Shown here piece after piece: positions 1 to 64,000 of a stretch of 64,000 nt of DNA; the first letter of the stretch is position 1; each line of letters opens with the position of its first letter. Source of the stretch: Pseudomonas sp. FP2309 (lineage in GTDB: Bacteria; Pseudomonadota; Gammaproteobacteria; Pseudomonadales; Pseudomonadaceae); the NCBI RefSeq assembly GCF_030687575.1, contig NZ_CP117439.1, positions 4,269,501 through 4,333,500 on the forward strand, given 5' to 3'. The notes beneath the pieces were generated by a model that was not told where the DNA came from, searched no databases, and saw nothing but the letters and a program-made list of their open reading frames with translations. The position numbers and the translations under genes are program-made.

Positions 1-201
1 CTGCTGGGACACGGCCGCCAGGTTCACACCGTTGCCGATGCTGTTCTGGCCGGTACCCAGTTTGGACGCCGCGTAGATGTCGGCGAATTCCGCCCGTGAC
101 GATTTGAAGCCTGTGGTCGCAACGTTGGCGATGTTGTTGCCGGTCACGTCCAGTTGTTTGTTGGCCGCATAGAGACCGCTAAGGCCGATATTAAAAGACA
201 T
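1..201 (-). CDS. flgE: Flagellar hook protein FlgE (N-terminal part)
   Basis: FlgE polymerises into the hook outside the cell. Only the first 67 codons are present; the gene runs off the left edge. The translated start reads MSFNIGLSGLYAANKQ and then NNIANVATTGFKSSRAEFAD, the conserved N-terminal motif of flagellar rod and hook proteins that forms the coiled core. It begins 31 bases after the flgD stop on the same strand, so it is the fourth gene of the flgBCDE transcript. The family assignment is secure because of motif and context; nothing can be said about the rest of the protein. Confidence 0.93.
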   Translation of the reverse strand, partial: MSFNIGLSGLYAANKQLDVTGNNIANVATTGFKSSRAEFADIYAASKLGTGQNSIGNGVNLAAVSQQ

Positions 202-232
202 GTTTCTCTCCCTCTGCCGTATCTAGCCGGCT

Positions 233-958
233 CTATGTACCAATAGTCTGAATTTGCGACAGCTTGACGCTGCCCATGCCACCTGCAAGGTTCAGCAGCA
301 TTTCGCCGCCGGTCTTGCTTAACGTCACGCTGGTCACGGTTGCCGGCAGTGACGTTGCCAGGGCCACCGAGTCGCCCTTGTCATTCTTGGTCGTGGCCGC
401 AAAGGTGTAGGTGCCGGCTGGGGCAACCTCTCCATCGTCGTTCTTGCCATCCCAGATAAAGTCCGAGGTACCTGCGCTTTGAGCGCCCATATCGATGGTG
501 CGCACCACGCTGCCGTCTTTGTCGGTGATCTTGATCGAGACGTTGCCCGTCGCCGCCGTCACCGCCACCGAACCGGCCATGCTCTTGCTGGTATCCACCA
601 AGGCTTTGTCGGTCTGGGTGATGATCGAACGCCCAACCAGCGAAGACGCTTGCAGTGCCTGCGACGAACTGAAGTTGCTCGAGATGTTATTCACCGAGTC
701 GTTCAGGGTGTTGATGCCTTCCAGGCTGCTGAATTGCGCCAGCTGGGCCACGAAAGCGCCGTTGTCCTGAGGCGACAGCGGGTTCTGGTTTTTCAGTTGA
801 GTCACCAGCAGTTGCAGGAATGCATCCTTGCCCAGCGACTGGCTTCCCGTCGCCGTCTTGGAAGCGTCACTGACACTGCTGTTATTTGTCGCGGTCTGGA
901 CCTTGGAGTTGAAAAGGTCCTGGACCGCTGAGTTGGTCGTGGTATCAACAATGGCCAT
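233..958 (-). CDS. flgD: Hook assembly scaffold FlgD
   Basis: FlgD is the hook-capping scaffold needed for hook polymerisation. The 241-residue length fits the family. The conserved N-terminal motif LGKDAFLQLLVTQLKNQNP is visible near residues 42-60, followed by the hook-association region. The C-terminal half contains the FlgD Ig-like segment, with FIWDGKNDDG and PAGTYTF near residues 165-187. It lies between flgC and flgE on the same strand with short gaps (16 and 31 bases), consistent with one flgBCDE operon transcribed from the sigma-54 site upstream of flgB. Confidence 0.96.
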   Translation of the reverse strand: MAIVDTTTNSAVQDLFNSKVQTATNNSSVSDASKTATGSQSLGKDAFLQLLVTQLKNQNPLSPQDNGAFVAQLAQFSSLEGINTLNDSVNNISSNFSSSQALQASSLVGRSIITQTDKALVDTSKSMAGSVAVTAATGNVSIKITDKDGSVVRTIDMGAQSAGTSDFIWDGKNDDGEVAPAGTYTFAATTKNDKGDSVALATSLPATVTSVTLSKTGGEMLLNLAGGMGSVKLSQIQTIGT

Positions 959-974
959 TCGTTGGCGCCCCTTA

Positions 975-1418
975 TCACTGACCCAGGGTCAGGACCTTCT
1001 GCATCATGGTTTTGGCGGTGTTCATCATTTCCGCGTTGGTCTGGAACGAGCGACTGGCGGAAATCATGTCTGCCATTTCCTCGACCACGTTGACGTTCGG
1101 GTAATACACGTAGCCTTTTTCGTTCGCCGCCGGGTGGTTAGGCTCGTAGCGCGCTTCGAGGTTGCTCTGATCTTCGACCACGCCAAGCACCTGCACGCCT
1201 TTGCCGGCGGCATCCTGTTCCTGGAACAACGAGTCGCTACCGCCGTTCTGGCCCGCCTGGAACATGGTGGCGAACACCGGGTGACGGGCGCGGTAGGTTT
1301 GGTCAATGCTCGAAGACACGGTCTCGGCGTTGGCGATGTTACTGGCGACGGTGTTCAGACGCGTGGTCTGGGCGCTCATGCCGCTACCGGCAATATTGAA
1401 AACACTGGACAGGGACAT
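975..1418 (-). CDS. flgC: Flagellar basal-body rod protein FlgC
   Basis: FlgC is a proximal rod component. The 147-residue product starts MSLSSVFNIAGSGMSAQTTR and has the rod motif NTVASNIANAET near residue 23. The C-terminal coiled segment has NVVEEMADMISASRSFQTN and ends in a region typical of rod proteins. Length matches the family. The start lies 3 bases after the flgB stop, indicating tight coupling within flgBCDE. No oddities were seen. Confidence 0.96.
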   Translation of the reverse strand: MSLSSVFNIAGSGMSAQTTRLNTVASNIANAETVSSSIDQTYRARHPVFATMFQAGQNGGSDSLFQEQDAAGKGVQVLGVVEDQSNLEARYEPNHPAANEKGYVYYPNVNVVEEMADMISASRSFQTNAEMMNTAKTMMQKVLTLGQ

Positions 1419-1421
1419 GGC

Positions 1422-1829
1422 TTACTCTCCACGCAGGGCTGACATCAGCCCTTTGAATTTGCTGTTGAGCAGGGTAAAGCTGGCCTGAAAGTTCACCGAG
1501 TTCTCGGCATAGTTCGATTGCTCCAACTGGGCGTCGACGGTGTTCTGGTCGATCGACGGCTGCATCGGCGTGCGATAAAGCAGCGACTCGTCACCACTGC
1601 TCAGGCCTTGCGCTTCGATATGACGGCTGTTGGTCATATTCAAGGCGAAGGTGCCGTTTTTGGTCTTGTCCTGCTGCGCGGCGAGCACGGCGGAGAAGTC
1701 CAGGTCCCGAGCCTTGTAGTTCGGGGTATCGGCGTTGGCAATGTTGTTGGCCAGGACTTCGGCACGCTGGGCGCGGAAGCCCAGGGCTTGTTCGTGGATA
1801 CCGAGCGCTTTATCGAAGCTGATGCTCAT
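1422..1829 (-). CDS. flgB: Flagellar basal-body rod protein FlgB
   Basis: FlgB is the most proximal rod subunit. The open frame extends upstream, but the start MSISFDKALGIHEQAL at 1829 gives 135 residues, the usual family length, and the upstream extension looks non-coding. The rod motif VLANNIANADTPNYKARD is at residues 25-42, and the C-terminal SVNFQASFTLLNSKFKGL helix is typical. It is the first gene of flgBCDE. A sigma-54 type promoter lies about 45-60 bases upstream (1873-1891), matching the known RpoN/FleQ-FleR control of this operon in Pseudomonas. Confidence 0.95.
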   Translation of the reverse strand: MSISFDKALGIHEQALGFRAQRAEVLANNIANADTPNYKARDLDFSAVLAAQQDKTKNGTFALNMTNSRHIEAQGLSSGDESLLYRTPMQPSIDQNTVDAQLEQSNYAENSVNFQASFTLLNSKFKGLMSALRGE

Positions 1830-1872
1830 GGCGGAAACCTTTAGGCTGACCTGCTGTTCGTTAACAGGGTTA

Positions 1873-1891
1873 TAGCAAGGTGCATGCCAAT
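1873..1891 (-). promoter_or_regulatory. Sigma-54 promoter of flgBCDE
   Basis: Read on the minus strand the site is TTGGCATGCACCTTGCT, with GG and GC separated by exactly 10 bases, as in the consensus TGGCACG-N4-TTGCW. It precedes flgB by about 45 bases. The predicted transcription start is near 1863. RpoN dependence of this operon is known in Pseudomonas; the site itself is read directly. Confidence 0.85.
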
Positions 1892-1975
1892 TCTTCGAGG
1901 GCCCGTATATCAAGGGTTTGCGGGGCGCTTGCTGGCGGCAATGCCAGAAAAGCGGCAACGGGTTTCCGCGTGGCG

Positions 1976-2012
1976 CCAGTAAAGCGGCAATGGGGGGTTG
2001 CCGCTTTACTGG
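1976..2012. repeat. 15-bp perfect hairpin in flgB-cheR gap
   Basis: The arms at 1976-1990 (CCAGTAAAGCGGCAA) and 1998-2012 are perfect reverse complements around a 7-base G-rich loop. A further AAAGCGGCAA copy lies just to the left near 1949. There is no T-run on either side, so it is not a classical intrinsic terminator. It may still end cheR transcription or be a mobile palindromic repeat. This and the adjacent REPIN-like element fill most of the 341-base gap 1830-2170, along with the flgB promoter. Confidence 0.8.
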
Positions 2013-2029
2013 GATTTGCCGCAAAAAAA

Positions 2030-2150
2030 TGTGGGAGTGGACTTGTGTGGGCGTTGGCTTGCCTGCGATTGCATCACCTCGGTTTAAATGACAAACCGAG
2101 GCGCCTGCATCGCGGGCAAGCCCTGCTCCCACACAAGCCCAGCTCCCACA
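2030..2150. repeat. REPIN-like paired REP element
   Basis: An imperfect inverted repeat about 120 bases long begins TGTGGGAGTGG and ends CTCCCACA, with inner arms CTTGCCTGCGAT and ATCGCGGGCAAG around a CCTCGGTTT/AAACCGAGG hairpin. The TGTGGGAG...GGCAAG words are typical REP sequences of fluorescent pseudomonads. A second, simpler copy lies at 20551-20581. Confidence 0.75.
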
Positions 2151-2170
2151 TTGATCGAGTGAACTCGGGC

Positions 2171-2998
2171 TTACTTGGCCTGGTAGATGATCCCAGGGCT
2201 GCACTGCACCATTTGGAAGTGATCCGGCAGGCCGTTCAGCGCTTCCGAAGCCCCCAGGAACAGGTAGCCGCCACGCTTGAGCGTGCCGTGGATGCGCAAC
2301 AGGATGTCTTTCTTCACCTCGGCCGAGAAGTAGATCAGCACGTTGCGGCAAAACACCATGTCGAACTTGCCCAGGCTGGCGTAGCTGTCGAGCAGGTTGA
2401 ACGAGCGAAACTCCACACGGCTCTTGATCGGTGCCTTGATCGCCCAGCGCCCCGCACCTTTGGAGTCGAAGTACCGCTGCAGGCGCTCCGGAGACAAACC
2501 ACGCCCCAGAGCCAGGCTGTCGTACTCACCGGTCTTGCAGTTGTTGAGCATGGTGCCCGACAGATCAGTGGCGACAATTTGCGCCCCGGCCTTCAACTGC
2601 CCCATGTTGGTCCGCTCGAACTCATCGATGGCCATCGAGATGGAATACGGTTCCTGCCCCGAGGAACAGGCCGCCGACCAGATACGCAGGCGCTGGCCCG
2701 GGCTGGCCTTGATGGCCTCCGGGAGCACTTTGCTCTTGAGCACTTCAAAGGGGTAGGTGTCACGAAACCACAGGGTTTCGTTGGTGGTCATGGCATCGAC
2801 CACCATTTCCTTGAGGCCACTGCGCGGCTGACCCTGGATCCGTTGAACCAACTCACCCAGGGATTTGATGCCCTGCTGTTCCATCAGTTTATTAAGACGA
2901 CTGGATACCAAGTATTGCTTGTTTTCACCGAGCAATATGCCACAGGCCTTTTCCAGGAAGACCCGGAACTGTTCAAAATCCAAATTACCTGTAGACAC
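2171..2998 (-). CDS. cheR: Chemotaxis protein methyltransferase CheR
   Basis: CheR uses S-adenosylmethionine to methylate glutamates of chemoreceptors. The 275-residue protein has the N-terminal helical CheR domain (FEQFRVFLEKACGILL near residue 8) and the methyltransferase domain, with IWSAACSSGQEPYSISM near 105-120 as the SAM site, IVATDLSG near 140 and FDMVFCRNVLIYF near 214-226. It ends with FLGASEALNGL near 247. It lies downstream of cheV on the same strand, 49 bases away, as in other pseudomonads. It could also serve the adaptor CheV pathway near the flagellar genes. Confidence 0.95.
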   Translation of the reverse strand: MSTGNLDFEQFRVFLEKACGILLGENKQYLVSSRLNKLMEQQGIKSLGELVQRIQGQPRSGLKEMVVDAMTTNETLWFRDTYPFEVLKSKVLPEAIKASPGQRLRIWSAACSSGQEPYSISMAIDEFERTNMGQLKAGAQIVATDLSGTMLNNCKTGEYDSLALGRGLSPERLQRYFDSKGAGRWAIKAPIKSRVEFRSFNLLDSYASLGKFDMVFCRNVLIYFSAEVKKDILLRIHGTLKRGGYLFLGASEALNGLPDHFQMVQCSPGIIYQAK

Positions 2999-3047
2999 TG
3001 ATACCGCCTCTAAAATCGTATGACCGCCAGGGAGAAGACCCTGGCTG

Positions 3048-3974
3048 TTATTCTGCTGCCTTGATCCGGTCGACTACCCGGGATGCCAGGTCATCAGGAC
3101 GGAATTTGGCCAGGAAGTCATCGGCACCGACCTTCTTGACCATCGCCTGGTTGAATACGCCCGACAACGAAGTATGCAGGACAATATGCAGTTTTTGCAT
3201 GCGTGGATCGCTACGTATCTCGGCCGTGAGGGTATAGCCATCCATTTCCGGCATCTCGATGTCGGAAATCATCATCAAGAATTCTTCTTCCGGCTTCTTG
3301 CCCTCATCCACCAGTTTGCGCAGGTAATCCAGCGCCTGGCGGCCATCATTGAGCGCCACCACTTCCACGCCGACGGTCTGCAGGCAACGGGTCACCTGTT
3401 TGCGCGCCACCGAGGAGTCATCCACCGTGAGCACTCGCAGCGAGATCGCCTTGTGCGCCGTCTCGGCATCCACCACGCCCACGGAGATCGATTCCGAGGT
3501 TGGTGCCACTTCGGCGAGGATCTTCTCCACGTCGATGATTTCCACCAACTGGTTGTCGACGCGCGTCACTGCAGTGAGGTAGTGATCGCGGCCGGTGCCC
3601 TTGGGCGGCGGATGGATCTCTTCCCAGTTCATGTTGACGATGCGCTCCACCGAGCGCACCAGGAAACCCTGGGTCTTGGTGTTGTATTCGGTAATGATCA
3701 CGAACGGGTTCTCACGATCCTGCAGGCCTGCCGAACTGGTCGCCAGGGCCAAGTCGAGAATCGGGATGGTCGCGCCACGGATGTTGGCCACGCCACACAC
3801 CACCGGGCTGGACTTGGGCATGATCGTCAGCTTGGGGCACTGCAGCACTTCCCGCACCTTGAACACGTTAATGCCATACAGCTGCTTGCCATCCAGACGA
3901 AAAAGCAACAACTCCAGGCGATTCTGCCCTACCAGCTGTGTGCGCTGGTTTACTGAATCCATTACACCTGCCAT
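3048..3974 (-). CDS. cheV: Chemotaxis coupling protein CheV
   Basis: CheV couples chemoreceptors to CheA and carries its own receiver domain. In 308 residues the N-terminal CheW-like domain (LLFRLDGKQLYGINVFKVRE near 23-42; GVANIRGATIPILDL near 62-76) is followed by a receiver domain with VDDSSVARK near 183, phosphoacceptor Asp in MMISDIEMPEMDGYT near 228-242, and VKKVGADDFLAKF near 280. The start at 3974 has AGGAGT a few bases upstream on the minus strand. It is divergent from flgA with a 90-base gap, so the two share a short control region. Confidence 0.95.
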   Translation of the reverse strand: MAGVMDSVNQRTQLVGQNRLELLLFRLDGKQLYGINVFKVREVLQCPKLTIMPKSSPVVCGVANIRGATIPILDLALATSSAGLQDRENPFVIITEYNTKTQGFLVRSVERIVNMNWEEIHPPPKGTGRDHYLTAVTRVDNQLVEIIDVEKILAEVAPTSESISVGVVDAETAHKAISLRVLTVDDSSVARKQVTRCLQTVGVEVVALNDGRQALDYLRKLVDEGKKPEEEFLMMISDIEMPEMDGYTLTAEIRSDPRMQKLHIVLHTSLSGVFNQAMVKKVGADDFLAKFRPDDLASRVVDRIKAAE

Positions 3975-4035
3975 GCCCTTACTCCTAAGCTAAAACCTTT
4001 GGCGGAACCTACACGGCAGCGCGCCACCACGACTA

Positions 4036-4054
4036 AACGGCACGAGCTTTGCTA
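4036..4054 (+). promoter_or_regulatory. Sigma-54 promoter upstream of flgA
   Basis: The sequence ACGGCACGAGCTTTGCTA has GG (4039-4040) and GC (4051-4052) separated by 10 bases and closely matches TGGCACG-N4-TTGCW. Predicted +1 falls near 4064, immediately before the annotated flgA ATG at 4065. flgA is known as a FleQ/RpoN-dependent gene in P. aeruginosa. The tight spacing raises the question of leaderless translation or a downstream start. Confidence 0.7.
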
Positions 4055-4064
4055 TTTATTGGCC

Positions 4065-4829
4065 ATGGACATTAAAACGACAGTTTCCCGACGCCTTCGA
4101 TTTCCACGTTACCGCAGATTGCTCTGCGCCTCGGTGGCGTTGCTTGCTGTCTGCCTGAACACCGCGGCCCGCGCAGACAACGTCACCTTGCCTGATCTAC
4201 TTATCGGCGTCACTCAGGGGTTTCTTGAGTTCACTGTAGAAGATTATCTGGCGACCACACAGACGCCGGGGCGTTATGAGATTCAAGTCAACCAACTGGA
4301 CCCCCGTCTGCGCATGCCAATGTGCGACAAGGAATTGACAGCAACCCTGGAAAGCCCGGCCCAGCCCATTGGCCGGGTCACAGTGCGCGTGCGCTGTGAT
4401 GGCACCTCGCCCTGGACCGTATTTGTGCCGGCCCAGGTCAAGCTGTTCCGCGATGTAGTCGTGGTGGCGCGCCCCCTGAAACGTACCGGCATCATCGGTT
4501 TTGAAGACATTGTGTTGCGTGAACGCGACATCAGCCTGATCAACCAGGGCTACCTGACGTCGGTGGATCAGGCCGTCGGCCAGCGATTGACCCGACCAGT
4601 GGTCACTGATCAGGTGCTTACCCTGGTACATCTGGAGCAGGCCGAGGTCATTCGCAAGGGCGATCAGGTGGTCATATCCGCCAGCAGCGGTGGGCTGAGC
4701 GTGAAAATGCCCGGCGAAGCCCTCTCCAACGGCGGCATGAGCGAGCAGATTCGCGTCAAGAACCTAAACTCCAACCGCGTGATCAAGGCGCGGGTCACGG
4801 CACCGGGCCAAGTGGAGGTCGCTTTATAG
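4065..4829 (+). CDS. flgA: Flagellar P-ring assembly chaperone FlgA
   Basis: FlgA is the periplasmic chaperone for P-ring assembly. From the ATG at 4065 the product is 254 residues with an N-terminal signal peptide: a basic segment [10 protein letters not shown], hydrophobic [13 protein letters not shown], and cleavage near ARA-DN. The mature part has the SAF-like C-terminal region ([20 protein letters not shown], then [14 protein letters not shown]). The frame stays open upstream to a TTG at 3999, but that would bury the signal peptide. A sigma-54 promoter ends just before the ATG, so the exact start is less certain than the identity. It is followed by flgM and flgN in the same direction. 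Confidence 0.9.
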
Positions 4830-4906
4830 ATTACTGGTACAGGACGCGGGGTTTTCCTACACTGTGCACGCGGGAGTCCGTGCGGAGATTTATTGTCATT
4901 CGCGCC

Positions 4907-4933
4907 TAAAGTTTGTCCGGGTATGGCCGAAAA
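4907..4933 (+). promoter_or_regulatory. FliA (sigma-28) promoter of flgMN
   Basis: TAAAGTTT at 4907-4914 and GCCGAAAA at 4926-4933 are separated by exactly 11 bases; the consensus is TAAAGTTT-N11-GCCGATAA, so only one base differs. It lies about 40 bases upstream of the flgM ATG. This fits the known late-class expression of the anti-sigma factor gene. Confidence 0.9.
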
Positions 4934-4971
4934 CATGGCAAGCGTCCAAATACCCAGAGGTTTTTTTTATC

Positions 4972-5295
4972 ATGGTCATCGATTTCAGCCGTTTGAATAA
5001 CACCCCGTCAACGTCAGGCACTGCGCGTACTTCCGGTGCCAAGGAAAATGTTGAAGCCAAGGCCCAGCCTCTGCCCGCCAAGACAGAACAGGCCAGCGTC
5101 AGCCAGAGCGGGGAATCCGTACACCTGAGCAATGAGGCTCAACAGTTGCAGAAGGTCACTGACTCGCTGCGCGATCAACCGGTGGTCAATAAAGCCCGCG
5201 TGGCCGAGTTGAAACAGGCAATCGCCGATGGCAGCTATCAAGTCGACAGCAACCGTGTAGCCAGCAAGCTGCTTAACTTCGAAGCCGAGCGCTAG
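4972..5295 (+). CDS. flgM: Anti-sigma-28 factor FlgM
   Basis: FlgM binds and inhibits FliA until it is exported through the completed hook. The product is 107 residues from ATG 4972, preceded by AGAGG. The N-terminal half is low-complexity and likely disordered ([20 protein letters not shown]). The conserved C-terminal FliA-binding segment reads [17 protein letters not shown] and [17 protein letters not shown], then VASKLLNFE. The open frame extends further upstream to a non-ATG start, but that would overlap the FliA promoter at 4907-4933. Confidence 0.94.
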
Positions 5296-5343
5296 GCAAA
5301 GGCCTGCGCAGGGCTTTTGGACGCTTAAACCCCAAGGCCAGCC

Positions 5344-5814
5344 ATGCATCACGACGAAAATTTGCTGCAACTGATCATTGATGATCTAGCGCCGACGCAA
5401 CAACTGCTCGAGCTGCTCAAAGAAGAATCCCTGGCCCTCTATGGCCGGGATATGCCGCTGCTGGAGGAGATTCTGGCGCGCAAGCAGTCGCTGATTGTCC
5501 TGCTGGAACAGCACGGCAAAAAACGCAGCCAAATCCTCAGCAGCCTCGGCCTGCCGGCAGACCACGACGGCCTGGCCCAACTGGCCAGCCACTCCTCGGT
5601 CGGCGAACAGCTGCTTTCCCAAAGCAAAGAACTCAATCAATTGCTCACCCAGTGCCAGGAAGCCAACCTGCTTAACGGCCAGTCGATCCAGCTTCAGCAA
5701 GCCACGACTGCCAACCAGTTGCGCATACTCCACGGCGGAGAGCCACCGGCGCTGTATAACGCGCAGGGTTCCACCTCGCGGCTGGTCAAGCCAAGCACCC
5801 GCAGCCAAGCCTGA
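5344..5814 (+). CDS. flgN: Flagellar export chaperone FlgN
   Basis: FlgN is the cytoplasmic chaperone for hook-filament junction proteins FlgK and FlgL. The 156-residue product is highly helical: LLQLIIDDLAPTQQLLELLKEE at the start, a central LEEILARKQSLIVLLEQH, and a Gln-rich tail. Length and position directly after flgM (48 bases) support the call, because sequence conservation in this family is weak. It is probably cotranscribed with flgM from the FliA promoter. Confidence 0.88.
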   Translation: MHHDENLLQLIIDDLAPTQQLLELLKEESLALYGRDMPLLEEILARKQSLIVLLEQHGKKRSQILSSLGLPADHDGLAQLASHSSVGEQLLSQSKELNQLLTQCQEANLLNGQSIQLQQATTANQLRILHGGEPPALYNAQGSTSRLVKPSTRSQA

Positions 5815-5910
5815 CACCGGTTTACAGAGCGCCCTATCCAAGGCGCGCCACATGCTGGCAAAATGCCGGTTCTTGCGTGTAGTCGTATTTTGTCTGGAGA
5901 TGGAAGAACC

Positions 5911-6660
5911 GTGTTCAACGCCCTTAATGCGGAAGATGCTCCGCAGCCACCCAAGGTGCTCACCACGCCTCTGGAAATCGCCGGCACCTTGCGGATGCTG
6001 CAAGACAGCCATGACCCGCTGATCATCACCTTCCACGAACGCAGCCAGCGCTTCCAGAGCTACCTGGTGGACGTCAATCGCGACGGCAACATGCTGGCCC
6101 TTGATGAGATGATCCCGCGCGACGGCGAGCGTTATCTGGAAAACGGCGAGCCCTTTCGCATTGAAGGCTTTCACGATGGTGTACGCGTGGCCTGGGAAAG
6201 CAACGGCACCCTGAGCATCAGCGAGAAGGATGGTCACCGCATCTACACCGGCAGCTTGCCGCAAGAAGTGGTCTACCATCAGCGCCGCAACGCTTTCCGC
6301 GCCGCGTTGAAGCTTGCGCAATTGGTCAATATCGAATTGGGTGGCGAAAAACTGAAGGCGCCGGTCAACGGCAAACTGCTGGATATCTCCGCCACCGGCT
6401 GCAAACTGCGCTTTGAGGGCGACATCTCCGAGCGCCTGCAATTGGGCCAGGTCTACGATCGCTTTATCGCCGCCCTGCCCTTCGGCAGCATGACCACAGC
6501 GGTCGAACTGCGTTACCTGCACTTCGAAGAAAGGATCAACACGACCTTTGCCGGTGTGCGCTTCCACAACATGAGTGGGCTGGTGCAGCGTCAGGTCGAA
6601 CGCTTTGTGTACCAGTTGCAACGTGAAGCACGACGCTTCGACAAAGACGATGACTTCTAA
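5911..6660 (+). CDS. ycgR: Flagellar brake protein YcgR (PilZ domain)
   Basis: YcgR binds c-di-GMP and slows the flagellar motor. I chose the GTG at 5911 ([15 protein letters not shown]), preceded by GGAG and GGAAG, giving 249 residues; an ATG at 5863 in frame would add 16 unlikely residues. The N-terminal YcgR domain is followed by a PilZ domain with the RxxxR site in HQRRNAFRA near residue 130 and [11 protein letters not shown] near 158, both needed for c-di-GMP binding. It follows flgMN by 96 bases and ends at a strong bidirectional terminator. Confidence 0.93.
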
Positions 6661-6677
6661 TACGTAAAGAGCGCCAC

Positions 6678-6717
6678 AAAAAAACGGGCAGATCCTTTAG
6701 GGATCTGCCCGTTTTTG
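6678..6717. terminator. Bidirectional terminator ycgR / ycaD
   Basis: The 16-base arms 6680-6695 and 6701-6716 form a stem with CGGGCAGATCC paired to GGATCTGCCCG, flanked by A-run and T-run. It lies between the convergent ycgR and MFS genes and can serve both strands. Confidence 0.93.
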
Positions 6718-6720
6718 CAT

Positions 6721-8103
6721 TCAGGGGCGCGCCCTGCTCAAGTCATGGGGATGCTCGTCCGGGTCGGGCTGCTCGGCCGGCACTTCAGCGCTCGGCTCCT
6801 CTGCTGGTGGTTGCTCACCATCGACCTCAGGCTCAGGCGCGGCAGTCTGCATCTGCTCCTGCACCACCGCCTCATCCACCCGCGGATCCAGCGCAGCAAC
6901 CAGCGGCGAACTGGACATGCTGTCGGGCATCGCCACGTGGTGCAGGGGCGCATCTTCCACCTGGTGCAGATTGGTGACTGCTTTTGGCCGGATACGCCAA
7001 ACCAGGATCAACGCGCACAAACTGAAAAACGCATAGAGCATCTGGCTGCCGAACATCTTCATCACCACACCCGCCAGCAACGGCCCGATACTCGCGCCAA
7101 CGCCGTACGTCACCAATAACATCGCCGTCAGCGACACCCGACGATCGCCCTCCACATGGTCATTGGAAAACGCCACGGCCAGCGGGTACAGACAGAACTG
7201 CACCAGGGAACACAGGAAGCCCGCGACGAACAACACCTCCAGCGGCACCTGGGTCATGATCGCCAGCGGCAATGCCGCCACCGCCAGGCACAAGGCGAAG
7301 CAGCGGATCAGCAGCGCGCGATCATAACGATCCGACAGCCATCCCAACGGCCACTGCACCAACAGCCCGGCAAAAATGCAGCTACCCATGAACAAACCAA
7401 CCTGCTCGGTCGTCAGCCCTTGCTGGGATGCGTAGAGCGGCGCCAAACCGTAGAAAGAACCGACGATCAACCCCGCACCCAATACCGTACTCAGCGACTG
7501 CGGCACGCGCTTGATAAAGAACCGCGGCTCCATCGGCGCCGGGTGCAAGGCCGCCGGGTGGATACGCCGGGTCATCGCCACCGGCACCAGGCACAGAGCA
7601 AAGCACAGCGCGACCAGCATCAGCAGCTCAAGGCCGAGCTGGGGATGCATGACCAGAATCAGCTGGCCCAACACCAGGCCCAGATAAGACGCGATCATAT
7701 AACCGCTGAACACCACGCCACGCTGCTTGGCGTCAGCCTGCTCATTGAGCCAGCTTTCGATCACCATGTACTGGCACATCATGCCCAGGCCCACGATCAC
7801 CCGCAGCACGATCCAGGCCGGCAACCAGTCGACCAAACCATGGCCCAGCACCGCCGCACCGACGATACCGGCACAGGTGGCATAGGCCCGAATATGCCCG
7901 ACACGGGCAATCAGGCGGTGCCCGATCTTGCCGCCCAGCACCAGGCCGAAGTAGTTAGCCGCCATCAGCGCACCGACCCACAGGCTGTCGACGTTATCGG
8001 CCGCCAGGCGCAAGGCCAGATAAGTACTGAGCAGGCCGGAGCCGATCAGCATCATCAAGGAGGCGAAATAAAGGGCTCGAAAAGATTTCCAGATTTGGCG
8101 CAT
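6721..8103 (-). CDS. YcaD-type MFS transporter
   Basis: This is a major facilitator with an estimated 12 membrane segments: for example YFASLMMLIGSGLLSTYLAL near residue 12, and the MFS loop GGKIGHRLIARVGHIRAYA near 56-74 with the GxxGxR pattern. The sequence resembles the YcaD/UPF0226 group, whose substrate is unknown. The C-terminal 75 residues are an unusual soluble acidic Pro/Glu-rich tail (PAPEPEVDGEQPPAEEPSAE). Length is 460 residues, long for YcaD because of that tail. The gene is convergent with ycgR and has a 501-base gap upstream. Confidence 0.85.
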   Translation of the reverse strand: MRQIWKSFRALYFASLMMLIGSGLLSTYLALRLAADNVDSLWVGALMAANYFGLVLGGKIGHRLIARVGHIRAYATCAGIVGAAVLGHGLVDWLPAWIVLRVIVGLGMMCQYMVIESWLNEQADAKQRGVVFSGYMIASYLGLVLGQLILVMHPQLGLELLMLVALCFALCLVPVAMTRRIHPAALHPAPMEPRFFIKRVPQSLSTVLGAGLIVGSFYGLAPLYASQQGLTTEQVGLFMGSCIFAGLLVQWPLGWLSDRYDRALLIRCFALCLAVAALPLAIMTQVPLEVLFVAGFLCSLVQFCLYPLAVAFSNDHVEGDRRVSLTAMLLVTYGVGASIGPLLAGVVMKMFGSQMLYAFFSLCALILVWRIRPKAVTNLHQVEDAPLHHVAMPDSMSSSPLVAALDPRVDEAVVQEQMQTAAPEPEVDGEQPPAEEPSAEVPAEQPDPDEHPHDLSRARP

Positions 8104-8604
8104 CGGCGTTCCGAGCGGCTCCTTGCAGTGAGAGACAGGGCTATCGGCATGATAGTCCTGGGTGAACGGTTCCGGACAGGCGATACGGCCTGATTCCGGG
8201 GATTATTTTGCTTAACAGCTCAGACGCTGCCCGGGGGCGCGCAAGGTACACCGTTCCGGTAAATAAACGACGCCCCTGCTGTGAACACCTACGGCCAGCA
8301 AGGTTCGATCGTCCTTTAAAAAGACGAGTGCGGTCCAATCGCGCGCTGATTAGGCCCTGCTGATCAACCCAATCCTTTGTGAATGAGTGACTTTGGGAAA
8401 CGTCCTATTTACTTCTGATAACCACCGCTCCAGGGTTCTGCTTGTGGGTTACATCCCCCACTTATTGTCACCGGCCGAAATTCATCAGGTATCAGCTCTC
8501 GCAGACGTGAAAAGAGGGATGTAGCCCAAACGCTCAAAGGCCTTGAGCCTGAGCCGTAACAGCCTGAGCGGATTATTCAGTGTGTAATTGCAGAGGAATT
8601 CTGA
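8104..8604. other. Intergenic gap, no gene seen
   Basis: This gap of about 500 bases lies between the divergent MFS and PAAR genes. I found no convincing ORF, RNA gene or repeat. It must hold the MFS promoter (minus strand) and any PAAR promoter. It probably also contains the left edge of the accessory patch that ends at tRNA-Arg(CCT); no copy of the tRNA 3-prime end was found here. Confidence 0.6.
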
Positions 8605-8850
8605 TTGAGAGCACTAGCCTGTCTTGGAGACGCAACCACATACGGTAATGTCATATCAGCCTCGGCCACGTGGTTCGAAGGCAATAAAGCCATTGCTCAA
8701 ACTGGCGATCTTGCTCGATGTAACAAATGCAAAGGGGAGTTCGCTATTAATGGGACAGCTTTCGACTGGTCCGAACAACAGCCCTACGTCGCTACAGGTG
8801 ATAGAGTGCTGTGTGGATGTTCTGACCATTCAGGTTGGCAATCCAAATGA
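8605..8850 (+). CDS. PAAR-domain type VI spike-tip protein
   Basis: PAAR proteins cap the VgrG spike of type VI secretion systems. The 81-residue product has the pattern GDATTYGNVISAS near residue 8, AIAQTGDLARCNKCKGEFAING near 29-50, and QPYVATGDRVLCGCSDHSG near 59-77. The repeated GD and paired Cys/His fit the zinc-binding cone of the Cys-rich PAAR subgroup. The start is a TTG at 8605 with GAGG about 8 bases upstream. The protein has no C-terminal toxin extension. No vgrG or other T6SS gene lies in the window, so it is an orphan PAAR. Its stop overlaps the start of the next ORF. Confidence 0.87.
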   Translation: MRALACLGDATTYGNVISASATWFEGNKAIAQTGDLARCNKCKGEFAINGTAFDWSEQQPYVATGDRVLCGCSDHSGWQSK

Positions 8851-9137
8851 CTAAAATTGTCACTCAAGTAACTGTTCGCCTGCCTCGACTGATGGAGGTA
8901 AACGAGTATCGGAAACTGAGGTACGTAGGGACAAAGCCAAGCGTTCAACTGCTCAAGAAGTGGATCGAGGAAGGCGAGATCATAGGAGATGATTACTGGC
9001 GGTATGTACTTCGTGGATCTACAGGCAGCAGTGATGGGCTCAAACGACCCTCTGTTAGCCAAAAGGCTCTCGCTGGACTGACTATCAGATGGGAAGTAAT
9101 ATTTTTTGGGGGCATCCCAAACAATCAAACCGCATGA
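8847..9137 (+). CDS. Small hypothetical protein, excisionase-like segment
   Basis: This 96-residue protein starts with an ATG that overlaps the PAAR stop (ATGA), so it is probably translationally coupled. The central stretch RKLRYVGTKPSVQLLKKWI then EEGEIIGDDYWRYV loosely resembles the winged-helix pattern of MerR-like excisionases, where a short helix is followed by W-x-x-x-G-x-I and a beta wing. The similarity is weak. Coupling to PAAR would instead favour a role linked to type VI delivery, such as an adaptor or small cargo. I cannot assign a function; both readings are inference. Confidence 0.5.
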   Translation: MTKIVTQVTVRLPRLMEVNEYRKLRYVGTKPSVQLLKKWIEEGEIIGDDYWRYVLRGSTGSSDGLKRPSVSQKALAGLTIRWEVIFFGGIPNNQTA

Positions 9138-9186
9138 GCCCATTCCAATCAATGGCTACAAGGCAAGGTTCGATTCCGTCTCTGGC

Positions 9187-9993
9187 TCAAAATATGGTTT
9201 TGATAACTTTCTCAACGCCTTCAATGAGATCCCCAACTTCACTGACGCTAGGATCAGTAGAGTTCTTGTGGCCGCATTTATTGCGAATATCACCTAAAAA
9301 CTGAATATGCCGGGACTGGGGAAGATCGATCACGGATGCGGCTTTCAGCGCATCGTTCAAAACTGAAATGGTCCCAGATTTTTTTGGCAGGCTATGGTTG
9401 TCGCACACCTGCTTCAAATGTCCTTCAAGCACGACGCCAGAAACAGCGCCAGCAGCGCGGGTGAAACCGGCTTTTAGCAGGTCCCGCGCGGTATCCAGCT
9501 CAGAGTCGTAGAGATCAGCCTGGACCAGTTGTTTGATGTCAAATAGAGAGCTGACAAATCGGCGCTTAACGGCTTCAACAATGGCAATTTGCTGGCTTAA
9601 AAGTGGGAGGGCTGCCTTTTGATCGGCCCTGACGTCCGATCCACGACTAACGCGAAGACCTTGACAGGCGTCTTCGATACGATAATTTTCGAAATCAATT
9701 TCTTTGCGGGATTTCGGTTTTTCGTAAAAACGGATGAAGTCAGAAACACGGTCAGGCATCAACTGCCGTACGAGCGGCAACGCCTCTGAGTACCAGTGCT
9801 GATAAGCTGAAGCGAAAGGCTTCAGCTTGTTCATGAAAGTGTCAGCTTGTTCTTTCGACCGGTTTGCGAGCGCAGTCTCGGCGAATTTTGATCGTCCCAA
9901 TGCTTCAAGATTCAGAGAAAAATTGACCAAGGTGGCCTCAGTCAAGAGGGCGTCTAGGTCCTTACTATATTTTTCCAGATTCGATATCGACAT
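9187..9993 (-). CDS. Hypothetical protein with HEPN-type RX4H motif
   Basis: The 268-residue protein is largely helical. Near its C-terminus it carries GDIRNKCGHK, which contains R-N-x-x-x-H, the RX4H signature of HEPN domains (often RNases in toxin and defence proteins). The preceding helix AGAVSGVVLEGHLKQVCDNH and the GTISVLNDALKAASVID region look like the conserved body of this accessory family. The start at 9993 is preceded by GGGA on the minus strand. It lies on the opposite strand to the PAAR pair and next to tRNA-Arg(CCT), a common insertion site. Defence-related function is an inference. Confidence 0.6.
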   Translation of the reverse strand: MSISNLEKYSKDLDALLTEATLVNFSLNLEALGRSKFAETALANRSKEQADTFMNKLKPFASAYQHWYSEALPLVRQLMPDRVSDFIRFYEKPKSRKEIDFENYRIEDACQGLRVSRGSDVRADQKAALPLLSQQIAIVEAVKRRFVSSLFDIKQLVQADLYDSELDTARDLLKAGFTRAAGAVSGVVLEGHLKQVCDNHSLPKKSGTISVLNDALKAASVIDLPQSRHIQFLGDIRNKCGHKNSTDPSVSEVGDLIEGVEKVIKTIF

Positions 9994-10163
9994 TTTTTCC
10001 CTGTCTCACGGCTGAAGTTGAGTATGGCGCGGAGCCGAAGTCAGCCTCTTAGGCCAAGCGAGCTACAAAGGGAAATCAAACTGACCGTAAATCACGCTGC
10101 TGGTACCTAGCTGGTACACGATCGCAGTCCAAGCTTGAGACGCGGTGAAAGACCTAATAAATA

Positions 10164-10240
10164 TGGTGTCCCAGGGCCGGTTCGAACGGCCAACCTTCCC
10201 CTTAGGAGGGGGATGCTCTATCCAATTGAGCTACTGGGAC
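10164..10240 (-). tRNA. tRNA-Arg (anticodon CCT)
   Basis: On the minus strand the 77-base sequence starts GTCCCAGTAGCTCAATTGG, has anticodon loop CTCCTAA (anticodon CCT) between paired CCCC and GGGG, T-loop GGTTCGAACC-type segment, acceptor CTGGGAC, and an encoded CCA at 10164-10166. The cloverleaf is complete. The accessory patch lies on its 3-prime side, consistent with tRNA-directed integration. Confidence 0.96.
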
Positions 10241-10399
10241 AAATGACGGTCATCGGGCCATCGCCACGGCGACGGACGGCGTGCATGTTAACGGCCGAGG
10301 TGGGTTTTGTCATGTCGTCCTTAGGCTTTTTGAGTGTAGGCCGATCCTTGTCGTTGCAACCGGCGCTTCGCCCAATGAATGCGGGCAATTGGCGGCGTC

Positions 10400-10443
10400 G
10401 TGCAAATTGCACTACCTCAAAATGCCATCATTGCAAATTGCAA
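10400..10443. promoter_or_regulatory. Two palindromic activator-type sites
   Basis: GTGCAAATTGCAC (10400-10412) is a perfect palindrome, and TTGCAAATTGCAA (10431-10443) is two TTGCAA words around one base. Their centres are 31 bases apart, about three helical turns. They lie roughly 85 and 115 bases upstream of the predicted +1 of a sigma-54 promoter, the usual place for enhancer-binding protein sites. The cognate activator is unknown. The gap 10241-10558 holds nothing else I can identify. Confidence 0.65.
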
Positions 10444-10496
10444 CCTTTCAGTCCTTTTAGGAAGACTCAACCCCTTGATTTTATTGGGATATCAGG

Positions 10497-10514
10497 TTGG
10501 CACGCGACCTGCAA
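10497..10514 (+). promoter_or_regulatory. Sigma-54 promoter for two micro-protein genes
   Basis: TTGGCACGCGACCTGCAA has GG at 10499-10500 and GC at 10511-10512, exactly 10 bases apart. The -24 element is perfect; the -12 has CTGC instead of TTGC. Predicted +1 is near 10524, 35 bases before the first ATG. Confidence 0.75.
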
Positions 10515-10558
10515 TACTTCTCCTACAAACCCATTCAGCTACGGCGTTAGCGGAGAAC

Positions 10559-10792
10559 ATGACCATGAACAGTGCCATTCTGTTAGCCCTCAACACCGTA
10601 GCCCTGGCTGCACTGGTGATGTTCCATTTCCAGTCCACCGGCAGCAATGACCCTGCGCAGATCAGTCAGGCAGTGCCGCATCATCTGCAACAGCGCCCGC
10701 AACTGGCGGTGATGACGCCTAACGCACAATCGTCCCTACGCCTGACCGAAGGCAGCCAGGCGGCCCCTGCATCTGAACACTGGGTGTTTTAA
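10559..10792 (+). CDS. Small membrane-anchored hypothetical protein
   Basis: The 77-residue product starts MTMNSAILLALNTVALAALVMFHF, one hydrophobic helix that is either a signal or a membrane anchor, followed by a polar Gln/Pro-rich tail. GGAG sits 5 bases before the ATG at 10559. It is the first gene after a sigma-54 promoter with two upstream palindromes, and an 11-base gap separates it from the next micro-protein gene. I do not recognise the family. Tight regulation of two tiny membrane proteins suggests an envelope-stress or phage-shock-like role, but this is speculation. Confidence 0.65.
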   Translation: MTMNSAILLALNTVALAALVMFHFQSTGSNDPAQISQAVPHHLQQRPQLAVMTPNAQSSLRLTEGSQAAPASEHWVF

Positions 10793-10803
10793 GGAAACCT
10801 TCC

Positions 10804-10983
10804 ATGTCCAAATCAGCCTGGCTGTTTCTGTGTCTGTTCGTCGCCACTGGTGCGTTCGGCCTGGGCGCCGACTCGCACGACGCCCAAACCACCGCACTGA
10901 TTGCCAGCGGCCTGTTTGCCAGCCTGTTACTGCTGACGCTGATCGTGGGCCGCCGCATCAAATTCGACCCGATTTTGCGTTAA
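10804..10983 (+). CDS. 59-residue two-helix membrane micro-protein
   Basis: ATG at 10804, preceded by AAGGAAACC, opens a 59-codon frame ending at TAA 10981-10983. The protein has two hydrophobic segments: AWLFLCLFVATGAFGLGA near residues 5-22 and TALIASGLFASLLLLTLIVG near 30-49. These are followed by a basic RRIKFDPILR tail. It is therefore probably a hairpin inner-membrane protein with its C-terminus in the cytoplasm. It is cotranscribed with the preceding small gene. The family is not recognised. Confidence 0.65.
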   Translation: MSKSAWLFLCLFVATGAFGLGADSHDAQTTALIASGLFASLLLLTLIVGRRIKFDPILR

Positions 10984-11288
10984 CCCCTCCCCGCTCTGTT
11001 TGACCTTACGTCGCCTCGCCCTCGTAAATCGGCAAATTGCCACTAGTCTTAAACCTAAGGGCAAAAGGCCACTTTGCGATAGCATGTGTGACCTCAAACC
11101 CTTTTGCGGACTGGCTCTACGGGAAAGTTCCCTTCGAACGCACCCCCTCCTCGGGTTTCCCAACCAGTTCGCAAAAATGCAAATGAGTGCTGGCATAAAG
11201 CCTTTAGGCAGTTCAATATTTGTCACAGAATTGACGCCAAGGAACTGGCAAATCTGAGGCATGATGCGGCCTCTTTGCAATTCGGGTT

Positions 11289-11314
11289 GAACTTTGGTCG
11301 TGAGTCTTGTCTTA
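11289..11314 (+). promoter_or_regulatory. Candidate AlgU-type promoter of amrZ
   Basis: GAACTT at 11289-11294 is followed after 15 bases by TCTTA (11310-11314). The envelope-stress sigma consensus is GAACTT-N16/17-TCtgA, so the -10 box and spacing are imperfect. amrZ is known to be AlgU-dependent in P. aeruginosa. The rest of the 388-base gap 10984-11371 shows no ORF or repeat I can support. Confidence 0.45.
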
Positions 11315-11371
11315 ACACTCATCTTGCGGCCAATTCCAAAAACCGCTCCCCTGAACTAACCGGTTAAATAT

Positions 11372-11698
11372 ATGCGCCCATTGAAACAGGCAATCTATTC
11401 AAGCCGTACGGCTGACAAGTTCGTCGTGCGTCTGCCAGACGGTATGCGGGAACGCATTGCCGAGGTGGCTCGCAATCATCACCGCAGCATGAACTCTGAA
11501 ATCATCGCGCGCCTGGAACAAAGCCTTATTCAGGAAGGTGCGCTGGGTGAAGAGTTGAGCATGCGCCTGGACAGCCCTGAGCTGTCACTGCACGAACGCG
11601 AACTGCTGCAGCGTTTTCGTCAGCTCTCCCACCGTCAGCAAAATGCTCTCGTCTCGCTTATCGCGCACGACGTTGAGGCGGCCGCAGAAGCCAATTGA
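11372..11698 (+). CDS. amrZ: AmrZ ribbon-helix-helix regulator
   Basis: AmrZ (AlgZ) is an Arc-family DNA-binding protein controlling alginate, motility and c-di-GMP genes. The 108-residue product contains the ribbon-helix-helix segment [19 protein letters not shown] near residues 15-33, followed by [18 protein letters not shown] near 35-52. The conserved C-terminal tetramerisation region [20 protein letters not shown] follows. It closely resembles P. aeruginosa AmrZ as I recall it. No strong ribosome binding site precedes the ATG. A hairpin terminator follows 18 bases after the stop. Confidence 0.94.
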
Positions 11699-11716
11699 TC
11701 AGCAACTGAAAGCCGA

Positions 11717-11743
11717 AGCCAGCCATGTGCTGGCTTTTTTTTG
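11717..11743 (+). terminator. Terminator after amrZ
   Basis: AGCCAGC (11717-11723) pairs with GCTGGCT (11729-11735) around a short loop, followed by eight T residues. Confidence 0.88.
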
Positions 11744-11800
11744 CCTGAAATTTGGGAAAAGAAAGCAAGACGGGGGCAGATTTGCCCCCGCGGGAAGGGA

Positions 11801-13243
11801 TCAGAGCAGGAAGATCGTGGCCAGCCCCAGAAAGATGAAGAAGCCGCCACTGTCGGTCATGGCTGTAATCATCACGCTGGCACCCATCGCAGGGTCGCGG
11901 CCGAGGCGCGCGAGGGTCATGGGAATAAGTACCCCCATCAGCGCAGCCAACAGCAGGTTGAGGGTCATGGCAGCAGTCATTACCACCCCCAAGGACCAAC
12001 TGCCATACAGAAGGTAAGCCACCACGCCAATCACACCGCCCCACACCAGACCGTTGACCAACCCCACCGCCAGCTCTTTGCGCAGCAGGCGCGAAGAGTT
12101 CGCCGTGCTCACCTGATCCAGCGCCATCGCGCGTACGATCATGGTAATGGTCTGGTTACCGGAGTTACCGCCGATACCCGCCACGATCGGCATCAACGCC
12201 GCCAAGGCCACCAGCTTCTCGATGGAGCCTTCGAACAGGCCGATCACACGAGAGGCGATAAATGCAGTGATCAGGTTAACGGCCAGCCAGGCCCAGCGGT
12301 TATGCAGCGAACGCCAGACTGACGCAAAAATATCTTCCTCTTCACGCAGACCCGCCATGTTGAGGACTTCGGTTTCACTCTCTTCACGAATCAGGTCGAC
12401 CATTTCGTCGATGGTCAAACGGCCGATCAGCTTGCCGTTCTTATCGACCACTGGAGCCGAGATCAAGTCGTAACGTTCAAACGCCTGGGCCGCATCGTAG
12501 GCGTCTTCATCCGGATGAAAACTCACGGTGTCGCTGGCCATCAGGTCAGCCACTTTCTTCTCGGGGTCGTTGACCAGCAGACGCTTGATCGGCAGCACGC
12601 CCTTGAGAATGCCCTCGTAGTCGACCACGAACAGTTTGTCGGTATGGCCCGGCAGCTCTTTCAACCGGCGCAGGTAACGCAATACCACTTCCAGGCTGAC
12701 GTCTTCGCGGATGGTGACCATCTCGAAGTCCATCAGGGCGCCAACCTGGTCCTCGTCGTACGACAGCGCTGAGCGCACGCGTTCACGCTGCTGCGTGTCC
12801 AGCGCTTCCATCAGCTCATGGACCACATCGCGTGGCAGCTCAGGCGCCAGGTCCGCCAGTTCGTCGGCGTCCATTTCCCTGGCAGCCGCCAGGAGTTCGT
12901 GATCGTCCATGTCGGCGATCAGGGTTTCACGCACCGAGTCGGATACTTCGAGGAGGATGTCGCCGTCACGGTCGGCCTTGACCAACTGCCAAAGGGTCAG
13001 TCGATCATCAAGCGGCAAGGCTTCGAGAATGTAGGCAACGTCGGCAGAGTGCAGGTCATCGAGCTTGCGCTGCAACTCGACGAGGTTTTGCCGGTGGACC
13101 AGGTTTTCAACGCGGTCGTGGTTCGGGCCTTCCTGACGATGCGTCAGGTCTTCGACCACGCGCTGGCGCTGCAGCAGCTCAATGACTTGAGCCAGGCGAT
13201 CCTGCAGGCTTTCTTGTGTTTTCTTTACTTCTACTTCGGTCAT
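11801..13243 (-). CDS. mgtE: Magnesium transporter MgtE
   Basis: MgtE is a Mg2+ channel gated by its cytoplasmic domains. The start MTEVEVKKTQESLQD gives 480 residues; the frame extends ten codons further to a GTG, which I reject. The order is: N-terminal helical domain (about 30-160, with LPLDDRLTLWQLV), two CBS domains (about 160-290, with DKLFVVDYEGILKGVLPI and LISAPVVDKNGKLIGRLTI), then five membrane helices including GIGGNSGNQTITMIVRA near 370 and the MTDSGGFFIFLGLA end. It is convergent with amrZ. Confidence 0.95.
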   Translation of the reverse strand: MTEVEVKKTQESLQDRLAQVIELLQRQRVVEDLTHRQEGPNHDRVENLVHRQNLVELQRKLDDLHSADVAYILEALPLDDRLTLWQLVKADRDGDILLEVSDSVRETLIADMDDHELLAAAREMDADELADLAPELPRDVVHELMEALDTQQRERVRSALSYDEDQVGALMDFEMVTIREDVSLEVVLRYLRRLKELPGHTDKLFVVDYEGILKGVLPIKRLLVNDPEKKVADLMASDTVSFHPDEDAYDAAQAFERYDLISAPVVDKNGKLIGRLTIDEMVDLIREESETEVLNMAGLREEEDIFASVWRSLHNRWAWLAVNLITAFIASRVIGLFEGSIEKLVALAALMPIVAGIGGNSGNQTITMIVRAMALDQVSTANSSRLLRKELAVGLVNGLVWGGVIGVVAYLLYGSWSLGVVMTAAMTLNLLLAALMGVLIPMTLARLGRDPAMGASVMITAMTDSGGFFIFLGLATIFLL

Positions 13244-13555
13244 AGGCGAACTCCACTCCCAGCAGCGGGGCACGCCGGAAGGATCAATCAGTCAATTCAT
13301 GATTGGTAAAACGGGGTACTGAGTAACTACTGGGTAAGTCCATGGAGGTATTCCACAAGCCCCGGCGGGGCTGACGGGCGCAATCATACACCGTGCGGCC
13401 GTTTTTAACGTCAAAAAACTGGAAAGAACAAGCGCTTGCGAGCCAAAGTTGAGTATCGGCTGCATCTATGAACTGCGACGACGCAGTACGGAAGGAAAAC
13501 ACATGAAGGTGAAAGAAAAACTGCAGTCCGGGATAAATCCCACCCAAATCCCAGA
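13244..13555. other. Upstream region of mgtE, no gene seen
   Basis: About 310 bases between the mgtE start and the tRNA terminator. No convincing ORF, RNA or repeat was seen. It should contain the mgtE promoter on the minus strand and possibly a long leader. Confidence 0.6.
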
Positions 13556-13590
13556 CGGCAAAAAGCCCGCACTAGGCGGGCTTTTTGTTT
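13556..13590 (-). terminator. Terminator of the tRNA cluster
   Basis: AAAAGCCCGC (13561-13570) pairs with GCGGGCTTTT (13576-13585). On the minus strand it ends in a T-run, just downstream of the last tRNA-Arg. Confidence 0.9.
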
Positions 13591-13593
13591 GTA

Positions 13594-13670
13594 TGGTGCA
13601 CTCGACAGGATTCGAACCTGTGACCGCTCGGTTCGTAGCCGAGTACTCTATCCAGCTGAGCTACGAGTGC
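13594..13670 (-). tRNA. tRNA-Arg (anticodon ACG), copy 1
   Basis: On the minus strand the 77-base sequence starts GCACTCGTAGCTCAGCTGG, with anticodon loop CTACGAA (ACG, read as ICG), a T-arm with GGTTCGAATCC and an encoded CCA. It is identical to the second copy at 13743-13819; the copies are separated by 72 bases. Confidence 0.97.
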
Positions 13671-13742
13671 AGATTGTGTTTTTAGACCAGATCACAACTG
13701 GCTGAAGCCAAGTTAACCGCATTGCTGCAACTAACTCTTAAA

Positions 13743-13819
13743 TGGTGCACTCGACAGGATTCGAACCTGTGACCGCTCGGTTCGTAGCCGAGTACTCTAT
13801 CCAGCTGAGCTACGAGTGC
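13743..13819 (-). tRNA. tRNA-Arg (anticodon ACG), copy 2
   Basis: Same 77-base sequence as copy 1, including the CCA. The tandem copies, with tRNA-Ser upstream, form one tRNA array on the minus strand, probably a single precursor ending at the terminator near 13556-13590. Confidence 0.97.
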
Positions 13820-13927
13820 ATTTGTTGCCGCGCATTATAGGCCGTTCAATCTCTATGTAAAGCTATTTTTTCGTTTACTTTCAACAACTTAACGAAAAAA
13901 TCAGATTGCAACGTACTAAGCAAATAA

Positions 13928-14018
13928 TGGCGGAGAACGGGGGATTCGAACCCCCGACACCCTTTTGAGGTGTACTCCCTTAGCAGGGGAGCGCCTTCGG
14001 CCACTCGGCCAGCTCTCC
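13928..14018 (-). tRNA. tRNA-Ser (anticodon GCT)
   Basis: The 91-base minus-strand sequence starts GGAGAGCTGGCCGAGTGG, has anticodon loop CTGCTAA (GCT) between CTCCC and GGGAG, a long variable arm typical of class II tRNAs, and ends GTTCTCC-G-CCA. It is located between csrA and tRNA-Arg, as in other Pseudomonas genomes. Confidence 0.97.
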
Positions 14019-14080
14019 GCAACACGGGGCGTATATTAACCACGTTCATCCCCGTTTGCAAACATAAAAAACGATAAAAA

Positions 14081-14269
14081 TTAAAGGCTTGGTTCTTCGT
14101 CCTTCTCTTTCTTGATCCGCAGGTAGATTTCCTCGCGATGGACCGCTACCTCTTTCGGAGCGTTAACCCCGATACGTACTTGATTGCCTTTGACGCCGAG
14201 CACGGTCACGGTGATTTCGCCATCACCGATAATCAGGCTTTCTGCGCACCGACGAGTCAGAATCAGCAT
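14081..14269 (-). CDS. rsmA: Translational regulator CsrA/RsmA
   Basis: RsmA binds GGA motifs near ribosome sites of target mRNAs and is titrated by RsmX/Y/Z RNAs. The start [16 protein letters not shown] at 14269, preceded by GAGGAGAAAGGT, gives 62 residues, the normal length; the frame extends six codons upstream. The conserved core [16 protein letters not shown] and the C-terminal [14 protein letters not shown], with the RNA-contacting Arg in VHREE, are present. It lies downstream of lysC, a conserved gammaproteobacterial arrangement. Confidence 0.97.
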
Positions 14270-14398
14270 ACCTTTCTCCTCACGCATTACATTTCAGGAA
14301 CAACAGTCTGCAAAAAAAAGGCGTTCGACCCACGACCAGTTGGTCGCAGCCCTAACGGCCTAAGTATTGTTGAGCGCAGGCAAAAGACCATGCACCCG

Positions 14399-14433
14399 AC
14401 AAAAAAAGCAAAGGCGCGGTCACCCGCGCCTTC
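14399..14433 (-). terminator. Terminator after lysC
   Basis: AAGGCGCGG (14411-14419) pairs with CCGCGCCTT (14424-14432); the minus strand then runs into a T-rich stretch. It lies just downstream of the lysC stop, so csrA probably also has its own promoter. Confidence 0.87.
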
Positions 14434-14444
14434 CCGGCATCACA

Positions 14445-15686
14445 TCACTCGCCCTGTCGGGCCGGAGCGTCCAGCTCAAACGCTGTGTGCAGCGCGCGTA
14501 CAGCCAGTTCCAGGTACTTCTCTTCGATCACCACCGAGACTTTGATTTCCGAGGTGGAGATCATCTGGATGTTGATACTTTCCTTGGCCAGTGCGCCGAA
14601 CATACGGCTGGCAACACCTGCGTGGGAACGCATGCCCACGCCCACGATGGAGACCTTGGCAATCTTGGTATCGCCGACCACTTCACGGGCGCCAATTTCG
14701 CTCGCGGTGTTCTCCAGGATTTTCAGCGCCGCATCGTACTCGTTGCGGTGCACGGTGAAGGTGAAATCAGTGGTGTTATCGTGCGAGACGTTCTGCACGA
14801 TCATGTCGACTTCAACATTCGCGTCGCTGATAGGGCCCAGAATCTTGAAGGCCACGCCCGGGGTGTCCGGCACGCCACGGATAGTCAGCTTGGCTTCATC
14901 ACGGTTGAAAGCGATACCGGAAATGATTGGCTGTTCCATGGATTCCTCTTCATCAATAGTAATGAGGGTGCCCGGACCCTCTTTGAAGCTGTGCAATACG
15001 CGCAGCGGAACGTTGTACTTGCCGGCGAACTCCACCGCGCGGATCTGCAACACCTTGGAACCGAGGCTGGCCATTTCCAGCATCTCTTCAAAGGTGATCT
15101 TGTCCAGGCGCTGGGCCACGGACACAACACGCGGGTCAGTGGTGTAGACACCGTCCACATCGGTGTATATCTGGCACTCGTCAGCCTTGAGGGCTGCCGC
15201 CAGGGCCACGCCGGTGGTGTCCGAACCGCCACGCCCGAGGGTGGTGATATTGCCGTGCTCATCCACACCCTGGAAGCCCGCTACAACTACCACGCGGCCC
15301 GCTTTCAGATCCGTGCGAATTTTCTGATCATCGATCTGCAGAATGCGCGCCTTGGTATGCGCACTGTCGGTGAGGATGCGCACCTGGCTGCCGGTGTACG
15401 ACACGGCAGGCACACCGCGCTTGTTCAGCGCCATGGCCAGCAATGCAATGGTCACCTGCTCGCCGGTGGACACGATCACATCCAGCTCACGCGGCAGCGG
15501 TTGCTGGTCGCCACTGATTGCCTTGGCCAGATCGATCAGGCGATTGGTCTCGCCGCTCATGGCCGACAGCACCACCACCAGGTCATCCCCGGCATCGCGG
15601 AATTTCTTAACCTTGTCGGCCACCTGCTCGATTCTTTCGACAGAGCCGACCGAGGTGCCTCCAAATTTCTGTACGATCAAAGCCAT
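14445..15686 (-). CDS. lysC: Aspartate kinase LysC
   Basis: It phosphorylates L-aspartate, the first step toward lysine, threonine and methionine. The 413-residue protein begins [15 protein letters not shown] with the kinase motif KFGGTS at residues 7-12. It also has [16 protein letters not shown] near 37, [16 protein letters not shown] near 170 and [13 protein letters not shown] near 194. Two C-terminal ACT domains (about 265-405) provide feedback regulation. It lies directly downstream of alaS (95 bases) and upstream of csrA. Confidence 0.97.
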
Positions 15687-15781
15687 TTCTAAGCCGCCTC
15701 AGCCCGTAAAGGGGCGCCTAATATCCAAATCCACCCGCACTGCATGGCCCGCGACTAGACCACGGGCCGCTTAACAATGCC

Positions 15782-18400
15782 TTAAATACCTGCCTCGACA
15801 AACGGCACGGTCAGGGCCAGGGCCGCATCCAGGGCACCGGCGTCAACACCACCGCCTTGCGCCATGTCCGGACGACCACCGCCCTTCCCGCCCACTGCCG
15901 CAGCGGCTTGCTTCATCAAATCACCAGCCTTGAGTTGGCCAGTCAGGTCTTTGGTTACACCGGCAACCAGAACGACCTTATCCTCATGGACACTGCCGAG
16001 CAGGATCACTGCGCGGCCGAGCTTGTTCTTCAACTGATCGACCAAGGCCAACAACGCCTTGCCGTCCTGACCGTCCAGGCGCGCAGCCAGGACTTTCACA
16101 TCCTTGACGTCCACCGCAGCCGCCGACAGATCGTCGCCCGCCGCACTGGCCGCCTTGGCCTGCAACTGTTCCAGCTGTTTTTCCAGGGCACGGTTGCGCT
16201 CCAGCACGGCGGACAGCTTGTCGATCAGGTTGTCGCGGCTGCCCTTGACCAGGCCTGCCGCTTCCTTGAGTTGTTCTTCGGCGGCATTGAGGTAGGCCAG
16301 GGCCGCAGCGCCGGTGACTGCCTCAATACGACGCACACCGGAAGCCACACCGCCTTCGCTGATGATCTTCAGCAAGGCGATGTCGCCGGTACGGTTGGCG
16401 TGGATACCGCCGCACAGTTCCACCGAGAAATCGCCGCCCATGCTCAATACGCGCACGCGGTCGCCGTACTTCTCGCCGAACAGCGCCATGGCACCCTTGG
16501 CCTTGGCGGTCTCGATATCGGTCTCTTGGGTTTCCACGGCCGTGTTCTTGCGAATCTCAGCGTTGACGATGTCTTCCAGTGCCTTGATCTGCTCCGGCTT
16601 GATCGCTTCAAAGTGGCTGAAGTCAAAGCGCAGCCGCTGGCTGTCGACCAACGAACCTTTCTGCTGGACGTGATCGCCCAGCACCTGGCGCAGGGCTGCG
16701 TGCAACAAGTGAGTGGCCGAGTGGTTCAGCGCGGTAGCGTGGCGCACCTCGGCGTCTACCTGGGTGTCGACCGGCGCGCCGATCGTCAGGTTGCCCAGCA
16801 CCAGCACACCGTGGTGCAGGAAAGCCCCACCGGTCTTGGTGGTGTCGCGCACTTCGAAACGACCGGAAGTGGAGCTCAGGAAACCGCAGTCGCCGATCTG
16901 ACCACCGGACTCGGCGTAGAACGGCGTCTGGTCCAGAACCACCACCGCCTCATCGCCTTCATTCAATACGTCTACCGACTTGCCATCTTTATAGATGGCA
17001 ACGATTTTGGCCGCGCCAGCGGTGGCCTTGTAGCCGGTGAACTCGGTAGGCACGTCGACCTTGACCAGGGTGTTGTAGTCCAGGCCGAACGAGCTGGCGG
17101 AACGCGCACGCACGCGCTGGGCTTCCATTTCACGCTCAAAACCGGCTTCATCGATAGTCAGCTCACGCTCACGGGCGATGTCGGCGGTCAGGTCCATCGG
17201 GAAACCGTAGGTGTCGTACAGCTTGAACACCACGTCGCCCGGCACCACGGTGCCTTTGAGCTCAGCCAGGTCCTGCTCCAGAATTTTCAGGCCGTGCTCC
17301 AGAGTCTTGGAGAATTGCTCCTCTTCCGCCTTGAGCACGCGTTCGATATTGGCTTGCTGCTGCTTGAGTTCCGGGAAGGCTTCGCCCATCTCGGCCACCA
17401 GCGCGGCAACGATTTTGTAGAAGAAGCTGCCGGTGGCGCCCAGCTTGTTACCGTGACGGCAGGCGCGACGGATGATGCGACGCAGCACGTAGCCACGGCC
17501 TTCGTTGGACGGCAACACGCCGTCAGCGATCAGGAAACCGCAGGAACGGATATGGTCCGACACCACCTTGAGCGAAGACTGGCTTTCATTGGCGCAGCCA
17601 ATGGCGGCGGCCGATGCGCTCAGCAGGTTGGTGAACAGGTCGATCTCGTAGTTGGAGTGAACGTGCTGCATCACCGCACTGATCCGCTCCAGGCCCATGC
17701 CGGTGTCCACCGACGGCGCCGGCAGCGGGTGCAACACGCCGTCGGCGGTGCGGTTGAACTGCATGAACACGTTGTTCCAGATCTCGATGTAACGGTCGCC
17801 GTCTTCTTCCGGCGAACCCGGCGGGCCACCCCAGATGTCGGCGCCGTGATCGTAGAAAATCTCGGTGCAGGGGCCGCACGGGCCGGTATCGCCCATGGTC
17901 CAGAAGTTATCGGACGCATACGGCGCGCCTTTGTTGTCGCCGATGCGAATCATGCGCTCGACGGGCACACCGATCTGTTGGGTCCAGATGTCATACGCTT
18001 CGTCGTCCGTCGCATAGACAGTGACCCAGAGTTTTTCCTTCGGCAGCTTCAACACACCGGTCAGGAAGGTCCAGGCGAAGGTAATCGCATCCTTCTTGAA
18101 ATAGTCACCGAAGCTGAAGTTACCCAGCATTTCGAAGAACGTGTGGTGACGCGCGGTGTAACCGACGTTTTCCAGGTCACTGTTCTTGCCGCCGGCGCGT
18201 ACGCACTTCTGGCTGCTGGTGGCGCGGGTGTAGGCGCGCTTTTCCTGGCCCAGGAAGCAGTCCTTGAACTGGTTCATCCCCGCGTTAGTGAACAGCAGGG
18301 TGGGATCATTGCCTGGGATCAAGGAGCTGGAGGAGACACGGGTGTGACCTTGCTCTTCGAAGAAGCGAAGGAAGGCTTCACGGATTTCTGCGCTTTTCAT
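15782..18400 (-). CDS. alaS: Alanyl-tRNA synthetase AlaS
   Basis: It charges tRNA-Ala. The start [19 protein letters not shown] at 18400 gives 872 residues; the frame continues 22 codons upstream without support. Class II motifs are present, with [16 protein letters not shown] near residue 90 and GMGLERI near 235. The editing domain has the zinc-binding [12 protein letters not shown] near 560 and [12 protein letters not shown] near 665, and the C-terminal domain includes [12 protein letters not shown] near 842. It is first in the alaS-lysC-csrA order. Confidence 0.98.
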
Positions 18401-18546
18401 TAGGTTCTTCCACGGAGGCTGCGGCCAAAGGCCAGTGCGCAACATCATCAGACGGAGCGACGGCAAAAGGCCGCATTATATCGGCCCTTTGCCGGTGGTA
18501 CAGCGTGTTTATGCGATAGAGAGGCTCAATTGGACGGTCTGCAGGC

Positions 18547-19551
18547 TCATTTGCGCGAAAAATCGACGAATGCCTGCAGCACCTGCTCGATCTGCGCCCG
18601 GCTGACATCCAAATGGGTGACCATGCGCAGGCGTGGCGCGGCGCTCAACACGATCGCGCGCTCGGCAGCAAAGGCCTTCAAGGCGTTGGCCTGCTCGCCC
18701 ATCTGCACGTAGACCATATTGGTCTGCACCGGCTCGACCGCGTAACCGGCCTTGCGCAGTTCATCGCCCAGCCAGCTGGCGTTGGCATGGTCTTCGGCCA
18801 GGCGCTGCACCTGATGATCCAGTGCATACAACCCCGCTGCCGCCAGAGAGCCGGCCTGACGCATGCCGCCGCCGACCATCTTGCGCAAACGCCGCGCCTT
18901 GGCGATCAACGCCGTGGAGCCGCACAACACCGAACCAACCGGCGCACCGAGGCCCTTGGACAGGCACACCGACACCGAATCGAAATGCCGGGCAATCTCC
19001 CGCGCATCGACCCCCAGCTTGACTGCTGCGTTGTAGAGCCGCGCACCATCCAGATGCAGGGCCAGCCCGTGTTCATGGGTAAACGCTCGGGCCCGCGCCA
19101 GGTATTCCAGCGGCAGCACTTTGCCCTGCATGGTGTTTTCCAACGCCAACAAGCGGGTGCGAGCGAAGTGGAAGTCGTCCGGCTTGATCGCCGCCAGCAC
19201 CTGATCCAGGTCGAGGGAGCCGTCCGCCTGCACGTCCAGCGGCTGTGGCTGGATCGAGCCGAGCACCGCGGCGCCGCCGCCTTCGTATTTATAGGTGTGG
19301 GCCTGTTGACCGACGATGTATTCCTCGCCGCGCTCACAGTGGGCCATCAACGCCAGCAGGTTGCTCATGGTGCCGGTGGGCACGAACAGCGCCGCCGCAA
19401 ACCCCAGACGCTTGGCCAACTCGGCTTCCAGGCGATTGACGCTGGGGTCTTCACCGTAGACGTCATCACCGCACGCGGCAGTGGCCATCGCGTCGAGCAT
19501 GCCGGGGGTGGGTTGGGTCACGGTGTCGCTGCGCAGGTCAATCACGGTCAT
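18547..19551 (-). CDS. ltaE: Low-specificity L-threonine aldolase
   Basis: This PLP enzyme splits L-threonine or allo-threonine to glycine and acetaldehyde. The 334-residue protein starts [18 protein letters not shown], with the family motif RSDT near residue 7, [15 protein letters not shown] near 29-43, [11 protein letters not shown] near 164 and the PLP lysine in [12 protein letters not shown] near 197. Length is normal. The FMN riboswitch lies about 190 bases upstream on the opposite strand, so the two genes are divergent. Confidence 0.95.
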
Positions 19552-19740
19552 GAAACGGGCCTCTGACGAATTGGGTAAGTCTTTCGTGAGTGATTACTGC
19601 GGGCAAAGCCGTGGAATATCAAGCCCCGTTTACAGTCAATCGAATACCCACCAAACAAACCGATCTAGGCTATCGATACAGCGATCGTGCAGTTTCTGAA
19701 AAACCATGTTAAAAACTCTCCGCCACCAGGGTTCTGGCGG

Positions 19741-19910
19741 CAACGTTCTCAGGGCGGGGTGTAATTCCCCACCGGCGGTAATTACACGCAATGTGTATAG
19801 CCCGCGAGCGCTTGGCGCCTTGAACTGCTTTGGCAGGACGGCGACAAGGTCAGCAGACCCGGTGTGATCCCGGGGCCGACGGTCATAGTCCGGATGAAGA
19901 GAGAACGGGA
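19741..19910 (+). ncRNA. FMN riboswitch (RFN element)
   Basis: The element begins with CGTTCTC (19744-19750) pairing with GAGAACG (19901-19907) to form P1. Inside are the invariant RFN segments AGGGCGGGGTG, CCCCACCGGCGGTA, AGCCCGCGAGCG, GGTCAGCAGACCCGGTG and CGACGGTCATAGTCCGGATG, in the right order and spacing. It binds flavin mononucleotide and regulates the downstream ribH-type gene on the plus strand, about 115 bases away. Confidence 0.97.
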
Positions 19911-19993
19911 TTGGCACCTAAGGGCCGCGCACTGACCTCATGCCCGCATGAAGCGTTCGCTCGTACCCTTAAATCCCATTCGATTCATAACGC

Positions 19994-20014
19994 CCTGTTT
20001 TTTTCTTAAACAGG
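19994..20014 (+). promoter_or_regulatory. Hairpin overlapping the ribH ribosome binding site
   Basis: CCTGTTT (19994-20000) can pair with AAACAGG (20008-20014) around a 7-base loop. The 3-prime arm covers part of the AGGAG sequence that precedes the ATG at 20024. It could therefore be the switch helix that hides the ribosome binding site when FMN is bound. The pairing is visible; the mechanism is inference. Confidence 0.5.
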
Positions 20015-20023
20015 AGTCAGAAC

Positions 20024-20533
20024 ATGCAACCCACCGCTATCGACAGCAAAAGCAAAAACCACCACGGCGAGCGCGTCGCGTTTATCCAGGCCTGCTGGCA
20101 CAAGGATATTGTCGATCAATCCCGTAAAGGCTTCCTCGCCGAAATGCTCGTTCAGGGCTACCAGGAATCGGATATCGATTTCTTCGAAGTCGGCGGCGCC
20201 TTTGAAATGCCTCTGCACGCCAAACTGCTGGCCAAGACCGGCCGTTACGCCGGTATCGTCGCCGCCGCACTGGTAGTGGATGGTGGTATTTACCGCCACG
20301 AATTCGTCGCCCAATCGGTGGTCAGCGGGCTGATGCAGGTGCAATTGGAAACCGAAGTGCCGGTGTTCTCGGTGTCCTTGACCCCGCATCACTTCCACGC
20401 CGGCAGCGAGCACCACGCCTTCTTCCACGATCACTTCGTGCACAAGGGCCAGGAAGCAGCGAAGACGTGCGCCGACACCCTGCACAAAGTGCGGGCGATC
20501 CGTCGCAGCGAGCCGCGTGCGGTAGCGGTCTAA
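20024..20533 (+). CDS. ribH: 6,7-dimethyl-8-ribityllumazine synthase, type 2
   Basis: Lumazine synthase condenses the ribityl-uracil intermediate with dihydroxybutanone phosphate in riboflavin synthesis. The 169-residue protein has RVAFIQACWHKDIVDQSRKG near residues 14-33, FFEVGGAFEMPLHAKLLAKTG near 52-72, GIYRHEFVAQSVVSGLMQVQ near 88-107 and VPVFSVSLTPHHFHA near 113. This pattern fits the RibH2 decameric subgroup rather than the icosahedral RibH of the housekeeping rib operon. It has a good AGGAG and is preceded by an FMN riboswitch. It stands alone, without other rib genes nearby. Confidence 0.92.
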   Translation: MQPTAIDSKSKNHHGERVAFIQACWHKDIVDQSRKGFLAEMLVQGYQESDIDFFEVGGAFEMPLHAKLLAKTGRYAGIVAAALVVDGGIYRHEFVAQSVVSGLMQVQLETEVPVFSVSLTPHHFHAGSEHHAFFHDHFVHKGQEAAKTCADTLHKVRAIRRSEPRAVAV

Positions 20534-20550
20534 ACAACAGCGCCAAACAC

Positions 20551-20581
20551 AATGTGGGAGGGGCTTGCCACCTCCCACATT
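20551..20581. repeat. REP-type hairpin between ribH and aruE
   Basis: AATGTGGGAGG (20551-20561) pairs perfectly with CCTCCCACATT (20571-20581), with loop GGCTTGCCA. This is the TGTGGGAG REP word also seen at 2030-2150. It lies between convergent genes and may help stop transcription on both sides. Confidence 0.75.
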
Positions 20582-20604
20582 TGGATCTCACCAGACCTCG
20601 GGAA

Positions 20605-21609
20605 CTACGCCAATCCGGCATCCGTGGTCGGCACGATCAGAATTCCCGCCCGCAAACCATTCTTCACCTTCGGGTTGGGGAAGATGATACGAGCGCCCTC
20701 CTCCTCGATCACCCAGCGGGTCTTGGCCACGTCTTCGGCCAGCAGGTAGCCCTTTTCCAATTCCGAGAAGTTCTCCACGTCTGCCGGCAGGTGCAGCAGG
20801 AAGGCGTCGCTGTGCTTGATCACTTCGCGCGACACGGCGAACAGCTTAAGACCATCGAGGCTGTCCGTCTCCGGTTCCGCGCCTTCGATGATCTGCTTCA
20901 GGCGCAGTTCCAGACGCGAAACATTCACCCCCTGGTTCTGCCCGAACGGCCGCGCCTTGCCCAACTCCAGGGTGAACGCTTCAGCGTCCAGTTGCTCATA
21001 GGTGAATGCCGAGAAGGTGATCGAGGCCTTGTTCTGCATCAACACCGCTTCCATGCCGGCGGCGCGCAAGCGCTCAAGTTCACGGCGCGAATGCCGGCGC
21101 CCCTCTTTCCAGGGGTACAGGGCAAACTGTTCGATCTTGGAGCCGCGAATGGCCGTGTGCAGGTCGTAATGCAGGCGCGTGCGGTCAGGCAGGCTGAAGA
21201 AACTGCGGGCCAATTGCTCAAGCTCGGCGGCACGCATGGCTTCGGGGCCGATGTTTTTTTCATGACGGCCGTTGAACAGCCGGTTGATGTCCAGTTCAAG
21301 GTAACGCTCGCCGCGGCGCATGGCCTCGGGGTTGCCGAACAGGAACAGAATACGGGTGCGGGGTTTGATCTCGCCACGGGCGATGCCATGCAACAGGCGG
21401 TCGAGCAGTTCGATCGGCGCGGTTTCGTTGCCATGGATGCCGGACGACAGCAGCAGGTCGCTGCCATTGTCCCGGGCTTGCGGCGGACGCACTTCGAGTG
21501 CGCCCTCGCTGAGCCAGCGCATCTGCACGCCGTCGACAGTCAGTTGAATTTTTTGCGCCGGTTCGCGACCGGCGAGGGTCAGTTCAAGCAGTTTGCCGAG
21601 GGCGAGCAT
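20605..21609 (-). CDS. astE: Succinylglutamate desuccinylase AruE/AstE
   Basis: This is the last step of the arginine succinyltransferase pathway: N-succinylglutamate to glutamate and succinate. The 334-residue protein has the zinc carboxypeptidase-like motif [16 protein letters not shown] near residues 55-70 and [12 protein letters not shown] near 145-156, giving the HxxE and His zinc ligands. It is the last gene of the aru operon, 11 bases after the small upstream gene. A second related protein (AotO) is encoded at 35547-36659. Confidence 0.94.
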
Positions 21610-21620
21610 ACGCAGCTTCC

Positions 21621-21911
21621 TTAGTGGTTGCAGCCTGGGCCGTGGACGTGATCGTCGTCGTCACCTTCAACCTCAGCCGGTTCCATTTCCAGTTGCAGGC
21701 TCATCAGGTTGGTCGCCAGCGGACGCATCAGCAGGTTGGCGTACTCGGCATCGCCTTCTTCGACGTCCACACCGATCAGCAACTGGCCACGGCCGTCATG
21801 CTGGATCCAGATCTCCTTGCCCTGCCAGACCACGGCGACGCGGGTGCAGGAGGTTTCCAGCTGGGTGCCGTCGGTGTCTTCAAGGATCAGTTTGAGGGTG
21901 TCGGTGGTCAT
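21621..21911 (-). CDS. Small conserved protein of the aru operon
   Basis: This 96-residue acidic protein sits between aruB and aruE, exactly where P. aeruginosa has PA0900, so it is probably the orthologue. It starts [20 protein letters not shown] and ends with an acidic/His tail [17 protein letters not shown] that could bind metal ions. Function is unknown; the tail suggests metal supply to the zinc enzyme AstE, but that is only a guess. Confidence 0.8.
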
Positions 21912-21936
21912 AGATATAACTCTCAGCCGTGCGGCG

Positions 21937-23283
21937 TTAATTGATCTGGAAAGGATAAACCGAGCCCAGTTTAAGGATTTGCGTCAGTTCATCCAGTGCC
22001 GTCCGGCACTCAAGCAGCAATTGCGGGTCAGCCAGGTCGGTTTCACGCAGGCTGTCGCGGTAGTGCTTGTCGACCCATCGGGTCAGCGTGTCGTACAACG
22101 GCGCGGTCATGATAACCCCTGGGTTCACCGCCGCCAGTTCCGTTTCGTTCAACGCCACACGCAAACGCAGGCACGCCGGGCCGCCGCCGTTCTGCATGCT
22201 TTGCTTGAGGTCGAACACCTTGACTTCGCGGATCAACCCACCGGAGGCAGTCAGCCCTTGCAGGTAGTGCCACACGCGCTCATTGGCGCGGCATTCTTCC
22301 GGCACGATCAGCAGCATCGAGCCGTCAGGACGGGTCAGCAACTGGCTGTTGAACAGGTAGGAGCGTACCGCGTCCTCGACACTGACCAGCGCCCGCGGCA
22401 CGCACACCGATTGGAAGTTACCGCCCAACTTGCCCAACTTGCCTTGCAGCTCGGCGAGCATCTGGTCGGTATGGAGAAAGGCATCCTCGTGATAGAACAG
22501 CACTTCGCCGTTGCCCACCGCGATCACGTCGTTGTGGAACACACCGGCATCGATCACCGCCGGGTTTTGCTGGGCGTACACCACTCCGTCTCTCTTCAGG
22601 CCGTGCAGACGGGCCACCGCCTGGGAAGCTTCGAGGGTCTGGCGTGCCGGGTATTTCTGCGGCGCCGAATAACGCGGGTCGAAGGCGCTGCGACCGAACA
22701 CGAAAAACTCCACGCCCGCCTCGCCATAGTCGCGGCAAAAACGCGTGTGGTTGGCGGCGCCCTCATCACCGAACTGCGCCACCGCCGGCAACGCGGCGTG
22801 GTGGGCGAAGTGCCTGGCGTCGGCAAACATCGCGCCGAGCACGCGGCTGGTGGTGGGGTGTTCGATGCTGCGGTGGTACTTACAGTTGAGGTTGGCGGCG
22901 GTGAAGTGCACGCGACCGTCCGCGGTATCGGCGCTGGGGCTGACCGTGGCAGCGTTGGCCACCCACATGCTCGAGGCCGAGCAACTGGCGACCAGCAACG
23001 GCATGGCCTGCTTGGCGGCCTGCTCGATCACTTGCGCGTCGGTGCCACTGAAACCGAGGTTGCGCAAGGCCGCCACGTCGGGGCGTTCCTGGGGTGCGAG
23101 CACGCCCTGCACAAAGCCCATGTCCATCAGGGCTTTCATTTTTTGCAGGCCCTGCAACGCCGCTTCCCTTGGATTGGAATGCTGCTGGCTGTTGCTCTGG
23201 GACGCGACGTTGCCGAAGGACAAACCGCCGTAGTTATGGGTCGGCCCCACTAGACCGTCAAAATTGACTTCATAGGATTTCAT
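21937..23283 (-). CDS. astB: N-succinylarginine dihydrolase AruB/AstB
   Basis: It converts N-succinylarginine to succinylornithine, ammonia and CO2. The start [20 protein letters not shown] at 23283 gives 448 residues; the frame extends 12 codons upstream. Family motifs include [14 protein letters not shown] near residues 13-26, [16 protein letters not shown] near 120-135 and the [14 protein letters not shown] segment near 360. It lies 45 bases after astD and 25 bases before the small PA0900-like gene. Confidence 0.95.
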
Positions 23284-23328
23284 CGGCGAGGCTCCACGAA
23301 CATCTGTTTTTATAGGCATCAGTAGCTA

Positions 23329-25820
<2,492 letters not shown>

Positions 25821-25870
25821 GCTATCTCCTCGAACGGGCCGCTGTTGTCAGCCACCCGCGACACTCTGTT

Positions 25871-26890
25871 TTAGACCGCGACCAGGCGCACACTCGCGCC
25901 TTCGCCAACACCCAGGGCTTCGGCCGCGGCCAAGTCCAGGGTCACCGGTTTGCCGGGCGCGTAGTCCAGTTCCAGCATCACCGCGCGGTAATCCTGCAAC
26001 TGGGCGTTGCTCACCAGGTACTGGCGGCCAACCCCCTTGACCATCTCGCCGATCTTCACCGGCACCACACGGCTCTGGGCGATGGAGCGAATGCCCGAGA
26101 CCCGTGCGTGCAGCGTCGGGCCGCCGTCAAAGATGTCGATGTAGTGATCGGTCTCAAAGCCTTCGCGCATCAGGATGTCGAAGGTGATCTGCGCACGCGG
26201 GTGCACCTGGCCCATGGCTTCCTGGGCTTCGTCGGGCAACAGCGGCACGTAGATCGGGTAATGGGGCATCAGCTCGGCGAGGAAGGTGCGGCTTTTCAGC
26301 CCGCACAGGCGCTCGGCGGCGGCGTAGTTGAGGTCGAAGAAGTTGCGGCCGATAGCGTCCCAGAACGGCGAATCACCGTTCTCGTCGCTGTAGCCGACAA
26401 TCTCGGTCACCACCGAATCGGCAAAGCGCTCGGGGTGGCTGGCGACAAACAACAGGCGGCCACGGGAATTGAGTTCCGACCACGGCGAACCGACCAACTC
26501 CGGCACCACATAGAAGCTGGTGAGCAGGCTGTTGCCGGTAAGGTCGTGGCACTGGGAAAGCACGTGGATCTTGTTGTGGATCTTCAGCTCGCGGGAGGCG
26601 TGCACAAAGGTCTCGTTGCGGAAACTGTAGAACGGTTCCGAGTAGCCGGCGGACGCGACGATGGCCGAGCAGCCGGCGAGCTTGCCGGTGTCGGTGTCTT
26701 CGAGCACGAAGAAATAGCTTTCTTCGCCGTTGAAACTCACCTCGGCCGCGAAGGACGCTTCGCTGGCGGCGATCTTGTCGCTCAGGCGTTCCACATCGTC
26801 CGGCAAGGAGGTGACACCAATCGGGCTGTCCGCAGCCAGACGCTGTACCTCGCCCAGATCAGCCATTTGCGCGGGGCGCATCACCAGCAT
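25871..26890 (-). CDS. aruF: Arginine/ornithine N-succinyltransferase, alpha subunit AruF
   Basis: This is the alpha subunit of the arginine/ornithine succinyltransferase. The start MLVMRPAQMADLGEVQRLA at 26890, preceded by AAGGAGTGACACC, gives 339 residues; 38 codons upstream remain open but are rejected. Motifs parallel AruG: VVTEIVGYSDENGDSPFWDAIG near 170-191, MPHYPIYVPLLPDEAQEAMG near 218, and IDIFDGGPTLHARV near 257. The 137-base gap before it (after aruC) contains a REP-like half GTGTGGGAGCGGG near 26960. Confidence 0.95.
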   Translation of the reverse strand: MLVMRPAQMADLGEVQRLAADSPIGVTSLPDDVERLSDKIAASEASFAAEVSFNGEESYFFVLEDTDTGKLAGCSAIVASAGYSEPFYSFRNETFVHASRELKIHNKIHVLSQCHDLTGNSLLTSFYVVPELVGSPWSELNSRGRLLFVASHPERFADSVVTEIVGYSDENGDSPFWDAIGRNFFDLNYAAAERLCGLKSRTFLAELMPHYPIYVPLLPDEAQEAMGQVHPRAQITFDILMREGFETDHYIDIFDGGPTLHARVSGIRSIAQSRVVPVKIGEMVKGVGRQYLVSNAQLQDYRAVMLELDYAPGKPVTLDLAAAEALGVGEGASVRLVAV

Positions 26891-27027
26891 GGTGTCACTC
26901 CTTAACTCGAAAAACCTACAGGAAAAAATGCCGGGCACAATCGCGAACCAGTGAGGCCTGGTGTGGGAGCGGGCCGGGCACAAAAATTTGGGCGCGATGC
27001 CCAATCACGTGAGCATCGCGCAGTCCA

Positions 27028-28393
<1,366 letters not shown>

Positions 28394-28548
28394 TATAGCG
28401 TCGCAATGGCGCAGTTTAAACGCAGTGCGGCCAGAGAGGCAGAGGCACACGCGGTTGATTTAGTCCCCAGGCACTAACTATCTGCGCCCCGAGGCGCCCT
28501 GCGGCTTGTTTTGATCTGCGTGACTCCACTCACCGAAGGATCAGCCCC

Positions 28549-31500
28549 ATGGCGCCCCCCGTTATTCAACGTCTTATCCATGCCACCGCCGCCGCGCCTG
28601 TCGGCGTGCACGGCGCACTGCCCGACTGGCTGGGCAACGCAAGCGCAGCCAGGCGCCAGGCCCTGCGCGACACGCCCCCGCTGTTTGCCGATTGGCATAC
28701 CCGTGCCAGCCGCCAACGGCAGATGCCGCTGCGGCTGGCGATAGCGGCAAGTTGGACCGCGCACAACCGCGTCGACAGGGCATTGGACACACTGCAAACC
28801 CCACAGCAATTTGCCGCGCCCCGGCTGCAGCAAGCGCTCCAACAGCGCTTTGGCATCGACGCCGACGTCCACACCACCTACCTGCGCCTGTACACGCGCC
28901 TGACCACGCCACTGCTGCCGCTGCCCACCGGTGGCGCAAGCGTGTGGACCGTGTCGCTGCTGGACGCGGTGCTGCACAACTTCGATGAGGCCGAAAGCGC
29001 ACCGAACGCCTACGCGCCCGAGTCGACCTTCATCACCCAACCCTCCGCGAGCGGGCAGTTCACCTTGTTGCCGGCCCTTCGCCGTGTGCTGAGCATCGAA
29101 CAGTTCGTGCGCCTGTGCCGCGAACTGGACATCGGCGCGCATTACCAGCGCTACCTCAAAGACTTTTTCGGCTTCAACGACGCTGCCGCCCAGGCCACCC
29201 TGCGCCGCGACGTCATCCACAGCCTCAAAGCCGAGGCCCACGCCAGCCTGCACCTGGCGCGCCTGAAAAAGCAGGTGAGCGACTCTGCATTCCATACACT
29301 CCAAGGCCAACTGCAAGGCCTCGACGGCATGCTGTTGCAGGGCCAACCGCTGCTCAGCCACGACTTGAGCCTGATGGGAGCACCACTGGCCGGTATCGTG
29401 CTGTTCGCCGCCGACCTGGAGCGGCACCACGATGCCGTGCCCGTCGTCGCGTACATCCCCGGCGACCCGCAGGCGCCGCTCGCGTATTACCCCAGCGGCA
29501 CCGCGTTCATGCTCGACCTCACCGCCAAACTGCGCAGCGCCGACTACCAGGCGTTCTTCAGCCGCTTCGTCAGACATGAGCACCGCGGCTACTTCTTTGC
29601 CGACCTCAACAACCGACTGTCACAGGTGGCCTGGAACAAACCGGTCGCCGGCGACCCGCGCCCGGCGTGGCGAGAGCGACCGGTGGCTGAACCCAACCTG
29701 CAGTTTTTCGCGAGCAAAATCAGCGGCGACCTGTACGAGCACCTGTATGAAACCAAGCTCAACACGCTGCTCAATGACGCGCGGGTGATCGCCGTCTCCA
29801 CCGCAGATGCCGACAGCCAGGCACGCTGGCAGCGCTGGAACATTCTGCAAAAAGTCGCCAAGGCCATCCTGGAAGTCGCGGCTTTTATCGCCACCCCGTT
29901 CATTCCGCCGCTGGGCCTGCTGATGCTCGGCTATACCGCTTACCAACTGCTTGACGACGCCTTTGAGGGCATTGTCGATTGGGCTGAAGGGCTCAGACAC
30001 CAAGCGTTTGCGCACCTGATGTCGATACTTGAACAGATGGTTCAACTGGGCCTGTTCGCGGTCGGCGCACCGATTGCCGAACAGCTGCTGCGCCAGGCAC
30101 TGCCCCCCCAACTGTGGGCATTTTTCGACAAGTTGACTCCGGTAACCGCCAGCGATGGCAAGACCCGCCTGTGGAAGCCCGACCTGCAACCCTACGCCCA
30201 CACCGTCGAGCTGCCCGACACCTCTCGCGCCAACCGCGAAGGGCTGCACCCCCACCAGGGCAAACAGATCCTGCCCCTCGACGGCAGACATTTCGCCGTC
30301 GAGAAGGATGCCGGCAATGCCTTCCTGCAACACCCCACGCGCCCGCATGCCTACCGGCCACGGCTGATGGGTAATGGCAAAGGCGCCTGGGTGAGCGAAG
30401 TCGAGCAGCCGTTGAGCTGGGACAGCACCACCCTGCTGCGCCGCCTCGGCCCGCTCGCCGATGGCCTCAGCCCTGCGCGTCTTGAGCAGGCCCGCCGCAT
30501 CAGCGGCACCGACGACGCGGCATTGCGCAGCATGTACCTGCAGCGCCAGGCGCCGCCGCCACTGCTGAGCGACACCCTCAAGCGCGTCAAGCTCGATCAA
30601 CAGTTGCAAGACTTCATCGACCAGATGAACAGTGACGACCCGCAGGTCTTTGGCAAAGCCGACGCCCAGACCCAACTCTGGCTGCTCAGCAACACCACAC
30701 TCTGGCCCGACGCCAAGACCCTGCGCGTGCTGGACGCCGAGGGCCAGACCCTGTGGGAACTGCCTGGCCGGGCAAACGCGGCCGTGGTGCAGGTGCACCA
30801 AGCGCAGCTGAAAAATGGCGACTTGCTGAAAACCCTGCTGGAAACCCTCGACGAACCCGAACGCAAAACCCTGCTCGAAGAACCCTTCGGCACGCCCGTC
30901 ACACAGCCCCATGTGCGCACGGCCAAGCTGCGCAAACGCCTGGCCGGCAAAGCCGAGGAAAAACGCTTCGCCCTGTTCGATTCGCGCTACCGCGCCCTGG
31001 AGCACACCGACAATCCGCGCCTGCAAAAAATCATCGACACCACCCCCGGCCTGCCCACCAGCGCGGCCGAAGAAGTCTTGCGCGAGGCCAGCGGCGAGGC
31101 GCTGCTGGAGATCGACCAGGGCAAAATGCCGCCGGCCGTGCTCGAACGTGCGCGCTGGGCGGCGCATCACGTGCGCATCAGCCGCGCATACGAGGGGTTG
31201 TATCTCGATTCGGTGGACAGCAGCGACACCCACCGCCTCGCCCTGCACTCCCTGGAAAACCTGCCCGGCTGGTCGCCGCAGGTGCGCCTGGTGGTCACCG
31301 ACTACACGCGCACCGGCCACGTGCGCGACGCCATCGGCGCCCTTCAAGCGCCGATTCAACGCACATTGGTGCGCACCGTCGACGGCGCGTACGTGCCGGA
31401 AGATCACAAGGGCACGCTGTTCGCAGCAACCGACTTCTACACCGCCGTGCTCCAGGCCCTGCCCGACGCGCAACGCGACGCACTGGGCATTCATATCGGG

Positions 31501-33588
31501 CAGGGACCGTTACTGCGCCAGACCTTGCGCGCCCATCCCCTGCCACGGGACACCCTGGGCGAGCTGCTGGCCGAGGCGCCGTTACGCAAACCGGCCTATG
31601 ACCCGACGCTGTTGCGCTTGCCAGGTGGCATGGAGGGTTATGAGGCGACGCCTGGCCCCAGCGGGCAGCTGTCGCTCGAGGCGCGACTGCACGAGCTTTA
31701 CCCCAGCCTGACCTCGGATGAAGTGACGGAGGCCCTGAACGCCCTGCGTAGCCATCCGGGCTCGCCGCTGCAAACCCTGCAGACGCTGAAAAACGAGTTC
31801 CTGCAATTAGAGGCCGACCTGAACGCCTGGCATCACGACACCCCGCACACCTACCTGGACACGACCCTGGCGCTCAACCCCTCGGTGATCGAGGCACAGC
31901 GGCACAATCGCCTGCGCTGGAAACAGGAGCTTATTCGCGCCTGGCGCCATGAAACCGAAGAAGACAATTACTTCGCCAACCCGCACGACAACGGCTATCG
32001 CTTGCGCCTGAACCGCCCGATTTACGGCGACCTGCCGACACTGCGGGCCAACTTCGAACACATCTCCCGTCTGGACCTGAACAGCTACGTCTCGACCCGA
32101 GGCACCCAGGCCTTCCTCGCGCAATTCCCCAGACTGCGCAGCCTGACCGTCAGCGATATCGCCCTGCGCGCACTGCCCACCGAGGTCACCTCGATGGCCC
32201 GCTTGAATGAACTGACGCTGCGCAACTGCGCCATCAAGCTGACGGCCCAGACCCGTGAACACCTTGCCGGCCTGAATCAGCTGAAAAAACTCGACCTCTA
32301 TGCCAACCCGCTGACCCTGGCGCCCAACCTTGAGAACATGGCCGACCTGCGCACGCTGAACCTGAGCCAGACCGAGATTTCGCAATTTCCCGACGGCCTG
32401 CTCGAGCGCTCGCACCTGACCCTCGCCGACCTCAGTGACAACCAGATCCAGACGCTGCCCGAGGCTCTGTTCAGCCTGCCCGCCGATCGCGCCGAAGCCT
32501 ACGACCTGTCCGGCAACCCGCTGTCGCGCGCCGCGCTGGAACGCGTCAAGGTCCACTGCCAGGACACCGGCGAACACCTGGGCGCAGATGCCGGTATCGA
32601 AGAGCGGCGTCGCGTGCATGAGCTCTATCCCACCTTCACCGACAAGCAGGCCAGCCGGTTTATTTTCAAGCTGCCCGGCGGCCTGGACGACGTTATGCCC
32701 ACCCTCATCCAACTCAAAGCCGACTACGAGCGCCTGCAAACCGACCTTGAACACTGGGCGGTAAATGCACCCGAGCACCATCCGATCACCAACGCGCCGT
32801 TGGAGCAGCAAGCGCGTGCGCAGCAACAGGTCACTCGCCGGGCCTTGAAAACGTTGCTTGAGGAATGCTGGCGACGGGAAACTGCGCTGGATGAGGACCA
32901 AGAACCGCTACGCGATGCCCATGAACTGATTTGCAGCGATCCGATCCTGGGGGATCTGCCGGTGCTCAATGTCGACTTCAACCATGTGTCCAGACTTGAG
33001 CTGCGGGGCGAGGAAACCACGACACTGCCGGTCGGGTTGCTCGAGCGTTTCCCTCAACTCGAAACCCTGATGATTCACCGCTACGCCTTGCAGGACATTC
33101 CATTGGGGGTGTTCAGCCTGACCAAGCTCAAGAGCCTGATCCTGTCACGCAGCCACGTGCGCCTGACGCCGACCAGCGCCGACGCCCTCAGCGGCCTGGA
33201 CACCCTTCAATACCTGGATTTGAGTGACAACCCGCTGGGCATCACGCCCGACGTCAGCCAGATGCCGCACCTGAGCGCCTTGATGCTGGAAAATAGCGGC
33301 CTGACCGAGGTGCCGCACGGCACTTTCAGTCGGCGCTCGCTCGCTCAACTGAACCTGAGCGATAACCTGATCACCGAGCTGCCCAGCGATATTCTTGAGG
33401 TGCCACCGGACCTGGCCGACGGTTTTGACCTCAACGGCAACCCGCTCACGCCCGCGACCATCGCCATGCTGCGCCCGTACTACCGGCGCACGGCGGTGGA
33501 CTTCGGCGTGGTCGAGGTGTCGTTGGACGCGCAGATGAACCCAGGGCCGCCCCCGGTGGATGTCTCCGAAGACGAGATGGAGCCATGA
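28549..33588 (+). CDS. Large leucine-rich-repeat toxin-like protein
   Basis: This 1679-residue protein resembles the dermonecrotic-toxin-type LRR proteins of pseudomonads. The N-terminal about 900 residues look like the toxin-type region, with a hydrophobic hairpin near 434-478 (AKAILEVAAFIATPFIPPLG). Two similar tandem modules follow at about 1047-1340 and 1354-1645. Each begins HELYP, continues through a helical linker with LKxxYERLQ/LKNEFLQLE, and ends in LRRs (LKKLDLYANPL; LQYLDLSDNPLG). Relatives usually end in a NEL-type E3 ubiquitin ligase domain with a catalytic Cys; here the protein stops after the second LRR block in a short acidic tail. It ends 8 bases before argR, convergent. No signal peptide was seen. 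Confidence 0.8.
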   Translation: MAPPVIQRLIHATAAAPVGVHGALPDWLGNASAARRQALRDTPPLFADWHTRASRQRQMPLRLAIAASWTAHNRVDRALDTLQTPQQFAAPRLQQALQQRFGIDADVHTTYLRLYTRLTTPLLPLPTGGASVWTVSLLDAVLHNFDEAESAPNAYAPESTFITQPSASGQFTLLPALRRVLSIEQFVRLCRELDIGAHYQRYLKDFFGFNDAAAQATLRRDVIHSLKAEAHASLHLARLKKQVSDSAFHTLQGQLQGLDGMLLQGQPLLSHDLSLMGAPLAGIVLFAADLERHHDAVPVVAYIPGDPQAPLAYYPSGTAFMLDLTAKLRSADYQAFFSRFVRHEHRGYFFADLNNRLSQVAWNKPVAGDPRPAWRERPVAEPNLQFFASKISGDLYEHLYETKLNTLLNDARVIAVSTADADSQARWQRWNILQKVAKAILEVAAFIATPFIPPLGLLMLGYTAYQLLDDAFEGIVDWAEGLRHQAFAHLMSILEQMVQLGLFAVGAPIAEQLLRQALPPQLWAFFDKLTPVTASDGKTRLWKPDLQPYAHTVELPDTSRANREGLHPHQGKQILPLDGRHFAVEKDAGNAFLQHPTRPHAYRPRLMGNGKGAWVSEVEQPLSWDSTTLLRRLGPLADGLSPARLEQARRISGTDDAALRSMYLQRQAPPPLLSDTLKRVKLDQQLQDFIDQMNSDDPQVFGKADAQTQLWLLSNTTLWPDAKTLRVLDAEGQTLWELPGRANAAVVQVHQAQLKNGDLLKTLLETLDEPERKTLLEEPFGTPVTQPHVRTAKLRKRLAGKAEEKRFALFDSRYRALEHTDNPRLQKIIDTTPGLPTSAAEEVLREASGEALLEIDQGKMPPAVLERARWAAHHVRISRAYEGLYLDSVDSSDTHRLALHSLENLPGWSPQVRLVVTDYTRTGHVRDAIGALQAPIQRTLVRTVDGAYVPEDHKGTLFAATDFYTAVLQALPDAQRDALGIHIGQGPLLRQTLRAHPLPRDTLGELLAEAPLRKPAYDPTLLRLPGGMEGYEATPGPSGQLSLEARLHELYPSLTSDEVTEALNALRSHPGSPLQTLQTLKNEFLQLEADLNAWHHDTPHTYLDTTLALNPSVIEAQRHNRLRWKQELIRAWRHETEEDNYFANPHDNGYRLRLNRPIYGDLPTLRANFEHISRLDLNSYVSTRGTQAFLAQFPRLRSLTVSDIALRALPTEVTSMARLNELTLRNCAIKLTAQTREHLAGLNQLKKLDLYANPLTLAPNLENMADLRTLNLSQTEISQFPDGLLERSHLTLADLSDNQIQTLPEALFSLPADRAEAYDLSGNPLSRAALERVKVHCQDTGEHLGADAGIEERRRVHELYPTFTDKQASRFIFKLPGGLDDVMPTLIQLKADYERLQTDLEHWAVNAPEHHPITNAPLEQQARAQQQVTRRALKTLLEECWRRETALDEDQEPLRDAHELICSDPILGDLPVLNVDFNHVSRLELRGEETTTLPVGLLERFPQLETLMIHRYALQDIPLGVFSLTKLKSLILSRSHVRLTPTSADALSGLDTLQYLDLSDNPLGITPDVSQMPHLSALMLENSGLTEVPHGTFSRRSLAQLNLSDNLITELPSDILEVPPDLADGFDLNGNPLTPATIAMLRPYYRRTAVDFGVVEVSLDAQMNPGPPPVDVSEDEMEP

Positions 33589-33596
33589 CGGGCCGT

Positions 33597-34577
33597 TCAG
33601 CCGCGTTCGGACGGCACCGATGACAATTCGAAGGGGCTGCTGCTGCGCCGCTGGTTGCGGTCTTCACGCGGGGTGGCGCCGAAGAAATTGCGGTAGGCGC
33701 TGGAGAAGTGCGGCCCCGAGGAGAAGCCGCAGGACAGGCCGATCTGGATGATCGACTTGCTGGTTTGCATAAGCATCTGGCGGGCCTTGTTCAGACGCAA
33801 TTCCAGGTAGTACTGGCTGGGCACGCGGTTGAGGTATTGCTTGAAGATCCGTTCCAACTGTCGTCGCGATACGCAGACATGCTGGGCAATTTCGTCGGTG
33901 GTCAGCGGCTCTTCGATGTTGGCCTCCATCAACAGCACCGCCTGGGTCAGCTTTGGATGGCTGGAGCCCAGGCGGTTTTGCAGCGGGATGCGCTGGCGCT
34001 CGCCGCCTTCACGGATGCGTTCCACCACCAGTTCTTCGGATACCGCACCGGCCAGTTCAGCGCCATGGTCGCGGGCGAGCACCGCCAGCAGCAGGTCAAG
34101 TACCGACATGCCGCCGCAGGCGGTCAGGCGGTCCCGATCCCAGTCGAACAAGTGGCTGGTGGCGATGACCTTGGGGAAACGCTCGGCAAAATCGTCCTGC
34201 CAGCGCCAGTGCACCGCGGCGCGGTAACCATCGAGCAGACCGAGTTGCGCCAGCGGGTACACGCCCGCCGACAGGCCTCCGATCACACAACCGGCGCGCA
34301 CCAATTGCTTGAGCGCAGTGCTCAGTTGCGAGCCGATCACCGTCGGCGGTTCGTCGGCCAGCAGGAACAGCTTCTGCAAGCCGTCGAGCTTGCCGGCCCA
34401 GGGTTCACCCGGCAATTGCCACGCGCCGTCGGTGGCAGGTTCAGCGAGCAGAAACGACAGTTCATACACCACGTCCGGATGCACCCGCTGAGCAACGCGC
34501 AAAGCCTCCTCAGCCAGCGCAAGCGTGAGTGCTTTTGTGCTGGGCCAAATCAGGAAACCAATTTTGTGGGCGGTCAT
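33597..34577 (-). CDS. argR: Arginine-responsive regulator ArgR (AraC family)
   Basis: Pseudomonas ArgR is an AraC-type regulator, unrelated to enterobacterial ArgR. It activates aru and aot and represses some biosynthetic genes. The 326 residues have an N-terminal DJ-1/PfpI-like sensor domain (IGFLIWPSTKALTLALAEEA; AGCVIGGLSAGVYPLAQLGLL near 112) and a C-terminal double helix-turn-helix (TTDEIAQHVCVSRRQLERIF near 235, IIQIGLSCGFSSGPHFSSAY near 280). It follows aotP by 177 bases on the same strand, as in P. aeruginosa. Confidence 0.93.
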   Translation of the reverse strand: MTAHKIGFLIWPSTKALTLALAEEALRVAQRVHPDVVYELSFLLAEPATDGAWQLPGEPWAGKLDGLQKLFLLADEPPTVIGSQLSTALKQLVRAGCVIGGLSAGVYPLAQLGLLDGYRAAVHWRWQDDFAERFPKVIATSHLFDWDRDRLTACGGMSVLDLLLAVLARDHGAELAGAVSEELVVERIREGGERQRIPLQNRLGSSHPKLTQAVLLMEANIEEPLTTDEIAQHVCVSRRQLERIFKQYLNRVPSQYYLELRLNKARQMLMQTSKSIIQIGLSCGFSSGPHFSSAYRNFFGATPREDRNQRRSSSPFELSSVPSERG

Positions 34578-34754
34578 GTGGGAGCTATCCGAAGCGAAGA
34601 ACGGTAATGAAGACAGGGGCTAATGCTAGCCCGTAAACCAACACAAATCTCAAAACATCTGGATATCTGACTGGGGTGCCGGCTTTTTCTGGTCGGGGGC
34701 CGCCTCGCTGCCCGGCGCGGGGCAAGCCCGCTCGCAAAAAAAGCCCGCACAGGC

Positions 34755-35519
34755 TTATTTCAAGCTGCCGGACAAAAACTGCTGCAACCTTTCGGACTGA
34801 GGGTTCACCAGCACTTCACGCGGGTTGCCACGCTCTTCAACGATGCCTTTGTGCAAGAACACCAGTTGGTTGGAGACTTCACGGGCAAAGCCCATTTCGT
34901 GGGTCACCACCACCATGGTGCGGCCTTCCTGGGCCAGGTCCTGCATCACCTTGAGCACTTCGCCCACCAGCTCCGGGTCCAGCGCCGAGGTCGGTTCGTC
35001 GAACAGCATCACCTCCGGTTCCATGGCCAGGGCACGGGCGATCGCCACGCGCTGCTGCTCGCCGCCGGACATGTGGCCGGGGAACGCATCCTTACGATGG
35101 CCCACGCCGACTTTGGCCAGGTAGTGTTCGGCCTTTTCACGGGCTTCTTTTTTCGACACGCCCAACACGTGCACCGGGGCTTCCATCACGTTTTCAAGCG
35201 CGGTCATGTGCGACCACAGGTTGAAATGCTGGAACACCATGGACAGGCGCGAACGCATGCGTTGCAGCTGTTTGGGGTCGGCGGCCTTCAGCGCGCCGTC
35301 CTTGTTGGCCACCAGCTTGAGCTCTTCGTTATTGAGCAGGATCTTGCCGGCGTGGGGTTGCTCCAGCAGGTTGATGCAGCGCAAAAAGGTACTTTTGCCC
35401 GAACCGCTGGAACCGATGATGCTGATCACATCACCGGCCGCGGCGGCCAGGGACACGCCTTTGAGCACTTCATGACTGCCATAGCGTTTATGCAGGTCTT
35501 GGACTTCAAGCTTGTACAT
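34755..35519 (-). CDS. aotP: Arginine/ornithine ABC transporter ATPase AotP
   Basis: This is the ATP-binding subunit of a basic amino acid importer. The start [14 protein letters not shown] gives 254 residues; five further codons upstream are open. Walker [10 protein letters not shown] near residues 37-45, Q-loop MVFQHFNLW near 92, signature [15 protein letters not shown] near 150 and Walker [13 protein letters not shown] near 170 are intact. It is the last transporter gene before argR and is preceded by aotO. Confidence 0.95.
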
Positions 35520-35546
35520 GCGGTCGGTTCTCACAAAAACAGGTGG

Positions 35547-36659
35547 TCAGTCGTTGAGCAAGCGCCCGTGTCGCAGCGCATCGCGCCCCGCCACCTTGGC
35601 CAGCCAGAAACCCGCTTGGGCATAACGCAGCCGTTCAACGGCAAACAACACCCCCGAGGTGCCCGCGCAGAGGATGCTCACGCGGTCGTCCAGGGGGTCA
35701 ATCACTTCAAAAATCGCGTCGCCCTTCTCAACCCACTCGCCGGCTTTACGCAGGTAACTGATCACCCCGGCGTGGGGTGCGAACAACAACTCGGTGCCTT
35801 CGAACGGCATGCCTTCGCACGCTTCAAACTGCGGCGCCGGCCATTGGCCCTTGATCAGGCCCTGCTCGGCGAGGAACGCAAGGATGCCTTCGGCATGGAA
35901 AATCGCCTCATCGCGGCCGGTGTCGGCCTGGCCGCCCAGTTCGAGGGTCGTGGCCAGGCACGCCAATGGAATCTGTGCCTCGGGAAACAGCCGTGACAGG
36001 CGCAGCCAGGGCAGCGAGCAGGCTTCGTCGAACGAGCTGCCGCCGGAATCTTCCGCCAGCAGGCCGACCTTCACATTCAAATGGGCCGACAGCGAACGCC
36101 ACTGCGGCCAGTGCTGGGGCAGCGCGTACATATGCAGCGCGGCTTCGGCGTCGCAGTGCAGGTCGAGGACAATATCCGCCGTGCAGGCGTGGCTCAGCAG
36201 GATGCGTTGCATGCCTTGCAGCTGGCTGCTCGGTGCGGGCAACCCAGTGAGCGCATCGTTCATGGCCTGGCGGATCATGCCCACGTTGGCGTGCGCATCA
36301 TCGCCCAGCTTGCCTTGCAGCAGCGCCGCGACCGGCTCGCTCAACTCGACGAAATCGCGGTTGAAATTCTTGCCGCTGCCCACCTCGAAACGCCCCTGGT
36401 GGCTGCCTTGCAGCAACTGGCCCAGGCCCATCGGGTTGGCCACCGGCACCAGCTCGATCACCCCATTGAGGGCGCCTTGCTGTTCCAGTTCGGTCAGGCG
36501 TTTTTTCAGCTCCCAGGCGGCGCGCATGCCGGGCAGTTCATCGGCGTGCAGGCTGGCCTGGATGTAGGCCTTGCGCTCGCCACTGCCAAAGCGGAATACG
36601 CTCAGTTGACGCTCGCAGCCCAAGTGCCCCCAGGGCAGCAGATGATCGATACGTTCCAT
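35547..36659 (-). CDS. aotO: AotO, succinylglutamate desuccinylase/aspartoacylase-family protein
   Basis: This is a zinc-dependent deacylase-family protein encoded inside the arginine transporter operon, as aotO (PA0891) in P. aeruginosa. The 370 residues contain ASLHADELPGMRAAWEL near 36-52 (HxDE zinc motif), NRDFVELSEPVA near 98 and VLDLHCDAEAALHMY near 160. A C-terminal lipoyl-like beta domain reads YLRKAGEWVEKGDAIFEVIDPLD near 310. Its role in transport is not established; it may process an acylated amino acid. It is separated from aotM by a single base. Confidence 0.85.
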   Translation of the reverse strand: MERIDHLLPWGHLGCERQLSVFRFGSGERKAYIQASLHADELPGMRAAWELKKRLTELEQQGALNGVIELVPVANPMGLGQLLQGSHQGRFEVGSGKNFNRDFVELSEPVAALLQGKLGDDAHANVGMIRQAMNDALTGLPAPSSQLQGMQRILLSHACTADIVLDLHCDAEAALHMYALPQHWPQWRSLSAHLNVKVGLLAEDSGGSSFDEACSLPWLRLSRLFPEAQIPLACLATTLELGGQADTGRDEAIFHAEGILAFLAEQGLIKGQWPAPQFEACEGMPFEGTELLFAPHAGVISYLRKAGEWVEKGDAIFEVIDPLDDRVSILCAGTSGVLFAVERLRYAQAGFWLAKVAGRDALRHGRLLND

Positions 36660-36660
36660 A

Positions 36661-37359
36661 TCAATGCTTCCGTGGAGCCAGGTAGCTCAGCCAGCGGCGC
36701 TCGGCCAACTTGAACAGGCGCACCAGGATGAAGGTCAGGCACAGGTAGAACACGCCGGCGGTGATATAGGCTTCGAACGGCAGGTAGAACTGGGCATTGA
36801 CCGTGCGCGCGGCACCGGTGATGTCGATCAGGGTGACGATGGACGCCAGGCTGGTGGTCTGCAGCATCATGATCACTTCGTTGCTGTACTGCGGCAGCGC
36901 ACGACGCAAGGCCGACGGCAGCAGGATGCGGCGATACAGTTTATAGCGCGACATGCCCATGGCCTTGGCCGCTTCGATCTCGCCATTGGGCGTGGCCTTA
37001 AGGCTGCCGGCAATGATCTCGGCGGTGTAGGCGCTGGTGTTGATGGCAAAGGCCAGGCACGCACAGAAGGTGGCACTGGACAGCAGCGGCCACATGAAAC
37101 TCTCGCGCACCGCCTCGAACTGCGCCAAGCCGTAGTAGATCAGGAACAGCTGCACCAGCATCGGCGTGCCACGGATCACGTAGGTGTAGAGCCACGCCGC
37201 GCCGTTGACGAGCGGCTGCTTGGACACGCGCATCAAGCCCAGGGGCAGCGCGGCGAGCAGGCCGAAGAACAGCGAGATGGCGAGCAGTTTCAGGGTGGTC
37301 AGCAAGCCGCCAAGGTACAGCGGCATGGCCTCCCAAATGACGTTGTAGTCGAAGATCAT
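36661..37359 (-). CDS. aotM: Arginine/ornithine ABC permease AotM
   Basis: This inner-membrane permease has about five helices (GGLLTTLKLLAISLFFGLLAALPLG near residues 17-41) and the conserved EAA loop EIEAAKAMGMSRYKLYRRILLPSALRRALP near 127-156 that contacts AotP. The 232-residue length is typical of HisM-type subunits. Its start overlaps the aotQ stop by four bases. Confidence 0.94.
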   Translation of the reverse strand: MIFDYNVIWEAMPLYLGGLLTTLKLLAISLFFGLLAALPLGLMRVSKQPLVNGAAWLYTYVIRGTPMLVQLFLIYYGLAQFEAVRESFMWPLLSSATFCACLAFAINTSAYTAEIIAGSLKATPNGEIEAAKAMGMSRYKLYRRILLPSALRRALPQYSNEVIMMLQTTSLASIVTLIDITGAARTVNAQFYLPFEAYITAGVFYLCLTFILVRLFKLAERRWLSYLAPRKH

Positions 37360-38045
37360 AGATCAGCCGCCCTTACGCCTACCGAGTAGCGCTTCTCAAG
37401 ATGACGCAGGGCCAGCAACGACACGCTGGTGATCACCAGGTACATCGCCGCCACTGCGAGGAAGAAGGTAAAAGGCTCGCGGGTGGCGTCTGCCGCCTGC
37501 TTGGCCTTGAACATCATGTCTTGCAGGCCCACCACCGAAATCAACGCGGTGGCCTTGGTGAGGACCAGCCAGTTGTTGGTGAACCCAGGGATCGCCAGCC
37601 GGATCATCTGCGGCACCATCACCCGGAAAAACACCTGGAAGCTGCTCATGCCATACGCAAGGCCGGCTTCGGCCTGGCCCTTGGGGATGGCCATGAAGGC
37701 GCCGCGGAAGGTTTCCGACAGGTAGGCGCCAAAGATGAAACCCAGGGTGCCGATACCGGCTGCCAGGGGGTTCAAGTCAATATAGTCGTCATAGCCGAGC
37801 ATCGGCGCGACGCGGTTAAGCAGGTCCTGACCGCCGTAGAAAATCAGCAGGATCAGCACCAGGTCGGGGATCCCGCGGATCACCGTGGAGTACAAGTCAC
37901 CCAGCCAGGCCAGCCAGCGCACCGGCGACAGGCGTAACGCGACCCCGATCAGACCCAGAACAATGGCCAGGGCCATGGACGACAAGGCGAGCTGAAGCGT
38001 CAACCATGCGCCATCGAGGATGACGGCCCCGTAGCCTTTCAACAT
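37356..38045 (-). CDS. aotQ: Arginine/ornithine ABC permease AotQ
   Basis: This is the second permease subunit, 229 residues. The start MLKGYGAVILDGAWLTLQLALSS leads into the first helix; RGIPDLVLILLIFYGGQDLL near 55 is the conserved permease segment. The EAA loop reads KGQAEAGLAYGMSSFQVFFRVMVPQMIRLAIP near 122-153. It forms a heterodimer with AotM. It follows the binding-protein gene by 92 bases. Confidence 0.94.
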   Translation of the reverse strand: MLKGYGAVILDGAWLTLQLALSSMALAIVLGLIGVALRLSPVRWLAWLGDLYSTVIRGIPDLVLILLIFYGGQDLLNRVAPMLGYDDYIDLNPLAAGIGTLGFIFGAYLSETFRGAFMAIPKGQAEAGLAYGMSSFQVFFRVMVPQMIRLAIPGFTNNWLVLTKATALISVVGLQDMMFKAKQAADATREPFTFFLAVAAMYLVITSVSLLALRHLEKRYSVGVRAADL

Positions 38046-38137
38046 GATTCAGGTCCTCGAAAAGGGGGATGAAAAAATGGCGCAAACTTCAGAGTGTTCT
38101 GTTGCTTGCGCCATTGTGGACTGACAGCTGCGAGTAC

Positions 38138-38932
38138 TTACAAGGCGGCGGGTGTATCAGCGCCGTAAATATCGAAATTGAAGTACTTTTTCTCGATTTC
38201 CTTGTACTTGCCGTTGGCACGGATCGCCGCGATCGCTGCGTTGATGCGGTCCAGGTTTTCCTTGTCGCCTTTACGTACCGCGATGCCTACGCCGTCGCCG
38301 AAGTATTTGACGTCGGTGAACGCCGGGCCGGTGAACGCGTAGCCTTTACCGGCCGGGGTGTCGAGGAAACCTTCCTGCAGCAGGGTGGCATCGGCCACGG
38401 TGCCATCGAGGCGACCGGCTTCCACGTCCAGGTAGATTTCATTCTGCGAGCTGTAAGGCACCACGGTGACGCCTTTAGGCGCGAGGACTTCCTTGGCGAA
38501 ACGGTCGTGGATCGAACCGCGCTGTACGCCGATCTTCTTGCCTTTGAGTTCGCTCAGGCTGTCACTGACCGCTGTGCCTTCCTTCAACACCAGACGCGCG
38601 GGGGTCAGGTAGTAGCGGTTGGTGAAGTCCACGGATTTCTTGCGGTCTTCGGTGATGGACATGGACGACAGGATTGCGTCGATCTTGCGCACTTTGAGCG
38701 CAGGGATCAGGCCGTCGAACTCTTGCTCGACCCACGTACATTTGACCTTCATCTCTTCGCACAGGGCGTTGCCGATGTCGTAGTCAAAACCGACGATGCT
38801 GCCATCCGGCGCCTTGGAGGCAAATGGAGGGTAAGCCGCTTCGATACCAATTTTCAGGGGCTTGCCTTCAGCGAAGGCCTGCATGGACAGCACGGACAGC
38901 GCCAGGGCGCCCAACAGCACGAGTTTCTTCAT
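38138..38932 (-). CDS. aotJ: Arginine/ornithine periplasmic binding protein AotJ
   Basis: This is the solute-binding protein that delivers basic amino acids to AotQM. The start [21 protein letters not shown] at 38932 gives a 264-residue precursor with a signal peptide cleaved near AFA-EG. The mature protein shows family motifs [27 protein letters not shown] (26-52) and [15 protein letters not shown] near 95. It is the first gene of the aot operon. An ArgR half-site lies about 155-175 bases upstream. Confidence 0.95.
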
Positions 38933-39495
38933 CTTGGGACTCCATCGGTATAGGGCAAAACAGCAGTATGAGCCATGGCCCACGATGCGGCGAAGGTGAA
39001 ACCGAATAGCGGCGCTGCGTCCTGCGCAGATTCAACGGTCTGCGACGACGAGCGAGTGATCGGCATTCTAACGACAGGCCGGAAGCCGATATTTCCTCAA
39101 TGCGACAACAATTTACAGAAGCACCGAGAAAGCAGTTCCAGCTCATTGACAGCCTCCGAGTTTTATGCAGAGGCAAAAGACATTAAACCTGTAGATGCTG
39201 CAAATTGCGGGCCTATTATTCGCAAACCCTTCTAGCACGGCAAGTGTGGCGTTTAATCTAATTGGCGAGGGTGTCTAAAACGCGGTTTTTCGGGGCACGG
39301 ACGTAGCGCTTTGCCTCATGTTTGGGCAGAGGGTTACACATTTGCGCCGCTCGGTAACAATCAGAAACCTCCTACGTGATAAACCGATATTTATTGGCCT
39401 ACCGGGAGAAGCAAATGCAGGTGGCACTTACCCCTTGGCGCTGACCGGCTGTAGAGCCCTGTCACAGGAACTCCCCAGGGGTTTTGAGCGCATGA
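38933..39495. other. Gap between aotJ and acsA
   Basis: About 560 bases with no gene I can support. It holds the aotJ promoter region on the minus strand, the ArgR half-site at 39087-39107, and ends at the acsA terminator. Short plus-strand open frames here lack ribosome sites and recognisable domains. Confidence 0.6.
39087..39107 (-). promoter_or_regulatory. ArgR half-site upstream of aotJ
   Basis: On the minus strand TGTCGC, eight bases, AA and five bases match the Pseudomonas ArgR consensus. A weaker TGTCGT word lies at 39071-39076, 31 bases downstream. Regulation of aot by ArgR is known in P. aeruginosa. Confidence 0.65.
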
Positions 39496-39530
39496 AAAAG
39501 CCCCACCCGGCTCACACCGGATGGGGCTTC
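39496..39530. terminator. Terminator after acsA
   Basis: AAGCCCCACCCGG (39498-39510) pairs with CCGGATGGGGCTT (39517-39529) with one unpaired mismatch; the minus strand ends in a T-run. It follows the acsA stop at 39548 by about 20 bases. Confidence 0.85.
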
Positions 39531-39547
39531 GTCTGACCCGCTTCGCC

Positions 39548-41503
39548 TTAGGCGGCGTTCATGGTCTTGTGGGTTTCAATCAAATGCGCTACCACGCCCG
39601 GGTCGGCCAGGGTGGAGATATCGCCCAGCCCGTCGTATTCCGCCGTGGCGATCTTGCGCAGGATGCGACGCATGATTTTGCCCGAACGGGTTTTCGGCAA
39701 GCCCGGTGCCCACTGGATCACGTCCGGCGAAGCGATTGGACCGATCTCTTTGCGCACCCAGTTTTTCAGCTCCAGGCGCAGCGCTTCGTTGGGTTCTTCG
39801 CCATTTTTGAGGGTGACATACACGTAGATGCCCTGCCCCTTGATGTCGTGCGGCACACCCACCACCGCCGCTTCGGCGACTTTAGGGTGGGCCACCATGG
39901 CGCTTTCGATCTCGGCGGTGCCCATGCGGTGGCCGGACACGTTCAATACGTCATCCACACGCCCGGTGATCCACCAGTAGCCGTCTTCATCGCGACGGGC
40001 GCCGTCACCGGTGAAGTACATGCCACGGAAAGTCTTGAAATAGGTGTCCACAAAACGATCATGGTCGCCGTACAGCGTACGGGCCTGGCCTGGCCACGAA
40101 TCGAGGATCACCAGGTTGCCTTCGGCGGCGCCTTCGATGATGTTGCCCAGGTTGTCCACCAATGCCGGCACCACACCAAAGAACGGCCGCGCCGCCGAAC
40201 CCGGCTTGAGCGCATGAGCGCCTGGCAGCGGGCTCATCAGGGTGGCGCCGGTTTCGGTCTGCCACCAGGTGTCGACGATCGGGCAACGGGATTGGCCGAC
40301 GTTCTTGTAGTACCAGTCCCACGCTTCAGGGTTGATCGGCTCACCCACCGAACCGAGCAGGCGCAGGCTGCTGCCGTCCACGCCTTCGCAGGCGGCGGTG
40401 CCCGACGCCATCATGGCGCGGATCGCGGTCGGCGCGGTGTAGAGGATGTTGACCTTGTGCTTGTCGACGATCTTGCCCACCCGGGTAATGTCCGGGTAGT
40501 TCGGCACGCCTTCGAACAGCAGCGTGGTCGCGCCATTGGCCAGCGGGCCGTAGACGATGTAGGTGTGGCCGGTGACCCAGCCGACGTCGGCGGTGCACCA
40601 GTAGATTTCGCCCGGACGGTAGTCGAACACGCGCTCGTGGGTCAGCGCCGCGTACAGCAGGTAACCACCGGTGGTGTGCTGCACGCCTTTAGGCTTGCCG
40701 GTGGAACCGGAGGTGTAGAGGATGAACAGGGCCTCTTCGGCGCCCATTTCTTTGGGCGCACATACGGTGCCCGCTACTTTCATCAGGTCTTCGTACCAGA
40801 TGTCGCGGTGCTGGTTCCACTTGATCGTGCCATTGGTGCGCTTGCACACGATGACTTTCTGGATGCTGCTGGTTTCCGGGTTGGTCAGGGCGTCGTCGAC
40901 GTTGGCCTTGAGCGGAATTTTCTTACCGGCACGGATACCTTCGTCAGCGGTAATCACCACCTTCGACTTACAGTCAATGATGCGACCGGCCAGGGCCTCC
41001 GGCGAGAAACCACCGAACACCACGGAGTGGATCGCACCGATGCGGGTACAGGCCAGCATGGCGACCACGGCTTCGGGGATCATCGGCATGTAGATCGTCA
41101 CCACGTCGCCGCGGTGCACGTCCTGGCCGCGCAGGGCGTTGGCGAACTTGCAGACTTCTTCATGCAGCTCGCGGTAGGTGATGGTGCGGCTCTCGGCAGG
41201 GTCATCGCCCTCCCAGATGATCGCCGCCTGATCGCCGCGCTCGGCGAGGTGACGGTCCAGGCAGTTATAGGAAACGTTCAGGGTGCCATCAGCGAACCAT
41301 TTGATGTCGACATGGTGGTCATCGAAAGAGGTCTGCTTGACCGCGGTGAAAGGCTTGACCCAGTCAAGGCGCTTGGCTTGCTCACGCCAGAAACCATCGG
41401 GGTTGACCACCGACTGCTGGTACATGGCCTTGTAGGTCGCCTCATCGGTCAGCGTGTTGGCTGCTACTTCGGGGCGAACGGGGTACAGGGAAGCCGCACT
41501 CAT
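39548..41503 (-). CDS. acsA: Acetyl-CoA synthetase AcsA
   Basis: It makes acetyl-CoA from acetate, ATP and CoA. The 651-residue protein has the AMP-binding P-loop [19 protein letters not shown] near 262, [18 protein letters not shown] near 415-432, [18 protein letters not shown] near 500, and the conserved acetylatable lysine in [14 protein letters not shown] near 605. Length is normal. It is a single-gene unit between its own terminator and a 412-base upstream gap. Confidence 0.97.
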
Positions 41504-41915
41504 CTTTCTTACCTCGGTGACATAGTTGTTGTTGTATGGCCCAGTTGTAGCCGGGGTGGGCCTATAGAACCATTCGACGATGGTAGTAACAAGACCCTAC
41601 AAATTGCCCTGCTATCCCGCCCGCCCCTCTGGCCCGCGCCCTGCGCGGCTTTGCCCGCCTGCAAAAAAACCTCTGACACGGGATTGTTACAAAAACCGCC
41701 AATAGTGTTTATCAAAAGCACGGGTATATGAATATAACCCCCGGGCCTAGAATCAACTCCGCCCACCAAGGCACCGTGATTTACACGGCAGTGATTAACA
41801 ACGTAACAGCCCCCACGAAGGCACCGTTAATCCAAACTTCCCAACTTTTAAGTTACACACGCGGCCTCATAAGGGCCCCGTGCCCCCTTTCGCCCTGAAG
41901 AAGGTAAGTAAAGAA
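41504..41915. other. Divergent gap acsA / DUF2790 gene
   Basis: About 410 bases serving as promoter region for acsA (minus) and the small periplasmic gene (plus). AAGGCACCGT occurs twice, near 41769 and 41819, as a short direct repeat. No gene, RNA or strong promoter match was found. Confidence 0.55.
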
Positions 41916-42185
41916 ATGAAAGCTCTCGTAGTTATGGCCCTCAGCAGCTTGTGCGCCACCGCCGCCCTGGCCGACGAAGCCCCGACCGAGCTGGCCGGCC
42001 AGAACGCACCGATTGTGGAGGACTACACCTATAGCACTCACTTGGACGTCGCCAAAGTACTGTCCATGAGCACCGTACCCGAAGTATGCGAAGTTGTACC
42101 GGTGAAGATGGAATATGAAGATTCCCAGGGCCAACGCCACATTCTTAATTATCACGTCATGGGCAATGGTTGTTCTAACGGGTAA
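41916..42185 (+). CDS. DUF2790 small secreted protein
   Basis: The 89-residue precursor starts MKALVVMALSSLCATAALADEA, a signal peptide cleaved near ALA-DE. The mature part reads YTYSTHLDVAKVLSMSTVPEVCEVVPVKM and ends YHVMGNGCSNG, the pattern of the Pseudomonas DUF2790 family with two conserved Cys. The ATG at 41916 is preceded by AAGGTAAGTAAAG. Function is unknown; members of this family are often induced by copper or stress, which I cannot test here. It stands alone. Confidence 0.8.
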   Translation: MKALVVMALSSLCATAALADEAPTELAGQNAPIVEDYTYSTHLDVAKVLSMSTVPEVCEVVPVKMEYEDSQGQRHILNYHVMGNGCSNG

Positions 42186-42260
42186 TAACGTCCCCGTGCA
42201 AGTTGCCCCTGAAGTTGTTCGCCGCAAGAAATCGTTCTTGCGGCAAAGTCCCAGTCTCTG

Positions 42261-43619
42261 TTATCGGCCCTGCCTCGCGGCTTTCATAAAATGCCGAGCA
42301 GGCTTGCCGGTGGTTCGATCATCCGGCAACCCCCAGTACACCAGACCTGCGCATAACAGGCAGAACGGCGCCAACGCCAACATGCCCAGGTACGTATTGC
42401 CGCTTACATCGTTGATGTAGCCCACCAGCAACGGCGCCACCATCCCACTGAGCTGCCCCACCGTGTTCACGGCGGCAATCCCCCCGGCGATAGCAATGCC
42501 GGTGAATGCCTGCTGGGGAATCGTCCAGAAAATCGGGATGGCAATGAACACACCGGCCGTGGCCAGCACCAGGAACGAGGTCAGCAGCACGTAGTGCTCG
42601 TTGAAGTAGCACGCGGCGAAATAGCCCACGCCACCCACAGACATGCACAGCCACAGGTACTTGCGCCGCTCACCGGTGGCGTCGGAACGCCGCGTGACGA
42701 TGATCATGCCGATGGCCGCGACCAGATAAGGCAGCGCGGTCAGGAACCCCACCGTTACCTGGCTTTTTATGCCCGAGGCGCTGATCAGGTGAGGCATCCA
42801 GAAATTGAGCCCGTACCCGGTGAGCTTGATCATGAAATAGATCACTGACAGCACGGCCACCTGCCGCGTAAAGATCACCTTGAGCAACGACGCCTGGATC
42901 GGCCTGAACTGCTTCTTATCGTTATCCAGGTTGCGCTGGAGCAAGTCCTTTTCATCCTGACTCAGCCACCGCGCCGACTGAATATCCCGGTCGAGCCGGA
43001 ACAGCACCACCACCCCGAGGACACTGCACGGCAGCCCGGACAGGATGAACAACCAATGCCAGCCCGCCAGCCCGAGAAAACCGTTCATGTACTCGAGGAT
43101 GATGCCCGACACCGGCGCACCCAGCACACCGGCCAGTGGGATCGACAGAAACCAGATGCCATTCATGCTTGCCAGGTTCTTTTTCGGAAACCAGCAGGCC
43201 AGATAGAACAACAGCGCCGGACCAAACCCGGCCTCCATCACGCCGATCAGAAAGCGCAGGAAGTACAAGGTGTATTCGTTGTAGGCAAACACCAGCGCCG
43301 CCGTCGCCAAGCCCCACGACACCATGATGCGACAGATCCAGCTGGGCGCCCCATAGCGCTTGAGCCCGTAACTGCTCGGCACTTCGAACAGCACATACCC
43401 AAAGAAAAAAATGCTCGCGGCGAACCCGTACGCCGCATCCGACAGGCCCAGGTCCGCCTGCATCTGGGTCTTGGCGAAGCTGATATTGATCCGGTCAAAA
43501 TAGGAAAACAGAAAACACACAATTGTCAGCGGCAAAATCCGCCAGGCGATGCGTCGGTAGAGCAACAGTTCATCGATCCCGGCAGGGTTCAGGGCAGTGC
43601 TTGGCGTTGCAGTCGTCAT
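42261..43619 (-). CDS. MFS transporter, anion:cation symporter family
   Basis: The 452-residue protein has about 12 membrane helices. Near the N-terminus, LLLYRRIAWRILPLTIVCFL and FSYFDRINISFAKTQMQADLGLS near 38-60 are typical of the ACS group (phthalate, tartrate, galactonate, tricarballylate carriers). FEVPSSYGLKRYGAPSWICRIM near 78-99 is the signature loop. It lies downstream of the aconitase-like gene on the same strand (202-base gap), so the substrate is probably a di- or tricarboxylate handled by that enzyme. The specific substrate is not readable. Confidence 0.85.
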   Translation of the reverse strand: MTTATPSTALNPAGIDELLLYRRIAWRILPLTIVCFLFSYFDRINISFAKTQMQADLGLSDAAYGFAASIFFFGYVLFEVPSSYGLKRYGAPSWICRIMVSWGLATAALVFAYNEYTLYFLRFLIGVMEAGFGPALLFYLACWFPKKNLASMNGIWFLSIPLAGVLGAPVSGIILEYMNGFLGLAGWHWLFILSGLPCSVLGVVVLFRLDRDIQSARWLSQDEKDLLQRNLDNDKKQFRPIQASLLKVIFTRQVAVLSVIYFMIKLTGYGLNFWMPHLISASGIKSQVTVGFLTALPYLVAAIGMIIVTRRSDATGERRKYLWLCMSVGGVGYFAACYFNEHYVLLTSFLVLATAGVFIAIPIFWTIPQQAFTGIAIAGGIAAVNTVGQLSGMVAPLLVGYINDVSGNTYLGMLALAPFCLLCAGLVYWGLPDDRTTGKPARHFMKAARQGR

Positions 43620-43821
43620 GGTATGTCTCCGTCATTATTGTTGTTGGAGAGTGTTAATTTCCGGCCACGCACGGCAGCCGGCTGGAACGTCAGCAAGCCG
43701 GTCACGGACAGCTCAGCTCACCCACACGATAAGGGCCGCAACGCGAAGCGGCTCGGCCACACCGCCATTGCAAAGCATGGCTTCGTGCCGGTCACAGAGA
43801 TCGGCCGTCGAAAAATCCATC

Positions 43822-45783
43822 TCAACGCACCTCCTCTGTGCACGCTAGCCGGCGTAATTCGTCAAAACTGCCGAGACGCCCAAGGAAGGCACTGGCCGCC
43901 ACGGTGTAGGGGTTGGCAAGCCACACCTGGCCTGGCCCGGAACGACCAGGAAAATTGCGGTTGATCGCGCTCACGGTCACCTGGTCTGCACGCGTGGAAG
44001 ACCCCGGACCGCAGTTCGCGCAAGCGCCGCAGCCGGGCATGATCATCTGGACGCCCAGGCGCTCGAAGGTGGTCACGTAGCCCTGCTCGACGCAGTAGTC
44101 GCGCACCGCCAACGTGCCATATTGCAGGAAGAGCCGGGTGCGCTCATGCAGCGACAATCCATGTGCCAGGCCCCAGGCCAGGACCTCGTGGTAATAGTCA
44201 AAGTCCTCGCGCTTGCCCGCGGTACAGGAGCCGCCGTAGGCAATGTCGACGAATACAGGCCTCTCGAGCGTGGCAAGGGCTACGGCGTTTCCCGGATCGC
44301 CGGGCGCAGCGACCATCGGCGTCAGGCGCGAGCAGTCGATGCCCAGCCGCACTTTGTATTCGGCCTGCGCATCACTGAATAACCACGGCTCCAGCTCAAT
44401 GGCCACGCCGCGGCGTTCAAGAATGAAATCGACGGTTTTCTGGTCGGGCTCCACGATGCCAGTGAACCCGCCCAGCTCCGCCACCATATTGGTCAAGGTG
44501 GCTCGCTCATCAATGGACATGGCGCGCACCGCTTCGCCGGTGTATTCGAACACTGCGCCAATCCCATGGCCCTGACGGATGAACGTCGAGCCCAGCAACT
44601 CGAGCACCACGTCCTTGGCGGTTACCCCAGGCGCAAGTCGGCCATTGAGCTCGACACGGATAACCTCGGGCATCCGACAGCGGATGTAACCGGTGGCCCA
44701 GCTGTTGGCGATGTCCGTGGCGCCGGCCCCAAAGGCCAGGCAGCCCAGCGCACCGGAGTGCGGGGAATGCGAGTCGGTGCCCACGACGACTTGGCCGGGC
44801 AGCGCGTACTGCTCGGTCATCAACGCGTGGCAGATGCCCTCCGAGCCAGGGCCGTCACGCAATGCACCGTGCTCGATCACCGGGTAGCGCCGCACAAAGG
44901 CGTCATGGGCGCTGGCCAACCCACCTACCGCAGCGAGCAGGTTGTCACGCACATGGGCCGCACTCTGGCTGGCCAGGATAAGGTGGTCTTGAAAGGCAAT
45001 AATTTCATCGGGACGCACCAGCGCCACGTCGTCACCAAAGGCGTCGTGCATCAGGTGCGCACACATCCCGGTGAAGTAATCGTGGCTGAACCGCCAGTCC
45101 GCCGAGAGAAACACGCCATCACCTTTGACCACCGCGTTATCAGGCTCCAGACGCCGGCGCTCGATGATCTTTTCGATCAGCGTCAGGGGCCGGCCGCTCG
45201 GGAGGCGGTTGAACACTTTGGCATCACGCGGGGGCAACCGGGTCTTGCTGAACGGCAACAGACCGCCTGCGCGGATCACCGCCTGCGTCACCGCATCGCG
45301 CCCGATGAGGAACTCGTCTATATCGATGGCTTCACCGGCGCGGATACGCTCGATCAAGCCGAAGTCAGTCGAGGTATAAATCCCGATGTTGTCGCAGTTC
45401 TGGCGATAGATGCGCTCGAAACTCTCGGCAATGATCAACCGGATACCGGCGGACTTTTCCGCCAGCGGGCTGGACTCGCGCGAAGAACCCTTGCCATAGC
45501 GCTTGCCCGCCACCGTGACCGTGAACCCGCCCGCCTGAACCGCGAAGTTGCCGATCGGGCAGACGCCTTCGGCCTTGAACCCCACATAGGGGAACTCACC
45601 CAGCCGCGCGTCGTAGGTCATCATGACCACCACGGGCGTGATTTCGTCGGTGGAAATATCATCACGCAGCGGCAGCGCATCGGCCAGCGTGATGTCGCGC
45701 CCCTGTAACTGGGCACGAACAGCTTCGCTGTGGCGGGATAAAAATAGGACGCGTCCTTCAAAGCGCAGGGGTGTTTTATTCAT
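43822..45783 (-). CDS. Aconitase-family hydratase with swivel domain first
   Basis: The domain order of this 653-residue protein is reversed compared with aconitases. The LeuD-like swivel domain comes first (about 1-180), with GKRYGKGSSRESSPLAEKSAG near 93-113 and the conserved Arg/Ser. The LeuC-like Fe-S domain follows (about 200-640), with VVVGTDSHSPHSGALGCLAFGAG near 340 and the cluster Cys pair in IMPGCGACANCGPGSS near 584. All cluster Cys appear present. It probably hydrates or isomerises a tricarboxylate or alkylmalate. Together with the MFS and divergent LysR genes it forms a catabolic cluster; the substrate is unknown. Confidence 0.85.
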   Translation of the reverse strand: MNKTPLRFEGRVLFLSRHSEAVRAQLQGRDITLADALPLRDDISTDEITPVVVMMTYDARLGEFPYVGFKAEGVCPIGNFAVQAGGFTVTVAGKRYGKGSSRESSPLAEKSAGIRLIIAESFERIYRQNCDNIGIYTSTDFGLIERIRAGEAIDIDEFLIGRDAVTQAVIRAGGLLPFSKTRLPPRDAKVFNRLPSGRPLTLIEKIIERRRLEPDNAVVKGDGVFLSADWRFSHDYFTGMCAHLMHDAFGDDVALVRPDEIIAFQDHLILASQSAAHVRDNLLAAVGGLASAHDAFVRRYPVIEHGALRDGPGSEGICHALMTEQYALPGQVVVGTDSHSPHSGALGCLAFGAGATDIANSWATGYIRCRMPEVIRVELNGRLAPGVTAKDVVLELLGSTFIRQGHGIGAVFEYTGEAVRAMSIDERATLTNMVAELGGFTGIVEPDQKTVDFILERRGVAIELEPWLFSDAQAEYKVRLGIDCSRLTPMVAAPGDPGNAVALATLERPVFVDIAYGGSCTAGKREDFDYYHEVLAWGLAHGLSLHERTRLFLQYGTLAVRDYCVEQGYVTTFERLGVQMIMPGCGACANCGPGSSTRADQVTVSAINRNFPGRSGPGQVWLANPYTVAASAFLGRLGSFDELRRLACTEEVR

Positions 45784-45877
45784 AGGCCCTCTCCTGTCTG
45801 AGAGCGATACTAACCAGCGACCTGTTTACCGGTAGTGATCATTGCTCAGCACACCCATCACCAAATAGCGGTGCTCC

Positions 45878-46801
45878 ATGCAATCAATCTGGCGATTTGA
45901 CCCCACGTCCCTGAAGCTCTTCATTGCTGCCTGCGAACTGGGCAGCATCGCCCGCGCCGCCGACAAGGAAAACATGGTGGCCTCGGCGGTGAGCAAACGC
46001 ATTGCCGAACTCGAAGACGCCGTGGGCACTGCGTTGTTCTATCGCCATAAAAAAGGCATCACCGCCACGCCCGCCGGCCAGTGCCTGCTGAAGCACGCCA
46101 CACGGGTGGTCGATGATTTGTTGCAGATGAGCGCGCAACTGTCCGACTTCGCCCAGGGACAACGCGGACATATAAGGATCGGCGCGAATCGCTCCAGCAT
46201 CATCCAGTTCCTGCCCCATGACCTTCGCGCCTTCCGCACGGCGCACCCGGCTATCGAAATAGAGCTTGAGGAACAAACCAGCGAAGAAGCCGTGGCGTCG
46301 GTGCTCGGCAATCGAAATGACGTGGGCATCGGCACCGGCCTGCTCGACGCCGCAGCGCAAGGCCTGGAAGTGCATGATTACCACGCGGATGAATTGGTGC
46401 TGGTGGTGCCGATGGGCCACCCACTGTCGCGGCACCGCGTTATCGCCTTTTGCGACAGCCTGTCGTTCAGCCATATCGCGCTGCACAAGGACAGCCCGCT
46501 GTATCGCACGCTGGAGCAGGCCGCCCGCAACGGCAGCCAGGCGATCAACTACGAGGTGCATGTTAAAAGCTTCGACGCGGTGTGCCGGATGGTCCAGGCC
46601 AACCTGGGCATCGCCGTCATCCCGAGAAAAGCGGTCAGCCACGCCGATGGGCCCGGTCTGGTCAGCATCCGCCTGAGTGACAACTGGGCGTCCCGGCGTT
46701 TTCACCTCATCAGCCGGCCGACGCCCTACCAGTCGGCGGCGTGCCGAAGCCTGCTGCAGTTTCTGCGCGCTCAGTTACCCGGCCAGGGGCACGCCGATTG
46801 A
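45878..46801 (+). CDS. LysR-type regulator of the aconitase/MFS cluster
   Basis: The 307-residue protein has an N-terminal winged helix-turn-helix, LKLFIAACELGSIARAADKENMVASAVSKRIAELEDAVGT near residues 12-51, then FYRHKKGITATPAG near 54. The C-terminal LysR substrate domain includes RIGANRSSIIQFLP near 97 and a VVPMGHPLS segment near 180. It is divergent from the aconitase-like gene with a 94-base gap, the classic arrangement for a regulator of the neighbouring operon. The ligand is presumably the substrate or product of that enzyme. Confidence 0.9.
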   Translation: MQSIWRFDPTSLKLFIAACELGSIARAADKENMVASAVSKRIAELEDAVGTALFYRHKKGITATPAGQCLLKHATRVVDDLLQMSAQLSDFAQGQRGHIRIGANRSSIIQFLPHDLRAFRTAHPAIEIELEEQTSEEAVASVLGNRNDVGIGTGLLDAAAQGLEVHDYHADELVLVVPMGHPLSRHRVIAFCDSLSFSHIALHKDSPLYRTLEQAARNGSQAINYEVHVKSFDAVCRMVQANLGIAVIPRKAVSHADGPGLVSIRLSDNWASRRFHLISRPTPYQSAACRSLLQFLRAQLPGQGHAD

Positions 46802-47237
46802 TCGATTGGCAGCGCAGGCACCGGGGCCGGGCAAAGGCCTGCTGACATTCGGCCACCGTCCGTCAAAAAATTCCTGCCCGCCAACCCCTGTAAACCCTCG
46901 TTGCGGCTCAAAAAGCCGTGATTTTGTGTGCGCGCCGAGACCATCCGCCGCAACACAGCGGCGATTTTTTCCCTATAATGCGCGGGTAAATCGGGCCTGC
47001 AATATCCCTTTACACAGGGACGAAGAGCCAGACCTGAGGCCTCCGCTGGAGCAAACACGCACCGCTCCGCACCTCAAGCCTCACGCAGAGTACCCGTAAC
47101 CCCATTGCGTTTAATGCCTGCGCTAGCTGCTGCAACAAACGATTCCTTAAGATCCACCGCGGCCCTGGGCCGTGTGAACACCCAACCATCCGGTTTCACA
47201 CGGGCACCTTGAGCCCTCACGCAGGAGACGACACGTC
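46802..47237 (+). other. nrdB leader with promoter and hairpin
   Basis: This 436-base gap has a good -10 box TATAAT at 46974-46979 without a good -35. It also has a long leader containing an inverted repeat: CCGTGTGAA (47170-47178) and TTCACACGG (47195-47203), with 16 bases between. No ORF of note and no nrdA are present. The hairpin lies about 35 bases before the nrdB ATG and could affect translation. I saw no clear NrdR box. Confidence 0.6.
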
Positions 47238-48488
47238 ATGCTGAGCTGGGACGAATTCGACAAAGAAGAAGAAGGCGAAGTAGCCGCTAAAGGCGCCAAC
47301 GCCGGCCACGCCACCGAAGCCAACATGGACCGCCTCGACGGTGCCGGCGCCGCTGCCGCCATTGAAGCCCGCGCCGTCACCGCCAACGACTCGGCCGCCA
47401 TCGTGCGCGCCAAGGCCGCCCTGGACAAACTCGACGTTGCCGAAGGCCTCGCCGAACTCGAAGGCGCCTCCGCCCGTGTCGCCGTCGACGAAAAGCGCAT
47501 GATCAACTGCCGCGCCGACCTCAACCAGCTCGTGCCCTTCAAGTACGACTGGGCCTGGCAGAAGTACCTCGACGGCTGCGCCAACCACTGGATGCCGCAA
47601 GAGGTCAACATGACCGCCGACATCGCCCTGTGGAAAAACCCCGAAGGCCTGACCGACGACGAACGCCGCATCGTCATGCGCAACCTGGGCTTCTTCTCCA
47701 CCGCCGATTCCCTGGTCGCCAACAACCTCGTGCTGGCCGTGTACCGCCTGATCACCAACCCGGAGTGCCGCCAGTACATCCTGCGCCAGGCCTTCGAAGA
47801 AGCGATCCACACCCACGCCTACCAGTACTGCATCGAATCGCTGGCCATGGATGAAGGCGAGATCTTCAACATGTACCACGAGATCCCATCGGTGGCTAAA
47901 AAGGCCGCCTGGGGCCTCAAATACACCCGCTCGATCTCCGATCCGAAGTTCGAAACCGGCACCGTCGACACCGACAAAGAGTTGCTGCGCAACCTGGTCG
48001 CCTACTACTGCGTACTGGAAGGCATCTTCTTCTATTGCGGCTTTACCCAGATCCTCTCCATGGGCCGCCGCAACAAAATGACCGGCGTGGCCGAACAGTT
48101 CCAATACATCCTGCGCGATGAGTCGATGCACCTGAACTTCGGTATCGATGTAATCAACCAGATCAAAATCGAAAACCCGCACTTGTGGGATGCCGAGATG
48201 AAAGAAGAAGCGACCCAGATGATTCTGCAGGGCACGCAGCTGGAGATTGAATACGCGCGCGATACCATGCCTCGCGGTGTACTCGGCATGAATGCGGCGA
48301 TGATGGAGGATTATCTGAAGTTCATCGCGAATCGTCGGTTGTCGCAGATCGGGTTGAAGGAAGAGTACCCAGGGACGACTAACCCGTTCCCGTGGATGAG
48401 CGAGATTATGGATTTGAAGAAAGAGAAGAATTTCTTTGAGACTCGGGTGATTGAGTATCAGACGGGTGGGGCGTTGAGCTGGGATTGA
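47238..48488 (+). CDS. nrdB: Ribonucleotide reductase class Ia, beta subunit NrdB
   Basis: NrdB carries the di-iron tyrosyl radical cofactor for NrdA. The 416-residue product has an Ala-rich N-terminal extension (about 1-85) seen in pseudomonads. The ferritin-like core follows, with [17 protein letters not shown] near 118, [20 protein letters not shown] near 146, the iron-ligand EExxH in [22 protein letters not shown] near 187-208 and [13 protein letters not shown] near 288. A good GGAG precedes the ATG. The partner gene nrdA is not adjacent within the window. Confidence 0.95.
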
Positions 48489-48510
48489 TTTAAGTCTCTG
48501 CACCACAAAC

Positions 48511-48543
48511 AAAAAGCCCTGACATATTTCAGGGCTTTTTTTG
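48511..48543 (+). terminator. Terminator after nrdB
   Basis: AAAAAGCCCT (48511-48520) pairs with AGGGCTTTTT (48531-48540), followed by a T-run. It stands at the left edge of the accessory island and may serve both nrdB and the opposing ATPase gene. Confidence 0.92.
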
Positions 48544-48560
48544 TAAAATCCAATTGCCAG

Positions 48561-50168
48561 TCAGTCTTTGACTAACTTAGCCTTATCAACTTTCCCCATC
48601 AAATAAGAAGTAAGACTTAAAATATTAAGACAATCCACATCTGAGAATATGGCAGGAACGACTGAGTCAATGGGAGCGTGATTCATCGGATTCCTAAATC
48701 CACTTACCAATCCTCTTGACATCGCTTGTTGCCCCTCTTGGAGATTTCGGCCCGTGGCTGTCGAAATGTCACTTACATGTAAACAGGGATTATTGGTAAA
48801 TGCTCGCCCCACTAGATCATTGGCATCTTCAGTCCGCCCAGTCAGAGTACGAATATATTCCAAATAAATTTTTACAGCCTGATCAGCTGCCTGCCCATAC
48901 TGACGATTTTCATAATAAGACCTAACGCGCTCACGTAAATTATCATTTAAGTAACGCCAATGCAACTGAGGATACTCTGGAACTATTTTATGTAACGCCT
49001 TTATTATCGGGGTAAACTTTTCAAGTGCATCTTCTGCACTGAGCATATTTAAAATATCTGAAGTTTGCTCCTTGACATCGTCAGGCATCGTGGACATCCA
49101 AAACTCAGTATCTATACCAGTAGCCTGATGAAAATCAGTATCCTTTTTTTTCTTTCTCTGCTCTCTCCAACTAGCATTCACTTTAGAAATCATTTCTGAC
49201 AAAAACTCACGAAACTCTTTCATCTCGTTATTATCCCAATTAATAGACTGCCTATTAGTTGAAATAACATCTTCCGACAAAAGATCAATAAAGTCTGCCT
49301 GAATCCAACCAGTTAAATATTGAAAAAAGTGACTAGACGTACTATTTGAAAAAAACTCGGGCATATTCACGAGCTTACCACGAGAAAAAAGCGATACACC
49401 TCTGAGTCCAGAATTAGGTTTTATTGGTGTAGCCGCAGTGTAAAAAACCCCTTTAACCTTACCAGAAAACTTACTACCCTTAGGCACTAGCAACTCAACA
49501 TCCCACTCAAACTCTTTAGTAAAATTTGAATACCGACGAGCGTTATCAACGACAAGACTCAGCCCGTCCGTATTTGTCAAAACTATCTCAAAACTGTCGT
49601 CTACAATAAAAATCTTTGAAAGGCTATCAGCTAATCCTTGCACATCAAAAGAACTCTGCCTTTTCAACTCAGATAGCTTAATTATTGTTCCATCTGGCTT
49701 ATCAACGGGAACATTGACCAACTCTGCTTGTGGATTATAGCTCCCCTCCGCATCCATCAACTCATCCCAATTAAGAACAAATCTATTCCTCAGCCCCCCA
49801 CTAACAGTATCTACGGTAATGATCTTTGACAGACCGAATAAAGCTAATTTGCCCAAACCTTTTTTGCCTGTAGGCAGACGCTCAAACTTAGTTGTTGGTT
49901 TATCACCATCTTCTTTCCGACGGTTTCGACCAATAACTAAAAATTTGTTTTGAATATCATCCGAAGACATTCCATGACCGCTATCCAAGACCTGAATGGA
50001 AATAGGCTTACCATTACTTTCATGAAATTTTATTTCAACTCGAGAAGCATCAGCATCATAAGCATTCGAAATCAACTCGGCCAAGGCAGGAGGCAAAGTT
50101 GAATACATTCGAACCCCAAGGTGCTCAATCGTCCGAGGATCGAATTTCATCTCGTATTGGCCAGCCAT
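48561..50168 (-). CDS. GHKL ATPase with C-terminal HEPN-like domain
   Basis: This 535-residue protein has an N-terminal GHKL (MORC/Hsp90/MutL-type) ATPase: N-box PALAELISNAYDADASRVEI near residues 27-46, G1 motif LDSGHGMSSDDI near 61-72 and G2 motif PTGKKGLGKLALFGL near 98-112. A middle domain and a helical linker (about 330-440) follow. The C-terminus (about 450-520) reads LVSGFRNPMNHAPIDS, with R-N-P-x-x-H, the RX4H signature of HEPN or Ymh/Abi-C-like domains, where the His is often catalytic in RNases. It lies 14 bases after a C5 DNA methyltransferase gene on the same strand, so the two form an operon. The region is AT-rich. A defence or restriction-like role is an inference. Confidence 0.75.
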   Translation of the reverse strand: MAGQYEMKFDPRTIEHLGVRMYSTLPPALAELISNAYDADASRVEIKFHESNGKPISIQVLDSGHGMSSDDIQNKFLVIGRNRRKEDGDKPTTKFERLPTGKKGLGKLALFGLSKIITVDTVSGGLRNRFVLNWDELMDAEGSYNPQAELVNVPVDKPDGTIIKLSELKRQSSFDVQGLADSLSKIFIVDDSFEIVLTNTDGLSLVVDNARRYSNFTKEFEWDVELLVPKGSKFSGKVKGVFYTAATPIKPNSGLRGVSLFSRGKLVNMPEFFSNSTSSHFFQYLTGWIQADFIDLLSEDVISTNRQSINWDNNEMKEFREFLSEMISKVNASWREQRKKKKDTDFHQATGIDTEFWMSTMPDDVKEQTSDILNMLSAEDALEKFTPIIKALHKIVPEYPQLHWRYLNDNLRERVRSYYENRQYGQAADQAVKIYLEYIRTLTGRTEDANDLVGRAFTNNPCLHVSDISTATGRNLQEGQQAMSRGLVSGFRNPMNHAPIDSVVPAIFSDVDCLNILSLTSYLMGKVDKAKLVKD

Positions 50169-50182
50169 ATAAATCTCGTCCC

Positions 50183-51226
50183 TTAGATAAATGAGGTTAA
50201 ATGCTTTTTAAACTGTAACGCATGTCGTTTAATAAATTCGGGAGGCAGAGCATTACCTATCATCAAAGCTACAGAATCTTTGCCTTTTTCAAGAGAAAAC
50301 TTGTAACCCCTAGGAAAAGTTTGTAAAAGCGCCGCTTCTCTCAGGGTAATTGCTCGGTCTTGCTCAGGATGAATGAATCGCCCTTTAGAAGGACTGATAC
50401 ATCCCCCGGTAATTGTTGGGGCTACCATTTTCCAAGCCATACGCCCGTAGACATCCAAGTATCCACCAGGTTTTCTGATATGACAGGGCAACCAGTATTC
50501 GATGGGTAATTGAGACCGCGATCCTCCATCTTTAGGAACCATACTAATCAAATCATTTACTTTTTTCGTACGAATAGTTGGTAAGTCATGCAGATAATCC
50601 CCTGACACCCCTGGAGAAGCTAAACTTCCGATAGCATCCCAGACTGTAACGCCTTTTTTACTCTCAGGGGTCTCACCAATTGCTCCATAAAGGGACGCTT
50701 GAAGAATCATTCTTTTACGACGCTGCGGCACACCAAAAGATGATGCATCTTTTACTTGAACAGTATTATCATCAACATAATATCCAAGATCTTTCAGCAT
50801 AGCCTTCACATCATCGATTCTGGTATCTTTTGCCAACCCAGGCACATTTTCCATCATAATAGTTTTTGGCTTCATGCATTTAACAAACTTCATGAATTCA
50901 AATACAAGATCATTACGCTCATCAATAACGGAACTGGCTTTATTTCGAGTTCGATGAGAGGAAAACCCCTGACATGGAGGACACCCTGCCAAAAGATCAA
51001 GCTCCCCTGGAACAATCCCTAAATCAGCCATTACATCTAATGGGCTTAACCCCTTTATATCACGTTCATAGAGCCTAACGCGCCTATGATTCATTATATA
51101 AGAACTTGCGGCCACAGGATTAAACTCTACACCTGCAATAACCTTAAAACCTGCCTTTTTCAAACCGACGGTTAGGCCACCTGCTCCACAAAACAAATCT
51201 ATGGCAATTAACTTATTTGACGGCAT
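50183..51226 (-). CDS. DNA (cytosine-5) methyltransferase
   Basis: It transfers a methyl group from SAM to cytosine in a specific DNA sequence. The 347-residue protein has all core motifs in order: I IDLFCGAGGLTVGLKKAGF near 8-26, IV LLAGCPPCQGFS near 79-90 with the catalytic Cys, VI MMENVPGL near 120, VIII VPQRRKRMIL near 165, and IX-X AITLREAALLQTFPRGY then IGNALPPEF near 327. The target-recognition region lies at about 185-290. It is AT-rich relative to the surrounding core genes and is followed at once by the GHKL-HEPN gene. No typical restriction endonuclease gene lies beside it; an HNH gene is present 2.4 kb away beyond an IS. Confidence 0.92.
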   Translation of the reverse strand: MPSNKLIAIDLFCGAGGLTVGLKKAGFKVIAGVEFNPVAASSYIMNHRRVRLYERDIKGLSPLDVMADLGIVPGELDLLAGCPPCQGFSSHRTRNKASSVIDERNDLVFEFMKFVKCMKPKTIMMENVPGLAKDTRIDDVKAMLKDLGYYVDDNTVQVKDASSFGVPQRRKRMILQASLYGAIGETPESKKGVTVWDAIGSLASPGVSGDYLHDLPTIRTKKVNDLISMVPKDGGSRSQLPIEYWLPCHIRKPGGYLDVYGRMAWKMVAPTITGGCISPSKGRFIHPEQDRAITLREAALLQTFPRGYKFSLEKGKDSVALMIGNALPPEFIKRHALQFKKHLTSFI

Positions 51227-51470
51227 ACGGCCTCAACACAATAAAATACCATCTGAATTACGTGAGTGCTCAATCTCGCTCACGTTCCCCCATCAGCATC
51301 CCAGCTAAAAACTCAGATTTGACGCCTACCTAAACTATCCAAGACTCTGGCGCATTGTCTAGCAGCAAAAAAGTTGTGTAAATGAAATTATCTAAAAAAA
51401 GCAAGCGAAGTGACACATAACAAAGCAACTGACCTGCTTGACGCCCTGTATGTAACTCCCTACCCTTCCA

Positions 51471-51657
51471 GTGCGCCTAAGAAACGCATCACACAGCGGA
51501 CCGACCGCACCCGACATTAGCGGTTTTTTTGTGCCTGCGGTTGCCCCGTGGGCATCGAAAATCTCTGTTATGCCGGGAGTGGGCTAATACAAGACCCGAA
51601 AGGGGAATATGTCCGGCCCTCTGTGTGGGGTTTCTTAACTCCCGGCACCCAGCCCTA
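51471..51657. other. Structured inverted-repeat region (possible phage-type antisense RNA)
   Basis: TGCCGGGAGT (51571-51580) pairs perfectly with ACTCCCGGCA (51638-51647). In addition, CCTAAGAAACGCATCACACAG (51476-51496) is partly complementary to CTGTGTGGGGTTTCTTA (51620-51636). On the minus strand the core reads TTAAGAAACC-CCACACAGAGG, followed by CCCCTTTCGGG. This resembles, from memory, the c4-type antisense RNAs of P1/P4-like elements that control antirepressors. It lies in a 577-base gap (51227-51803) between the methyltransferase and the transposase. An 80-codon minus-strand ORF here (51489-51731) is judged spurious. Confidence 0.45.
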
Positions 51658-52874
51658 AGGATAGTCTGAAGTAGGCCGCTATTTTTCGACTGCTGAGCCA
51701 TAGGCGCTTTCAAAAAACGGCAGCCGTTCAAAACCGATCACGTCTGCCGCCTATTCCATCCATTTTTTCCGCTGAACGCTCCTCGCAGCAGCTATTTCCC
51801 TCATTACGGACGCACCTCTCCTGCGCTGGAGAGCAAATATCGACGCGCCATCCAAAGGTTCGACAGGGCGAACAGCGTCACCATCTGAGAAGTGTTTTTC
51901 ACCAAGCCTCGGAAACGCACTTTCGTATAACCAAACTGACGCTTGATCACTCGAAATGGATGCTCAACCTTGGCGCGAACCTGGGCCTTGGCTTTCTCGA
52001 TCTTGCGCATCGCTTTGTACAGCGCGCTGCGTTTACCGTGTTTTTTGTAGGTACTGCGCCGGGCTGCGATCTGCCAGATGACGTGGCGTCCCGCATGCTC
52101 TTCGCGCTTCTCGACACCGGTATAGCCTGCATCGGCGCAGACCACGTTCTCAGCACCGTGTAGCAGTTTGTCGACTTGGGTTATGTCCGCGACGTTGGCC
52201 GCAGTGATCACCACGCTGTGCACCAGCCCTGACTCATCGTCGACACCAATGTGAGCTTTGGCACCGAAGTAATACTGGTTACCTTTCTTGGTTTGATGCA
52301 TCTCAGGGTCGCGTTTGCCGTCCTTGTTCTTGGTCGAACTGGGCGCATGAATCAGCGTGGCATCGACGATGGTGCCTTGTCGCAGCGACAAGCCACGGTC
52401 GCCCAGATAGCCATTGATCACGCCGAGAATACCAGCGGCCAACTCGTGCTTTTCCAGCAGGCGACGGAAGTTGAGGATGGTAGTTTCATCTGGGATCCGC
52501 TCCAGGCTCAGACCTGAAAACTGGCGCAAGATCGTCGTCTCGTACAGCGCTTCTTCCATCGCAGGATCGCTGTAACCGAACCAGTTCTGCATGAGATGAA
52601 CCCGCAGCATCGCCATCAAAGGATAGGCCGGACGCCCCCCTTCGCCCGTCGGGTAATGAGGTTCGATCAGGGCAATCAAACCCTTCCAGGGTACGACACG
52701 ATCCATCTCGATCAGGAACAATTCCTTGCGGGTCTGCTTGCGCTTACCGGCGTACTCGGCATCGGCGAAGGTCATTTGCTTCATTGAAAAGCTCGGCGAT
52801 TGGTGTCCGGAGATTTTGCCAAATCAGGAAGTCTTTTTCAGGATTTCCCTAAGAAAGCTGACATCACACAGAGG
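51618..52874 (-). mobile_element. IS5-type insertion sequence (ends uncertain)
   Basis: The transposase gene is clear, but the ends are not. The only inverted match I see is CCTCTGTGTG (51618-51627) against CACACAGAGG (52865-52874), giving a 1257-base element, a plausible size. No target duplication is evident, and the left match also belongs to the structured region, so the boundaries could be wrong. Comparison with ISfinder would settle them. Confidence 0.5.
51804..52784 (-). CDS. IS5-family transposase
   Basis: This 326-residue DDE transposase of the IS5 group starts MKQMTFADAEYAGKRKQTRK. It shows the DDE pattern: the first Asp in RQGTIVDATLIHAPSST near 138-154, the second in NVVCADAGYTGVEKREEHAG near 216, and Glu in RAKVEHPFRVIKRQFGYTK near 265-283 (E-x-x-x-R-x-x-K). 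Length is complete and the frame is intact, so the element may be active. It is inserted between the methyltransferase/ATPase unit and the BRO gene. Confidence 0.93.
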   Translation of the reverse strand: MKQMTFADAEYAGKRKQTRKELFLIEMDRVVPWKGLIALIEPHYPTGEGGRPAYPLMAMLRVHLMQNWFGYSDPAMEEALYETTILRQFSGLSLERIPDETTILNFRRLLEKHELAAGILGVINGYLGDRGLSLRQGTIVDATLIHAPSSTKNKDGKRDPEMHQTKKGNQYYFGAKAHIGVDDESGLVHSVVITAANVADITQVDKLLHGAENVVCADAGYTGVEKREEHAGRHVIWQIAARRSTYKKHGKRSALYKAMRKIEKAKAQVRAKVEHPFRVIKRQFGYTKVRFRGLVKNTSQMVTLFALSNLWMARRYLLSSAGEVRP

Positions 52875-52968
52875 TAATGGAAAATGCCTAAAATTTTCAC
52901 CTTCCTCGCGAAGGTTCTCTACTGCGTAAAAACAGCCATTCAAGCACCTTCAGCCTCGGAGGTGTGTC

Positions 52969-53499
52969 ATGCATGATCCCTCCGTGCCTACGGTCTTCAC
53001 CCGTCAAAACCTCCCTTTGCACACCCTCCTCCTGGAAAACCAACCCTGGTTCTGCGCTCGCGACTTTGGGCGTTTAATGGGTTGGTACCTGGACGAGCGA
53101 ACAACCCGCAAACTCGATGATGACCAACGAAGAACCCTAAAACTACTATTCCACGGCCAACCCGAAGAAATGCTGATGATCAGCGAGTCCGGTGCCTACG
53201 CGTTACTGGTCTATCACTACACGCCGGGCAATCGCCTACTCCGCAGTTGGCTCACGCACGAAGTCGTGCCGACGTTGAGGGACGAGCGCCAACCCCGGAC
53301 GGTGGAGCGACCATTGTTGAGCATGTTGAATTGGCCAGAAATGTCGCTAAACCTGCTGCATTGGCAGGATGAAGGCTGGATACGTCTTCGGGACATGCCG
53401 TATTTATTGGAGAATCGTACTTATCGGAAAGAGTCAGCAAGGATTTCGTGGTGGCGAAAGCTCATTCAATCTTTCCGAACGAAGCAGCGAGTTTGCTGA
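52969..53499 (+). CDS. BRO-N family phage antirepressor-like protein
   Basis: This 176-residue protein has a BRO-N domain: LLLENQPWFCARDFGRLMGW near residues 18-37, then RKLDDDQRRTL near 43 and MLMISESGAYALLVYHYTPGN near 64-84. RLLRSWLTHEVVPTLRDE near 85-102 closes the domain. Such proteins are phage or prophage antirepressors. The C-terminal part (LHWQDEGWIRLRDMPYLLE) is unassigned. The ATG is preceded by CGGAGGTGTGTC. The TAAGAAA...CACACAGAGG words upstream (52849-52874) match those in the structured region left of the IS. Confidence 0.85.
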   Translation: MHDPSVPTVFTRQNLPLHTLLLENQPWFCARDFGRLMGWYLDERTTRKLDDDQRRTLKLLFHGQPEEMLMISESGAYALLVYHYTPGNRLLRSWLTHEVVPTLRDERQPRTVERPLLSMLNWPEMSLNLLHWQDEGWIRLRDMPYLLENRTYRKESARISWWRKLIQSFRTKQRVC

Positions 53500-53570
53500 C
53501 GTAGACGACCGCAAAATCCTACCGTCGCGTAGGAAATTTCGTAGACGCACTAATGGCTACTCAGTATCGT

Positions 53571-53591
53571 CCGAGGGTTTTCTACCCTCGG
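53571..53591 (+). promoter_or_regulatory. Hairpin just before the HNH gene
   Basis: CCGAGGG (53571-53577) pairs with CCCTCGG (53585-53591) around loop TTTTCTA. It ends 7 bases before the ATG at 53599, leaving no visible ribosome binding site. It could be a terminator of the BRO gene or a block on HNH translation. Confidence 0.6.
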
Positions 53592-53598
53592 CGGCTGT

Positions 53599-54312
53599 AT
53601 GGATACGAAAAAAGCGACTACTGGCTGGAGCGACAACGAGCTTGAAGCATCGGTAGAGGCCTATCTGAAAATGTGGACGCTTGAAAAAAGCGGACAAACC
53701 TTTAAGAAGTCAGACGAAAACCGACTGCTCCGCGAGGGACCGCTACACCAGCGTAGCGTCTCGTCCATTGAATATCGCATGCAGAATATTTCAGCGGTGT
53801 TTGAACAACTGGGCTTGCAGCGCATCACCGGGTATATGCCTGCAAAAAATATCGGTGCAGGGGTGAGTGAGCGGATTCGCAAGGTGTTGGCTGCGAAACT
53901 CGACCTCCCCGCACAAATCGCTACCTCTACAGTAGTTAAGCCAAGCCCTGCAGAGCGCCCCGCTGCTCCGAAGCCTGCTATTCAAATCGAGCCAAACGGC
54001 ATTCTTAATCCTCGGCAACTATTTACCATCAGTATTTCCTTCGCCCGCGCACTTCATGTGCGAAAGCAGGTTCAGCAGCTAGCGGGCGGGATTTGCGAAG
54101 GTTGTGATAAACCTGCGCCGTTCGTGGGAGAGGACGGCCGGCCATTTCTTGAAGTACATCACGTCAAGCACCTGGCCCAGAAGGGTTCGGATCGCATCAC
54201 CAATGCTGTAGCCTTGTGCCCCAATTGCCATCAGCGTTGTCACCGGTCGAGTGATCGGGAGGCTTTCACCGAAGGGCTTTACGCCAAAATCGGAAGATTG
54301 GCACGGGAGTAG
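53599..54312 (+). CDS. HNH endonuclease
   Basis: The 237-residue protein has a C-terminal HNH domain with zinc-binding CEGCDKP near residue 173, LEVHHVKHLAQKGSDRITNAVALCPNCHQRCHR near 190-222, giving H-N-H and CxxC pairs. The N-terminal domain (about 1-95) has MDTKKATTGWSDNELEASVE and SVSSIEYRMQNISAVFEQLGL near 55-75, a pattern shared with McrA-like restriction proteins. McrA-type enzymes cut modified DNA, so linkage to a C5 methyltransferase is notable. An IS and a BRO gene separate them, so a functional link is only suggested. Confidence 0.85.
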   Translation: MDTKKATTGWSDNELEASVEAYLKMWTLEKSGQTFKKSDENRLLREGPLHQRSVSSIEYRMQNISAVFEQLGLQRITGYMPAKNIGAGVSERIRKVLAAKLDLPAQIATSTVVKPSPAERPAAPKPAIQIEPNGILNPRQLFTISISFARALHVRKQVQQLAGGICEGCDKPAPFVGEDGRPFLEVHHVKHLAQKGSDRITNAVALCPNCHQRCHRSSDREAFTEGLYAKIGRLARE

Positions 54313-54371
54313 ATTCCTACTGTCACACCTGATGCACGTTCAAAACTATTAGATAGGACCGAGGCCAACCC

Positions 54372-55031
54372 GTGACCCAAGACATGCTCGAAGCCGGCCC
54401 CGTAGACGCCAAAGTACTCTCCGTCTTTGACTTCGACGGCACCCTCACCCACCACGACAGTTTCGTGCCCTTCCTCAAGTTTGCCTTTGGCACCGGTGAG
54501 TTCTATGGCCGGATGGTCAAGCTCGCGGTGCCGGGGCTGCGCTTTTTGGTGCGGCAGATCAGCCGGGATGAGTTGAAGGCGCAGTTGATCCGCACCTTTA
54601 TGACCGGGGTGGAGAAGGCGTGGGTGCAGCAGAAGGCCGAGGAGTATTGCCAGCGCAACTGGGCGCGGTTGATGCGTCCGGCGGGGGTGTTGTCGGTGGA
54701 GCAGGAGTTGGGCTCGGGGGCGGTGGTGACGCTGTGTTCGGCGTCGCCGGCGTTGGTGTTGCAGCCGTTTGCCGATCGGCTGGGGATCAAGTTGATCGGG
54801 ACTGAGCTTGAGGTGGTCGACGGGGTGCTGACCGGCAAGCTCACCGGCAATAATTGCCGCTGTGAGAACAAGGTGCTGCGGCTTGAGGCGGTGTATGGCG
54901 ACCTCGGGGAGTATCGGCTGCGGGCCTGGGGCGATACGCGTGGCGATCGGGAGTTGCTGGCGGCGGCGCAGGATGCGCATTTTCGGCATTTTCATGCCAA
55001 GAAGAAAAAGCGCGCTCGGTTGCAGCGCTGA
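54372..55031 (+). CDS. HAD-IB family phosphatase
   Basis: The 219-residue protein has the HAD nucleophile motif VFDFDGTLTHHDSFVPFL near residues 18-35 (DxDGT), motif II CSASP near 122, and motif III/IV AWGDTRGDRELLAAA near 186-200. The cap and length fit the HAD-IB group (phosphoserine phosphatase-like hydrolases). Its substrate is not readable. The start is GTG at 54372 (VTQDMLEAG) with weak upstream signals; ATG 54384 is an alternative. It marks the return to core-type sequence after the island. Confidence 0.85.
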   Translation: MTQDMLEAGPVDAKVLSVFDFDGTLTHHDSFVPFLKFAFGTGEFYGRMVKLAVPGLRFLVRQISRDELKAQLIRTFMTGVEKAWVQQKAEEYCQRNWARLMRPAGVLSVEQELGSGAVVTLCSASPALVLQPFADRLGIKLIGTELEVVDGVLTGKLTGNNCRCENKVLRLEAVYGDLGEYRLRAWGDTRGDRELLAAAQDAHFRHFHAKKKKRARLQR

Positions 55032-55196
55032 TGCCGGTGATGGGGTTGGCCGTCAGACCGGGTCGCCCCCTTGGCTGCCTCGCTGGGGCTTGAGAGCTCC
55101 CACGGATTGATGTGAGCGCAGGCTTGGCCAGATTCGGCGCCGTAGCCGCTGATATTTGCGTAGTATCGCGCTATTCCACTCACGGACCCGAGCCCC

Positions 55197-56147
55197 ATGA
55201 AATTCGACACGGCCTACAGCCTGAGTCTCGATGACAAGCTGTCGATCTACGACGTGCGAGACCTGAATTTCGACGAAACCGCCGCTTACGATTCGGAACA
55301 GGACAGTTTCCTGTGCCCTGACGATGCCTGCCGCGCGGCGTTCGATGCGCGCAATGCGTTGAGCACCTTCAACGCGAAAAACGTCAACTATGTGCGTACA
55401 CCGCACTTCAAGAACAAGACCAGTACCCTGCACATCGAGGGTTGTCGCTACGCCACCACGCACAAAGCCGCTGCCGGCGAACACGACGACGAGCGCGAGG
55501 ACCACTTCCCGTCGGAATTTGTGTTGGTACGCCGTACCTACGAGCGCAAAACGTCGATTGCCGGGGTGGACGCCGTTATTAGCCCACAAGGTCCAGCGAA
55601 AATTCTGTCAGGCAGCCCCAGTGCCTCGGTGGCCTTCAGCGATAGCCCCCCGGATAAAACCAGCGTGTTTGCTCACCCGGTGGAATGCTACGTCTCCAAT
55701 ATCGACGACAAGGACAGGCTCAAGCGCATGCCGCTGAAGATCGGCGAGCACACGGCAACCTATTGGGCGTTTTTCAAGAAAATCGAATACCTGCAAGACA
55801 ACAAGGGCCTGATCTACTGGGGCAGAATCAAGGCGATCAAGGACTACACCAGCAGCTTTCGCATCGACTTCGAAAAGAAGGTATGGCTCGACAAGAAGCC
55901 CTACTCGGTCAACGTCTACCTGAGCAAAAAACTCATTGAGAACTACCGCAAGCGCACGGCGTTCCTGGAGCAGATCAAGGCCGCGGTGGACAGCGAACGC
56001 GCGTTGTATTGCTTCTTCTACGGTGTGACGCCTGAACTGAAACAGGTACCCAGCAAGAAGCATCCCGAGCAGACGTTCGGGGTGTTCAGCGCGAATATCG
56101 AGAACCTGGATCATCTGATTATTCGAGAGGCGCCGGGGGTGGAGTGA
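55197..56147 (+). CDS. Hypothetical protein with possible zinc cluster
   Basis: The 316-residue protein is not recognised as a named family. Near the N-terminus FLCPDDACRAAF (about 38-49), RTPHFKN (about 67) and LHIEGCRY (about 78) give a C-x4-C...H...H-x3-C pattern, like the zinc clusters that precede nuclease domains in CoiA-like proteins. The middle has IGEHTATYWAFFKKIEYLQ near 182 and the C-terminus PSKKHPEQTFGVFSANIENLDH near 285, without clear catalytic motifs. It has its own upstream gap of 165 bases. Function is unknown. Confidence 0.6.
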   Translation: MKFDTAYSLSLDDKLSIYDVRDLNFDETAAYDSEQDSFLCPDDACRAAFDARNALSTFNAKNVNYVRTPHFKNKTSTLHIEGCRYATTHKAAAGEHDDEREDHFPSEFVLVRRTYERKTSIAGVDAVISPQGPAKILSGSPSASVAFSDSPPDKTSVFAHPVECYVSNIDDKDRLKRMPLKIGEHTATYWAFFKKIEYLQDNKGLIYWGRIKAIKDYTSSFRIDFEKKVWLDKKPYSVNVYLSKKLIENYRKRTAFLEQIKAAVDSERALYCFFYGVTPELKQVPSKKHPEQTFGVFSANIENLDHLIIREAPGVE

Positions 56148-56199
56148 CGGGTGGCTGAAAAGCCCTCAAAAAAATCCAGTTGATGAGCGGTCAAAACAA

Positions 56200-56215
56200 C
56201 TGTACAAAAACACAG
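56200..56215. promoter_or_regulatory. LexA-type SOS box upstream of XRE gene
   Basis: CTGTACAAAAACACAG matches CTG-N10-CAG with an AT-rich centre. A TATAGT word follows at once (56216-56221) and could be the -10 box, so LexA binding would block the promoter. It lies about 40 bases upstream of the ATG at 56254. Confidence 0.7.
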
Positions 56216-56253
56216 TATAGTTTGTCCTCCCCGTCGAACCCTGGAGAAACCCC

Positions 56254-56634
56254 ATGTCCTCTCTGGCAATGAGCTCTTTCGTAGAACAGCAGATCGTCCT
56301 GCACCAATTCACCGCCAAACACAGCGTACAGGCCCGGGTCATGCTGGGTTGGAGCCAGGAAGACCTGGCGCGTCAGGCCGGCGTGGCTGTCACGTTGGTA
56401 CGGCAGTTTGAAGGCCAGGGCGATGTCGATGATCAAACCCGTTTGAGCCTGGCATTTCGGTTGGAAGCGGAAGGTCTGGTGTTTTTCCCAGGGTTCGCGC
56501 CGGGGTGGGGCATGAGCGCTCGCCGATTCAGCAGCACCGCCAGCGAGCCCGTTACACAGGGGGTTATCTCTCGGCTGATGGGCTCGACAGCGCTCTCCAT
56601 TGAGTCATCAGGCTCGCTACCCAATGGTGCGTAG
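56254..56634 (+). CDS. XRE-family regulator, possibly SOS-controlled
   Basis: The 126-residue protein has an XRE-type helix-turn-helix, ARVMLGWSQEDLARQAGVAVTLVRQFEGQ near residues 26-54, followed by DDQTRLSLAFRLEAEGLVFFPG. The start MSSLAMSSF has GGAG about 8 bases upstream. The last about 35 residues look non-conserved, and this 3-prime end overlaps, on the other strand, the frame of a degraded amidase-like gene. A LexA-type box lies upstream. The target is unknown. Confidence 0.75.
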   Translation: MSSLAMSSFVEQQIVLHQFTAKHSVQARVMLGWSQEDLARQAGVAVTLVRQFEGQGDVDDQTRLSLAFRLEAEGLVFFPGFAPGWGMSARRFSSTASEPVTQGVISRLMGSTALSIESSGSLPNGA

Positions 56635-57452
56635 CGTCCGGGTCCGCGCCCTCAACCAGCGGTTCAGCCAGGGCTGGCACCTCGATGGTGGCGCCGGCGC
56701 CTGCGGTACTCAGGATGCGGATGTTAGAGGCCGTGCCCCGCGTGCGTCAGGCGACAGGTAACTCTGTATCCCTGCACGAGCGCCGCAAGCGCGTCCTTGG
56801 ACCACCGCGCGCCGTAGAACCATAGCGTCGTGCCATCCCCCAATGGCTCACCCAGCCTTGGGTAACCGTGCCAGCAAGCCGAATGGAACGCCGCACTCCG
56901 GCTGTCCGATACCAGGGCATCCAGTTGATGCTCATTGAGCAAGTCATCGATTTCATTACGGGCGTGCAGGTTGAACTGCAGGGTTTCATCAAGCGAGCGC
57001 GCAAAGACCGGCACCAGATGTGCCCCGGCTTGCCGCAGGACGTTTAGCGCACGAATAAAGCACGCACGGTGCTCAATGGAGCCGAGATCATATCGGTCGG
57101 CAAAGCCCACACGCTTGCCAGCCAATACCTTGGCGGCAGTCAGGGTGCTGTTGTTCTGTACCAGGGGTACCTCCACCATCACCGGCCCCCGAGGCTCGAT
57201 CCCGCCTGAAGCAATGAGCGACAACGCAGGGTCACGCACAGGCTTCAGCGAGAGCGCCGGTGCGTCATAGCCGGGTATGGGCGTACCTTTCTCGAGTAGA
57301 AGTCGAGGATGGGGCGCGTTCCCAAAATCAATGCTGGACGGGCTTGCAGAGCGCGAGGTGACGAGCGATGAGCAGGCTGGATCGCGTGCTGGCCCCCATT
57401 CCGCCGGGCATACCAACCCCAATGTCCAATGTGTAGTGCATTTTCCGGCCAT
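56564..57452 (-). pseudogene. Amidase-like remnant, probably frameshifted
   Basis: An open frame 56724-57452 encodes GGIEPRGPVMVEVP near residue 84, VLAGKRVGFADRYDLGSIEHRA near 106-127 and LDALVSDSRSAAFHSA near 183. These recall the C-terminal half of amidase-signature proteins, but the catalytic Ser-cis-Ser-Lys region is absent and the N-terminus looks out of frame. After the stop, another minus-strand frame continues without break to 56564 (IRILSTAGAGATIEVPALAE and onward), suggesting a frameshift near 56730. It is probably a decaying gene. The overlap with the XRE ORF end is part of the same decay. This could also be a real, unknown short protein. Confidence 0.45.
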
Positions 57453-57559
57453 CAGGACCGCCCCTGAACAGTAATTTTCCGGGGATCATCGCACCCTTCA
57501 CTGACGCCTGTCGCAGCCCTGAAACAGCTTGAAAACTCCTTTTTCCGACACCTCGGCCT

Positions 57560-58612
57560 TCAACTCACGAGTTGCTCCTGTGCGCCCTCACCCTGGGTTT
57601 CCACCTCCAGCCACCAGGCATGCCCGCGCTCAGGCTGGCTAAGGCTGAACGCCTGGCCCATCGACGGTGTGGTAATCGACACATTGCGTTCCCACGCCAG
57701 CGCCATGATGCGGTCAAACGGTTCGTGCCAGGCATGGAACGCCAGGTCGAAAGTGCCATTGTGAATCGGCAGCAGCCAACGCCCTTTAAGGTCGATATGC
57801 GCCTGTAAGGTTTGCTCCGGCTGCATGTGCACATGGGGCCAGTCGACGTTGTAGGCGCCGGTTTCCATCAGCGTCAGGTCGAACGGGCCGTACTGTTCGC
57901 CGATGCGTTTGAAGCCATCGAAATAACCGGTATCACCACTGAAAAAAATCCGCCGCGCACCGTCAACCATCACCCAGGAACACCACAGCGTCTGGTTGGC
58001 ATCAAACAGCCCACGCCCGGAAAAGTGCTGCGCAGGCGTCGCGACAAAACGGATGCCGTCCACCTCGGTGCCCTGCCACCAATCCAGTTGACGCACCTTG
58101 CTGGCCTCCACGCCCCACTTGACCAGGATGTCGCCCACGCCCAACGGGGCAAGAAAATAACGGGTCTTGGCGGCCAACTGGACGACAGCCTTGCGATCAA
58201 GATGATCGTAATGGTTGTGGGAAAGAATCACCGCCTCCAGGGGCGGCAGCGCCTCAAGACTGATCGGCGGCTGATGAAAGCGTTTAGGCCCAGCCCAACT
58301 GAACGGCGAAGCGCGCTCGGCAAACACGGGGTCGGTCACCCAGAATTTGCCGCGCATTTTCAGCAGTACGGTGGAATGCCCAAGGCGAAACACGCTGTGA
58401 TCCGGCGCTGCCAGCAGCTGTTCGCGCGTCAGCGGTTGCACCGGGATCGTCCCTACCGGCCGTGTGCTGCGCGGTTTGTTGAACAGCATGTTCCAGAAAA
58501 TACGCAAGGTTTTGCCAAAGCCGCCGTGCTGCACAGGGGCCTCATTACTGAAGGGCGACTTGCCCTGCTCGGCAGTAGATGACGCGTCGACACGGGATGA
58601 GACGATGGCCAT
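57560..58612 (-). CDS. MBL-fold metallo-hydrolase (NAPE-PLD/UlaG-like)
   Basis: The start MAIVSSRVDASSTAEQGKS at 58612, preceded by AGGAGTCACTTTGCA, gives 350 residues; the frame extends 14 codons upstream into the operator. The beta-lactamase-fold core has FRLGHSTVLLKMRGKFWVTDPVF near 76-98, the metal motif VILSHNHYDHLD near 129-140 (HxHxDH), IFFSGDTGYFDGF near 226 and LLPIHNGTFDLAFHAW near 280. The substrate is unknown; relatives hydrolyse phosphodiester-lipid or lactone-like bonds. It is divergent from a TetR gene with a shared palindrome. Confidence 0.88.
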   Translation of the reverse strand: MAIVSSRVDASSTAEQGKSPFSNEAPVQHGGFGKTLRIFWNMLFNKPRSTRPVGTIPVQPLTREQLLAAPDHSVFRLGHSTVLLKMRGKFWVTDPVFAERASPFSWAGPKRFHQPPISLEALPPLEAVILSHNHYDHLDRKAVVQLAAKTRYFLAPLGVGDILVKWGVEASKVRQLDWWQGTEVDGIRFVATPAQHFSGRGLFDANQTLWCSWVMVDGARRIFFSGDTGYFDGFKRIGEQYGPFDLTLMETGAYNVDWPHVHMQPEQTLQAHIDLKGRWLLPIHNGTFDLAFHAWHEPFDRIMALAWERNVSITTPSMGQAFSLSQPERGHAWWLEVETQGEGAQEQLVS

Positions 58613-58640
58613 TGCAAAGTGACTCCTACGATCCGCAGAC

Positions 58641-58712
58641 AAACTACACTGCACAGTGTAGTTTCAAGATTGCAACAAAATCCGGAGCAAGTAAACTACC
58701 GAGTGTAATTTT
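58641..58712. promoter_or_regulatory. TetR-type operators between hydrolase and regulator
   Basis: AAACTACACTG and CAGTGTAGTTT form an inverted repeat with a 2-base spacer at 58641-58664. A related, less perfect copy AAACTACCGAGTGTAATTTT is at 58693-58712. The spacing, 52 bases start to start, places one site near each divergent promoter, a typical arrangement for autoregulation by the adjacent TetR protein. Confidence 0.8.
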
Positions 58713-58735
58713 CCTTCAAGAGCCGAACGCCACCC

Positions 58736-59362
58736 ATGACTGCCCCTCAACGCCTCACCGACCGCAAACGTCAAGCCATCGTGGCTGCGGCCATCGCTGA
58801 GTTTCGCGATAACGGTTTCGAGGTCACCAGCATGGACAAAATCGCCGCCACTGCCGGGGTGTCCAAGCGTACGGTGTACAACCACTTCCCCAGCAAGGAA
58901 GAATTGTTTGCCGAAATTCTTCATCAGCTCTGGGCCAGCAGCGTCGCGCAACTGGACGTTAACTACGCCAGCGACCGCCCCCTGCGCGAGCAGTTACGTG
59001 GGCTATTGCAGGCCAAGATGAAGATGATGTCGGACGCTAACTTTCTGGACCTGGCCCGCGTGGCTATCGCCGCCACCATCCATTCGCCGGAACGTGCCCA
59101 AGACATGGTCACCCGCCTGAGCCAACGCGAAGAAGGCTTCACCCAATGGGTACGCGCGGCCCAGGAAGACGGCCGCCTGTCCTGCACCGACCCGGCATTT
59201 GCCGCGCACCAGATCCAGAGCCTGCTCAAGGCGTTTGCGTTCTGGCCACAGATCACGCTGGGTCAACCAACCCTCGATGCGGCCAACCAGGCCAGTGTGA
59301 TCGAGTCCGCCATCGACCTGTTCCTGGCCGGTTACGAAGTCTCGCGCCCTCAGCCCCAGTAA
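58736..59362 (+). CDS. TetR-family repressor
   Basis: The 208-residue protein has the N-terminal TetR helix-turn-helix, RKRQAIVAAAIAEFRDNGFEVTSMDKIAATAGVSKRTVYNHFPSKEELF (residues 10-58), and a C-terminal ligand domain. It is divergent from the metallo-hydrolase gene and separated by 123 bases with a strong palindrome, so it probably represses that gene and itself. The inducer is unknown, perhaps the hydrolase substrate. Confidence 0.93.
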   Translation: MTAPQRLTDRKRQAIVAAAIAEFRDNGFEVTSMDKIAATAGVSKRTVYNHFPSKEELFAEILHQLWASSVAQLDVNYASDRPLREQLRGLLQAKMKMMSDANFLDLARVAIAATIHSPERAQDMVTRLSQREEGFTQWVRAAQEDGRLSCTDPAFAAHQIQSLLKAFAFWPQITLGQPTLDAANQASVIESAIDLFLAGYEVSRPQPQ

Positions 59363-59553
59363 CACCCTGTTGCGTGCGCGACATTTCAGGTCGCTTTTGA
59401 CGCTTTCGCCCTGTCATTTGCGCAAATGGCCTCTAAGGACACTGATTAATACCCCGCCGATCACTGACAATATTCACCGGGATTATCCGATCAACGGCTA
59501 ATCCAACGCGCGCGTACCGCCGTACAGGTAAAAAGCAGTTGAACCGGACATTT

Positions 59554-60612
59554 ATGGAAAACAGACAAGGCAAAGGGCTTTCGTTTGCCATGCGTATCTA
59601 CAGGCCAAGAATCATCGGCTCCGCCATGTGCAGCATCGGTGTGACTGCGGCCCTGTATCCGTTGGCGATGCCGGACTGGGTCTGGGCCTTGCTGCTGGTC
59701 AATGGTTTTGTCTGGCCCCACTTGGCGTATCAACTGGCAACCCGCGCCAAAGTCCCCTACGACGCCGAACAGCGCAACCTGATGTATGACGCGTTATTCA
59801 GCGGGTTCTGGGCTGCGACCTTGCAGTTTACGCCGCTCATCACGGTGACCCTGCTGTCGATGGTGTCGATGAACAACGTCGCCGCTGGCGGCAAGCACCT
59901 GCTGTTACGCGGTGCACTGGCCCAACTGCTCGGCGTCGGGGTCGCGGGGTTGCTGTTTGGTGTGCACTTGAACCCCAGCGTCAACATGGCGCAGGTTTAC
60001 GCGTGCCTGCCAATGCTCACCCTCTACCCGATGGCCATCGGCATGGTCTGCTATCAATTGGCGATCAAACTGTCGGAACACAAGCGCGCCCTCAGCGCCT
60101 TGAGTCGTATCGACAGCCTGACCGGCCTGCTCAACCACGGCTCTTGGAAGGACCTGCTGCAGCTCAAGTACCATGAGTGCCAGCAGCAGCGAAGCAGTGC
60201 CACCATTGCGCTGATCGATATTGATCACTTCAAACAGATCAACGACACCCACGGCCATATTGTCGGTGACGCCGTGCTACGCCAACTGAGCCTGGAGCTG
60301 CGACGCAACCTGCGGCAAAACGATCTGGCCGGCCGTTACGGCGGTGACGAGTTTTGTGTGATTCTTCCGCAAATGCGCCTGGAAGAAGCCGCGCGCATCA
60401 TGGAAGGCCTGCGTGAAACCTTCAGCAATTACCGCGCGCCCCATATCCCGGAGCTGCGTGTGAGCCTGAGCATCGGCCTGGCGGATTTCCAGCCCGCCTT
60501 CACCGACGCGGCCATGTGGCTCAATGCGGCGGATCGGGCCCTGTATGCCGCCAAACATACGGGTCGAAACCGGGTCAACGTCAATGACACGCGGGTTGCC
60601 CAGTTCGCATGA
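59554..60612 (+). CDS. Diguanylate cyclase with MASE2 sensor
   Basis: It makes c-di-GMP. The N-terminal MASE2 region has several membrane helices (RIIGSAMCSIGVTAALYPLAM near 20, VWALLLVNGFVWPHLAYQLA near 44). The GGDEF domain follows with RIDSLTGLLNHGSWKDLL near 184, ALIDIDHFKQINDTHGHIVGD near 217 and the active-site RYGGDEFCVILPQ near 258-270. An inhibitory RxxD is not obvious. I chose ATG 59554 (352 residues); a TTG at 59539 is alternative. It resembles AdrA/DgcC. A soluble chemoreceptor gene follows. Confidence 0.9.
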   Translation: MENRQGKGLSFAMRIYRPRIIGSAMCSIGVTAALYPLAMPDWVWALLLVNGFVWPHLAYQLATRAKVPYDAEQRNLMYDALFSGFWAATLQFTPLITVTLLSMVSMNNVAAGGKHLLLRGALAQLLGVGVAGLLFGVHLNPSVNMAQVYACLPMLTLYPMAIGMVCYQLAIKLSEHKRALSALSRIDSLTGLLNHGSWKDLLQLKYHECQQQRSSATIALIDIDHFKQINDTHGHIVGDAVLRQLSLELRRNLRQNDLAGRYGGDEFCVILPQMRLEEAARIMEGLRETFSNYRAPHIPELRVSLSIGLADFQPAFTDAAMWLNAADRALYAAKHTGRNRVNVNDTRVAQFA

Positions 60613-60870
60613 ATTTGCCCTGATGCACATCGCCTGAACCGTCCGCCCTGCCCTCGGCAATAGCAAAATGCCGCCACTGGTCGCCTACCCAAAAAAGGTC
60701 CTCCTCCCGGAGCGAACTTCTTGTCAGGCTGATCACTCTGAACCCGTTGTTCCCCCTCTGTCAGCACCAGGAAGTCTGACAATGAGCATGCCAACCGTGA
60801 GGCCCAGCGCCTACGGGGTAAGCGAATAACCAGGGATACCTCATACGCTTGCTTGTCCGAGCCCGCGAAC

Positions 60871-62190
60871 ATGCTATTCAACGCGCATAAAAAAACCATC
60901 AGCACGCTGCAACACACCCTTGCCCAACAGACAGGCCTGCTGGACGCCATCGAGCGCTCCATGGCTGTGATCGAATTTGATCTGCAAGGCCATGTGCTGC
61001 GCGCCAATGACAACTTCCTGAACACCCTGGGTTACCGCGCCGAGCAAGTCCTTGGCCAGCCCCACCGTATGTTCTGTACGCCTGCATTCGCCCGCAGTGC
61101 CGAGTACAACCAACTGTGGTCGAACCTGCGCAACGGCCAATTTCAATCAGGGACGTTCGAACGCGTGGGCCACCAGGGTCAGTCAGTGTGGCTGGAAGCC
61201 AGCTACAACCCGGTACGTGACTTTACGGGCCAGGTGGTCAAGGTGGTGAAGTACGCCATGGATGTCACCCCGCGCCTGCAAGCCGAAAGCGAAGCCAACG
61301 CCAAACTTCAAGCGATTGGCCGGGCGATGGCGGTAATCGAGTTCAACCTCGACGGCACCATCATCACCGCCAATGCCAATTTCCTGCAGCGCATGGGCTA
61401 CACCCTTGCGCAGATCCAAGGCAAGCATCACCGTTTGTTCTGCCCGCCGGAACAGGTCGACAGCACGGCCTATAAGGAGTTCTGGCAGCGCCTGAACCAG
61501 GGCGAGCTGTTCAGCGGCCAGTTCGAACGCGTGGATAAAAACGGTCATACGGTCTGGCTCGAAGCCAACTACAACCCGGTGTACGACGCCAGCGGCCAGC
61601 TGTGCAAAGTGGTCAAATTCGCCTCTGACGTGACCGCAAGCGTGCAACAGCACGCGGCCGATGCTGCCAGCGCGGCGCAGGCGTACCACATTTCCCTGAG
61701 TACCCGGGACATCGCCGAAAAAGGCGCCGAGGTGATCCAGCAGAGTGCCAACGGCATGCGCGAAATTGCCGCCGACATCGACGGTTCATCGCAACTTATC
61801 GCCAAATTGGGTGAGCGATCACAGCAGATCACCACCATCGTCAACACCATTCGCGGCATTGCCGACCAGACCAATCTGTTGGCGCTCAACGCAGCAATCG
61901 AGGCCGCACGCGCCGGTGAGCAAGGACGCGGATTTGCCGTGGTGGCCGACGAAGTCCGGCAATTGGCGGCACGCACCAGCGGCTCAACGGCGGAAATTTC
62001 CAGCATGATCGCGATGATCCAGAACGAAACCCGCTTGGCCATCGAGAGCATGGACGGCACCCGCGACCGCGCCGCCCAAGGGGTGGATCTGGCCAATCGG
62101 GTCGGCAGTGTGATTCTGCAGATTCGCGAGGGCACCAGCGAGGCGGTACAGGCGGTGAGTGCGTTTGCCAGTGAGCGCGCCGGGCGCTAA
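60871..62190 (+). CDS. Soluble PAS-PAS chemoreceptor, BdlA-like
   Basis: The 439-residue protein from ATG 60871 has two similar PAS domains (about 18-135 and 140-260), each with AVIEF-x-GH/TI-x-ANxNFLxxxGY and a final EASYNPVRD or [10 protein letters not shown] short methyl-accepting signalling domain follows (about 290-439) with the CheA/CheW-contact tip [20 protein letters not shown] near 348. No membrane segment is seen, so it is cytoplasmic. This layout matches BdlA, which links c-di-GMP and biofilm dispersal. The upstream diguanylate cyclase supports that reading. Confidence 0.88.
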
Positions 62191-62273
62191 GCAGGTTACG
62201 GGTTATTCATGGGTAAGACAGGTCGCCAGGGTTATAGTCAATCCTGTCTTAACGATGATGACCCGAGCCCGCC

Positions 62274-62792
62274 ATGCACTCAGAAAAGCCCGACACAGCG
62301 CCCGTTGACCACCTGCGCTTCCACCGCGCCCATGCCCATTTGGCGCCCACCTTCGGCAACGACACCTTTGCGCTCAAGGCCGAAGCGTTCGCCCGCTTCT
62401 TCGGCACGCCGACCTTCCTCGGCGCGCAAACCGCCATCGTGGTGCTGTGGGTGGCACTGAACGCCACCGGCATCACCCACTTCGACGTGTACCCGTTCAT
62501 CCTGCTCAACCTGGCCTTCAGCCTGCAATCGGCCTATGCCGCACCGTTGATCCTGCTGGCCCAGACCCGGCAAGCGGCACGGGACAAGGCCCAGTCAGAC
62601 GCCGACGCGCAACACCGCGAGGCCCTGGCCATCGCCAATACCGAACGCCAGGCCCAGGCCGCGCAGACCACCAGACAGCTGCTGGAACTGCTCGAACAAA
62701 ACACCCGGCTCACAGAGATGACCAAACAACTGACGGAACACATCGAAACCCTGACGTGTGAAATGCATGAGCATTTTGTGAGAAAAACCTGA
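62274..62792 (+). CDS. DUF1003 membrane protein
   Basis: The 172-residue protein has the DUF1003 core: AEAFARFFGTPTFLGAQTAIVVLWVALNA near residues 37-65 and FDVYPFILLNLAFSLQSAYAAPLILLAQTRQA near 69-100, two membrane helices. A long polar coiled-coil tail is rich in Gln and Glu (QAAQTTRQLLELLEQNTRL). Function is unknown. It is convergent with the LysR gene downstream and 83 bases after the chemoreceptor. Confidence 0.88.
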   Translation: MHSEKPDTAPVDHLRFHRAHAHLAPTFGNDTFALKAEAFARFFGTPTFLGAQTAIVVLWVALNATGITHFDVYPFILLNLAFSLQSAYAAPLILLAQTRQAARDKAQSDADAQHREALAIANTERQAQAAQTTRQLLELLEQNTRLTEMTKQLTEHIETLTCEMHEHFVRKT

Positions 62793-62823
62793 AGCCCAGG
62801 TCGGTGGAGTGCGCCCTAAACGT

Positions 62824-63708
62824 TCATTTATTCAACAGGCGCACATGCCGTCCCAGTTCATCAAACAATGTCACCACCGAGCGTAACGCCCGGCAGTCGG
62901 GACGCGTGAGCAACCACAGCGCCGTGTCGTGCCCTGCCAATGCCGGCCCCAGCGGTTGCAGGGCGTCATCCAACAAAAAGTCGGGCAACGCCGCCACGCC
63001 GAGCCCGGCCCGCACCAGTTCGGTCACCGACAACATGCTGTTGCAACGATAGCCAGGGCGCACGCCCGGCAGGTGTTCGCGGCGCCAGGCGACGGTGGGG
63101 TGGTCGGGCAGGAAATCATCCGGGGCGATCCAGGCCAACTCAGCCAGCTCGCGATCGGCATGGCGCCGGGCATAGTCGGCATTGGCACACACGACGTATG
63201 ACACAGTGCCGAGGCAGCGTCCTACAAGATGCTCCGGTGGCGTCTTGGTCAAGCGCAGGGCGATATCCGCATCGCGACGGCTGAGGTTAGCGAAATCATT
63301 GGAGGTACTCAGCTCCAGCGTGAGCGCCGGGTACTGTGGCATAAAGTGCGCCAGCGCCGGCAGCAGCAGGCCTTGCAACACCGAGTCGGTGCAGGTCAGG
63401 CGCACCGTGCCGCTGATCACTTCACCCCCCTGCTCCACGCCAATGCGCGCCGCTTCCAGGGCCTGTTCGGCACGCTCGGCCTGTTGCGCCAGGTCTCTGG
63501 CCAGGCTGGTGGGCAGGTAACCGGCGCGGCTTTTTTCAAACAGCGTCTGGCCCAGCGCCGCTTCCAGACGCCGCACCGCGCGGAACACTGTGGACACATC
63601 CACCCGCAGCAACGCCGCGGCCCGCGCCAGACTGGCGCCGCGCACCAGGGCGAGGATCAGCGCCAAGTCGGCATACTCCAGTGAATAGTGCGTGGTTGCA
63701 TTGAGCAT
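62824..63708 (-). CDS. LysR-type regulator
   Basis: The start MLNATTHYSLEYADLALIL at 63708 gives 294 residues; 12 more codons are open upstream. The helix-turn-helix ASLARAAALLRVDVSTVFRAVRRLEAALGQTLFEKSRAGYLPT lies near residues 25-67. The LysR effector domain follows (VRLTCTDSVLQGLLLP near 104). It is divergent from the glutamine amidotransferase-like gene, whose control it may exert. Gap is 80 bases. Confidence 0.92.
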   Translation of the reverse strand: MLNATTHYSLEYADLALILALVRGASLARAAALLRVDVSTVFRAVRRLEAALGQTLFEKSRAGYLPTSLARDLAQQAERAEQALEAARIGVEQGGEVISGTVRLTCTDSVLQGLLLPALAHFMPQYPALTLELSTSNDFANLSRRDADIALRLTKTPPEHLVGRCLGTVSYVVCANADYARRHADRELAELAWIAPDDFLPDHPTVAWRREHLPGVRPGYRCNSMLSVTELVRAGLGVAALPDFLLDDALQPLGPALAGHDTALWLLTRPDCRALRSVVTLFDELGRHVRLLNK

Positions 63709-63788
63709 ATGGGCAAACGCCAATATTGATTGCGTGAACGCCAATCTATAGTGCTACCCAGCCCCCCACAAGCCATGGACCGCATACG

Positions 63789-64000
63789 ATGAACACCCGC
63801 CCCCTGCAGCTCGCCCTGATCGGCGATTACAACCCTGACGTCACCGCCCACCAGGCCATACCGGTCGCCTTAACGCTGGCCGCCGACAACCTGGACCTGA
63901 GCATTCAGGTGCACTGGCTCGACACCGATACACTGCCCCCGTCCCTGCATGAGTTCGACGGTTTCTGGTGCGTGCCCGCCAGCCCCTACCGCGATCCCGA
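63789..64000 (+). CDS. Glutamine amidotransferase-like protein (partial)
   Basis: The first 70 codons are present; the gene runs off the right edge. The sequence MNTRPLQLALIGDYNPDVTAHQAIP followed by a LHEFDGFWCVPASPYRDP stretch resembles the CTP synthase-type class I amidotransferase N-terminal portion. The catalytic Cys, His and Glu lie beyond the window. It is divergent from a LysR gene. Confidence 0.7.
   Translation, partial: MNTRPLQLALIGDYNPDVTAHQAIPVALTLAADNLDLSIQVHWLDTDTLPPSLHEFDGFWCVPASPYRDP

Follow-up and report, generated by a model that had tools for sequence, protein, structure and literature searches.

A C5 DNA methyltransferase gene paired with a predicted GHKL ATPase–HEPN effector gene in Pseudomonas sp. 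FP2309

Closest described systems

In classical restriction-modification (R-M) systems foreign DNA is destroyed; in abortive infection the cell itself is given up. Several described systems resemble, in one part or another, the pair of genes analysed here, which lies in a 64,000-nucleotide stretch of Pseudomonas sp. FP2309 DNA (NZ_CP117439.1, positions 4,269,501 to 4,333,500; hereafter the window). In the PrrC and RloC anticodon nucleases an ATPase is fused to a HEPN RNase, as predicted for the window effector, and PrrC is linked to DNA modification, but their ATPase is of the ABC type whereas that of the window effector is of the GHKL type. In addition, PrrC is encoded together with a type I R-M system that is complete (Anantharaman et al., 2013; PMC3710099). 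Directly beside the window effector gene there is a methyltransferase gene only. The BbrUII and HgiDII restriction enzymes have the same GHKL-plus module and are likewise encoded in a two-gene unit together with a C5 methyltransferase, and one methyltransferase clade serves both them and the window type; they carry, however, a C-terminal nuclease half where the window effector has a HEPN domain, and the window effector falls below the family cut-off. The target of the HgiDII methyltransferase is GTCGAC (PMC5867850). VcSduA (Shedu type I-D, or paraMORC3) is also a GHKL ATPase driving a C-terminal effector domain, and its phage protection requires both ATPase and nuclease residues; its effector domain is a DUF4263 DNA nuclease, and the available part of the source mentions no methyltransferase (PMC12137116).

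The initial annotation presented the pairing as one without a name. It had in fact been published: in R-M neighbourhoods, Anantharaman et al. (2013; PMC3710099) recorded paraMORC ATPases that carry a fused Ymh-HEPN domain, the same architecture as that of the window effector, and predicted an RNase function. Those authors regarded the fusion as an analogue of PrrC/RloC, unlike the reading proposed here, in which it occupies the R position. Compared with the available part of that paper, what is new is the kinship of the ATPase half with restriction enzymes, the regular pairing with a C5 methyltransferase and the finding that usually no recognised restriction endonuclease adjoins. Literature searches on TIGR02391, or on HEPN combined with GHKL, methyltransferase and restriction, returned no paper.

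The gene pair and its genomic setting

Both genes are on the minus strand. The first (50183..51226) codes for a C5 cytosine DNA methyltransferase of 347 amino acids, predicted to be the self-marking M gene, and the second (48561..50168) for the GHKL ATPase–HEPN fusion, a predicted effector of 535 amino acids at the R position. The two open reading frames and the 14-base gap between them (50169..50182) were verified on the sequence. The gap includes GGGACGAG, which reads as a ribosome-site-like stretch on the minus strand, and translational coupling of the two genes is likely; a promoter scan gave a signal no better than shuffled sequence. The methyltransferase translation contains, as annotated, the core motifs DLFCGAGG, PPCQ, ENV, QRRKR and GNALPP, and matches PF00145 (residues 9–339, E 4e-50) and TIGR00675 (E 1.2e-42).

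The pair has a GC content of 40.7%, against 60.3% (42000–48488) and 59.4% (54372–62000) in its flanks, and adjoins an insertion sequence (IS) present in five near-identical copies in the genome. The proposal that this AT-rich segment was acquired recently is supported by the GC contrast, by the IS and by same-genus loci that lack the pair. The pair had been described as having phage and IS neighbours; the IS part stands, and the phage part comes down to a single BRO-N gene, recognised by a profile match. No restriction gene directly flanks the pair at the window locus, in agreement with the initial annotation, the closest nuclease gene being an HNH gene 2.4 kb away (53599–54312). This gene is ruled out as the missing restriction enzyme because the neighbouring BRO gene occurs next to nrdB in relatives of the same genus that do not have the pair; this arrangement was found in 7 of 29 loci, and in three of the seven (L126, L132 and L139) the match extends into the HNH gene.

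The predicted effector matches PF13589 (HATPase_c_3, E 9.5e-19), and its GHKL motifs are intact: in an alignment of 68 rows, E31, D62, G64, G66, G104, G106 and K107 are kept in all rows and N35 in 67. In a PDB search with the profile of the effector alignment (A2), the best 60 of 161 matches were all GHKL proteins. The assignment of its C-terminus to the HEPN domains, which had been set beforehand as a test, is a prediction from profiles and from an R-x4-H motif: residues 407–528 (48585..48950, minus strand) match TIGR02391/Ymh at E 1.7e-33 (115.4 bits, cut-off 39.45), PF09509 (Hypoth_Ymh) matches at E 1.7e-18 (67.1 bits, cut-off 25), and the alignment of relatives places the motif at R492–H497 (RNPMNH, within FRNPMNH; 48678..48695, minus strand). 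H497 is kept in 68 of the 68 rows and R492 in 66, with a lysine in its place in L066 and L068. A PDB sequence search with the HEPN region gave no match. Two PADLOC models also match the C-terminal region, Aga_HEPN (residues 334–531, E 2.2e-13) and PD-Lambda-3_B (residues 415–531, E 6.3e-13); the Aga_HEPN and PD-Lambda-3 systems use other sensors. If the HEPN domain merely aided dimerisation or binding, the protein could still act on DNA, the cutting being done by a host nuclease or by an unrecognised nuclease site of its own. VcSduA, a GHKL relative with a nuclease, appears to restrict phage directly in cells that stay viable (PMC12137116, available part), and a MYG1_exonuc match lies at residues 313–357 of the window effector, at E 0.11 and below cut-off. 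Nevertheless, profile searches of the whole protein found no nuclease profile above its own cut-off and no SduA_C (DUF4263) match at E up to 1, the PADLOC REase_II matches (residues 1–146, E 1.2e-27; residues 4–340, E 3.4e-24) are confined to the ATPase half, and the R-x4-H motif, kept in nearly all relatives, would be superfluous in a domain with a purely structural role. We therefore consider a DNA-acting protein very improbable.

Conservation of the pair and its neighbours

A C5 methyltransferase gene is directly adjacent to the effector gene in 53 of 64 full-length relatives and within 8 kb in 10 more; the remaining locus, L070, is cut by a contig edge just upstream, and its genome has no PF00145 gene. 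The adjacent pairs have gaps of -89 to 113 and occur in three gene orders, across many phyla (many bacteria and a few archaea), which shows that the pairing of methyltransferase and effector is conserved, in line with the co-occurrence expected from the initial annotation. Among the relatives listed by the search, most bear just the name 'TIGR02391 family protein' in their source records. The window methyltransferase is the only PF00145 protein of its 5.66-Mb genome, so that adjacency to the effector gene does not come from an abundance of such genes; together with the direct pairing in relatives, this rules out that the two are chance neighbours.

The tight association could also be that of a selfish addiction module, the methyltransferase being the antidote and the HEPN protein a poison that kills cells losing the pair, with phage defence as a side effect. 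The presence of a C5 methyltransferase gene within 8 kb of 63 of the 64 full-length effector genes, the mobile settings of the relatives (IS, plasmids and prophages) and the existence of broken effector genes beside intact methyltransferase genes (L038 and L064) are all compatible with it. The asymmetry of the broken cases is, however, not significant since they are very few, and the L070 effector has no such antidote in its genome, although this may be an assembly gap. Moreover, type II R-M systems generally act both as addiction modules and in defence. We regard addiction as the main role as decidedly unlikely.

The neighbours bear on another reading, proposed for the same fusion by Anantharaman et al. 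(2013; PMC3710099, available part), in which the GHKL–HEPN protein is a PrrC/RloC-like second line, silenced by a working R-M system and firing when this system is beaten. A plausible type II restriction endonuclease gene lies beside or between the two genes in 4 of the 64 loci: an HpaII gene between them in L071 and beside the effector gene in L070, and, in L049 and L054, a gene with weak similarity to BsaWI. We scanned the nearest open reading frame of at least 110 amino acids on each side (116 of 117); among the best 25 of 105 Pfam and 25 of 326 PADLOC families, HNH_2 matched five neighbours, ResIII two, Methylase_S three and N6_N4_Mtase four; a few of the neighbours are components of type I or type III R-M systems. 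Some loci are thus compatible with a helper function alongside other R-M genes. Recognised restriction genes are nevertheless few among these nearest neighbours, within the families listed, and single restriction endonucleases may be hidden because nearest frames alone were scanned for these families. No third gene was seen to be generally conserved among the nearest neighbours of the 64 loci, the largest clusters being Vsr, in 20 loci, and an ATPase, in 6. Vsr mends deaminated 5-methylcytosine, and its recurrence favours the R-M-like reading given below. These counts, and the fact that the ATPase module itself belongs to a restriction enzyme (see below), speak against a backup guard, which we hold to be possible but unlikely.

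Kinship with restriction enzymes and proposed action

The initial annotation identified a GHKL ATPase and pointed to MORC/MutL-type ATPases linked to R-M genes; the GHKL nature stands, and the assignment can be made more specific. Residues 5–378 (49035..50156, minus strand) match positions 1–400 of NF050001 at E 5.6e-63, covering the GHKL domain and the following module common to BbrUII/HgiDII-type enzymes, and the match ends before the start of TIGR02391 at residue 407. By this profile evidence the ATPase half corresponds to the module that forms the N-terminus of such restriction enzymes, with which it shares ancestry, and the HEPN domain stands at the place of the nuclease half (about positions 400–650), which is absent. 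The score of 213.5 bits is under the BbrUII equivalog cut-off of 550, a cut-off passed by only 3 of 14 scanned nuclease-type proteins; in 13 of these 14 the best stretch extends to positions 635–659. A methyltransferase gene is also adjacent in 20 of 29 rows without the HEPN domain, within the sequence stretch available for each row.

The methyltransferases link the two effector types. Those of E. coli prophages, 61–63% identical to that of the window, are paired with the nuclease version of the effector, and those of the E. coli prophages and Pantoea (58–63%) adjoin proteins matching NF050001 over nearly its full length; a direct search of E. coli DNA had given methyltransferase pieces only, which pointed to these prophage pairs. 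The recognition region of the window methyltransferase is 59–74% identical to that of the compared clade members, nuclease-partnered ones included, and 35–42% identical to that of methyltransferases beside the BbrUII-type proteins passing the cut-off (L102, L106 and L118). Methyltransferases of one clade serve both effector types; no characterised member of this clade was found.

Trees were built from 95 pairs, 17 loci having been left out beforehand as near copies, pieces or lacking a usable match; 'nuclease-type' here labels rows whose profile match ends ahead of the HEPN part. In the module tree of 85 rows (10 left out), the 66 HEPN rows form one clade with support 100/95, and a single change of effector type was found in 99% of 200 bootstraps. 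In the rooted module tree of 74 rows (21 left out), where 11 of the 13 nuclease-type rows are confirmed by NF050001 and L098 and L099 are not, they again form one clade (79/80; 82% of 200 bootstraps). Derivation of the HEPN type from the nuclease type is favoured, not proven, because rooted support is just 79/80 and a single clade of nuclease rows was still acceptable by the AU test (p 0.089). The methyltransferase partner changes five times in a quick tree of 75 rows and four times in a careful tree of 63 (12 left out as long branches or near copies); at least three changes are forced by starred branches and a single change was found in 0% of 200 bootstraps, while an AU test on the careful tree did not reject a single clade for nuclease-type partners (p 0.168; log-likelihood gap 329). 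With the proviso that all three careful trees gave a warning that long branches meet, these results suggest that HEPN-type ATPase modules form one clade whose methyltransferase partners have switched several times. Such a swap is seen between L042 and L043, whose effectors are 76% identical and whose methyltransferases are 37% identical; this sits uneasily with an effector that would have to recognise the same DNA target.

Since its ATPase half is a BbrUII/HgiDII-type module, the HEPN protein more likely replaces a restriction enzyme than lacks one. We think it fairly probable that the pair is an R-M-like unit, in which the methyltransferase marks host DNA and the GHKL–HEPN protein senses unmarked invading DNA and responds by cutting RNA. 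The C5 methyltransferase would methylate a short target and so protect the chromosome, and the GHKL protein would be a dimeric clamp closing on DNA with ATP. Closure on an unmethylated target would bring two HEPN domains together, and the paired domains would cleave cellular RNA (tRNA or mRNA), leading to growth arrest before the phage or plasmid spreads. The sensing end would thus be like restriction-modification and the output end like abortive infection. The chances seem to us evenly balanced that such pairs make up a widespread R-M class in which the DNA nuclease was exchanged for an RNase, host methylation gating an RNA-cutting effector for a DNA-triggered shutdown of translation, and methyltransferases being exchanged between forms of a common ATPase chassis, some cutting DNA and others RNA.

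If the unit works as proposed, methylation-based discrimination of self from non-self and an RNase output would be joined in two genes. The methyltransferases about 60% identical found beside nuclease-type and HEPN-type effectors are natural matched pairs, with which it can be asked how methylation is read by a GHKL clamp and how the signal is relayed to one effector or another; the answer would be of interest for MutL and the eukaryotic MORC ATPases too. A testable function is thereby offered for proteins that mostly bear only a family name.

The pair and its relatives

The pair consists of a C5 cytosine methyltransferase gene (50183–51226, minus strand; PF00145, 4e-50) and, 14 bases beyond it on the same strand, a gene for a GHKL ATPase–HEPN protein of 535 residues, the effector (48561–50168). 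Residues 25–137 of the effector match HATPase_c_3 (9.5e-19) and residues 408–525 match Hypoth_Ymh (1.7e-18; both Pfam), and its R-x4-H motif is R492–H497. The two-gene unit proposed in the initial annotation, with its 14-base gap and its GHKL and R-x4-H motifs, is real, and the C-terminal domain suspected to be HEPN-like is indeed recognized by a HEPN profile (TIGR02391, NCBIfam, 1.7e-33). Across 68 aligned rows from diverse relatives the HEPN histidine is kept throughout and the arginine in 66, while the GHKL residues E31, D62, G64, G66, G104, G106 and K107 are kept in 68 of 68; R-x4-H lies within the last 140 residues in all 120 closest database proteins listed. A database search that scored the best 8000 word-sharing candidates gave 2295 relatives at E ≤ 1e-5. 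Two aligned effectors, L066 and L068, carry a lysine instead of the arginine, with the K-to-H spacing longer by one residue, and are possibly inactive or altered.

Contigs were scanned with a profile built from 28 aligned relatives; with the 80 best of the 95 confirmed matches retained, this yielded 79 loci, 64 of which encode a full-length effector (at least 518 amino acids). Hosts are Pseudomonadota, Bacteroidota, Campylobacterota, Bacillota, Actinomycetota, candidate phyla and two archaea. The expectation that the two genes co-occur in other genomes was borne out across many phyla, as a C5 methyltransferase directly adjoins the effector in 53 of the 64 full-length loci (gaps −89 to 113 bases), upstream on the same strand in 42, downstream on the same strand in eight and downstream on the opposite strand in three. 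A possible four-gene variant is seen at L045, L069 and L078, in which an ATPase gene (AAA_21/OLD-like in L078, the only one scanned) lies between methyltransferase and effector, with Vsr behind. At three loci without a directly adjoining methyltransferase there is a weakly BsaWI-like gene (L049, L054) or an RE_HpaII gene (L071, 9.7e-110). L032 has a divergent methyltransferase 505 bases off, and in L031 and L050 the methyltransferase is about 7.0 and 7.7 kb off, taking the contig as the same; the one near L050 itself adjoins another GHKL ORF. L070 starts inside an HpaII-like gene at a contig edge that cuts the locus, and no PF00145 gene was found in its genome. Of nine loci on viral contigs, three are intact HEPN types, each with an adjoining methyltransferase, one is a split copy, and five lack the HEPN part (match ending at profile position 391–419; ATPase only by Pfam in L156), all five with methyltransferase ORFs alongside. 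Both genes of the pair are split into pieces in L061 (Neisseria gonorrhoeae) and in the similar viral-contig locus L154.

At 20 of the 64 loci Vsr is one of the genes lying closest to the pair, which fits with methyltransferases that truly place 5mC on host DNA. No other common neighbour family was found at these loci, the next being a cluster of six ATPase-like genes. Restriction genes among 116 neighbours were HNH_2 (5), RE_HpaII (2), ResIII (2), Methylase_S (3) and N6_N4_Mtase (4); single restriction enzymes may be hidden, because the scans covered 116 of the 117 nearest ORFs (at least 110 amino acids) and listed 25 of 105 Pfam and 25 of 326 PADLOC families.

Two effectors on one ATPase module

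Among NCBIfam models, NF050001, 'BbrUII/HgiDII family restriction enzyme', fits the N-terminal half best (E 5.6e-63), with residues 5–378 aligned to positions 1–400 of 659; two PADLOC REase_II models also match this half, which is thus by profile a restriction-enzyme module. The match is equally partial in the HEPN-type relatives L016, L037, L059 and L081 (end at positions 396–421), whereas 13 of 14 nuclease-type relatives, whose effector-profile match stops before the HEPN part, match NF050001 in a single stretch reaching positions 635–659 (L003 in two stretches), so the HEPN domain occupies the place of the nuclease half. Three of the 14 (L102, L106, L118) pass the cut-off of 550 bits. The kind of nuclease is hinted at only below the Pfam cut-off: SduA_C (Shedu) in L003 and L102, HSDR_N_2 in L097 and NucS_C in L120. 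On one plasmid (L120, 1922–7152), a BbrUII-type pair is directly flanked by a restriction gene of HaeIII type that has a methyltransferase of its own.

Methyltransferases are shared between the two effector types. Those of two Escherichia coli prophages, which we read from their annotated genes as P2-like (L100) and lambdoid (L101), and of a Pantoea plasmid, in a region with phage-like genes (L116), are 61, 63 (286-aa piece of a methyltransferase annotated in two) and 58% identical to that of the window, about the same as the HEPN-partnered ones of Pseudomonas edaphica and Atlantibacter (63 and 61%), and the proteins beside the prophage and plasmid enzymes match NF050001 nearly end to end. In phage PhiR44_1, P2-like by gene names, a 'paraMORC3' gene adjoins a Dcm gene. 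The methyltransferase tree shows five changes of partner type (75 rows, quick) or four (63 rows, careful), and in the careful tree 18 HEPN-partnered and three nuclease-partnered enzymes make up the window's 21-row clade (support 99/96). The tree of ATPase modules, by contrast, has a single change for the HEPN type (66 of 85 rows, support 100/95, 99% of 200 bootstraps). When this tree is rooted with three more distant GHKL proteins (L110–L112, one with a weak SduA_C match), the HEPN type falls inside nuclease-type diversity (99/98 for 58 HEPN and five nuclease rows). The opposite groupings were not rejected by AU tests (p 0.168 and 0.089), and the trees came with warnings of long branches, so an origin of the HEPN type within nuclease-type diversity is favoured only.

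The recognition region of the HEPN-partnered L073, L074, L077 and L080 is 52–63% identical to that of L102, L106 and L118, versus 36–39% to those of the window and L100, and these seven form, at the level of sequence, a second methyltransferase class common to both effectors. The HgiDII methyltransferase has the target GTCGAC and makes 5mC (PMC5867850). For the second class one may reasonably guess a GTCGAC-like target, given this identity to L102, L106 and L118, whose restriction-enzyme partners pass the BbrUII cut-off.

Genomic setting of the pair

The supposition of an AT-rich pair with an insertion-sequence neighbour holds: its GC content is 40.7% between stretches of about 60%, and a DDE transposase gene with five near-identical genome copies adjoins it (51804–52784), the pair itself being single-copy. 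The gene beside the insert (47238–48488) is one that we take to be nrdB; a second copy, 96% identical, lies at G000:C1:2674662–2675912 in the window's own genome, and two copies occur in certain other genomes of the genus as well. The comparison took in 30 loci with up to 1.5 kb of flank; with the window's own set aside, none of the 29 same-genus relatives has a match to 48561–51226 beside nrdB. Window positions of about 48542–54134 are absent from three (L123, L124, L125), in which nrdB continues to about 54135–54141, and in seven the BRO stretch, from 52954 onward, adjoins nrdB with no pair present. This variable spot looks like an integration hotspot. It also holds an HNH gene (53599–54312, plus strand; N-terminal half PADLOC PDC-S36, 3.8e-25, C-terminal half mREase_IV, 5.1e-22), which is probably a defence or mobile gene in its own right. 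In the same-genus genome G019 the pair is at 4.45 Mb, remote from the nrdB copy (5.01 Mb). Few genomes carry the unit: the full-length HEPN type occurs in three of 199 from the genus (G000, G019, G796) and, in a phylum sample of 398, in the window's own genome only.

Relation to known systems and proposed mechanism

MORC/paraMORC ATPases in restriction–modification (R-M) systems were described by Iyer et al. (2008; PMC2292703), and Anantharaman et al. (2013; PMC3710099) named Ymh as HEPN, recorded the Ymh–paraMORC fusion in R-M neighbourhoods and proposed an analogue of PrrC/RloC. The initial annotation was right about a real and conserved unit, but the pairing that it could not name is partly described. 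In the open-licence literature we found no experimental study of the GHKL–HEPN fusion and no publication on TIGR02391; HEPN together with GHKL came up in Anantharaman et al. and in a paper on sacsin. The unit is real, conserved and partly described, and its sequence predicts a variant of type II R-M with a putative RNase in the R position.

Starting from the demonstrated domains, residues, pairing, common ancestry and methyltransferase sharing, a mechanism can be proposed in which methylation would shield host DNA, the GHKL module would act as a clamp reading DNA, and the output would be RNA cut by dimerized HEPN domains. The clamp follows the model for the GHKL module of VcSduA, in which changing ATPase residue E27 or nuclease residue K557 abolishes anti-phage activity (PMC12137116). 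The effectors of L042 and L043 are 76% identical and their methyltransferases 37%; with methyltransferases swapped and the ATPase alike, the effector would either quickly re-tune its DNA target or read beyond an exact motif. Methyltransferase exchange is the weakest point of this model and also the most interesting one, and the mechanism of the unit is easily testable.
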